Under the pieces are notes generated by a model. That model ran no database searches. It was given only the letters and a program-made list of their open reading frames with translations, and was not told the DNA's origin. From an uncultured Sulfolobales archaeon (lineage in GTDB: Archaea > Thermoproteota > Thermoprotei_A > Sulfolobales > NBVN01), in the NCBI GenBank assembly GCA_938045815.1, contig CALIBI010000062.1:1-32343 (forward strand): a stretch of 32,343 bases of DNA, read 5' to 3'. A program made the position numbers and the translations under genes. Shown here one piece after another: positions 1-32,343 of the stretch. Position 1 is the stretch's first letter. Each line of letters begins with the position of its first letter.

Positions 1-148
1 CCGCCGCCGGGATTATGTTAAAGAAGTCCTCGTTAGTCACTTTTATGTCTATAGTTGGGGTCTTGGGGTTCCTCATAGCCAGGTTCATCGAGGTTAGGTG
101 TACTGGGAACTCGTTTATGTCTATGCCGTAGAGCTGGGAGACTATTTG
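1..148 (-). pseudogene. N6-adenine DNA methyltransferase fragment (3' part of a broken restriction-modification gene)
   Basis: The reverse strand reads QIVSQLYGIDINEF and continues with PVHLTSMNLAMRNPK and TPTIDIKVTNEDFF before leaving the window. The pattern 'GIDINEFPVHLTSMNLA' is typical of the segment after motif I in N6-adenine methyltransferases of type I/IIG systems (family knowledge). This frame starts around 148, one base out of register with the nuclease-like ORF that ends at 150. The segment that should lie between them (helical domain and the SAM-binding D-x-x-CGSG motif) is absent. I infer that an internal deletion plus frameshift fused the two remnants. The catalytic NPPY motif would lie beyond position 1 and cannot be judged. 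The role was probably DNA modification in a single-chain restriction enzyme. Confidence 0.6.
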
Positions 149-149
149 T

Positions 150-812
150 TTATGCACAGAATGGCGCTAAGAAGTCAACGAAACCCCTCAAATCCTCTAT
201 TAGAGTGTAGTGTAACTCCTGCCTCTTATCCTTAAGGCCATACTTTTTAACGTATATCCCGGTTATAGTGTCTAGGAGCTCTCCGAAGAATTCCTCACTG
301 AACCTTATAGACTTATGGAATATTAAGTATTCCTCCCTCAACCTGTAAACCTGATCTCTCGAGAGAACCTCATCATAGCTCCTACTATGAACGGCATCCC
401 AATCAACAATAACATTTACATCGTCGGGGGTTAGGAATAAAGCTATCTGCTTATCGTTAGCTGTGGCTATGAAGGGCACGTAAATACCATTCCTCTTAAG
501 AATTGCAGCGTATGATACGACCTGCCCCAAAACCTCGGGGGAAGTTACCATGAACCTACTAACAGCTCTAAAACCTCTAACCTCATACTTCTTCTTAGTC
601 TCAATAATTAGGAGGGGCGCTCCACCCTCAATGAGTACAACGATATCAGCATACCTACGAGCAACCTCATACTGCCTCCTAACATTTGATATCGTGATCT
701 CATGAAACTTCTTCCCCACAAACTTATCAAGGATATCAGCTATCCTCTCCTCAACATCAAACTCCCTACTCGGGGACAAGGACACAATACCACCACTCGC
801 ACCTATCAACAC
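150..812 (-). pseudogene. PD-(D/E)XK nuclease domain, HsdR-N / type IIG-like (5' part of the same broken gene)
   Basis: This 220-codon ORF has the layout of the N-terminal nuclease domain of type I HsdR and type IIG restriction-methylation proteins: an early acidic helix (DVEERIADILDKF), then ADIVVLIEGGAPLLIIETKK, which supplies the D...E-x-K catalytic triad at about residues 55-73. It then runs into a helical region (RLREEYLIFHKSIRFSEEFF) that normally leads to the methyltransferase. It stops at 150 exactly where methyltransferase sequence resumes in another frame, so the protein is truncated. An AT-rich TATA-like stretch lies at about 815-830, so the true start may be the in-frame GTG near 785 rather than the GTG at 812. 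A truncated but folded nuclease could still be made; I think decay is likelier. Confidence 0.6.
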
Positions 813-1507
813 ATATTTATATTTTCAAATCCAAAAATATTTAACATGGTTGGTCATAGGGAACCCGTTTCATATCTGAGCTAGGTAAAGAGGGGAGGTT
901 AAACTTGATGTGGTGTTTGAAGTTGGGGGTAGAGTTAAGTACTAGTTCTACTCAAGTAATACACCAGTTAGCTCAACACACTAAGCAATGCTTGGTTTGT
1001 TGTTAGCCTACACCACACTTTGTAGTGCTGAGTTAGTGGTGATGGTTTGCTGGTACTGCTGGGGTCGTGACTTTCCCTTTCCTTGTTTTATCATTTTATT
1101 ATTACTATGTTTTATTTTTATTATGAAACACCAGTCAGTCTGCTGGGTTTCTGGGGGCTTGGGTTTCTGGGTCTGAGGACTGGTTAGGTAAGCTAGGCTA
1201 GCCTTTCACCACAAAAGCGTGGTATCAAACCCTAGGTCTCTAGGTCTAGGCTTTAGGGTTCTGAACCCCAGAACCTCAACCTCTATTCAAGGTATTAACA
1301 TCTAATTTTATTTTATTAAAAGAAAAACCACACCACAAACTGGCACGGGTCACCGCATCTCGTGGTGAGCTCGTGACTCACAATCACCACAAAAGCGTGG
1401 TACTGATGGCACAAAAACACACCACAACCCCAGGAGCCCGTCACAACACTAGGGAGTGAAACAATGAGTTTTTAGTGAAAAAGACTTAGGTCTTTAAACC
1501 CAAGAAA
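813..1507. other. Gene-poor repeat-rich interval
   Basis: No convincing coding sequence is visible in about 695 bases; the two short open frames have no recognisable features. The stretch alternates between GT-rich and AC-rich runs. It holds small hairpins such as CCACAAAAGCGTGG (about 1209-1222 and again 1387-1400) and nested CTAGG/CCTAG words at 1230-1250. It reads like decayed mobile or viral DNA between the broken restriction gene and the 1508-1881 gene. The first copies of the repeats described at 1398-2142 begin here. Confidence 0.5.
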
Positions 1508-2142
1508 TTAGCTCGAAACCTGACCTAAAACCTCGAGTTGTTTCTTGATTTCCTCTTCTAGTCCTTTCAGCACGTTTAGGAGATTAGTTAGTTTTTCAGG
1601 TTTCCTTTTCGCAGTAGCTGAGACTATGTATGAATTAATAGCTTGAGTAACGTACCTTAAGAATCTGTCAGTATCTAGGTACCCAGACAGGGATAAGGGA
1701 TTTGTTGTTTTCTCAACGTAGATGTATTTCTCCGGTCCTAAGTAACACTGCTTTACTCTCCTACGGCTTCCCTCCCAGCCAATTACGTGAATGGCGTAGT
1801 AGTAAGTGTTGTTTTGTGTCACACGCTTCTCAACCCACGAATCTTTCTCTTACACCTAGGACACGTTTCTAGCTTACTCATTTGATACCACCGCATATTT
1901 ATAGTGATTTCAGAGTTGATAAGCTTTCGGAGCCCGCCGCCCCGTCACCAAACACTAGTGAAAACAACAGAAACAATTGAAACAATGAGTTTTTAGTTAA
2001 ACACCACCACCTAATCCCTAGCTCACGGGACACCGAATCACGACATCACGCCTCACACAAATCACTCCACACTTTTATGGTACTGACAGCACAAAACACA
2101 CCCCCGGCTCGCCCCGTCCCGCTCTCAACAACACACTAACCC
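1398..2142. repeat. Direct repeats flanking a zinc-knuckle gene
   Basis: The 20-base word TGAAACAATGAGTTTTTAGT occurs exactly at 1457-1476 and 1978-1997. Both copies are preceded by related text (GGAGCCCG...GTCAC...AACACTA), at about 1431 and 1929. A second word, TGGTACTGA(T/C)(G/A)GCACAAAA followed by CACACC, occurs at 1398-1423 and 2078-2102; the second is followed by a degenerate GGCTCGCCCCGTC...AACACACTA block. The 1508-1881 gene lies between the exact 20-mers. I infer an old duplication or the footprint of a small mobile unit; I see no transposase or clean terminal inverted repeat. Confidence 0.5.
1508..1881 (-). pseudogene. Small zinc-knuckle protein, probably frameshifted
   Basis: An ATG at 1881 opens a 20-codon peptide, MSKLETCPRCKRKIRGLRSV, which ends in TGA at 1819-1821. 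A GTG overlapping that stop (1822) opens a 104-codon frame: aromatic N-terminus (YYYAIHVIGW), basic patch, CYLGPEKYIYVEK, and a C-terminal helix rich in E/K/L. Archaeal relatives known to me carry CPRC-G-K at the N-terminus directly continuous with the YYAVHY...CYLGP part, so this pair looks like one gene split by a one-base frameshift. Two overlapping cistrons are the alternative. Such proteins are common near archaeal mobile elements; no function is established. Direct repeats flank the gene. Confidence 0.5.
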
Positions 2143-2447
2143 AGTAAAAACACACCTAATTCCTTATATCTAGTAGTAGTTCAGTTAACCGTTAACAAAT
2201 TAACAGTTAACGTTAACACAACACTAAACACCAGATTTACTGAGTCACGTCACTTCAATCCCTAAGTAAAGAATGGGGTCATTGGGGGTCATGAGGTTTT
2301 CAATTATTATACTAAGTTCTCAACCCCATGGATCTGGGGGTTGTAGGGGGGATCATGGTTACATGGTAACATGAGGTGGTGATTTTTTGCCGGGGTGGGC
2401 CTGCGCTTATAGCCGTGTAACCCGTGTAATCGCGCCCCTAGCCTGGG
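1882..2447. other. Non-coding interval with palindromic clusters
   Basis: I see no gene here. The interval holds the second copies of the repeats described at 1398-2142, the GTTAAC cluster at 2184-2217, and a near-palindrome at about 2352-2372 (GGTTACATGGTAACATG). Base composition is AC-rich on the + strand up to about 2230 and then drifts to the high GC of the neighbouring pseudogene. Confidence 0.4.
2184..2217. repeat. Cluster of four GTTAAC palindromes
   Basis: GTTAAC occurs at 2184-2189, 2191-2196, 2206-2211 and 2212-2217, with an imperfect ATTAAC between the two pairs, so the whole 34-base element is itself close to palindromic. It could be a binding site for a dimeric or tetrameric regulator or a replication-initiator-like iteron of the decayed element. 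No gene start lies close enough to make it an obvious operator. Confidence 0.4.
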
Positions 2448-3187
2448 TTATTTGTTGGGCTGCTCCTCCGCCTCGTCCTCCAAAAACTCTAGGAGCTTGT
2501 CTTTGGTGACTATTATGCCCCTCACCGGCATGCCCCTGACCTTCACGACCCCGTATTCCCAGCCGAGCTTCTCTGTCATGCTTCTCAGGTCGTACGGTAT
2601 GCTCAGCTCTTTTCTCAGGGCTGTTGTTATGACCAGCGTGTCCTTGTTTTCCTCAGCATGTAGGGTATGAGGTTGGCTGTTAGTAGGGCTGCGAACCTTG
2701 TTCTGAGGCTTTCCTCGGGGTGGGTTTTGCCTAGTTGGCGTGTGTATCTCTCGTTTATATCGGCATGGATCCTGGCTCTCAGGGCCTCCAGCACCTCTTC
2801 CCTATGCTCTTCAGCGGTTTCTCCGGCAACGAGTTCTTCAACCCATTCCCAGCCCTCCCCCTCCAACCCAGCGTCCCTGATGGCTGTCTGGAGGAGTGTC
2901 TGGACCGCGGTTTCTCACGGCTGTCTCAGCAGCTCCATGTTCTCCCTCAGCTTGGAGTAGGCGTGGGTGCCCAAGTGTTTCAGTGTCTCGAGCCTGGGCT
3001 TAGCCCTGGTCTCGAACTCCCTTATCCTATCTTCTCTGAGCCTGTCGTGGTATGAGAACCTGATCACTAGCAGTCTTCTGAACGCCCCCGGGTCCTCGGC
3101 TACCCTGAAGGGTAGGTAGTTGCATGTCATTAGCAGCGGACTCAGGCTCGGTATTGACTTGTATATGCCCCCTCGATCCTCCCCCAG
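2448..3187 (-). pseudogene. Virus/plasmid-type AAA+ helicase C-terminal region, GC-rich pseudogene
   Basis: On the minus strand from about 3187 one reads GIYKSIPSLSPLLMTCNYLP, then a segment with FRRLLVIRF, then a helical region and a C-terminal winged-helix-like tail (KLGWEYGVVKVRGMPVRGII, ending VTKDKLLEFLEDEAEEQPNK) that stops at 2448. 'LLMTCNYLP' fits a sensor-1 Asn and 'FRRLLVIRF' an arginine-finger segment of SF3/D5-like helicases of archaeal viruses and plasmids (inference from motif order; Walker A and B are not present). Damage is visible: a TGA at 2915-2917 that interrupts otherwise continuous coding (probably Trp in the ancestor), a frameshift near 2655, and loss of the 5' part at about 3187, where both frame and GC content change. 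The block is much richer in GC than its surroundings, which points to horizontal origin. Confidence 0.6.
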
Positions 3188-3277
3188 CTATCACAACGTT
3201 AAAAACCTTAACTTTCTTCGCACATCCTCTGCAGAGCTTAGAAGTGTTCGCGATTAATAAGTACTGTTACTATACCT

Positions 3278-3529
3278 TTAAGCTATTTTCTTAGCAGTTC
3301 TTTCAGTTTTTTCTTTAAGTATCTTAGAGTATTCTTCAGTTACTTTATCTGCAGTCCTCTCTAACTCAGAAGGATCAAGACTCTCTAGAACCTTCTTAAC
3401 AAATTTCAGAGCACACGTTTTGCTGTGGAAGTTGTAGGTGTTTCTCCCAAAACTTATGAGGATTCCTTGCCCTACACTAAACTTTCTCCCGCACACAACA
3501 CACGTGAGTTTCTCACCCAAAGCAAACAC
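3278..3529 (-). CDS. Small TRASH-like zinc-finger protein
   Basis: 83 residues starting at GTG 3529. The N-terminal half carries CVVC (residues 10-13) and then HSKTC about 25 residues later, i.e. a C-x2-C...H-x3-C pattern resembling TRASH/YHS-like treble-clef fingers that bind metal. The second half (from about residue 42) is a charged helix, probably a coiled coil. The family is used in archaea as metal-sensing or nucleic-acid-binding modules; the specific role is unknown. It lies upstream, on the same strand, of nothing obviously related and is separated from dphB by about 75 bases containing AT-rich sequence. Confidence 0.6.
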   Translation of the reverse strand: MFALGEKLTCVVCGRKFSVGQGILISFGRNTYNFHSKTCALKFVKKVLESLDPSELERTADKVTEEYSKILKEKTERTAKKIA

Positions 3530-3605
3530 CTAAACAATTACGGGGCTTCTAGCTAATATCTTTATTGCTGTATAGCTAGCGTGTAGGGGTGCTTAAGAAT
3601 CCTTA

Positions 3606-4424
3606 CTAAGTCAGTCGGCAATACTTCCTGGAAATTATTTGAGTAATTTCCTCCTCCATGAAATGCATTTGAGGTGATGTTATTACTAACGTGTGAGGTC
3701 CTTCGTGAGTGGGGAGCTCCATAAGGTCTTTAAGAGTCCCGAAACATATTCTCTGTTCCTCCCCGCACAGACCAGATACCGCGACGGCTCTTCTAGACTC
3801 ACTTAAGACACCCTCCCTCCTCATACTTTCTAGCTGGAGAAGTATCTCTACGGCTTCCTTAACCTGCATCTTAACTCCTTTCTCAAGATCTATTTCTGTG
3901 AGGAGGGGTGTGTGCAGATTTCTTAAGTCGTTGTCTTTTATGACATCGTAGGGGTATTCGGAAATGATGCCTGATTTCGGGTAAGTTAGAGTTACGATTT
4001 TGCCTATCTTGTAAACCATGAGGCCTGACATGGTGAGCGCGTTAGGTATTATGCCTGGTGCAGGCACTACCTCGAAATCTATCCCTCTCCTACTAACTTC
4101 GCTTAGGAGAGATACGTGGGTAGTCGCGTCCAGAGGATTCCCCGGAACCACCAACACTACTTTAAGTCCTTCTAAAGCAGGCTTTATGAGGGTTTCTAAG
4201 AATCTCTCCTCAATATCCTCACGCCCTAGAAACACTGCTTCTTTACCGGTATGAGACTTTAAGAAACTCCTTAAATCACCTAAAACAACACTAGTGTAGG
4301 AATCCACGTAAACTATATCAGCTTCTAAGATCTTCTTAATACCTCTTAAGGTAATCAAGTCTACTGAAAGTCCCGCACCAACAAGAACTAGTTTTCCTCC
4401 CACGTCTTTACCCACCCTAACCAC
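3606..4424 (-). CDS. dphB: Diphthine synthase (diphthamide methyltransferase)
   Basis: This SAM-dependent enzyme methylates the amino-carboxypropyl-histidine of elongation factor 2 (second step of diphthamide synthesis, cytoplasmic). The 272-residue protein matches the class III (tetrapyrrole-methylase-fold) DphB pattern: VLVGAGLS near the N-terminus, ADIVYVDSYTS, the GREDIEE segment, VPGNPLDATTH at about residue 95, VVPAPGIIPNALTMSGL, and a C-terminal ITSPQMHFMEEEI. Length is usual. The GTG at 4424 gives a slightly long N-terminus; an internal GTG (VGGKLVLVG) is possible. dph2, the first enzyme of the pathway, is encoded at 9104-10120, so two diphthamide genes lie within 6 kb. The next gene upstream (4437-4904) ends 13 bases away and may be cotranscribed. 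Confidence 0.95.
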   Translation of the reverse strand: MVRVGKDVGGKLVLVGAGLSVDLITLRGIKKILEADIVYVDSYTSVVLGDLRSFLKSHTGKEAVFLGREDIEERFLETLIKPALEGLKVVLVVPGNPLDATTHVSLLSEVSRRGIDFEVVPAPGIIPNALTMSGLMVYKIGKIVTLTYPKSGIISEYPYDVIKDNDLRNLHTPLLTEIDLEKGVKMQVKEAVEILLQLESMRREGVLSESRRAVAVSGLCGEEQRICFGTLKDLMELPTHEGPHTLVITSPQMHFMEEEITQIISRKYCRLT

Positions 4425-4436
4425 AATTCAGGGATC

Positions 4437-4904
4437 TCACGACGCATGTTCGGTTGACTGCTCATTACCTGACGAGACTATCGCGTAACCAGAATACCTT
4501 AACGCACTCACTTCAGTTCCTACTAACTTAGCTACCTCAGCCACGTAATCTGCCAGCTTCCTGGTTTCATCAGCTAACTTAACTTTATAGAAGACTGAAA
4601 TCCCGTCACTCCTCACAATCACTTCTCCCCCGGATTTTATGAGTGCTGGGTAATACTTAGTGAAGAAACTTAATGCCTCAATATCTCTAGAGATCGCGAT
4701 TTCTAAACGCACCCACTCAATCAACTCAACCCCACCTAAGTACGAGAAAATAACGTTAACGTGTGGTAGTATCTGAGAATTAGTTACGAAAGATATTATA
4801 GCTTCCTTAAACCCGCTAGATTCTAAATCACTCAATATCCATTCTAAATCCTCTAAAGACACTAAACCCCCAATAAAATCGATCAGCTTCCCTAAAGGAA
4901 ACAT
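4437..4904 (-). CDS. Conserved-looking unknown protein, 155 aa
   Basis: I do not recognise the family. The ATG start gives MFPLGKLIDFIGGL; the first 100 residues are predicted mostly helical with hydrophobic faces (WILSDLESSGFKEAIISFV, VELIEWVRLEIAISRDIEAL) and the last 50 contain two beta strands around GGEVIVRSDGISVFYKVK. There are no cysteines, no signal peptide and no clear membrane helix. It lies 13 bases upstream of dphB and about 70 bases downstream of rpoP on the same strand, so rpoP-this-dphB may be one transcript. Codon usage matches its housekeeping neighbours, which argues that it is real. Confidence 0.7.
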   Translation of the reverse strand: MFPLGKLIDFIGGLVSLEDLEWILSDLESSGFKEAIISFVTNSQILPHVNVIFSYLGGVELIEWVRLEIAISRDIEALSFFTKYYPALIKSGGEVIVRSDGISVFYKVKLADETRKLADYVAEVAKLVGTEVSALRYSGYAIVSSGNEQSTEHAS

Positions 4905-4974
4905 GAAACTATCGTTCCCTCGCTTACCTTTCTTAAGTGCGGCTCAGCACGCTACACGCGTCTCTGTTAGTAAA

Positions 4975-5166
4975 TCAAACACCACTAACTCTCTTAAGAC
5001 CTGGTCTGCGCGCCTTAACTATTATCCTGAAACCGCAGTAAGGACACCTTAGAAACGTGTAGCCCTCTCTCTCCTCAGCTTTAACGAAGCTTTCAAGACC
5101 TTCCTCAAACGTGAATTCCTTGCCGCATTTCCAGCACTTATAAACTATATTCCTCAACTCACTCAA
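4975..5166 (-). CDS. rpoP: DNA-directed RNA polymerase subunit P (Rpo12/Rpb12)
   Basis: This 63-residue zinc-ribbon subunit of archaeal RNA polymerase helps join the Rpo3/10/11 assembly platform. The sequence shows YKCWKCGKEFTFEE, RCPYCGFRIIVKARRP and LKRV at the C-terminus: the C-x2-C...C-x2-C zinc site and the invariant R-R-P tail of Rpb12. It is about 15 residues longer than the shortest archaeal versions because of a loop between the two CxxC pairs (ESFVKAEEREGYTF). A TATA-like element (reverse strand TTAAATAC, about 5202-5215) lies near 40 bases upstream of the ATG at 5166. Confidence 0.9.
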   Translation of the reverse strand: MSELRNIVYKCWKCGKEFTFEEGLESFVKAEEREGYTFLRCPYCGFRIIVKARRPGLKRVSGV

Positions 5167-5448
5167 TACTGCTACCCTCCCCTACCACAACTATACGTAG
5201 CTTAAGACGTATTTAAGGTTTAAAGACTGAAAACTAAGCACGAACACTCCTCATCAGAACATGAGTAATGTCGGAGTAGGATTGACTCCTTTTCTCGTGT
5301 TTTATTCTTAGCGATGATTTCAGGGCTGCCTAGTAATTCTTGTAGTGGAGGTTGAGTCAGCTCTCATGTTTAAGGGCCGTAAAAACCAAACAATGAATTC
5401 TCCGTGATTAATCACCTCGAGTCTGTGGGGTGGCGAAACTCGTGTCAG

Positions 5449-6009
5449 TTATTTAGAGCTGATAGTCTGAATCCCTAATAACTCTCTGAGTTTATTCAGT
5501 CTCTTTTTACCTTCAATTAGTGATTCGTTAGTCACCCTCACTATCTCTTCTGCTTCATTTTCTTTTAGTAGTGTGTGCTGACCTATTTTGAGTAAGTGCG
5601 TGAGTCGAATACCTGTTTTGAGCTCCACGATGATGCCTTTCTCTTTATTTATGGATAGTATTCCAGAATGCTTCATCCCTGATTCTCTCGCTATCATGAG
5701 TAGCTTCTGCGCTGACCGCATATTTAACGCGGACGCGTGTATTATCGGTCCTGTCACAACGAGCCACAGTCTCTTAAGTGTAGGTACGTTGAGGATTTCA
5801 AGAAATTCCTCCACCGTTATCGGTTGGTGTTTTTTGAAGATTATGGATGAGCCTCTCCTCTCCCACGGTAGGTTCCCGTCTATGAAGGTAATTCTGCCAC
5901 TGCAGGAACTTATGGTGTACAGATCTTCGAATTCGAAGAGTTTCTTAAGGATATCAAGTATATCCGTGTCTAAGTAACCTATCTCTAAATCCTCTATGAG
6001 TCGCTTCAT
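5449..6009 (-). CDS. taw3: tRNA wybutosine-modifying protein Taw3
   Basis: Taw3 is the archaeal counterpart of yeast Tyw3, which methylates the tricyclic imidazopurine at position 37 of tRNA-Phe during wyosine synthesis. Family hallmarks visible in the 186 residues: SSCSGRITF at about 34-42, the W-rich LPWERRG, a conserved GPIIHASALNMRSAQKLL region at about residue 87, ESGMKHSGIL, and GIRLTHLL near the C-terminus. The ATG at 6009 is followed at once by a family-like N-terminus. It is divergently arranged with the PhoH-like gene; the AT-rich block at 6076-6090 could serve both. A Trm5-type enzyme acting at the same tRNA nucleotide is encoded at 7465-8322. Confidence 0.9.
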   Translation of the reverse strand: MKRLIEDLEIGYLDTDILDILKKLFEFEDLYTISSCSGRITFIDGNLPWERRGSSIIFKKHQPITVEEFLEILNVPTLKRLWLVVTGPIIHASALNMRSAQKLLMIARESGMKHSGILSINKEKGIIVELKTGIRLTHLLKIGQHTLLKENEAEEIVRVTNESLIEGKKRLNKLRELLGIQTISSK

Positions 6010-6078
6010 TAGTTTCTCCTTACGTAGCTTCCACTTAACAGGATCTACGAGAGGCAGCTCAGCACACCTAAGTGAAAA

Positions 6079-6088
6079 TTATTTAAGG
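6079..6088 (+). promoter_or_regulatory. TATA box for the PhoH-KH gene
   Basis: TTATTTAAGG lies 33-42 bases before the ATG at 6121, the expected archaeal TATA position for a short-leader mRNA. A GGTGTGGGAG stretch just before the ATG can act as a ribosome binding site. Confidence 0.55.
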
Positions 6089-6120
6089 AACCTAATATGA
6101 GTTAGTTCTGGTGTGGGAGA

Positions 6121-7287
6121 ATGCTAGAGAAGATAGAAGCTATGACTCCAGGTCAGGAAAGACTTAAAGAAGCACTTAAAGACGATTCATACCCTATCGT
6201 GGGGATTTTCGGACCTACAGGAGTTGGTAAGTCTTTATTTGCTTTAGCGTACGGGATCGGTTCAGTGAGTGAGGGGAAGTATAAGAGATTAATAGTAATT
6301 AGGCCAGTCATAGACGTGACGACAGGTAAGGAAATCACGATAGCTGAGTCAGGATCGCTGTTTATGGAGCTCTCGAAACAGTACGTAACAGATGTCTTGA
6401 GCGGCTTAATGACTTGGGAAGAGATAAAGAAGCTAGTAGATGATGGCAAGATAACTTTCGCAGACAGCCACTACTTAAAAGGCAGAACATTCGATAACTC
6501 AATAGTTTTCATAGATGACGCGCAATCATTGAAACTAGAGTCACTCATAGAAGCTATAGTTAGGGTAGGCAAGAACAGCAGGTTAATAGTGGCTGCAGAC
6601 CCAATATTCCAGGCTTTAAGAAGTAAACATCAAGACCCAACCTCAGTCATACGAGAGATTCTAGCAGGCGAGGTTAGAGCTATCGTGATTGATTTAGGAA
6701 TAAAAGACATAGTTAGGGAGGGTGCTAGGATAGGTCTAAGACTACTCATGGAGTACATACTCAGAACTAGGAAACTCACCGAGGCAGAGCAAAAGACTCT
6801 CGAGGTTGTTAGACTGAAATCACCTGACGCTGACGTCATAACAGTTCTTGACACGGGCAGGTTAGCTAGTAATTACGGGATTTCCTTAGAGCACGTGCCT
6901 AACTACCTGATAGTAGTTAAGAAGGGTCATCTAGGCAGGCTAGTTGGTAAGGGGGGTGAGAGAATCACGTCTATAGAGAAAGAACTAAACACGAGAGTGA
7001 GGGGTGTTGAGCTAGACACAGACATCTCAGAACTGATAAGAGCGGTACATCCAGTGTCTTGGGTTTGGAAGAGAGTAACAGACATAGATTTTAAGGGCGC
7101 CTACGCATCTATTGAGGTAGAGGAAGGAGTTCTCGGAGCTTTCGTGGGTCAGAAAGGATCTTACGTAAGATTTCTAGACGCCATAACTAGGGAGTTATTC
7201 GGTATAGGAGTCAAAGTCACCGCCACAAGCAAAGAATCAAGACCTAAGCCTGGAATGAAAACCAAGAAATCTAAGCGGAGCTCATAA
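6121..7287 (+). CDS. PhoH-like ATPase with two C-terminal KH domains
   Basis: The first ~210 residues form a PhoH-type P-loop ATPase: Walker A GPTGVGKS at 31-38, a 'RPVIDVTTGKEI' segment replacing the usual RPAV...G, and Walker B IVFIDD at 128-133 followed by AQSL, then a sensor-like LIVAADP at about 155-161. Two KH RNA-binding folds follow, marked by VGKGGERI (275-282) and VGQKGSYVR (342-350). The last 20 residues are a basic tail. Archaeal PhoH-KH proteins are taken to be RNA-dependent ATPases or helicases in RNA metabolism, which is a family-level inference. The gene stands alone between taw3 and trm5, both RNA-modification genes. Confidence 0.85.
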   Translation: MLEKIEAMTPGQERLKEALKDDSYPIVGIFGPTGVGKSLFALAYGIGSVSEGKYKRLIVIRPVIDVTTGKEITIAESGSLFMELSKQYVTDVLSGLMTWEEIKKLVDDGKITFADSHYLKGRTFDNSIVFIDDAQSLKLESLIEAIVRVGKNSRLIVAADPIFQALRSKHQDPTSVIREILAGEVRAIVIDLGIKDIVREGARIGLRLLMEYILRTRKLTEAEQKTLEVVRLKSPDADVITVLDTGRLASNYGISLEHVPNYLIVVKKGHLGRLVGKGGERITSIEKELNTRVRGVELDTDISELIRAVHPVSWVWKRVTDIDFKGAYASIEVEEGVLGAFVGQKGSYVRFLDAITRELFGIGVKVTATSKESRPKPGMKTKKSKRSS

Positions 7288-7344
7288 GGTTAACTAAGAC
7301 CCTGCACGAATTACTTCAGAGCACGTAATTAAGAGTTGTGGTGA

Positions 7345-7414
7345 TTTCTCCATACATAGAAATCTTCTATATATGGAGAAATTCTCCATAGCAAGAAGAT
7401 TCACTTTCTCCATA
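7345..7414. repeat. Nested palindrome with four TTTCTCCATA-type motifs
   Basis: In the convergent gap between the PhoH-KH gene and trm5, TTTCTCCATA occurs at 7345-7354 and 7405-7414, ATTCTCCATA at 7381-7390 and the inverse TATGGAGAAA at 7372-7381. The middle two form TATGGAGAA-A-TTCTCCATA, a 9-bp stem with one central base. An outer pair AATCTTCT / AGAAGATT (7360-7367 and 7395-7402) encloses it symmetrically with 3-base internal loops. It could be a dimeric regulator site, a transcript-end hairpin for both convergent genes, or a small mobile-element remnant. Confidence 0.55.
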
Positions 7415-7464
7415 ACGAGATACGTGCCAGCAATCACTAAATATCTTGTCTAGAGCTGCTACGA

Positions 7465-8322
7465 CTAATCTCGGCATACCTTTATGTCTAGGACTACTTG
7501 ATAGTATCTAGGTCCGACGCTCCTGACTACTCTCTCGTACAGGAACTCGTAACGTACGTTGTGTTTTCTGAGTTCTTCGCTAAATATCTTCATCCCGTTA
7601 AGCAGGGCTTCTTCTTTCTCTTCAGCGCTCACGAAATCGTAAGCGTGAATAACGCCGCAATCTCTTAATGCTAGAATAGCGTTCGGTAAGTAGGTGCGTG
7701 AATACTCAGGTAGAGGCATTAATATCCTGTCAGCCATGCCTGCAAACTCTCTCACTATCTGTGAGGCGTCTCCCAACCTAGCCTCAACGACTTCCTCAAC
7801 ACCGTTTAACTTTATGTTTTCTCGCATTAACTCGTAGGCTTGAGGGTTAATATCTATGGATATGATCTTTTTTGGTTTCGCTTTCTTGGCTATTATGATG
7901 GAGAAGAGACCAGCACCAGCAAACATGTTTATTATGAATTCACCTGGTTTTACTAGATTAGCTATCCTCTTATGTTCGTAATTAAGTGTTGGTGAAACGT
8001 ACACGGAGTTTATGTCTACTTTGAAAACACACCCGTGTTCTCGGTAGGTGGTTGTGCTCCTATTCTCGCCAGCCAGAAAAATGTGTTCTCTAATTCTGTA
8101 CTGAGTTCTCACGGAGGTTATTGCTAACCAAACTGACTTGACGTATGGTAACCTCTTAATAATCTCCTCACCTAGAGGTACGAAAACCTCAGCAGGGAGT
8201 CCCGGAGGCTTCCTGATTACTGCTATATCACCTATTATCTCTATCCTACCCCATATCTTCTTAGCGTTCTCCTCACCCAAGACTTCCTCAGCGATTTTCC
8301 TCAACAGCTTACCTCTACTCAT
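7465..8322 (-). CDS. trm5: Trm5-family tRNA (guanine37-N1) methyltransferase
   Basis: This SAM-dependent class I methyltransferase is expected to act on G37 of tRNA; in Crenarchaeota some Trm5a members also methylate the wyosine intermediate. Visible order: an N-terminal D2-like domain (KIWGRIEIIGDIAVIRKPPG, then the KSVWLA strand and TQYRIREH), FKVDINSVYVSPTLNYEHKR, motif I NMFAGAGLFSI, acidic motif II SIDINPQAY, ENIKLNGV, GDAS and the catalytic-loop-like DRILMPLPE. From the start chosen here (ATG 8322) it is 285 residues. An upstream in-frame start at 8385 would place the AT-rich promoter inside the gene, so I reject it; GTG at 8331 is possible. Taw2 is the nearest alternative, but the loop and domain order fit Trm5 better. 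Confidence 0.85.
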   Translation of the reverse strand: MSRGKLLRKIAEEVLGEENAKKIWGRIEIIGDIAVIRKPPGLPAEVFVPLGEEIIKRLPYVKSVWLAITSVRTQYRIREHIFLAGENRSTTTYREHGCVFKVDINSVYVSPTLNYEHKRIANLVKPGEFIINMFAGAGLFSIIIAKKAKPKKIISIDINPQAYELMRENIKLNGVEEVVEARLGDASQIVREFAGMADRILMPLPEYSRTYLPNAILALRDCGVIHAYDFVSAEEKEEALLNGMKIFSEELRKHNVRYEFLYERVVRSVGPRYYQVVLDIKVCRD

Positions 8323-8353
8323 CCCAATCACGATGAGATAACTCGAAACTCTT

Positions 8354-8370
8354 GATTTAAATTTTAAATG
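8354..8370. promoter_or_regulatory. Divergent promoter between trm5 and the DUF2258 gene
   Basis: GATTTAAATTTTAAATG is the only strongly AT-rich block between the two divergent genes. Its centre lies about 40 bases from the trm5 ATG (8322) and from the ATG at 8404, as expected for archaeal TATA boxes, and it is near-palindromic so could be read in both directions. Confidence 0.6.
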
Positions 8371-8403
8371 TTTCAATAAAAACAATAGTAATTGGTGGTA
8401 TTT

Positions 8404-9099
8404 ATGCCTACCATGAGAACCGGGTTAGTTCTTGCAGGAGGGTACGCAACTAAGATTAGGAGGGTGGTCTTTGCTCAGCTAGCTGAAGATATTAGAGAGA
8501 AGAGAATAGACAGCAAAACGGTAGCTTTCCACGTAGCTCAGCTTAATAAGTTCTTGTTCACTGTGCTGGTTGATAGACTTAAGATAGATAAGAGGGATGC
8601 TGTGAGATTAAGTATTGATTACGAGGTAAGTTACGACAAGATAGTATGGAAATTCGATACGTTGAGGGTGGAAGTCTTTAGGAGGGTGTCTGACGAGGAG
8701 GTAAGTACTGTTCTGTCCACGCTAGTGCCTGAAGCTGAGAGAATAATGGCTGCGCCTGTAGAGTATGCTGTAGAGTTTGCTGGTGAGACTAGCGACGGAG
8801 ACAAAATATACGCTCTGAAAGTCGGGGAAGGTGAGGGAGGGATTCTTGAGCTTATCCCGGTAGATGAGGAGTTCCTATATATTAAGATCGGTGTCTTGCT
8901 GGTGCCTGAGCCTACTAAGATAGAGAAAGTGAGGGTAGCGCTTGAGGGCAGGTCGTATGAGGAAGCTCTGAAGGCGTCAATTAATGACTTACTAAATAGA
9001 GGCAAGCCTATAACACCTAGTGAGGCAGACTCAATAATAAGTTACGTGAGGAGCAGACTAGGTGAGGTAAGACCTGAAGTAAGAATAGAGTATGAGTGA
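8404..9099 (+). CDS. DUF2258 / ThermoDBP-related protein
   Basis: The sequence MPTMRTGLVLAGGYATKIRR with VAFHVAQLNKFLF, DAVRLSIDYEVSYD and a C-terminal helix ITPSEADSIISYVRSRLGE fits a crenarchaeal family that I know as DUF2258, which includes the single-stranded DNA-binding protein ThermoDBP and its relatives. I am fairly but not fully sure of the family name. The N-terminal ~150 residues would be the core alpha/beta domain. The tail is a helix of the kind that drives oligomerisation in ThermoDBP-related proteins. The start at ATG 8404 is chosen because GGTGG sits 6 bases upstream; further-upstream TTG/GTG codons would use up that site. DNA binding is inferred from family only. Confidence 0.65.
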   Translation: MPTMRTGLVLAGGYATKIRRVVFAQLAEDIREKRIDSKTVAFHVAQLNKFLFTVLVDRLKIDKRDAVRLSIDYEVSYDKIVWKFDTLRVEVFRRVSDEEVSTVLSTLVPEAERIMAAPVEYAVEFAGETSDGDKIYALKVGEGEGGILELIPVDEEFLYIKIGVLLVPEPTKIEKVRVALEGRSYEEALKASINDLLNRGKPITPSEADSIISYVRSRLGEVRPEVRIEYE

Positions 9100-9103
9100 T
9101 TAG

Positions 9104-10120
9104 TCACCAGGGAAAAACGTAAGGCTCAAAAACTTTTTTTAATGCCATAAACGCCTCACCAGGTGTTAAGACAGGTTTTTCGTAGTCGTGGAAGTCTTCT
9201 ATAGGTAATCTAGGGCAGGAGGTAATAACTATCGCGTCAATGATGCTTGAGTCAATATTGGTTAGTAGGTCCCTCGTGAGATAGGAGGTCACGGCCACGT
9301 AGTACTTGCCTTCAGAACTAGTTATGAGTCTCGTAAGCTCGCTAACTATCCACGGTCTGTACTGCCCCCCACTACCCTCGATTATTAGCCATGACCTAGC
9401 TTCTAAAGACTTCATCACCTTAGCAAGCCTAGACTTAAGAACTCTGAAAATGTAGTTGCTTAAGAAGCTGTAGGTGTTTCCGTAAGGATCTAGTGAGATC
9501 ACTTCTTTACTGCCACTAAGTCTTAAACCAACACCTAACGCGTGGAATCTCCCGCCAGCAACTACTAGGAAAGCGTCAGCTAAGTCTCTCATTAAATCTA
9601 GGCTGGAGAACCAACACCCAAACACTACCTCAGCCTCCCTATTAATTACTTCGAACCCGTTACTACGGAGTAAACCAATAATTTCTTTGGTTAGGTCTAC
9701 GTGTTGAGCAGTCGTGTATACAGCTAGCTTCACGTAGTCACGTTCTCTCAGGTCCTTAATTAACGAATCCAGGACTTCTCGACTAGGTTTGGTTTTTGAT
9801 TGTAAATCAACGTAAACTATTTTGTCTGGTGGTGCCCAGTAAGGGTATTTCCTGTGCCCCAGATGGATTACTAGGTCGTACCTCTCAATAACACCTAGGT
9901 CTAGGAGGCATGAACCGAAAGAAGGGCTCGCATCTACGTGTATCTCTACCCCAACTAGTACCTTCTTCAGATAATCTACTAGCTCGTAAGACTTGCTCTT
10001 GAAGCCCTCAGGAACTTGAAGCAGTACCTTAGAAGGTTTCCTTTCCTTAACTACTCTGGAAAGCTCGCTTAAATCAATGTAGTAATAATCGAGGAAAGAT
10101 TCCCTACCGAGCAAGCTCAT
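9104..10120 (-). CDS. dph2: Diphthamide biosynthesis enzyme Dph2 (radical SAM-like 3-amino-3-carboxypropyl transferase)
   Basis: Dph2 uses a [4Fe-4S] cluster to cleave SAM and transfer the 3-amino-3-carboxypropyl group to the target histidine of elongation factor 2. The 338-residue protein has the three domain repeats and the three cluster cysteines of archaeal Dph2: C71 in FGSCLLD, C169 in FGCWFS and C302 in TSCPRLPIED. LLQVPEGF near residue 35 and HLGHRKYP near 86 are further signatures. It ends 5 bases from the DUF2258 stop (convergent). Its start overlaps the end of the L10e gene by 4 bases (ATGA), so translation is probably coupled to a ribosomal protein gene. Confidence 0.93.
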   Translation of the reverse strand: MSLLGRESFLDYYYIDLSELSRVVKERKPSKVLLQVPEGFKSKSYELVDYLKKVLVGVEIHVDASPSFGSCLLDLGVIERYDLVIHLGHRKYPYWAPPDKIVYVDLQSKTKPSREVLDSLIKDLRERDYVKLAVYTTAQHVDLTKEIIGLLRSNGFEVINREAEVVFGCWFSSLDLMRDLADAFLVVAGGRFHALGVGLRLSGSKEVISLDPYGNTYSFLSNYIFRVLKSRLAKVMKSLEARSWLIIEGSGGQYRPWIVSELTRLITSSEGKYYVAVTSYLTRDLLTNIDSSIIDAIVITSCPRLPIEDFHDYEKPVLTPGEAFMALKKVFEPYVFPW

Positions 10121-10668
10121 TTCTGAGCTTCCGCTGGATTGCTGGAGGCTGCGGGACTAGAAGGTTTTAATTCTCTTACCTGCAGCATTGTTCTAATACC
10201 TATCTTATCTCTGAAGCGTCTTAAAGCTTCCTTAGCTTGAGGTAGGTTCTTAGCAGAGATCCTGACTTCCGCCACCACACTCCCGTAGAAAACTCTCGCA
10301 CCAACACCTATAGGTTTGCCGAAAGCTTTACGCATGCCGTCCTGAAGCCTGTCAGCTCCTGCGAAAGCCATCATCTTATTCTCTCTGAGGACGTGGTGGG
10401 GGTATTGCCTAACCATGAAGAAGTACTTATCTTCACCAACGTACTTGCTTAAGTATTTGTGAGCCATGACTCTAGCGGCTTCAAGCCCGTTATGCCTTAA
10501 CACAGCGTTCTCTAAAGAAACTAACTCAATAACTAGGTCGTAATTTCCGTGAGGGTTACCCATAACAAACTTATTTATTTTTGGTTGCGGTATACCGTCT
10601 ATGTACTCCCTTCTAGTGTAGGGGGGTTTATGCATGTCTTTGTAGCATCTAGCAGGTCTTAGCGGCAC
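10117..10668 (-). CDS. rpl10e: Large-subunit ribosomal protein uL16 (L10e)
   Basis: uL16/L10e sits near the A-site tRNA elbow of the large subunit. The sequence shows the standard archaeal features: N-terminal basic MPLRPARCYKDMHKPPYTRR, FVMGN, VMAHKYLSK, FFMVRQYPHHVLRENKMMAFAGADRLQDGMR split across two segments, and GKPIGVGARVFYGSVVAEVRI. At 183 residues it carries a short extra Ala/Pro/Ser-rich tail (SSPAASSNPAEAQK) beyond the usual end. Translation starts at GTG 10668, supported by AGGTGA 7 bases upstream. The gene overlaps dph2 by 4 bases. Confidence 0.96.
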   Translation of the reverse strand: MPLRPARCYKDMHKPPYTRREYIDGIPQPKINKFVMGNPHGNYDLVIELVSLENAVLRHNGLEAARVMAHKYLSKYVGEDKYFFMVRQYPHHVLRENKMMAFAGADRLQDGMRKAFGKPIGVGARVFYGSVVAEVRISAKNLPQAKEALRRFRDKIGIRTMLQVRELKPSSPAASSNPAEAQK

Positions 10669-10698
10669 TCTCTATCACCTAAAGATTACTGAGTTGAA

Positions 10699-10710
10699 GG
10701 TTTTTAAGTA
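10699..10710 (-). promoter_or_regulatory. TATA box for the L10e-dph2 operon
   Basis: The reverse strand reads TACTTAAAAACC about 35 bases before the GTG at 10668. It overlaps the last codons of the upstream trmJ gene, so L10e-dph2 can be transcribed independently of trmJ. Confidence 0.5.
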
Positions 10711-11423
10711 TGTGAGTTTCTCTGCTTAAGCTGGAATACTATCTTTTTTAATACCCTGTATAGAGCCCCGCACTCAGGGTTTCTGGGATTAGCTCTGAAG
10801 AGGATATTCCTAAGTGCTCTGATCCCTTTCTCGTCATCGAGTAGTGAACCTAACTCCTCTAATTCTCTCCTCAAAGCTCTTAACACGTCCTCATCACACT
10901 CACTAGCCTCGTAAGACTCTCCCACCGAAGCTCTGAGAACCTCGTACATGTATATAGCTACTGCGTGCGATAAGTTAAGAACGTTGTAATCGGTCCCGGT
11001 ATCTAGCGTGGATACTAAATCACACTTACTTAGTTCTTCTCTCTTAAGACCTACGCTCTCTCTACCAAAAACTAGAGCTACCTTACCTGTTTTCGGGAGA
11101 ACGTAACTTAAGAGGTATGGAGGTAGTGACTGCCTCAACACGTCAGATTCTAAATCAGCTATTGAGGTAGTGCATATGGATAACTTCACGTTAGAGAGGC
11201 ACTCCTCAATACTAGACTTAACGACCACATTACCTAGTAACTCAGCACCCCTAGCAGCAAACTCCTTAATTTCGGGTTCACTTAAATCAAACTGGGGATT
11301 GACTACACACACATCATCAATACCAAAATTTCTAGCAAGCCTCAATATGAAGCCTAGGTTAATTCTTCCTTCAGGACCGACCAAAACTAACCTAATACTA
11401 GGTCTACCCAACACACTACCCAT
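10704..11423 (-). CDS. trmJ: tRNA (cytidine/uridine-2'-O)-methyltransferase TrmJ (SPOUT family)
   Basis: This knotted SPOUT methyltransferase 2'-O-methylates nucleotide 32 of tRNAs. Hallmarks: IRLVLVGPEGRINLGFILRL with the conserved N and G of motif 1, ARNFGIDDVCVVNPQF, AARGAELL, ALVFGRESVGLKREEL (motif 2) and NVLNLSHAVAIYMYEV (motif 3, the trefoil-knot cofactor site). A helical C-terminal extension (about 80 residues, ECDEDVLRALRRELEELGSLL) is typical of TrmJ compared with TrmL. At 239 residues it is full length. It starts at ATG 11423. Another internal ATG is not needed because conservation begins within 10 residues. Confidence 0.88.
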   Translation of the reverse strand: MGSVLGRPSIRLVLVGPEGRINLGFILRLARNFGIDDVCVVNPQFDLSEPEIKEFAARGAELLGNVVVKSSIEECLSNVKLSICTTSIADLESDVLRQSLPPYLLSYVLPKTGKVALVFGRESVGLKREELSKCDLVSTLDTGTDYNVLNLSHAVAIYMYEVLRASVGESYEASECDEDVLRALRRELEELGSLLDDEKGIRALRNILFRANPRNPECGALYRVLKKIVFQLKQRNSHT

Positions 11424-11525
11424 AAAAACACGTGTTTAACGCTTAAAACTTAAGTAGTTATTGCGTAGCGAGAAGTTTTCGTTGAAAAAGAAAACGTATT
11501 TGTTAGTGATCGCGTAAATAAGAAC

Positions 11526-12236
11526 TTATTTGATGGGGGGAATTTCAGCTTTTATCGTGGTTTCCTCGCCTGGTTTAAGTACTATGAGTTCTGTCGTGAC
11601 ACCGAATTCTATTAAGTAGCGTCTAAACTCTTCTGGTGTGCCTTTAAGTACTGGAAAAGTACCGTAATGCATCGGGATGACGTACTTAGGTTTTATGAGG
11701 CTGGTGGCGTACGCGGCTTCTTTAGGCCCCATGGTGAAGTGTCCTCCTATCGGCAAGAGTGCTACCAGAGGCTTATATAGTTCGCCAACAAGCTTCATCT
11801 CGTAGGTTAGTCCTGTATCGCCTGCGTGATACACTGCATTCCCTAACTTACTTATTACGACCCCTACTGGTGATCCCTTACCACTAGAGTGGAGTGCTGG
11901 AGTCATCACTAACTCGAATCCTTCCCCTAAGTCTATTGGACCTCCTATGTTGCCGCCAATAGCTCTCTGCTCATTACCTAGCTCTTCAGCTATGTATGAT
12001 GCTAACTCATATATAGCTACTGCTCTAGATTTGGGGCAGTTCTTCATTATTTCTATAGTATTACCTACGTGGTCCCCGTGATCGTGCGTTACCACCACGT
12101 AATCACCGCATATCTGATTCAGTTTCTTCTCAGGAGATAGTGGGTTCAGTATCCACGGATCTATCAGAAAGACCTTATCGAACATCTCTATCTTGAATGC
12201 TGCGTGACCAAACCACTTGATCTTTATATCATACAT
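11526..12236 (-). CDS. UPF0173-type metallo-beta-lactamase-fold hydrolase
   Basis: A single-domain metallo-beta-lactamase protein of 236 residues: IKWFGHAAFKIE at the N-terminus, LIDPWI, the metal-binding THDHGDH at about residue 50, ALHSS (His), YHAGDTGL (Asp), LPIGGHFTMGPKEA and the C-terminal VIPMHYGTF histidine. This order defines the UPF0173 group of metal-dependent hydrolases, whose substrate is generally unassigned. It is likely cytoplasmic, with no signal peptide. It is divergent from the methionine aminopeptidase gene across a 57-base gap. It is unrelated in detail to RNase Z at 17417-18283, which carries the longer tRNA-processing arrangement. Confidence 0.9.
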   Translation of the reverse strand: MYDIKIKWFGHAAFKIEMFDKVFLIDPWILNPLSPEKKLNQICGDYVVVTHDHGDHVGNTIEIMKNCPKSRAVAIYELASYIAEELGNEQRAIGGNIGGPIDLGEGFELVMTPALHSSGKGSPVGVVISKLGNAVYHAGDTGLTYEMKLVGELYKPLVALLPIGGHFTMGPKEAAYATSLIKPKYVIPMHYGTFPVLKGTPEEFRRYLIEFGVTTELIVLKPGEETTIKAEIPPIK

Positions 12237-12293
12237 TTAATTCACCAATAATACATAACTCAGTTACTCAAAAATATCTTCTACTAGTGTTGT

Positions 12294-13289
12294 GTGCTCC
12301 GAGAATCGAATGACTTTAATAATTCAGCGTCTACTATAACATGTGGGAGGGTGGCTAGTACGAGTAACGACGAGTTTATAGAAGCTTACTTGAGAGCTGG
12401 TGAGGTAGCCTATAAGGTCAAGAAGTCTGTTGCCTCAATAGTTAAGCCCTCAACTAAATTATTCGATATAGCGGAGAAGATAGAAGAGTCAATAAGGTTT
12501 TTTGGTGGGGAGCCTGCTTTCCCAGTCAATATCTCGGTTAATGAGATAGCTGCTCACGACACACCCTACGTGGGAGATACACGAATACTTACTGAAGACT
12601 CGCTAGTTAAGATTGATATAGGTGTTCACGTGAACGGGTTCATCGCTGACACAGCAATCACTATAACTTTCTCGGATAAGGCGGTTAAGCTCGTGGAGGC
12701 TGCTGAGGAAGCACTACGTAAAGCCTTAGCTTCCGTGAGTTCTGGAGCACCAATAAACGTTGTTGGGAGAGCTGTGGAATCTGTTGCGAGAAAGCACGGG
12801 TTTAACGTGATTAAGAATCTTACGGGGCACTCCCTAGATAGGTACTTAATACATGCTGGTGAGGTAATTCCTAACTACTTCACTAGGCTAGCTCTAGGCA
12901 GGCTATCTAGTGGTAAGGCGTACGCTATAGAGCCTTTCCTGACTTCAGGTAAGGGGTACGTAGAGGAAATCAAATCATCCATACACATATACGCATTAAA
13001 CACGAGCTTCAAGAATTACAAGCAAGTCACGGAAGAAGAAACATCGTTGATTAGATTCGTGTATGAGAGGTTTAAGACTCTCCCAATATGTGAGAGATGG
13101 CTAGTGAGAGAATTCAGTGATTTAAGTATGCTGAGAACCTTACTCCAGAGTCTAGTGAGGAAGTCAGTACTCACGGCATATCCGGTCTTAAGAGAGGTTA
13201 GTGGTGGCTTGGTAGCTCAGTTTGAGGAGACAGTCTTGATAAGTGGTAACGAAGCAATAATAACGACTAACCCGGAACTAAATAGGTAA
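12294..13289 (+). CDS. map: Methionine aminopeptidase, type 2
   Basis: This enzyme removes the initiator methionine from nascent proteins using two metal ions. The pita-bread fold markers are all visible: AHDTPYVGD, VKIDIGVHVNGFIADTAIT (two metal Asp), LTGHSLDRYLIHAG (metal His), KAYAIEPFLTSG (metal Glu) and a final FEETVLISG (Glu). An internal helical insertion before the last Glu places it in type 2, the archaeal/eukaryotic form. Two starts are plausible: GTG 12294 (331 residues) or GTG 12351 (312 residues, MASTSNDEFIEAYLRAGEV), the latter closer to family length but with the GGGAGG element directly abutting it. A leaderless transcript from the AT-rich 12270-12280 block favours 12294; I am unsure. 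Confidence 0.93.
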   Translation: MLRESNDFNNSASTITCGRVASTSNDEFIEAYLRAGEVAYKVKKSVASIVKPSTKLFDIAEKIEESIRFFGGEPAFPVNISVNEIAAHDTPYVGDTRILTEDSLVKIDIGVHVNGFIADTAITITFSDKAVKLVEAAEEALRKALASVSSGAPINVVGRAVESVARKHGFNVIKNLTGHSLDRYLIHAGEVIPNYFTRLALGRLSSGKAYAIEPFLTSGKGYVEEIKSSIHIYALNTSFKNYKQVTEEETSLIRFVYERFKTLPICERWLVREFSDLSMLRTLLQSLVRKSVLTAYPVLREVSGGLVAQFEETVLISGNEAIITTNPELNR

Positions 13290-13341
13290 GGTACTTGTTT
13301 AACACAATTCATCCCGCATAGATCAGACGCGTAACAAACAT

Positions 13342-13354
13342 AAAAATATAAATG
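13342..13354 (+). promoter_or_regulatory. TATA box for the DUF1512 gene
   Basis: AAAAATATAAATG lies about 40 bases before the ATG at 13389. A GTAAGGAT element precedes the ATG as a plausible ribosome binding site. Confidence 0.55.
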
Positions 13355-13388
13355 CTTTAAGACCTAGTAAGTTGGGTGTAAGGATCGG

Positions 13389-14486
13389 ATGGACGGGGTT
13401 CAGGACTGGACCTCTATGTTGATAGCTATTCTGATATTATCTTCATTCATACTTAACTTCACAGACATACCTCAGAAAATACAGTTCACTAGGTATTCTT
13501 CCGTCGTGAGAAGGAAGCTTATGGAGTTAATGGAGTTTGAGGAGGAGGGTAGGAGGAAATCGATAAAGTACCTGAAGGACATGAACCTGAATAACCCGAA
13601 GACACTCATAGATAACTACGTAGATAATTTCTTCATGATATTCCCTGTTGAGAGGGAACCCACCGACATAATAAGGAGGTTGAAGCACTTACTGAGGACG
13701 CGTGATGAGTCTGTTAAGAGGTATGTCTTAGATCAAGTCCCTAACGTCTCCGAGGTCGATAGACAGAAGATAGAGGTGCTACTAGAGCTTAACTCTGTTC
13801 TCACATACATAAATAAGGTAGTGAAGCACTACTACAACCTTGGTGTTAAGTTTAATGACTGGATCATGATGATGCAGCTAGCTCTCCAGATAAACCATAT
13901 AGTCAGGTTAGCTAAAGCGTACAAGGACGCCATAGACTCCTTCGGTGTAGGCGCGCCCATAGGTGATGGGGCTGGCGCTCTAGCAGCGAGGATGCTTCTA
14001 GATAGTGTCTCAGCAGCCTCGGAGATAGCTCCTGAGACCGTCCTGTACGAAACGTCTCTTGAGGGTAGGAAACTCTACGTAATAAAAGCTAAGGGTCCTG
14101 GACCGACTGTTGGGTGGCCTGGTGAAGCACTAGAGAAACTTGTTGAGAGACTTGAATGCAGGATCTCCAGAGTAATAACTATTGACGCAGCCTTAAAGCT
14201 TGAGAGCGAGAAAAGCGGTGAGGTAGCGTACGGTGTTGGTGCTGCGATAGGGGATTTAGGGCCTGAGAAGATAGCTATGGAGAGAATAGCTTCCAAATGT
14301 TCGGTGCCGTTAGACGCGGTAGTAGTTAAGATGAGTAATGAGGAAGCTATAAACACGATGACTAAGCAAATCTACGAGGGCGTGGTGAGGGCGGCTGACG
14401 TAGTCAAGAACATAATACTCAGTAAGACTAAGGAGGGAGAAACAGTTATAGTTGTAGGTGTAGGTAACACACTCGGTATAGAGTGA
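13389..14486 (+). CDS. DUF1512 family membrane-anchored protein
   Basis: The protein begins with one membrane helix (about residues 9-25, TSMLIAILILSSFILNF), followed by a basic helical linker and a large soluble domain. That domain has repeated Gly-rich motifs: FGVGAPIGDGAGALAA (about 185-200), AKGPGPTVGWPGEALEKL, AYGVGAAIGDLGPEKIA and a final VIVVGVGNTLGIE. This arrangement matches the archaeal family I know as DUF1512; its function is not established. The Gly-rich repeats and conserved Asp residues suggest nucleotide or phosphate binding (inference). Its stop is one base from the start of the 14488 gene, also membrane-anchored, so the two are probably cotranslated and may act together at the membrane. 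Confidence 0.8.
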   Translation: MDGVQDWTSMLIAILILSSFILNFTDIPQKIQFTRYSSVVRRKLMELMEFEEEGRRKSIKYLKDMNLNNPKTLIDNYVDNFFMIFPVEREPTDIIRRLKHLLRTRDESVKRYVLDQVPNVSEVDRQKIEVLLELNSVLTYINKVVKHYYNLGVKFNDWIMMMQLALQINHIVRLAKAYKDAIDSFGVGAPIGDGAGALAARMLLDSVSAASEIAPETVLYETSLEGRKLYVIKAKGPGPTVGWPGEALEKLVERLECRISRVITIDAALKLESEKSGEVAYGVGAAIGDLGPEKIAMERIASKCSVPLDAVVVKMSNEEAINTMTKQIYEGVVRAADVVKNIILSKTKEGETVIVVGVGNTLGIE

Positions 14487-14487
14487 G

Positions 14488-14790
14488 GTGGTGCCGGTGT
14501 TGCTGGGACTAGACCCGCTCTACATACTTCTCATAGCTATAGTAGTTTTCCTAGCATCATACCTGCTGGTATCGTATCTTAGAGAATCCTCAACACAGAA
14601 GGAGGAGAAAGGCAAACTACTCACTATGAAGAAGTGTCTTAGTTGTAACTACGTGCTAAGCAGACCATACGAGAAAGAAGACTACGTAGGTAGGAAGGAA
14701 GGGAAATGCCCTAGATGTAGTGGGGACATGATGATTACTGCGATATATCTCGAGCCCCCGCCACAACCTCAAGTAACCGCTCCCTCATAG
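14488..14790 (+). CDS. Membrane-anchored zinc-ribbon protein
   Basis: 100 residues. An N-terminal membrane helix (about 7-28, LDPLYILLIAIVVFLASYLL) is followed by a charged linker and a zinc ribbon with CLSC (about 50-53) and CPRC about 22 residues later, then a proline-rich tail. Start is GTG 14488 or GTG 14491, both right after the DUF1512 stop. The pairing with DUF1512 in one transcript suggests a joint membrane function. Its last 6 bases overlap the convergent gene at 14785. I do not recognise a named family. Confidence 0.7.
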   Translation: MVPVLLGLDPLYILLIAIVVFLASYLLVSYLRESSTQKEEKGKLLTMKKCLSCNYVLSRPYEKEDYVGRKEGKCPRCSGDMMITAIYLEPPPQPQVTAPS

Positions 14791-15147
14791 TTGTAGAGTC
14801 TTCTCATCGATTGAGCATTTACTGAGTATGTAGTCACGCACCACGTAGTAGATCTCCTCCGAAACCTCGTCACACTTAATTCCCCTAGCATGAAACGATA
14901 TTGATTTAGGAACTCCTTCCACGGTAGAGCTCTCAATACGGACTGAGAAACCTCTTAATCGTAACCAATCAGACCAGCAAACCTCAACACCACCTACCTG
15001 AAGACACTCACTCTTAGGGAAGCAGTACGGCAAAGCTGGTAAATCACCTACTAAGTCCGCCATACTGTTCTCGCCACATACAGAAACCAACTTAATGAAT
15101 TCTCCCACCGTGTACTCCTTTATCTTAGGCACTCGCACCACCACCAA
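14785..15147 (-). CDS. Unknown Cys-containing protein, 120 aa
   Basis: I do not recognise it. It has five cysteines spread as SVCGEN, LPYCFPKSECLQ, VEVCWSDWLRLRGF and RGIKCDE plus LSKCSID near the end, with a mixed alpha/beta pattern and no membrane helix. GTG 15147 is the likely start. Codon usage is like the neighbours, and the 6-base convergent overlap with the preceding gene is typical of this compact genome, so I take it as real. Cysteine spacing does not form a standard zinc ribbon. Confidence 0.6.
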   Translation of the reverse strand: MVVVRVPKIKEYTVGEFIKLVSVCGENSMADLVGDLPALPYCFPKSECLQVGGVEVCWSDWLRLRGFSVRIESSTVEGVPKSISFHARGIKCDEVSEEIYYVVRDYILSKCSIDEKTLQL

Positions 15148-15237
15148 ACATAAGTCGGCTCGAGACTGAAAAACATTAACGACTCGATGTGTAGGGATTT
15201 ATTCCAAGATTTATTAATACTTAAGCAAGAACACCTT

Positions 15238-15290
15238 AGATGATGAAGGTTGAAAGCGATGACTTAATGATTTAAGGCTGGGGACTGATT
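15238..15290 (+). ncRNA. C/D box guide sRNA candidate 1
   Basis: In the gap upstream of the AK6/Fap7 gene the + strand shows a perfect box C (ATGATGA, 15240-15246), a 12-base guide, a D'-like ATGA, a 4-base spacer, a C'-like ATGATTT, an 11-base guide and a perfect box D (CTGA, 15285-15288). The core is 49 bases, a normal archaeal size, and a TATA-like TTTATTAATAC at about 15210-15220 is well placed. It would guide 2'-O-methylation of rRNA or tRNA by the L7Ae-Nop5-fibrillarin complex. The D-guide (AAGGCTGGGGA) predicts a target containing TCCCCAGCCTT. The identical architecture of the candidate at 25752-25804 supports both. Confidence 0.55.
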
Positions 15291-15359
15291 CAAACCTCAA
15301 AACCTTCCGTGCTTATTTCTCTGCCTTAAACCCTATTTTAGAGTTTAAGGAAATTTCCC

Positions 15360-15959
15360 TTGGGTGTGGTTGTGGGTAGGGCTATAGTAGTCTCTGGAAC
15401 TCCGGGTGTTGGTAAGACTCTGGTCGCGACAGTGCTCGCGTCCAGGCTAGGTCTTGACTACCTAAATCTATCTGACCTGGTTGTGAGGGAATCACTATAT
15501 GTTGGTGTGGATGAGGCTAGAGGTTCTCTCGTGATAGATGAGGAACGCTTAGTAAGGAGGCTTGCTGAGTTGCTGAGTAGGAGTGAGTCAGATGTTGTGG
15601 TGGATAGTCATTACGGCGAAATAATTCCTGAGGAACTGGTTAGGATTATTTTCGTGCTTAGACTGAACCCAGCAGTACTGTATGAGAGACTAGTTTCGAG
15701 AGGGTGGAGCGTGGAGAAGGTGAAAGAGAACGTGGAAGCCGAGATCTTAGGTGTATGCACTTACAACGCGTTAAGCGAGCACTCAGCATCTAAGGTATGT
15801 GAGGTGGACGTGACTGGCAAGGAAGTAGAGGAGGTAGTCGTAGAACTCCTAGACATACTTAACAACGTTAAGAAGTGTGAGGTGTGGGTTGACTGGCTTT
15901 CTCAGGAGTTCCTGCATGAATTCATCATTAAGCTCCTTAACACACCTACTAACGGCTAG
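15360..15959 (+). CDS. AK6/Fap7-type adenylate kinase, ribosome biogenesis factor
   Basis: A P-loop NMP kinase related to human AK6/yeast Fap7, which binds uS11 and helps final maturation of the small ribosomal subunit. Visible: Walker A SGTPGVGKT near residue 12, the YLNLSDLV segment, a VVDSHYGEIIP motif (usually D-x-H-x) and the VLRLNPAVLYERLVSRGW lid region, then an NVEAEIL helix. It is 199 residues, slightly long, because of a C-terminal helical extension (WVDWLSQEFLHEFIIKLL). Start codon is TTG 15360 or GTG 15366/15372; no strong ribosome site distinguishes them. It lies just upstream of rpoG on the same strand. Confidence 0.82.
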   Translation: MGVVVGRAIVVSGTPGVGKTLVATVLASRLGLDYLNLSDLVVRESLYVGVDEARGSLVIDEERLVRRLAELLSRSESDVVVDSHYGEIIPEELVRIIFVLRLNPAVLYERLVSRGWSVEKVKENVEAEILGVCTYNALSEHSASKVCEVDVTGKEVEEVVVELLDILNNVKKCEVWVDWLSQEFLHEFIIKLLNTPTNG

Positions 15960-15978
15960 GACTCATGATGCCGGGACC

Positions 15979-15988
15979 ATTTTTAAGG
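15979..15988 (+). promoter_or_regulatory. TATA box for rpoG
   Basis: ATTTTTAAGG precedes the TTG/TTG/GTG start cluster at 16005-16013 by about 25 bases, predicting a leaderless transcript beginning at or next to the start codon. Confidence 0.5.
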
Positions 15989-16004
15989 GTTTGCTAAGTA
16001 ATAT

Positions 16005-16400
16005 TTGTTGGTGCTTCGAGTGGAATTAAGTGAGGGTTTGTTACGTGATGAGTGCAGTGTTGCGGGTATTCGTAAGTCACTAATACCTGGGGTTGTGATA
16101 CTTTCTCTAGATTGTCAGGGAAGTAAGGTTGAGTTGGATTTACTTAAGGAGCTACTAGTTGTTTCTGAAGGTGAGAAAACAGAATACACGTTAAGTAGAG
16201 AGAAACCCGAATATGACGAGAAAAAAGATTTTGTTGCTTGGGGTTACGTAGTGAGTAAGAAAAACGTAGAATCAACTCCGCCCAAACAGAAATTAATCGT
16301 GTCGTTGTGGGGCTACGTAGTAATGATAGAATCTAGCGAGAATATAAACAACTACTTCAACATAATGGATAAGGTCTACTTTAAGCTGAAACACTCCTGA
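16005..16400 (+). CDS. rpoG: RNA polymerase subunit G (Rpo8, Rpb8 homologue)
   Basis: Rpo8 is the crenarchaeal/korarchaeal counterpart of eukaryotic Rpb8, on the side of RNA polymerase near Rpo1. It is easily missed because it is short and diverged. The 131-residue sequence aligns by eye with Sulfolobus Rpo8 at its most conserved places: the strand LIPGVVILSLDCQGSKVELD, SREKPEYDEKKDF, GYVVSKK, LIVSLWGYVVMIES and the C-terminal FNIMDKVYFKLK. The start is one of the adjacent TTG 16005, TTG 16008 or GTG 16011; the TATA position favours 16008-16011 and a leaderless mRNA. With rpoP and rpoF, three small RNA polymerase subunits are encoded in this window. Confidence 0.85.
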   Translation: MLVLRVELSEGLLRDECSVAGIRKSLIPGVVILSLDCQGSKVELDLLKELLVVSEGEKTEYTLSREKPEYDEKKDFVAWGYVVSKKNVESTPPKQKLIVSLWGYVVMIESSENINNYFNIMDKVYFKLKHS

Positions 16401-16488
16401 CCCGACTATTAGTAATCTCGGGATAGTGTATTTAGCGTTGGAGTACGTAGCAATAAATCAAAACGAATTTCTCGCTAGTTAGTGGGTT

Positions 16489-16677
16489 TCACGCTCTACC
16501 TATTACTTTAACCCTGCTCAGTTTAGGTTTTGAGAGTAGTTTGCCACACCCAGGACACTTATTACCTATCCTACTGAAGAGCTCATCTGGCGTCGGTACA
16601 CCAAAACTATCTTGCCCCACAAACATAAACGTGAAGAGAGTCTTGCCACACGAACCGCATCTGAACATGACTGGCAT
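16489..16677 (-). CDS. Small zinc-ribbon protein
   Basis: 62 residues with two knuckles, FRCGSCGKTLF at 5-15 and KCPGCGKLLS at about 39-48, separated by a 25-residue loop (FMFVGQDSFGVPTPDELFSR), and a basic end KLSRVKVIGR. This is a classic zinc ribbon of unknown role, perhaps nucleic-acid binding. It begins with ATG 16677. It is convergent with rpoG and divergent from the decayed gene beyond 16890. Confidence 0.7.
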   Translation of the reverse strand: MPVMFRCGSCGKTLFTFMFVGQDSFGVPTPDELFSRIGNKCPGCGKLLSKPKLSRVKVIGRA

Positions 16678-16737
16678 AAGAGTCCCTATTAGACACTATA
16701 TAGCTTAAGCAAATAACCACACTAGTACTAAATACGT

Positions 16738-16815
16738 GTAAGTATTACTTACGCTGAGACGACACCTCAATAATACGTAAAAACTAGTGATTCAGGAAAT
16801 ACTGAAGTATTACTT
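16738..16815. repeat. Two copies of the palindrome AAGTATTACTT
   Basis: AAGTATTACTT occurs at 16740-16750, within the longer perfect palindrome GTAAGTATTACTTAC at 16738-16752, and again at 16805-16815. The copies are 65 bases apart in a 212-base gap without genes upstream of the zinc-ribbon gene and the decayed region at 16890. A dimeric repressor site pair is one reading; nothing else notable is seen in the gap. Confidence 0.4.
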
Positions 16816-16889
16816 TTTACCTACTCCTAACTACTTACTGAGAATTACAGAAGCAGTAAAACCCTAACTAAAGCATAGGTTAAAACCTG

Positions 16890-17367
16890 TTGAGTACTGC
16901 TCGTGTTAGTTGTTATGATTCTCTCAGCTATAGTGCCACTATCCTGGTTGTTCTTCAGGTTTTCGGTTGCGGTATCGTCTTAAGATATGGGGGTAAGTTC
17001 GTTATTGATGGTGAAGAACTCTACGAAGATGTGGCAGGTAACGTGATAATGAGTTTTGGTGACGAATCCTACACAATAGTTATCTGCGAACTAATCAGCA
17101 AGAAAAATTCGGGTTTCTTTCGATGAAGGTATATAAAAGACTGGGTGAGGAGACTTAATAGATTAGGGATAGATAACTTTCTGGTTAATTAGTGGGGATG
17201 TGCGTTACGTAGGTAGCTACGTGTTTACTTCTCTAGGCTACTACTCATTGTTTGGTTACTCGTACTTCGAAGCATTCAATAGAATGCTTGAAGAACCTTC
17301 ATCAATAGTTAGAGAACGCGGTAATAGTGGTAGGATCGGAAGATCTGGTTAGGAAGTTAGTAGCTAG
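16890..17367 (+). pseudogene. Decayed gene(s) of unknown family
   Basis: TTG 16890 opens a 78-codon frame whose second half looks coding (GGKFVIDGEELYEDVAGNVI, then MSFGDESYTIVICE). From about 17200 another frame gives VRYVGSYVFTSLGYYSLFGY continuing SYFEAFNRMLEEPSSIVRE. A one-base shift near 17318 continues it as AVIVVGSEDLVRKLVASA to a stop at about 17367. Stops separate the two halves around 17126-17160. The pieces have protein-like composition but no single intact frame, so I infer a degenerating gene or two. I do not recognise the family. A TATATAAAAG block at 17130 could be a promoter for the second piece. Confidence 0.4.
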
Positions 17368-17416
17368 CGCGTAATAGATGGTGTAGCTTGGGCTGAAGAC
17401 ACTCCTTAAGTGTTAC

Positions 17417-18283
17417 TCACTTATTAGGGATTAAGTAGAGCTTCATGTATTTCTCCGCTACGTAAGTGTTTTTGAATATTTTTCTAGCTTCGTTCAGTAG
17501 TGTCTCTGTGTTCTTGTATCTAGGTGATACGTGGTAGAGTATGAGCATCTCAGCACCACATTTTAAGGCAGTTTCTGATGCCTGAGTTGCTGTTGAGTGT
17601 GCGTACTCACGAGCTTTATCACTCATATCGCTACCGAAGGTAGAGTCGTGTATTAGGACTTTCACGTTACTACACACATTAGCAACGTCGTCTGAGGTTG
17701 CAGTGTCTGATACGTAGCAGATACTAATAGCTCCAGAAACATCTACTCGGTAGGCTAGCGTAGGTATTGAGTGCTTAACCCAGAAAGCTCTGATCTTGAA
17801 GGGTCCTTCAACGATGGTCTTACAGCAATCAGTGCTCACGATACTTACCGCACCTCCTGAATCACGCGTTAACTCTTTAAGAGGTTCTATAAGGTCCTCA
17901 CGACCCTCACACGTCTTGTCATTACTAACCTCATTAACTACTAGCTTGTATTCTGGGTAGAAGTAGAGATGCTCAAACGACTTAATTAGGTAGGTTCCTA
18001 TTCCTGCAGGACCAACAACTAAGGTTGGTGTCGTGATACCTGCTAAAGACCTTGACTGAAGAAGAGGTATTAAACCCAAAACATGATCACCGTGCATGTG
18101 AGTTATTAAGATCGTGTTTATTGAAGCAACACTCTTACCAACTTCCAGGAGCCTGTGCTGGGTTCCTTCACTAACGTCTAAGAGTATGTTCTTACCACCG
18201 TAACTAATCAAGACAGACGGCATGTCATCACTACCAGGATACGGGCCCCTAGAACCTAGGAACGTAACTATGACTGGATTCAC
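17417..18283 (-). CDS. rnz: Ribonuclease Z (tRNA 3'-end processing)
   Basis: RNase Z cuts 3' trailers from precursor tRNAs. The 288-residue protein has the short-form RNase Z arrangement of the metallo-beta-lactamase fold: FLGSRGPYPG, LLDVSEGTQHRLL, metal motif THMHGDH at 61-67, LGLIPLLQS, a flexible-arm-like region in the middle (KLVVNEVSNDKTCEGREDLI), WVKHSIPTLAYRVD (His), CYVSDTATSDD, LIHDSTFGSD (Asp) and a final ILYHVSPRY (His). Serine or glycine usually fills the 'TP' exclusion positions, but the overall match is strong. Its start overlaps the trmG10 stop by 4 bases, forming a two-gene tRNA-maturation operon. Confidence 0.93.
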   Translation of the reverse strand: MNPVIVTFLGSRGPYPGSDDMPSVLISYGGKNILLDVSEGTQHRLLEVGKSVASINTILITHMHGDHVLGLIPLLQSRSLAGITTPTLVVGPAGIGTYLIKSFEHLYFYPEYKLVVNEVSNDKTCEGREDLIEPLKELTRDSGGAVSIVSTDCCKTIVEGPFKIRAFWVKHSIPTLAYRVDVSGAISICYVSDTATSDDVANVCSNVKVLIHDSTFGSDMSDKAREYAHSTATQASETALKCGAEMLILYHVSPRYKNTETLLNEARKIFKNTYVAEKYMKLYLIPNK

Positions 18284-19290
18284 TTCTTCCTCACCACGAA
18301 TATATCTCTGGTTAGAGACCCGTGAACCCAGTTAGGAACTCTCTCGACAACGGTGAATCCAGCATCAGTGATCATTTCCTCGAGAGGCATGTCTATCCTT
18401 TGAGCGAAAACTAAATACCCCCCGTTCCTTAACACTCTGTAACTCTCGCTTAGGAAGCACCTCATCAAGTTAACTAATTCCGTACCGGCAGGTCTGCTCA
18501 TGCGTCCGTACGGGGGGTCAGTAGCTATAGCGTCAACCCTATCTAACGGAATATAGCAAGAATCACCACTCACTACGTCGGGAACGCACCCATAGTGAAT
18601 CAGGTTCTTGACCGCACCCTCGGTTAGTGCGGGATTAATTTCCACACCAACATATCTTAAGCCCATGAAGCACGCTTCTAGTAGGAAACCCCCGGCACCG
18701 CAGAAAGAATCCAGAACAACGTGTTTCTCTCTCACGCTAGCTCTACTCAAGTTCACGAAAACCCTAGCCATGTATGGGGTCATAGTGCCTGGTGCGTAGA
18801 AAGGTCTCTCCGACGGCTCGCGCGTCCTGTAGGACTTTAGATCTCTCTCATATGTTCTGAGACCAACCACGACACACCCCTCCGTAACTATGATGTCTAG
18901 TCTCTTAGTCCCTCCCCTACATAAACTTCCTGATAACTCGTTCACAGCACTTAAGACGTCCTCATAACTTATCTGTGTCCCGTACTGCTTTACTCTCCTG
19001 AAATTAACGTAGTCATAACCCCCGTGCGAGCACGCGTCAGAATCCCTAAGTATTTTCTTGATGCCCTGCACCCCCTCAGTAACCTCGGAAACACCTAGTA
19101 GAACGCCGGCATACTTACTCAGAACAGCCCTACCCAGTAGGGCTTCCAGAGGTTCGGTGCTCTCAATTATAGCGACCTGATCTAGTTGTGCTACGAGTCT
19201 ATACCCCACTTTCTCAGCATCCATTACTGCTCTTAACTCGAGGAGCGGTAATTCCCTGTGTTCACCGGAGAGATAAACGTAGTAGAGCAT
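18280..19290 (-). CDS. trmG10: tRNA (guanine10-N2)-methyltransferase, THUMP type (TrmG10/Trm11 family)
   Basis: The N-terminal ~150 residues form the ferredoxin-like plus THUMP RNA-binding region; the rest is a class I methyltransferase with DSFCGAGG at 194-201, VGVEINP (acidic loop) and the N2-amine catalytic motif DPPYG at 258-262. This combination is the archaeal enzyme that mono- and dimethylates G10 of tRNA. YYAPGTMTP-like text (FYAPGTMTPYMARVFVNLSR) just before motif I is a further signature. At 336 residues it is complete. GTG/ATG near 19290 begins MLYYVYLSG. It is translationally coupled to rnz through a 4-base overlap. Confidence 0.9.
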   Translation of the reverse strand: MLYYVYLSGEHRELPLLELRAVMDAEKVGYRLVAQLDQVAIIESTEPLEALLGRAVLSKYAGVLLGVSEVTEGVQGIKKILRDSDACSHGGYDYVNFRRVKQYGTQISYEDVLSAVNELSGSLCRGGTKRLDIIVTEGCVVVGLRTYERDLKSYRTREPSERPFYAPGTMTPYMARVFVNLSRASVREKHVVLDSFCGAGGFLLEACFMGLRYVGVEINPALTEGAVKNLIHYGCVPDVVSGDSCYIPLDRVDAIATDPPYGRMSRPAGTELVNLMRCFLSESYRVLRNGGYLVFAQRIDMPLEEMITDAGFTVVERVPNWVHGSLTRDIFVVRKK

Positions 19291-19347
19291 CTTACCTCTA
19301 GAGTTTCATTAGCGAGAAAGCTTATTAAGTATACCCTCCGGATGCTA

Positions 19348-19693
19348 GTGAAGCCTTAGCTAACAGTTTCTGAGTTTGGTGGCTGGAGGGCTTCACGCAC
19401 TCGAAGAAGCTAAGAAGTCAACTAGAAGACGCTCCAGATGTGTGGTGGTTAATGCTCCGAGGGAAGCACTCTACGAATGCGGGGAAGCGAGCTGAAGATC
19501 GATATATAGCTCAACACTTGCGTAAACACATGCCTTCAGATGGGTTCCCCCATCCCCGAAACTCTTCAACGGGTTAATAAAGAGATGGGGTGGGCCCACA
19601 TTGGCAGGGGGAGAAGCTAATGTAAGCTCCGGTGAACTCTTGAGGAACTTAAAAGCTGGTGAGCCCGAAAGACTAAGTATGGTTTAATACTTA
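19348..19693 (+). ncRNA. Candidate structured RNA in a 427-base gap
   Basis: The gap 19291-19717 has no supported ORF but is richer in GC and hairpins than other gaps here, a known sign of structured RNA in hyperthermophiles. Seen directly: GTGAAGCC (19348-19355) pairs with GGCTTCAC (19389-19396); CCCCAT (19548-19553) plus CTCTT (19562-19566) pair with the continuous AAGAGATGGGG (19580-19590); TAAGTAT (19674-19680) pairs with ATACTTA (19687-19693) as an end hairpin. CTTATTAAGTA at 19320-19330 is a suitable TATA box for a + strand transcript from about 19348. I looked for RNase P, SRP RNA and tRNA signatures and found none. Strand is inferred from the TATA element. Confidence 0.35.
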
Positions 19694-19717
19694 CCCGTAC
19701 TTGGTCTAGGACTTTCT

Positions 19718-20614
19718 TCAGGTTAGATTCTCCTTAATCTGTTCTGCTACCTCACCGGTCACGTCAAGATACTCTATTAAGTCACTCGTTAAGCGATACC
19801 TAACAGTATTCAGTACTGCGACCTTACTAACGCCTGAAAATCTCAGCTTATTTAGTGAATCAGCTGTGAAGAGGCCGTGAGACGCTAAAACATAGATTCT
19901 CTGAGCACCCTTCATCGCTAAGTGTTTAGCTATGCTAGCTATCGTGCCGCCCGTACTTATTATGTCGTCAATTATGACTGCGTTAACTCCTCTCACGTCT
20001 AGGTTGTTAGGTAATTCGTGAGTGATTTCCCCAGTTACTCTGTCTCTGATTTTTCTTATTATGACGTATTCTTTGTTGAGGTATTCGGCCACCAGCTTGA
20101 CTCTTCTTGAGGCTCCTACGTCTGGTGCTATGAGTATGTAGGGTTCTTCGATTTTGTTTTTCAAGTACTGCCCGAAAGTCTTGATAGGTAGTATGTTGGT
20201 TAGTAAATCACTGAATTCTTCCAGGAGCTTCTCGCTGTGGAAATCCACGACAAAGAGTTTCTTAAGCCCTACATGCCTCATTATCTTGAGGACTGCTCTA
20301 CCACTAACTATTTCCCAGCTTAGGAATTCTTTGTCCTGCCTACCGTAAGCTAGGTACGGTACTACCGCGTATATTTCGTTGATGCCTTTAGAAGAAAGTA
20401 ACTCTACGGAGAAGAGCAACTCAAGGAGGGAGCGATTCTGGTCGGGGTATGAGGTGAGTACGAGCATCACTACATCATCAGAAATTTCCGGGAACCTTAA
20501 GTATGACTCACCGTCTGGGAAGACCTTATAAATAGTCTCGGAGTAGCGGGATCCGAGGAAGTGAGCAAGCTCACGCCCTAAGCCAGGGTCTGAAGGGAGT
20601 GAAAGCACCAGCAC
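19718..20614 (-). CDS. prs: Ribose-phosphate pyrophosphokinase (PRPP synthase)
   Basis: This enzyme makes PRPP from ribose 5-phosphate and ATP for nucleotide, histidine and tryptophan synthesis. Visible: FPDGESYLRFPE, a VPYLAYGRQDKEF segment (usually P-Y-x-x-Y-x-RQD), FVVDFHSEKLL in place of the common DLHxxQ, APDVGASRR, KIRDRVTGEI, and the PRPP-binding loop NAVIIDDIISTGGTIA. The 298-residue length fits archaeal class members. ATG/GTG 20614 starts MLVLSLPSD. Divergent from amrS with 82 bases between starts. Confidence 0.93.
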   Translation of the reverse strand: MLVLSLPSDPGLGRELAHFLGSRYSETIYKVFPDGESYLRFPEISDDVVMLVLTSYPDQNRSLLELLFSVELLSSKGINEIYAVVPYLAYGRQDKEFLSWEIVSGRAVLKIMRHVGLKKLFVVDFHSEKLLEEFSDLLTNILPIKTFGQYLKNKIEEPYILIAPDVGASRRVKLVAEYLNKEYVIIRKIRDRVTGEITHELPNNLDVRGVNAVIIDDIISTGGTIASIAKHLAMKGAQRIYVLASHGLFTADSLNKLRFSGVSKVAVLNTVRYRLTSDLIEYLDVTGEVAEQIKENLT

Positions 20615-20696
20615 TCAGCTAACCCCGAATACATATCAGGGGAACAAGCTCTAAAAGCTTTTCAGTTAGGTCTTAACCCTTATTAGATATGAAAAC

Positions 20697-21800
20697 ATGT
20701 CTAACGGTGAGTTAGGTGGTTTTGAGTTGAGGGAACCTGATCTGAGTAAGCCGTGGGTTAGGGTAGCTAAGTACTGGAGAAGATTAGACGAGAGTAAGGT
20801 AGTCTGCGATCTATGCTATAAGAGATGCCCCATAAGTGATGGGGGTTACGGGGCTTGCGGTGTTAGGTACAATTCTGGTGGGACCCTCTATACTCTGGTT
20901 TACGGTCTTCTCACGGCAGCTAACCTGGACCCCATAGAGAAGAAACCACTGACGCACTTCCACCCCGGCTCATTAGTTTTCTCTATATCTACTGCGGGCT
21001 GCAACTTCATGTGTATGTTTTGTCAGAACTGGACCTTAAGTCAGTCTAGAAGAGACGGTATTTTCGGGGACTTCATGTCTCCTGAGGAGGTAGTTAGGGA
21101 AGCTGTTAGGGAGGGTGCTGACGGTATTAGCTACACCTACAACGAACCAACGATTTTCTACGAGTTCATGATTGACGTAGCTTCGCTAGCTAGGAAGGAG
21201 AAACTCTTCAACACTATAGTTACTAACGGATACATGACTACTGAGGCTTCAGAAGAACTAGCGAGGTTTCTTGACGCAGCTACGGTGGATTTTAAAGCTA
21301 ACGCTAACAAAGAATTCTACAGGAAATTCATGGGTGTTCCCGACCCTGAACCAATCTACGAAACAATTAACTACTTGAGGAGGAGGGGGGTCTTCCTGGA
21401 GGTGACAGATCTCGTAGTGCCTAAGTATGGTGATAGTGTTGAGGACCTTAAGAAACTTGTTAGGAGACTTATCGATGTTGTGGGTGATGACGTACCGTTC
21501 CACTTGCTTAGGTTCTATCCTCACTACAAGATGAGTTACTTGCCTGAAACACCCGTTAAAACTCTTGAGAAGCTTGCTGACGTAGCTAGGAGTGAGGGCT
21601 TGAAGTACGTTTACGTAGGTAACGTTCCCGGACACCCGCTAGAGAACACGTACTGCCCTAATTGTGGTGAGCTCCTGATACGTAGGTACGGCTTCTACGT
21701 GACTGAGTGGAGATTAAAAGACTCTAACAAGTGTCCTAAGTGTGGTTACGTGATAAACGTGGTTGGTGTTCTGAAGCGTAGGAGCGTCTCATGGTTTTGA
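20697..21800 (+). CDS. amrS: AmmeMemoRadiSam-system radical SAM enzyme
   Basis: A radical SAM protein of 367 residues with the cluster motif C102-x3-C106-x2-C109 in AGCNFMCMFCQNW. It is preceded by an N-terminal Cys-rich module (C37, C40, C44, C54: VCDLCYKRCPISDGGYGACG) and followed by SYTYNEPTIFYEF, TNGYM, VDFKAN, FHLLRFYPHYKM and a C-terminal zinc-ribbon-like tail (CPNCGE...CPKCGY). This layout defines the AmrS family, linked to AMMECR1 and MEMO proteins across archaea and bacteria. The reaction is not established to my knowledge. Neither partner is in this window. It begins with ATG 20697 and is followed 50 bases later by the GPN GTPase on the same strand. Confidence 0.9.
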   Translation: MSNGELGGFELREPDLSKPWVRVAKYWRRLDESKVVCDLCYKRCPISDGGYGACGVRYNSGGTLYTLVYGLLTAANLDPIEKKPLTHFHPGSLVFSISTAGCNFMCMFCQNWTLSQSRRDGIFGDFMSPEEVVREAVREGADGISYTYNEPTIFYEFMIDVASLARKEKLFNTIVTNGYMTTEASEELARFLDAATVDFKANANKEFYRKFMGVPDPEPIYETINYLRRRGVFLEVTDLVVPKYGDSVEDLKKLVRRLIDVVGDDVPFHLLRFYPHYKMSYLPETPVKTLEKLADVARSEGLKYVYVGNVPGHPLENTYCPNCGELLIRRYGFYVTEWRLKDSNKCPKCGYVINVVGVLKRRSVSWF

Positions 21801-21849
21801 GACATGAAACTATTTAGAGTTGGTTTAAGACTCATATGGAGGTGTAGTC

Positions 21850-22668
21850 GTGTATTTCGTTATTGTTGCAGGGCCCGCGGGTTCGGGTAAATCAACTTTT
21901 GTTTCAGCACTGGCTCAGTGGATGGAGCTTAACGGCTTAAACGCTGTTAAGGTTAACTTAGATCCTGCTTCTGAGGTTTTGCCTTACGTTCCTGACGTTG
22001 ATGTTAGGAACTACGTCACGACGCGTGATTTCATGGTTAAGTACGGTTTGGGGCCTAACGGCGCGTTAGTGTTGAGTGTTGATTACTTGATTAATTACGT
22101 TAGTGATTTGAGGAGAGAGATAGATGAGTTGGGCGGTAATTACGTGATTATTGATCTTCCTGGGCAGCTGGAGATAGTTGCTTTCAGGAGGTTGGGACCT
22201 ATCGTGTTGAGGGAGCTTGTTAAGAACAATAGGTCTGTTACTGCTTTTATTCTGGACTCACACATGGCTTCCAGCCCGCACTCCAGTTACTCAGCTCTCT
22301 TGCTAGCTCTCTCAACTATGTATAGGTTGGGTCTACCGCTAGTTCTGATACTCAATAAGGTAGACTTAATAACGAGTTTGCAGAAGTTTAGAGACCTGGA
22401 TAGTTTAAGTAGTAGGCTCTACATCCTACGCTTGCTGAGTGAGGACTATAGCTGTATTTCTGCTAGTAACGATGCTTTCTTCATAAGTCTTGAGGTTGGT
22501 GAGAACCTGTGCAGCATATTTAAGGAGGTCTTCAAGGAGTTGATCTTAGTGTCTTCTAAGGAGATGTGGGGTGTTGAGGACGCTTACGCGTCACTTCAGA
22601 GGGTTTTGATTGGTGGTGAGGATTTCGTGACTGAGGAGTATAGTGAGGGGCCGCCACGCACTGATTAA
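21850..22668 (+). CDS. GPN-loop GTPase
   Basis: A SIMIBI-class GTPase with Walker A GPAGSGKST at 8-16, NLDPA (switch region), the diagnostic Gly-Pro-Asn loop in KYGLGPNGAL at 68-70, IIDLPGQLE (G3) and LILNKVDLI (G4). Eukaryotic GPN proteins assist RNA polymerase assembly and nuclear import; the archaeal single-copy version forms homodimers, role less clear. At 272 residues it is of usual length; the last 20 residues are acidic and disordered. GTG 21850 with GGAGGTG 7-13 bases upstream is the start. Confidence 0.9.
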   Translation: MYFVIVAGPAGSGKSTFVSALAQWMELNGLNAVKVNLDPASEVLPYVPDVDVRNYVTTRDFMVKYGLGPNGALVLSVDYLINYVSDLRREIDELGGNYVIIDLPGQLEIVAFRRLGPIVLRELVKNNRSVTAFILDSHMASSPHSSYSALLLALSTMYRLGLPLVLILNKVDLITSLQKFRDLDSLSSRLYILRLLSEDYSCISASNDAFFISLEVGENLCSIFKEVFKELILVSSKEMWGVEDAYASLQRVLIGGEDFVTEEYSEGPPRTD

Positions 22669-22723
22669 CTAAGGTAACTACTGCTTCAGTGGTTTTGTGA
22701 GTGTGTTTTTCTGCATCACCATA

Positions 22724-22734
22724 GCTTTTAAATT
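22724..22734 (+). promoter_or_regulatory. TATA box for the ADP-forming acyl-CoA synthetase beta gene
   Basis: GCTTTTAAATT is centred 38 bases before the ATG at 22767, the standard archaeal TATA distance for a short-leader mRNA. Confidence 0.55.
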
Positions 22735-22766
22735 CGGGTTGTAGACTAGTATCTGGGGTTAATTCA

Positions 22767-23480
22767 ATGAGTGGTGTGAGGGAGTACGTGGAGAAGGTAA
22801 TTAGTAAGGCTAGGAATGAAGGTAGGACTAAGTTGTTAGAACATGAAGCATACGACGTCTTGTTAAAGTACGGTATTCCTGCACCGAAGTTCGGGTTAGC
22901 TACTTCTATCGAGGAAGCAGTCAGGCTTTCTGAGGAGATAGGGTACCCTGTTGTGCTGAAGATCGTTAGTCCGGATATAGTGCATAAATCGGATGTGGGT
23001 GGTGTTAAGTTAAACCTAAATTCGAGTGAGGAGGTTCGCAGGAGTTTTGATGAGATGTTACGTGGTGTGAGGATTAAGGCTCCTGAAGCCAGGATCACCG
23101 GTGTTCTGGTTCAGGAGATGATTCCTCAGAGTCTTGAAGTCATAGTAGGAGCTACTAGAGACCCTACTTTCGGTCCCGTGCTCTTGTTCGGTCTTGGCGG
23201 TATATTTGTGGAGGTTCTGAAAGACGTGAGCTTCAGGATAACTCCCTTAACCAGGTATGACGCTGAAACGATGCTCACAGAAATCAAAGCTGCTAAAATA
23301 CTGGACGGCTACAGAGGAACGCCGCCTAGAGATAAGGAAGCTATAGTAGACATAGTACTAAAGCTAGCTAAGTTCATGGAGGATCATGAGTCAGTTACGG
23401 ACGTGGATCTCAACCCAGTAATGGTTTTCGAGGTAGGTAAGGGAGCTAGGGTAGCGGACGCTAGAATACTGATAAGGTAA
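22767..23480 (+). CDS. acdB: ADP-forming acetyl/acyl-CoA synthetase, beta (ATP-grasp) subunit
   Basis: The beta subunit of the archaeal enzyme that converts acyl-CoA, ADP and phosphate to acid, ATP and CoA, an energy-conserving step of peptide and sugar fermentation. The 237-residue ATP-grasp protein shows LLEHEAYDVLLKYGIPAPK, GYPVVLKIVSPDIVHKSDVGG (with the conserved His), VLVQEMIP, EVIVGATRDPTFGPVLLFGLGG (phosphate loop) and DVDLNPV. The alpha subunit is not adjacent; it must lie elsewhere or be fused in another copy. The ATG 22767 sits 38 bases after a TATA box, so it has its own promoter. Confidence 0.92.
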   Translation: MSGVREYVEKVISKARNEGRTKLLEHEAYDVLLKYGIPAPKFGLATSIEEAVRLSEEIGYPVVLKIVSPDIVHKSDVGGVKLNLNSSEEVRRSFDEMLRGVRIKAPEARITGVLVQEMIPQSLEVIVGATRDPTFGPVLLFGLGGIFVEVLKDVSFRITPLTRYDAETMLTEIKAAKILDGYRGTPPRDKEAIVDIVLKLAKFMEDHESVTDVDLNPVMVFEVGKGARVADARILIR

Positions 23481-23486
23481 TCTTAA

Positions 23487-24359
23487 TTGAGTAACGTAGA
23501 GGAATTAATTAAGAAGATAGATGAGTTAAGAGAAGAGATAAAGACTCTCAAGAATCAGAGATTCGATTTAATAAACAGGGTTGAGGGATTAAGAGGGGAG
23601 AGAGAAAAACTCAGGGAAGAACTAACTAGTGTCAAGAATAAGCTGGAGAATATTTGGGGGCTGAAAAATAAACTCAGTGAGGAGAGGAATAAGCTAATCT
23701 CTCAGAGGAGGGAGGTTCTGAGCAAGCTCAGAGACTTGAGAGGTAAGTTAGTCAGTATTAAGGAAAACATAAATAGTTTTAAGAACCACGCACCATCATC
23801 AATAACCAGGATTAAGCAAGAGATTGAGAGGCTTGAGTGGAAGATAATAACTGAGTCACTACCTATAGATGTGGAGAGCAAGATTGTTAGGGAGATAGCT
23901 AGGCTGGAGGAGGAGTTAGAGAAAGCTATTGAGGGTAGGAAATTAATGGAGGAGTATAAGGAAGTGAGAGCAGAACATCAGAGCTTAAGAATAGTGTTAG
24001 AAGACCTTAATAACAAAATAAATGAATTAACGGAGAAGATCGCTGTTTTGAGGGATAGGGAACTTAAGCTTAAGGAAGAACGTAATTCCTTGAGAGGGAG
24101 GCTTGAAGAGTTATCGAGGGAATTAACAGATATAAGGCTCAGAATAGACCAACTAAGCGTGTCCATCAACTCTAAGGTTGAGGAACTACGAGTTCTTCAG
24201 GAAGAGCTAAAGACTCTCAAGACTTCCTTAGCGAAGAATAGGGGGAAGGAGATCCTAGGTAGGAAGAAGGAAGAGGTAGAGAAGAAGATGAAGGAAACTA
24301 AGAGACTAACTCTGGAGGACCTGAAAATATATTATGGAGAGATAGAGGAAGACCTTTAA
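23487..24359 (+). CDS. Archaeal long coiled-coil protein (COG1340-like)
   Basis: Nearly all of the 290 residues are heptad coiled coil rich in E, K, L and R. A short break near residue 100-115 (NSFKNHAPSSITRIKQEIERLEW) is the centre of a hairpin, and a small C-terminal piece LTLEDLKIYYGEIEEDL resembles the tail of the uncharacterised archaeal coiled-coil family COG1340. TTG 23487 starts 4 bases after the acdB stop, so the two are cotranscribed. The role is unknown; the family is often found near translation genes, as here next to L21e. Residues around HAPSSI and LEWKIITESLPIDVE are the part most likely to be conserved. Confidence 0.75.
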   Translation: MSNVEELIKKIDELREEIKTLKNQRFDLINRVEGLRGEREKLREELTSVKNKLENIWGLKNKLSEERNKLISQRREVLSKLRDLRGKLVSIKENINSFKNHAPSSITRIKQEIERLEWKIITESLPIDVESKIVREIARLEEELEKAIEGRKLMEEYKEVRAEHQSLRIVLEDLNNKINELTEKIAVLRDRELKLKEERNSLRGRLEELSRELTDIRLRIDQLSVSINSKVEELRVLQEELKTLKTSLAKNRGKEILGRKKEEVEKKMKETKRLTLEDLKIYYGEIEEDL

Positions 24360-24373
24360 AGCACCCGCATATT

Positions 24374-24383
24374 AACTTTTAAG
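24374..24383 (+). promoter_or_regulatory. TATA box for the L21e-rpoF-DUF655 operon
   Basis: AACTTTTAAG lies about 40 bases before the ATG at 24418; AGGTG at 24406-24410 can serve as the ribosome site. Confidence 0.55.
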
Positions 24384-24417
24384 GATAAACCTAACAATAA
24401 AAACTAGGTGTGATTAG

Positions 24418-24717
24418 ATGGTTAAGGCGTCTCACGGGTACAGGCACAGAACAAGAAAACTACTAAAGAAGAATGTTAGAGAGCGGGGTTCAGTACCTCT
24501 TTTGAGTACTGTCCTGAGAGAATATAAGGAGGGCGATAAGGTGTGTGTAGTGCCTAACCCAGCAATACAGGAAGCCTTGCCGCACAGGAGGTACGTAGGT
24601 AAGGTTGGTGTTGTGGTGGGTAGGAGGGGGAGAGCCTACTTGGTTGAGATCTACGTAGGTGATAAGAAGAAGACCTTAATAACGTATCCCGAACATTTAA
24701 GACCTGTTAGTGCGTGA
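24418..24717 (+). CDS. rpl21e: Large-subunit ribosomal protein eL21 (L21e)
   Basis: This 99-residue protein has the family signature HGYRHRTRKLLKKNVRERG at its N-terminus (rRNA contact), an SH3-like core (EYKEGDKVCVVPNPAIQEALPHRRY with GKVGVVVGRRGRAYLVEI) and a short basic end. It is an archaeal/eukaryotic ribosomal protein absent from bacteria. It heads an operon with rpoF, which starts 5 bases after its stop, and the DUF655 gene; this L21e-rpoF-DUF655 order is widely conserved in archaea. Preceded by a clear TATA box. Confidence 0.96.
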   Translation: MVKASHGYRHRTRKLLKKNVRERGSVPLLSTVLREYKEGDKVCVVPNPAIQEALPHRRYVGKVGVVVGRRGRAYLVEIYVGDKKKTLITYPEHLRPVSA

Positions 24718-24722
24718 GATAA

Positions 24723-25049
24723 ATGAAGATAATATCTTCCCGGAATATCTCTTACGCTGAAATGCTGAAGATGATTGAAGACTTGGTTGAGAGGGGGGTG
24801 GAACTCGAGAGTATAGAGCTTCGGGTTCTAGATTACCTTCGCAGATTTAATAAGTGTAAGCGAGGTGATGAGTTAGTTAAGGAACTTGAGAAGAAAGGCT
24901 TCAGTGAGGTAACAGCTGTGATGATAGCTAACATATCCCCGAAAGACGTAGAAACTCTTAAAATTCTTTTGAGTTTTGAGAGTAAGAATTATGGTGAGGA
25001 ATTTCTTAGTGAGGTACTCCAGATAATCAATGAGTACTGCGGTAAGTAA
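24723..25049 (+). CDS. rpoF: RNA polymerase subunit F (Rpo4/Rpb4)
   Basis: Rpo4 forms with Rpo7 the stalk of archaeal RNA polymerase. The 108-residue sequence matches crenarchaeal RpoF: ISYAEMLKMIEDLVER, RVLDYLRRFNKCKRGDELVKEL and the conserved turn VTAVMIANISPKDVETLKIL, ending in a helix. The ATG at 24723 follows the L21e stop at once. Its 3' end overlaps the DUF655 gene by 20 bases, so the three genes are tightly coupled. Confidence 0.93.
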   Translation: MKIISSRNISYAEMLKMIEDLVERGVELESIELRVLDYLRRFNKCKRGDELVKELEKKGFSEVTAVMIANISPKDVETLKILLSFESKNYGEEFLSEVLQIINEYCGK

Positions 25050-25737
25050 GATTCTTGAGGAGGTATCACTCGTGGGATTTAGGGCACCGACTAGCGGGGA
25101 TAAGAGAGTTTCCCGTGAAGACTTCGCCGTAGTTCTAGATTTTATGCAGAGTGGTAATCCGTTAGATCAGCATCACCCGTCACACAAGAATAAACCTCTT
25201 GCTCAAGCACTGGGAACCACTTACTTCACCCTGCTGGAATTCCATCCTAAGCCGGGTGTCACTGTCGCTCAGGGGGAGAAGGTGTGTGTTAGTTTTCGAT
25301 TCCGTGAGTTAAGAGACAAGGTTGGGTACGTGTGGGGTGAGCCAGTACGTTATGATGACTTAACAGCCGTAGCTAAGTCTTACCTCCCTGAAGCGATCAG
25401 GACTGTAGTAGTGGATTTAGAGAAGGTGTTCGTGACTTTCTTCAACATCGCCGCGCCAGTAACTATAAAGTTGCATTCGCTTGAGTTAATACCTGGCATC
25501 GGTAAGAAGACTATGTGGACGATCCTTGAAGAGAGGAAGAAGCCTTTCGAGTCTTTTCGCGATATCCAAACCAGGGTCAAGATACTGGATCCTGTGGGTT
25601 TAGTGTCTGAGAGGATTTTGAAGGAGATTAAGGGTGAGGAGAAAATATACCTGTTTCTCGATCCTCCCTCGGAGGTTAGGGACGCTATCGTTCTCGGGTA
25701 CCTGCACAGGATATATTCTATGCTAGGTTACGAGTAA
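25030..25737 (+). CDS. DUF655 RNA/DNA-binding protein
   Basis: A conserved archaeal protein with an OB-like N-terminal region (residues 30-130: EDFAVVLDFMQSGNPLD, then a QALGTTYFTLLEF strand and EKVCV) and a helix-hairpin-helix element LELIPGIGKKTMWTILEER at about 150-170, ending in VILGYLHRIYSMLGYE-like helices. The HhH motif suggests nucleic-acid binding; family function is not firmly known. ATG 25030 lies inside rpoF. In many archaea the 16S rRNA dimethyltransferase gene ksgA follows DUF655; here it does not, and an sRNA candidate and ubiX come next. Confidence 0.9.
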   Translation: MSTAVSKILEEVSLVGFRAPTSGDKRVSREDFAVVLDFMQSGNPLDQHHPSHKNKPLAQALGTTYFTLLEFHPKPGVTVAQGEKVCVSFRFRELRDKVGYVWGEPVRYDDLTAVAKSYLPEAIRTVVVDLEKVFVTFFNIAAPVTIKLHSLELIPGIGKKTMWTILEERKKPFESFRDIQTRVKILDPVGLVSERILKEIKGEEKIYLFLDPPSEVRDAIVLGYLHRIYSMLGYE

Positions 25738-25751
25738 TCGGGTAAGGAATT

Positions 25752-25804
25752 CTTCAGTCCTGCGCGGGTAAATCATCTCTCATACCTTTCGAGCTTCATC
25801 ATTT
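25752..25804 (-). ncRNA. C/D box guide sRNA candidate 2
   Basis: The minus strand of the DUF655-ubiX gap shows box C ATGATGA (25796-25802), a 12-base guide (AGCTCGAAAGGT), D'-like ATGA, a 3-base spacer, C'-like ATGATTT, a 12-base guide (ACCCGCGCAGGA) and box D CTGA (25754-25757). The core is 49 bases, matching candidate 1 element for element. It would direct 2'-O-methylation; the D-guide predicts a target containing TCCTGCGCGGGT. I see no clear TATA box on the right side, so it may be processed from a longer RNA. Confidence 0.55.
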
Positions 25805-25910
25805 TGCTGTCCAGACTCCACGATTGAGTGGCTGCTGAGATCTTCAGTAATTCAGTGACTCACGAGTTTATAAGTATTGTTTGAGGGGTGGAGAACTGAT
25901 CTGCTAATGC

Positions 25911-25921
25911 GTATTTAAAGG
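25911..25921 (+). promoter_or_regulatory. TATA box for ubiX
   Basis: GTATTTAAAGG lies 37-47 bases before the TTG start at 25958, and GGAGGG at 25943-25948 is a strong ribosome site that fixes that TTG as the start. Confidence 0.6.
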
Positions 25922-25957
25922 GTTCAAGATTCTTAAGTCATTGGAGGGTGCTCTGGC

Positions 25958-26581
25958 TTGAGTAGGTTTGTTGTCGGTATTACTGGGAGTAGCGGGATTA
26001 TTTATGGTTTGAGGCTTGTGGAGGTCTTGAGTTCTTCTGGTCACGAGGTTCACGTTGTCTTGAGTGATGAAGCTAAGCTAGTATCCGCTGACGAGTGTCT
26101 TAGTGAGGCTGAGCTGATTTCTTTGCTGAGAAGAATCGCGTCGAGTGTGTACGGCGAGTACGATTTTACCGCGCCCGTAGCTTCTTCATCCTACCTTGTT
26201 GACGGGACTGTAGTGATTCCCTGCACTCTCAAGACGCTTGGTGAGATAGCTAACTCAATACCGTCAACGCTAATCAGTAGGGCGGCTCTCAACTCGCTTA
26301 GGCTGAGACGATCGCTGGTTGTTGTGGTGCGTGAAACCCCGCTATCAACGCTGGATTTGATTAACATGCTTAAAGTATCGTTAAGTGGTGGTGTAGTAAT
26401 GCCTGCTTCACCGGCTTTCTACACGAAGCCTCAATCTATTCAGGACTTGGTTGACTTCATTGTTGGTAAGGTTCTTGACGTGCTTGGTTTGGAGAATAAC
26501 CTCTACAGGAGGTGGGAGGGGCTTAAACCTACTCAAGAAACAAGTCTTTGCGCCCGCTTTTACGAGCTAGTAGATTCTTAA
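25958..26581 (+). CDS. ubiX: Flavin prenyltransferase (UbiX family)
   Basis: UbiX joins dimethylallyl phosphate to FMN to make the prenylated flavin cofactor of UbiD-type decarboxylases. The 207-residue protein has the flavoprotein Rossmann start VVGITGSSGIIYGLRL, ASSSYLVDGTVVIPCTLKTLGEIA (substrate loop), RRSLVVVVRETPLS and MPASPAFYTKPQSIQDLVDFIVGKVLDVLGL, all typical of UbiX/Pad1. TTG 25958 is supported by a ribosome site. The last 53 bases overlap the convergent Cys-rich gene at 26529. No ubiD is present in this window. Confidence 0.9.
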   Translation: MSRFVVGITGSSGIIYGLRLVEVLSSSGHEVHVVLSDEAKLVSADECLSEAELISLLRRIASSVYGEYDFTAPVASSSYLVDGTVVIPCTLKTLGEIANSIPSTLISRAALNSLRLRRSLVVVVRETPLSTLDLINMLKVSLSGGVVMPASPAFYTKPQSIQDLVDFIVGKVLDVLGLENNLYRRWEGLKPTQETSLCARFYELVDS

Positions 26582-26981
26582 GTTTCTCATCCATTTTTGC
26601 TTCATCTAACTCCTTAATGAATTCCTTCTCCCCCTCCCTGAACTTGACTGCGAACGCGCACTTACCGTCAGGCAGTAACGCTTTCCTCTCGCAGTAAGCG
26701 AATTGGCACCTATACCCTAAGCACGTGTCGCCTATCCACCTACACATAGCTGCCTTCTGCACGTGACCCTTGACCACTCTATTCACTATCACTAACGCGT
26801 TCTTAGAACACCTGAAAAAAGGACATAAGGTGTTGCACTTATCACCTAAAGGCAGGGGTTTCTCCTCCTTCGTGAGTTTTCGTTCCTCGTAGGTTTTTTC
26901 AGGTGTTTCTGGTTTCTTAACCCAACTACGTCTTTCTTCGTGAGGTACTCGGTGCTTGTCTGGGTAACTCAACGAACTCAC
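26529..26981 (-). CDS. Cysteine-rich protein of unknown function
   Basis: 150 residues, not recognised by name. The N-terminal ~45 residues are charged and probably disordered; the core is dense in cysteines: CNTLCPFFRCSKNAL, AAMCRWIGDTCLGYRCQFAYC and PDGKCAF. Eight to nine Cys in about 60 residues suggest a metal- or Fe-S-binding unit (inference). The C-terminus is a charged helix (EFIKELDEAKMDEKLKNLLARK). GTG 26981 is the likely start. It overlaps ubiX tail to tail by 53 bases. The cysteine-rich core makes it more than a shadow frame. Confidence 0.65.
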   Translation of the reverse strand: MSSLSYPDKHRVPHEERRSWVKKPETPEKTYEERKLTKEEKPLPLGDKCNTLCPFFRCSKNALVIVNRVVKGHVQKAAMCRWIGDTCLGYRCQFAYCERKALLPDGKCAFAVKFREGEKEFIKELDEAKMDEKLKNLLARKSGRKDLFLE

Positions 26982-27007
26982 CGGCTACTCTCGCTACCCC
27001 ATATAAT

Positions 27008-27514
27008 CTAGGGTTTAAACCATTTTAAAGCTACATAGGTAATGAGTCCTGACTGGTGGGTTATGGCTAGTATTAAGTCTTTCTTCACGCTGTGTGATAG
27101 TCTCCCCCAACTAATCAGGTCTCCAGGCTCTATTAGTTGTCCGTACTTAAGTACTTTCACTAGGTATGGAGCGTGTTCTAACCCGGGTCTCTTCTTGTAT
27201 AGAGCGAAGTCAGTCCCGTACTTGAGTGCTGACCTAATAGTGAAGCCGAAATCTTTGAATTCTCTGTAGCTCCTGTATAGCTCATCAAACTCTGGTATGT
27301 GGCTGCTGCACACGGTCTTGAGTTCCTCGAGACTTAATTCCTTGTTGTTCCTAAAGATTTTGAGTATTCCTTTCTCAGCTAGGTAGTAAGCTTCTATGAG
27401 TGATAATTCTAGGGGTTTGTTAGCTTCTTCCGTGCTCTTAGGTTTCTTCACGCCGACAGGCTTGCCGATGAAACTGACGTCAAAAATGCATTTGGCTAGG
27501 TCAACATCAAACAC
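27008..27514 (-). CDS. endA: tRNA-intron splicing endonuclease subunit
   Basis: EndA excises introns from archaeal precursor tRNAs and rRNAs. The catalytic triad is visible: Tyr106 in YGTDFALYKK, His114 in EHAPYLV and a Lys at 144/145 in HSVKKDLILAI. GKPVGVKKP and PLELSLIEAYYLAEKG are N-terminal hallmarks. Homology appears to extend upstream of the GTG at 27514: the same frame reads AYLIGSKAI just before it, like the 'LLVGSKVLV' start of Sulfolobus EndA, but no ATG, GTG or TTG lies in frame there back to the previous stop region. Either translation begins at 27514 with a trimmed N-terminus or a rare start is used. In Crenarchaeota a second, structural subunit is usually encoded elsewhere. Confidence 0.88.
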   Translation of the reverse strand: MFDVDLAKCIFDVSFIGKPVGVKKPKSTEEANKPLELSLIEAYYLAEKGILKIFRNNKELSLEELKTVCSSHIPEFDELYRSYREFKDFGFTIRSALKYGTDFALYKKRPGLEHAPYLVKVLKYGQLIEPGDLISWGRLSHSVKKDLILAITHQSGLITYVALKWFKP

Positions 27515-27569
27515 TATTGCTTTAGACCCTATTAAGTAGGCGTGCCCGCTTCCGCAGCTCTTAAGTTTC

Positions 27570-28262
27570 TTATCTGTGGAGTGAGATGAGTCTGAGATCA
27601 GACCCCACCTTCTTAAGTATGTCGGCAGTGTCTTCGAGCTTGTCTGCTAGTTCTTTAAGTAGGAGTAGCGCTCCTACGTCTTTGGAGTAGCATTTTATTA
27701 TTTCTAGTCCTAACTCTCTGTAGATCTCGTCAACGTTGTTTTCTAGGGTGGTTTCCTTCTGGTAGAGTTCCTTAACAGCTTTGTAGTTTCTTAATTTGTT
27801 TAGCATGTCTATCACTATAGACATCATCTCCGTGATTCTCCTGATTACGGAGTCTAGGTACACGTACATGTTATCAGGCATTTTCTCGAATCCTTTAGTA
27901 GCTAGGAGTAGGGCTCTGTTCGCGGCGGCTTCCCCGTGTTCAGACGACCTAATAATATTCTGTACGATACCGACGTACAGGTTCTCCATGGGTAGTGCGG
28001 GTGATACTCTGACAACATACTCGAACAGGTTTGTGGCTCCTTCCTCTATCTCGTCTTTTATTAGGCGTATTCTGCCGTATATTTTCTCGACGCCTGCTTT
28101 GTTTAGGTCGTCTAGTTCCTTAAGAAGGCTTTGGAGTTCTTTGAAGAGGTCTATGGATTTCCTGATTAGAGCTATTAGTTGTTCAGATATAGCTGACTCA
28201 GCTATGCTTTCTCTCTCACCACGCTCACGAATCTCGTCGAGTCTTATGCTTTCTTCAGTCAA
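27570..28262 (-). CDS. DUF47 / PhoU-like protein
   Basis: An all-helical 230-residue protein with the repeated three-helix pattern and conserved E/D residues of the DUF47/PhoU family (EEGATNLFEYVVRVSPALP, RALLLATKGFEKMPDNMYVY, EMMSIVIDMLNKL, ENNVDEIYRELGLEII, LKELADKLEDTADIL). Members bind metal clusters and are often partners of Pit-type phosphate transporters, but no transporter is in this window. TTG 28262 is the start. It is followed closely by endA and preceded, 53 bases upstream, by the helical unknown 28316-28729. Confidence 0.75.
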   Translation of the reverse strand: MTEESIRLDEIRERGERESIAESAISEQLIALIRKSIDLFKELQSLLKELDDLNKAGVEKIYGRIRLIKDEIEEGATNLFEYVVRVSPALPMENLYVGIVQNIIRSSEHGEAAANRALLLATKGFEKMPDNMYVYLDSVIRRITEMMSIVIDMLNKLRNYKAVKELYQKETTLENNVDEIYRELGLEIIKCYSKDVGALLLLKELADKLEDTADILKKVGSDLRLISLHR

Positions 28263-28315
28263 GTTCTCACCAGCTGTATTACTACTTAATAATTCATAGA
28301 CTAGAATAAATACCT

Positions 28316-28729
28316 TTAGGTTGTGGGTAGTGTTTTCAGGATTCTTGAGGCTGTGTTGCTTAAGTCCTTGATTTTCGTTAACTCGCTGTCTATGAAGTCT
28401 GCTTCCTCACGCATGCCGTTGTTGAGTAGGTGTGTTTTAAGGTCTGTTAGTATGTCTTCCTCGTCATTTGTTAGCACCATCGTGATGTAGGTGATGAGTG
28501 TTTTCATGTGGTCTAGGAATTCTCTGCGTATGTTGGGTGACTCACATAACTCAATGCTTTTCTTCAGGTTATTCCTAGTCTTGCTGACCTTGATTATGTA
28601 ATTCCTCACCACGTCGTAGGAGATCCTGCCGTTGAGGAAATCCTCGGTTAAGCTCCTCAGTCTAGCTAGTTCTTCATTCCTCTTTAAAGTGTAGTCTTCC
28701 AGCTTCCTGAATATGATTGAGTCTTCCAT
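28316..28729 (-). CDS. Unknown helical protein, 137 aa
   Basis: I do not recognise it. It is predicted almost entirely helical (MEDSIIFRKLEDYTLKRNEE, LARLRSLTEDFL, FLDHMKTLITYITMVL) with a single Cys and no membrane helix. Its ATG at 28729 shares the last base of the upstream gene's stop (TAATG), so the two are translationally coupled. It lies between a DUF47 gene and a CRISPR array; I see no nuclease or RAMP motif that would make it a Cas protein. Confidence 0.6.
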   Translation of the reverse strand: MEDSIIFRKLEDYTLKRNEELARLRSLTEDFLNGRISYDVVRNYIIKVSKTRNNLKKSIELCESPNIRREFLDHMKTLITYITMVLTNDEEDILTDLKTHLLNNGMREEADFIDSELTKIKDLSNTASRILKTLPTT

Positions 28730-29088
28730 TAAGTAGACCTCACGGTAGCCATGGAGTTATCGGAAACCCCGCTCCTCCGCATGAATTCCTCGTTAACCCA
28801 GACCTCACTTTCTGGGACGTCATCAGAAACGAGAACACTCAACCCAAACCTCTTACCGGAAACAGATAACTGAATCTTCTCCTTAACACCCAACTCACTA
28901 ACCAGCTTACTAGAAACATAAACAGAACCCTCAGGAACACCCACCCTCAACCTAACCCTAACCCTCCTCTCAGAAACCCTCCTCACACCCCTCCCAAGCA
29001 CCTCACTAGCAGGAGGTATCACAGCCACCAACTGCTTAACATCCCTCTTCCGAGAAGACTGAGAACCACCACCCTCACTACTCAGCAC
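28729..29088 (-). CDS. Unknown beta-rich protein, double-psi-barrel-like
   Basis: From the start I favour (GTG 29088) the protein is 119 residues. An open frame continues upstream to 29181, but that part is a run of W, C, F and L encoded by skewed AC/GT repeat-flank DNA, and a TATA-like TATTTATTA (reverse strand, about 29118-29127) places the transcript start near 29095. The core repeats a strand pattern (VRVRLRVGVPEGSVYVSSKL, VSELGVKEKIQLSV, VWVNEEFMRRSGVSDNSM) like CDC48-N or molybdopterin-binding double-psi barrels (inference). Coding-strand codons are extremely G/T-rich. Coupled to the next gene by TAATG. Confidence 0.55.
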   Translation of the reverse strand: MLSSEGGGSQSSRKRDVKQLVAVIPPASEVLGRGVRRVSERRVRVRLRVGVPEGSVYVSSKLVSELGVKEKIQLSVSGKRFGLSVLVSDDVPESEVWVNEEFMRRSGVSDNSMATVRST

Positions 29089-29174
29089 ACACCACCACAA
29101 AAATAACAACCTAACACATAATAAATACAGACCACACCAAACAAACCAAAAACACAAACACCCAACCACCCACT

Positions 29175-29847
29175 CTCCCAATTCATTCTTGTTTGATACA
29201 CAGCATATGACATTATGTCACTGGGTGTGGGCTATCACTTTCAATTCATTCTTGTTTGATACTTTACTACACGGGAAGTAAGCGGCAAGCCTTAACCAAC
29301 TACTTTCAATTCATTCTTGTTTGATACAATAATCTTGGCAGAGAGGAAACCGTCTACGGATGCGCCTTTCAATTCATTCTTGTTTGATACACGCCATGTG
29401 CGTGCCCTTACTAGCTTAACGACTACGAGCTTTCAATTCATTCTTGTTTGATACTACATGATCCTTGACAGGCATGACTGGTATGTGTTAACGTCCTTTC
29501 AATTCATTCTTGTTTGATACTCTGCGTGACCCACACGTGCCCCCCGCAGAAAGTGGAGTTCACTTTCAATTCATTCTTGTTTGATACATATTATACTCAG
29601 AGTTAGTCCTACTAAGGCAAGTTGAACTTTCAATTCATTCTTGTTTGATACAGGAGGTATGACTATGGGTTTATGGTGAATGTCTGTTTCAACTTTCAAT
29701 TCATTCTTGTTTGATACACGTCTGCGTGAACAGGTTGGTGACGGTCGTGTTTGCTCTTTCAATTCATTCTTGTTTGATACCTGGAGTGACCTAAGGAACG
29801 GAAAGATACCACAGTTAGTGGTCTTTCAATTCATTCTTGTTTGATAC
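29175..29847 (-). CRISPR. CRISPR array 1: 11 repeats, 10 spacers, 25-nt repeat
   Basis: In transcript orientation the 25-nt repeat runs GTATCAAACA...GAATTGAAAG. Repeat starts on the + strand are 29175, 29238, 29303, 29366, 29430, 29496, 29563, 29627, 29693, 29756 and 29823; spacers are 38-42 nt. The outermost repeat (29175) has two C-for-T changes, which marks the old, trailer end on the left; the leader at 29848-29966 is on the right. The transcript therefore runs on the minus strand and ends each repeat in ATTGAAAG, the standard 8-nt crRNA 5' handle of Crenarchaeota. I see no obvious spacer match within this window by eye. The array lies 87 bases from the 28729-29088 gene. Confidence 0.97.
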
Positions 29848-29966
29848 CGTTTTGTGCGTGATTTTTGTGCGTGTTTTCTCCTCTAATTATTACTTCCTAC
29901 GCGTAGTTATTTAAATTTTACATTAGGAGTTTTGTTGGGAGGGGTGTTCTACGCGTGGTTACTCCT
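29848..29966 (-). promoter_or_regulatory. Leader of CRISPR array 1 (copy L of an inverted leader pair)
   Basis: Read toward the array (minus strand) it has a TATA box (AAATTTAAATAA, about 29906-29918) with a transcript start expected near 29885-29890. Two CTACGCGT(A/G)G palindromes at 29897-29906 and 29949-29958 flank the box, 52 bases apart, likely regulator sites. Positions 29879-29966 match 31009-31096 on the opposite strand without gaps at 76 of 88 positions. The other side of this element runs into cas6, whose ATG follows directly at 29968, so the block may drive both. Confidence 0.85.
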
Positions 29967-29967
29967 G

Positions 29968-30882
29968 ATGGTGTTTTTTAGGTTTTTTGTTTGTGTTTTG
30001 TTGGTGGTTGTTTTGTTGGTGGTTAGGTTTGTGTTGAGGGCTGTGTCTGGTGGTGGGTTGCCTTGGTTTGTTGGTCATGAGTGTAGGGCTGGTTTTATTG
30101 GTTTGGTTTCGAGGCTTGATTCTGGTTTTGGTTCGGTTCTTCATGATGGGGTTGAGGTTGGTGGTAGGAGGAGGGCTGTTTTCTCGCTTAAGCCTCTGGT
30201 GTTTGATTCTGGGTATGAGGTTGTTTTTCCTGGTGGGTCTTGTTCTAGGTTTTTGGTTGATGGTAATGTTGTTTTTGAGCCTGGTGCTCGGGGTTCGATG
30301 AGTGTTGTTTTTCTTGTGGGGGATTCGGGTGTTAGGTTTCTGCAGGTGTTGCTTTCGAGTGTTGGTGAGTTGAGGTTTAGTGTTAAGGGGTATGAGTTCG
30401 TGATTGAGAGGGTGGGGTTTGAGCTTGTTGACCCCGCCAGCGTCGTTAGGTCTGGCGAGCTTCTGGATGAGGTAGATATTGAGTTCTTAACACCAACCTA
30501 CTTCAACCCGATGCAGGGGGACGCTAAGTATAAGGTGCTGTACCCAGACACCACACTCATGCTGGCCTCACTCATATCAACATCACACCAACTAACAAAC
30601 ATCAACTACCCGAAACCAGAAGAACTAGCTAAATACGTATACATCAGCGGACTAGACATCAAAACACCACACATAGAGAAAACAGAACACGAAACACCAA
30701 CAGGATTCGTCGGATGGGCCAAACTAAGAATAAGAGAAGAAGCAAACGAAGAAACAAGAAAAACAATAACAGGACTACTAAAACTAGGCGAAATAACAAA
30801 CATAGGAGGCAACAGAAGCGGCGGGTACGGAGTAATAAAAATAAAGAAACCCACAAAAACTAAAACAACAAATTCAGAATAA
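29968..30882 (+). CDS. cas6: CRISPR pre-crRNA processing endoribonuclease Cas6
   Basis: Cas6 cuts the CRISPR transcript inside each repeat, leaving the 8-nt ATTGAAA(G/C) handle. From ATG 29968 the protein is 304 residues, two ferredoxin-like RAMP folds. The first has the family start LLVVRFVLRAVSGGGLPWFV, GHECRAGFIGL and a conserved LHD near residue 60. The second ends with the C-terminal glycine-rich loop IGGNRSGGYGVIKI. Earlier in-frame TTG codons fall inside the leader, so I exclude them; initiation within the TTG/GTG run up to 30025 cannot be excluded. The gene is remarkable for composition: codons are extremely G/T-rich up to about 30420 and A/C-rich from about 30530. No other cas gene is present here. 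Confidence 0.88.
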   Translation: MVFFRFFVCVLLVVVLLVVRFVLRAVSGGGLPWFVGHECRAGFIGLVSRLDSGFGSVLHDGVEVGGRRRAVFSLKPLVFDSGYEVVFPGGSCSRFLVDGNVVFEPGARGSMSVVFLVGDSGVRFLQVLLSSVGELRFSVKGYEFVIERVGFELVDPASVVRSGELLDEVDIEFLTPTYFNPMQGDAKYKVLYPDTTLMLASLISTSHQLTNINYPKPEELAKYVYISGLDIKTPHIEKTEHETPTGFVGWAKLRIREEANEETRKTITGLLKLGEITNIGGNRSGGYGVIKIKKPTKTKTTNSE

Positions 30883-31008
30883 ATAAAGCAAACACACACC
30901 ACACACCCTCAGAACCCCTCCCCAATCAAACCCCTCTCACAATCATACACATAATCCCTTAATCAACCACACAAAATAACAAAGAGAACTAATATAAAAC
31001 CAATAATT
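30883..31008. other. AC-rich gap between cas6 and leader R
   Basis: No gene. The + strand is dominated by A and C (runs such as ACACACCACACACCCTC), continuing the bias of the 3' half of cas6. TAATATAAAAC at about 30991-31001 could be a TATA element. The bias in non-coding DNA shows that codon choice alone is not its cause. Confidence 0.6.
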
Positions 31009-31112
31009 AGGAGTAGCTACGCGTGGGGTACCTCTTCCGACAGAACTCCTAATGTAAGACTTAAATAACTACGCGTAGGAAGTAATAATTAGAGGAAAAA
31101 ACACACAAAACA
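31009..31112 (+). promoter_or_regulatory. Leader of the orphan CRISPR array (copy R)
   Basis: Reverse-strand copy of the array 1 leader. CTACGCGTGG at 31017-31026 and CTACGCGTAG at 31069-31078 keep the 52-base spacing. The TATA box is CTTAAATAA at about 31060-31068, with an expected start near 31090. Over 88 bases there are no gaps and 12 differences from copy L, all transitions; the 36 bases nearest the array (31061-31096) are identical. Confidence 0.85.
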
Positions 31113-31196
31113 GTATAGAATGAATTGAAAGCATAAGTAACTTAACACTGTTGGGTTTATATACACACATAGTATCAAACAAGAATGAATTGAAAG
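31113..31196 (+). CRISPR. Orphan one-spacer array of the array 1 repeat family
   Basis: Transcript orientation is +. The first, leader-proximal repeat is GTATAGAATGAATTGAAAG (31113-31131), the family repeat with six bases (CAAACA) deleted after GTAT. A 40-base spacer (31132-31171) and one intact 25-nt repeat (31172-31196) follow. Both repeats end in ATTGAAAG. The next 98 bases up to the second array hold nothing recognisable. Confidence 0.9.
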
Positions 31197-31294
31197 AAGG
31201 TAGTGAAGTAGATGATGTGTACGAGTCGAGTATCGTATCATGTACACATAAACCTCATAAGTTTAACCCGAAAGCCGACCTAAGATTCTGGGGT

Positions 31295-32343
31295 ATTTCA
31301 AGTCCTTATAGGTATCCTATTGACTCTAGGGTTTTCATACTCCTACCTTGCCATTTCAAGTCCTTATAGGTATTCTACTGACGTGTGTTTTTTCCTAGTT
31401 TGCGTAGAGCGAATACCTGTTTCAAGTCCTTATAGGTATTCTACTGACTTTGGCATGCTTTGAGGCTAAATAAGTCATGTCATGTTTCAAGTCCTTATAG
31501 GTATTCTACTGACGGGGGCAAGACTGAAGGCTGGATTGTTCTGGGTACCGTTTCAAGTCCTTATAGGTATTCTACTGACGTAACCTATACTCTGGGTTTT
31601 GTGTTAGGTGTTTCGCGTTTCAAGTCCTTATAGGTATTCTACTGACAATACCCTCCGCACCTTACGTCACGCCCGCCCCGAGTTTCAAGTCCTTATAGGT
31701 ATTCTACTGACTTTTGAGACAGAGAAAGTTTACACGCTGAGTTTGCTGTTTCAAGTCCTTATAGGTATTCTACTGACCTAAGCATAATAAACACACCAAC
31801 CGTTGTCCCAATGTTTCAAGTCCTTATAGGTATTCTACTGACTCTCTATACTTGGCTCAGGCTCTTGAACACATTTATGAGTTTCAAGTCCTTATAGGTA
31901 TTCTACTGACGTCTTATACGTAGTTAACTCACGTTCTTGAAAACGCGTTTCAAGTCCTTATAGGTATTCTACTGACAGGTTTTACAGCATCCAGTGCCCA
32001 AAGAGTGGTTAAAGTTTCAAGTCCTTATAGGTATTCTACTGACCAGACTCGCTAACCGGCTTCTCGGGTTGTAGGCGAAGGTTTCAAGTCCTTATAGGTA
32101 TTCTACTGACGCCACCATCACCGCACACACCACCACTGAAGGACTGTTTCAAGTCCTTATAGGTATTCTACTGACGCACGTCCCACATCCTTAGGATCGT
32201 GATCCACGCGGGTTTCAAGTCCTTATAGGTATTCTACTGACGTGTTACTGTCTTCTATGTAAGCCCTCACTGCAGTATGTTTCAAGTCCTTATAGGTATT
32301 CTACTGACGGTTGCGATGGTGGGGTTGTGCGTGGTTTGCACCA
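31295..32343 (-). CRISPR. CRISPR array 2: at least 16 repeats of a different 30-nt family, continues past the window
   Basis: On the + strand the repeat reads GTTTCAAGTCC...TATTCTACTGAC; its complement ends in CTTGAAAC, the handle-like end, so transcription runs on the minus strand from a leader beyond 32343. Repeat starts: 31295, 31353, 31419, 31484, 31550, 31617, 31682, 31748, 31813, 31881, 31947, 32014, 32081, 32146, 32212 and 32279. Spacers are 35-38 nt except the first, which is only 28 nt. The two leftmost repeats are degenerate (three changes and one change), as expected at the old end. The last 35 bases of the window are a further, possibly incomplete spacer. The repeat differs from array 1, so a second CRISPR-Cas family, or Cas6 specificity for both, is implied. 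Confidence 0.97.

What the first reader, a model, noticed from the sequence alone, without database searches (positions are those of the whole stretch)
29879..31096. Two inverted CRISPR leaders differ only by transitions, 11 of 12 with the keto base on the + strand
Seen directly: 29879-29966 and the reverse complement of 31009-31096 align over 88 positions with no gap and 12 differences. All 12 are transitions. In 11, copy L has T or G where copy R read in the same leader orientation has C or A, which means the + strand carries G or T at that site in both copies. A-to-G and C-to-T on one strand are the two deamination outcomes, so the pattern looks like strand-specific deamination of + strand DNA, not ordinary drift. 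The 36 bases nearest the repeats, with TATA box and palindrome, are untouched.
Basis: partly seen in the sequence, partly recalled or inferred. Interest (0 to 1): 0.85.

Follow-up and report, generated by a model that had tools for sequence, protein, structure and literature searches.

The report
Strand-skewed mutation footprint around CRISPR arrays
In many heat-loving archaea the DNA on both sides of CRISPR arrays (the stored memory of past viruses) has been rewritten over about 1,000 bases by a one-strand mutation bias pointing away from the array, a scar no paper I could search describes and that probably records how these arrays are cut, copied or updated.

Summary
The transition-only part is ordinary; the one-sidedness is the edge of something much larger. 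From each CRISPR array outward, the strand running 5'->3' away from the array is G+T-rich over ~0.5-1 kb. In the window the cas6 ORF between the two leaders is 81% G+T in its first half and about 25% from mid-ORF to leader R. Its 4-fold synonymous sites are 71/71 G or T near leader L and 46/51 A or C near leader R. Fifteen of 20 array flanks in this genome exceed 60% G+T outward, against 3% of background windows. The footprint recurs in many families of the order and, weaker, in Pyrobaculum-, Vulcanisaeta- and Thermofilum-like families. It is absent in the Sulfolobaceae-like family, several other lineages and bacterial arrays. It crosses genes of either orientation, flips inside one ORF, fades by ~1.2 kb, and is absent in spacers and ordinary genes. 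So C->T plus A->G accumulate on the outward strand. I infer that DNA processing launched from arrays, probably at spacer integration, exposes or recopies flanks; that step is unproven.

The parts
29175..29847 (-). Left CRISPR array, 11 repeats (crRNA-sense repeat GTATCAAACAAGAATGAATTGAAAG on the - strand); leader on the right, trailer on the left; terminal repeat at 29175 degenerate
29848..29966 (-). Leader L of the left array (TATA-like TTTAAATA, ACGCGT motifs, CTCCTAAT/ATTAGGAG inverted pair); at least 7 further copies elsewhere in the genome
29834..30430 (+). Leader-side footprint of the left array: + (outward) strand G+T-rich (29900-30430: A .10 C .09 G .37 T .44); maximal-scoring segment 29834-30430
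29932..30882 (+). cas6-like ORF (PF10040, E 1.6e-12 at residues 183-301; true start probably near 30022). Codon third positions 98% G/T in the first half and 9% in the second
30545..31008 (-). Leader-side footprint of the leader-R array: - (outward) strand G+T-rich (+ strand A .48 C .26 G .13 T .13); second half of cas6 plus non-coding DNA
31009..31096 (+). Leader R, inverted copy of leader L; the least G+T-rich (outward) of the leader copies compared
31109..31196 (+). Remnant array of leader R: one partial and one full repeat (31172-31196)
28740..29175 (-). Trailer-side footprint of the left array: - (outward) strand G+T-rich (+ strand keto 0.26), distorting the N-terminus of ORF 28729-29181(-); maximal-scoring segment 28821-29181
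31295..32308 (-). Second array with a different repeat (GTTTCAAGTCCTTATAGGTATTCTACTGAC), 16 repeats, trailer end on the left (terminal repeat degenerate), leader beyond the window

Best explanation
The two leaders are the inner edge of a CRISPR-array-centred, strand-asymmetric mutation footprint. Shown: outward from an array, on both sides and most strongly on the leader side, the strand running 5'->3' away from the array has accumulated C->T and A->G. The bias is near saturation at synonymous sites close to the array and fades over ~1 kb, whatever genes lie there. Inferred: DNA-processing events that start inside the array repeatedly open the flanks outward, so that this strand is exposed as single-stranded DNA or recopied many times. 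The most likely trigger is the pair of 3'-OH ends that Cas1-Cas2 spacer integration leaves at the leader-proximal repeat, one priming toward the leader and one toward the array body and trailer; breakage or recombination in the array is an alternative. Strand-displacement synthesis from those ends would give the observed polarity on both sides. Base changes would then come from deamination of the exposed outward strand or from unrepaired mispairs. Confidence: that the footprint is real and mutational, about 0.93; array-launched processing by this route, about 0.45.
For: Window: keto 0.81, 0.25 and 0.26 in the three flanks against a background mean of 0.50. 4-fold sites T50 G21 A0 C0, then A37 C9 G3 T2, Fisher p about 2e-28. 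Own genome: 15 of 20 flanks >0.60 outward, null 3%, p=2.6e-9; contig C5, taken as a background sample, turned out to hold an array with the same pattern. Order-wide averages: leader side mostly 0.6-0.74 within 600 bp, falling to 0.50 by ~1.1 kb; trailer side ~0.60 for 400 bp. 4-fold sites over the skewed genomes: T/(T+C) 0.97 and G/(G+A) 0.81 at 0-300 bp, 0.45 and 0.43 by 1.2-1.6 kb, in genes pointing outward; the same sense, weaker, in genes pointing inward. Locus-specific direction: the cas6 copy on C20 shares the leader-L side but has no second leader near its 3' half. In that half C20->C62 differences are 73 keto->amino against 9 the other way (G>A 34, T>C 29; p=1e-13), that is C->T and A->G on the strand outward from leader R; in the first half the bias reverses, 49 to 18. 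One locus (L082) falls smoothly from 0.94 to 0.50 over 2 kb of what reads as cas4-cas1 coding DNA. Controls: long ORFs 0.507 coding-strand keto, 1 extreme window in 3,366, spacers 0.49-0.50, 23 bacterial arrays 0.50. Polymerase work at integration is documented: DNA polymerase I is needed for adaptation in E. coli (PMC4678826); CRISPR-associated primase-polymerases do strand-displacement synthesis from leader and spacer 3' ends of integration intermediates (PMC8211822).
Against: No experiment links the footprint to integration. Trailer skew does not clearly shrink with array length (rho -0.27, p=0.12). Spacers are unskewed, which needs rapid turnover or protection. Trailer-end repeats, the only sites with a known ancestor, lean the right way but weakly (p=0.06). 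The Sulfolobaceae-like genomes carry cas1 and large arrays yet show no footprint, so a second lineage-specific factor is needed. A->G is nearly as frequent as C->T in cas6, which simple hydrolytic deamination would not give.
Confidence: 0.5

Rival explanations
1. Mismatch-repair asymmetry: the inward strand (3' end at the array) is repeatedly resynthesised, and EndoMS/NucS, which cuts G-T, G-G and T-T but hardly A-C mismatches, removes one class of errors. Surviving A-C mispairs turn C->T and A->G on the outward strand.
For: NucS mismatch preferences as reviewed in PMC8228993. In 60 genomes the 13 without a NucS hit have mean outward keto 0.516 (11 of 13 at or below 0.53) against 0.588 in 47 with it, p=1.2e-4; at family level p=0.03. 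An out-of-sample check on three Acidilobaceae agreed 3/3: unskewed L127 lacks NucS, skewed L128 and L129 have it. It would explain near-equal C->T and A->G.
Against: Post hoc and phylogenetically confounded. G078 lacks a NucS hit yet is strongly skewed (0.66). Many NucS-bearing genomes are unskewed (G059, G057, G306, G244, G259, G234, G311), so NucS is at best necessary, not sufficient. A-C errors are thought rarer than G-T errors.
Confidence: 0.2
2. Strand-specific deamination by a dedicated DNA deaminase or hypermutation system acting on + strand DNA at this locus.
For: C->T plus A->G on one strand.
Against: Polarity follows the array, not the + strand. Divergence inside the skewed coding tract is normal between close strains (1-3.5%), so there is no burst. 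No deaminase family among the window proteins scanned; the rest of the genome was not scanned for one. One enzyme would have to act on both A and C.
Confidence: 0.06
3. Transcription-associated mutation: divergent transcription from the leader and read-through past the trailer expose the non-template strand.
For: The outward strand is the non-template strand for divergent leader transcripts and for read-through at the trailer (inference from geometry).
Against: The polarity flips inside one ORF and ignores gene orientation. Coding strands of long ORFs are at 0.507 keto; 16S rRNA flanks show no array-like peak in two of three genomes and only a mild 3-kb rise upstream in G040. Arrays without the footprint are presumably transcribed too (general knowledge).
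Confidence: 0.15
4. Selection for G+T-rich outward strands as part of leader function, or plain compositional drift.
For: Leaders are conserved non-coding DNA and part of the tract is leader.
Against: The tract runs through coding DNA at synonymous sites in both gene orientations, on the trailer side too, with a distance gradient, and at two-repeat remnants.
Confidence: 0.05

Closest known systems
Strand asymmetry of animal mitochondrial DNA (G+T-rich heavy strand; strand-displacement replication)
   Same: One strand gains both T and G by C->T and A->G transitions; G+T-rich heavy strand and AC-biased third codon positions are stated in PMC1794132, and strand asymmetry is reviewed in PMC3269012 (both listed)
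   Different: Here the range is ~1 kb, bidirectional, centred on CRISPR arrays in archaeal chromosomes, with several foci per genome; displacement synthesis is inferred, not shown
Replication-strand GC/AT skew of prokaryotic chromosomes
   Same: Leading-strand G+T excess is the same chemical sense as the outward strand (general knowledge)
   Different: Chromosome-arm scale and weak there; here kb scale and extreme. A 2026 study of archaeal skews (PMC12999951) does not mention CRISPR in its text
DNA synthesis at CRISPR spacer integration (Pol I gap filling; CRISPR-associated primase-polymerases)
   Same: Polymerase extension from 3' ends at the leader-proximal repeat, strand displacement possible (PMC4678826, PMC8211822)
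   Different: Known synthesis concerns the repeat itself; no kb-scale outward synthesis or mutation footprint is described there
Deaminase hypermutation (APOBEC/AID type)
   Same: Transitions on one strand
   Different: Known enzymes deaminate C (or, separately, A); here both change to a similar extent, gradually and on both sides of arrays

Membership tests
CRISPR array with leader | Regular direct repeats with unique spacers next to a conserved leader | tested here: met
ssDNA-type (mtDNA-like) strand asymmetry | Both C->T and A->G raised on the same strand | tested here: met
   cas6 paralogue comparison: 34 C->T and 29 A->G on the outward strand; 4-fold sites
ssDNA-type (mtDNA-like) strand asymmetry | Gradient with distance from the initiation point | tested here: met
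ssDNA-type (mtDNA-like) strand asymmetry | The affected strand is physically single-stranded or displaced | not testable with these tools
   needs ssDNA mapping
Transcription-coupled skew | Sense follows the transcribed gene's orientation | tested here: not met
   flip within the cas6 ORF; same sense in genes of both orientations
Transcription-coupled skew | Strongly transcribed loci show it | tested here: not met
   three rRNA loci: none array-like, one mild rise upstream in G040
Deaminase hypermutation | Deaminase gene at the locus or shared by carriers | tested here: inconclusive
   none in the scanned window ORFs; genome-wide scan not done
Spacer-integration-linked footprint | Stronger at the leader end, where integration happens | tested here: met
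   leader side reaches 0.74 and extends to ~1 kb, trailer side ~0.60 to 400 bp
Spacer-integration-linked footprint | Trailer skew declines with array length | tested here: inconclusive
   rho -0.27, p=0.12
Temperature-driven hydrolytic deamination | Skew rises with growth temperature | tested here: inconclusive
   16S G+C as proxy: rho 0.16, p=0.43; introns in some 16S genes blur the proxy

The most novel reading that the evidence does not exclude
Spacer integration (or array breakage) in many Thermoproteota launches bidirectional strand displacement or resection-and-resynthesis over ~1 kb with a strand-specific mutation signature, so that every array writes a mutational record of its past activity into its flanks and reshapes the neighbouring genes, cas genes included.
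Probability: 0.4. Interest if true: 0.92.

Novelty: new variant of a known kind. Interest (0 to 1): 0.82.

Why it matters
A kb-scale, bidirectional, near-saturating mutation bias centred on CRISPR arrays means that immune memory carries a local mutational cost. It implies an unrecognised DNA-processing step at arrays in many Thermoproteota. It gives a sequence-only readout (tract length, strength, side) of array activity, marks relic arrays that have lost their repeats, and predicts which strand is exposed or recopied, so the DNA transactions of adaptation in organisms without genetics become testable by comparison alone. It also warns that proteins encoded beside arrays (such as Cas6 here, rich in V, G, F, L in its first half and K, T, N, E in its second) have composition set by position, which can mislead annotation and phylogeny.

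Tried and rejected
Twelve-of-12 transitions as a signal: rejected, about 91% of differences between related genomes are transitions. Polarising the 12 sites with other leader copies: not decidable, all copies are under the same pressure and any polarity gives the same + strand sense. Recent hypermutation burst: rejected for the tract examined, divergence inside the coding part is normal. Temperature proxy from 16S G+C: no significant correlation. Dependence of trailer skew on array length: weak. Y-family polymerase (PF00817): found only in unskewed genomes (five f11 and G306), but several unskewed genomes also lack it. Papers: eight successful searches found no description of such a footprint; most subscription journals and preprints are not covered. 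L241 and L233 look skewed but with the same strand on both sides, that is regional, and were not counted as array-centred.

Full report
Observation. The stated alignment is correct: 88 columns, no gap, 12 differences, all transitions, 11 with L keto and R amino in the same orientation. The one-sidedness has p=0.006. The restriction to transitions is what these genomes do anyway: 168 of 184 differences more than 2.5 kb from the array between G019 and G023 are transitions, so 12 of 12 has a probability near one third.

What surrounds it. A base count along the window showed something much larger. Right of leader L the + strand is 81% G+T from 29900 to 30430; near 30430-30550 this flips, and from 30545 to 31008 it is 25% G+T. 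Left of the left array (28740-29175) it is 26%. The tracts sit against array ends and the flip lies in the middle of one ORF, a cas6 homologue (PF10040). Read outward from each array, the strand running 5'->3' away from the array is the G+T-rich one. The leaders are only the conserved inner edge of these tracts.

Mutation rather than protein selection. In the cas6 ORF the 4-fold synonymous sites near leader L are T50 G21 A0 C0, and near leader R A37 C9 G3 T2; third positions are 98% and 9% G/T. A cas6 copy on contig C20 (74% identical) also starts next to a leader but has no second leader near its 3' half. Over the first half both copies are G+T-rich (0.80 and 0.72); over the second half C62 is 0.28 and C20 0.47. 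There the differences are 73 keto->amino against 9 amino->keto, mostly 34 G>A and 29 T>C (p=1e-13), which is C->T and A->G on the strand outward from leader R. This ties the change to the presence of the nearby leader.

Generality in this genome. The leader has further copies at seven other places. Arrays on C5, C18, C38, C52, C62, C65 and C66 show the same outward skew, on both sides where both can be read. C5 has a different repeat and was taken as a background sample. Of 20 readable flanks of 400 bp, 15 exceed 0.60 G+T outward; 3% of background windows do (p=2.6e-9). The weaker flanks include arrays on C58. A two-repeat remnant on C52 keeps a strong tract.

Generality beyond. In relatives fetched around cas1 genes, most arrays of families f1, f2, f4, f7 and f10 and part of f5 and f9 show the footprint. 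The average leader side is mostly 0.6-0.74 within 600 bp and reaches background by about 1.1 kb; the trailer side is about 0.60 for 400 bp. Thirty of 56 leader flanks have a strong change point in the expected direction; the strongest null stretches fall in L080 and L016, which carry relic or very short arrays. It is absent in f11 and in G031, G029 and G085, and weak in G077. In the wider phylum it is present but weaker in families f23, f31 and f34, present in G203, and absent in many others. Twenty-three bacterial arrays, mostly Chloroflexota, average 0.50. From exact chromosome lengths I believe, from memory and untested, that G040 is Pyrolobus fumarii, G069 Staphylothermus marinus, G063 Aeropyrum pernix, G200 Pyrobaculum aerophilum, G059 Sulfolobus acidocaldarius and G085 Acidilobus saccharovorans. 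Several carriers are single-contig genomes, so the pattern is not an artefact of binning.

Shape. At 4-fold sites pooled over the skewed genomes, outward T/(T+C) runs 0.97, 0.90, 0.74, 0.54, 0.45 and G/(G+A) 0.81, 0.81, 0.51, 0.42, 0.43 from 0 to 1.6 kb in genes pointing outward. Genes pointing toward the array show the same sense more weakly: T/(T+C) 0.82 to 0.48, G/(G+A) 0.64 to 0.49 by 1.2 kb. The C->T component is somewhat the stronger. L082 shows the cleanest gradient, 0.94 to 0.50 over 2 kb through what reads as cas4-cas1 coding DNA (cas1 there is, cas4 from reading only). Between G019 and G023 the skewed coding tract diverges no faster than the rest, as expected of a biased process at equilibrium. 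Spacers are unskewed (0.49-0.50), as expected if they turn over faster than the bias acts. Trailer-end repeats, whose ancestor is the array consensus, lean toward keto gain in skewed genomes (52 to 20 transitions; odds 1.67 after correcting for composition, p=0.06) and not in unskewed ones.

Mechanism. Gene transcription does not explain it: the sense flips within an ORF and ignores gene direction, coding strands sit at 0.507, and rRNA flanks lack it apart from a mild upstream rise in G040. What remains is a process launched from arrays that treats the two strands differently on both sides with the same outward polarity. Spacer integration leaves a 3'-OH pointing into the array at the leader-repeat junction and another pointing to the leader at the far side of the first repeat (general knowledge); synthesis from both that runs past the repeat would displace, and rewrite, the outward strand on each side. 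Polymerase action at integration is documented (PMC4678826, PMC8211822). Long-range extension is my inference. The chemistry could be deamination of the displaced strand or unrepaired mispairs.

A lead on the lineage factor. Genomes without a hit for EndoMS/NucS rarely show the footprint (13 negative genomes, mean 0.516; 47 positive, mean 0.588; p=1.2e-4; family level p=0.03). An out-of-sample check on three Acidilobaceae agreed. NucS cuts G-T but hardly A-C mismatches (PMC8228993), so surviving A-C errors in a resynthesised inward strand would give exactly C->T and A->G outward. But G078 lacks NucS and is skewed, several NucS carriers are not skewed, and the test is post hoc. I hold this at about 0.2.

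Status. The footprint is shown; its mutational nature is very well supported; the link to array processing is the best reading; the enzymes are unknown. No paper found in the accessible library describes it, but that library omits most subscription journals and preprints.

Noticed in passing
L080 (G012 C88) about 2780-3110: Two lone, diverged repeats facing opposite ways with strong outward skew tracts on both sides: apparently relics of arrays, so the footprint may outlive the array.
   Followed up: partly
L016 (G000 C52) 15301-15989: Leader with two repeats and a flank down to 18% G+T on +, one of the strongest tracts in the genome although the array is almost gone.
   Followed up: partly
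window:8392-9099: ThermoDBP-related protein (PF10015 and PF20754), a DNA-binding family of archaea; whether the type of single-strand binding protein correlates with the footprint was not tested.
   Followed up: no
L197 (G040), upstream of 16S rRNA: Outward strand 0.52-0.67 G+T (mostly about 0.6 or more) over 3 kb upstream of the 16S gene, unlike two other genomes; different shape from the array footprint.
   Followed up: no
L233 (G169) and L241 (G346): Arrays inside long regions with a regional strand skew that is not array-centred (L241: same strand on both sides; L233: low outward keto on both sides).
   Followed up: no
L011 (G000 C20) 1-10543: Contig bounded at both ends by nearly identical inverted leaders with cas1 near one end and cas6 near the other: the same inverted-leader architecture as in the window.
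   Followed up: partly
G059, G065, G089, G074, G057, G306: The only genomes of 36 with a Y-family DNA polymerase (PF00817) are all without the footprint.
   Followed up: partly
window:28729-29181: Leftward ORF whose N-terminus (W, C, V, L-rich) looks like a translation of the skewed trailer tract; the real start is probably further in.
   Followed up: no
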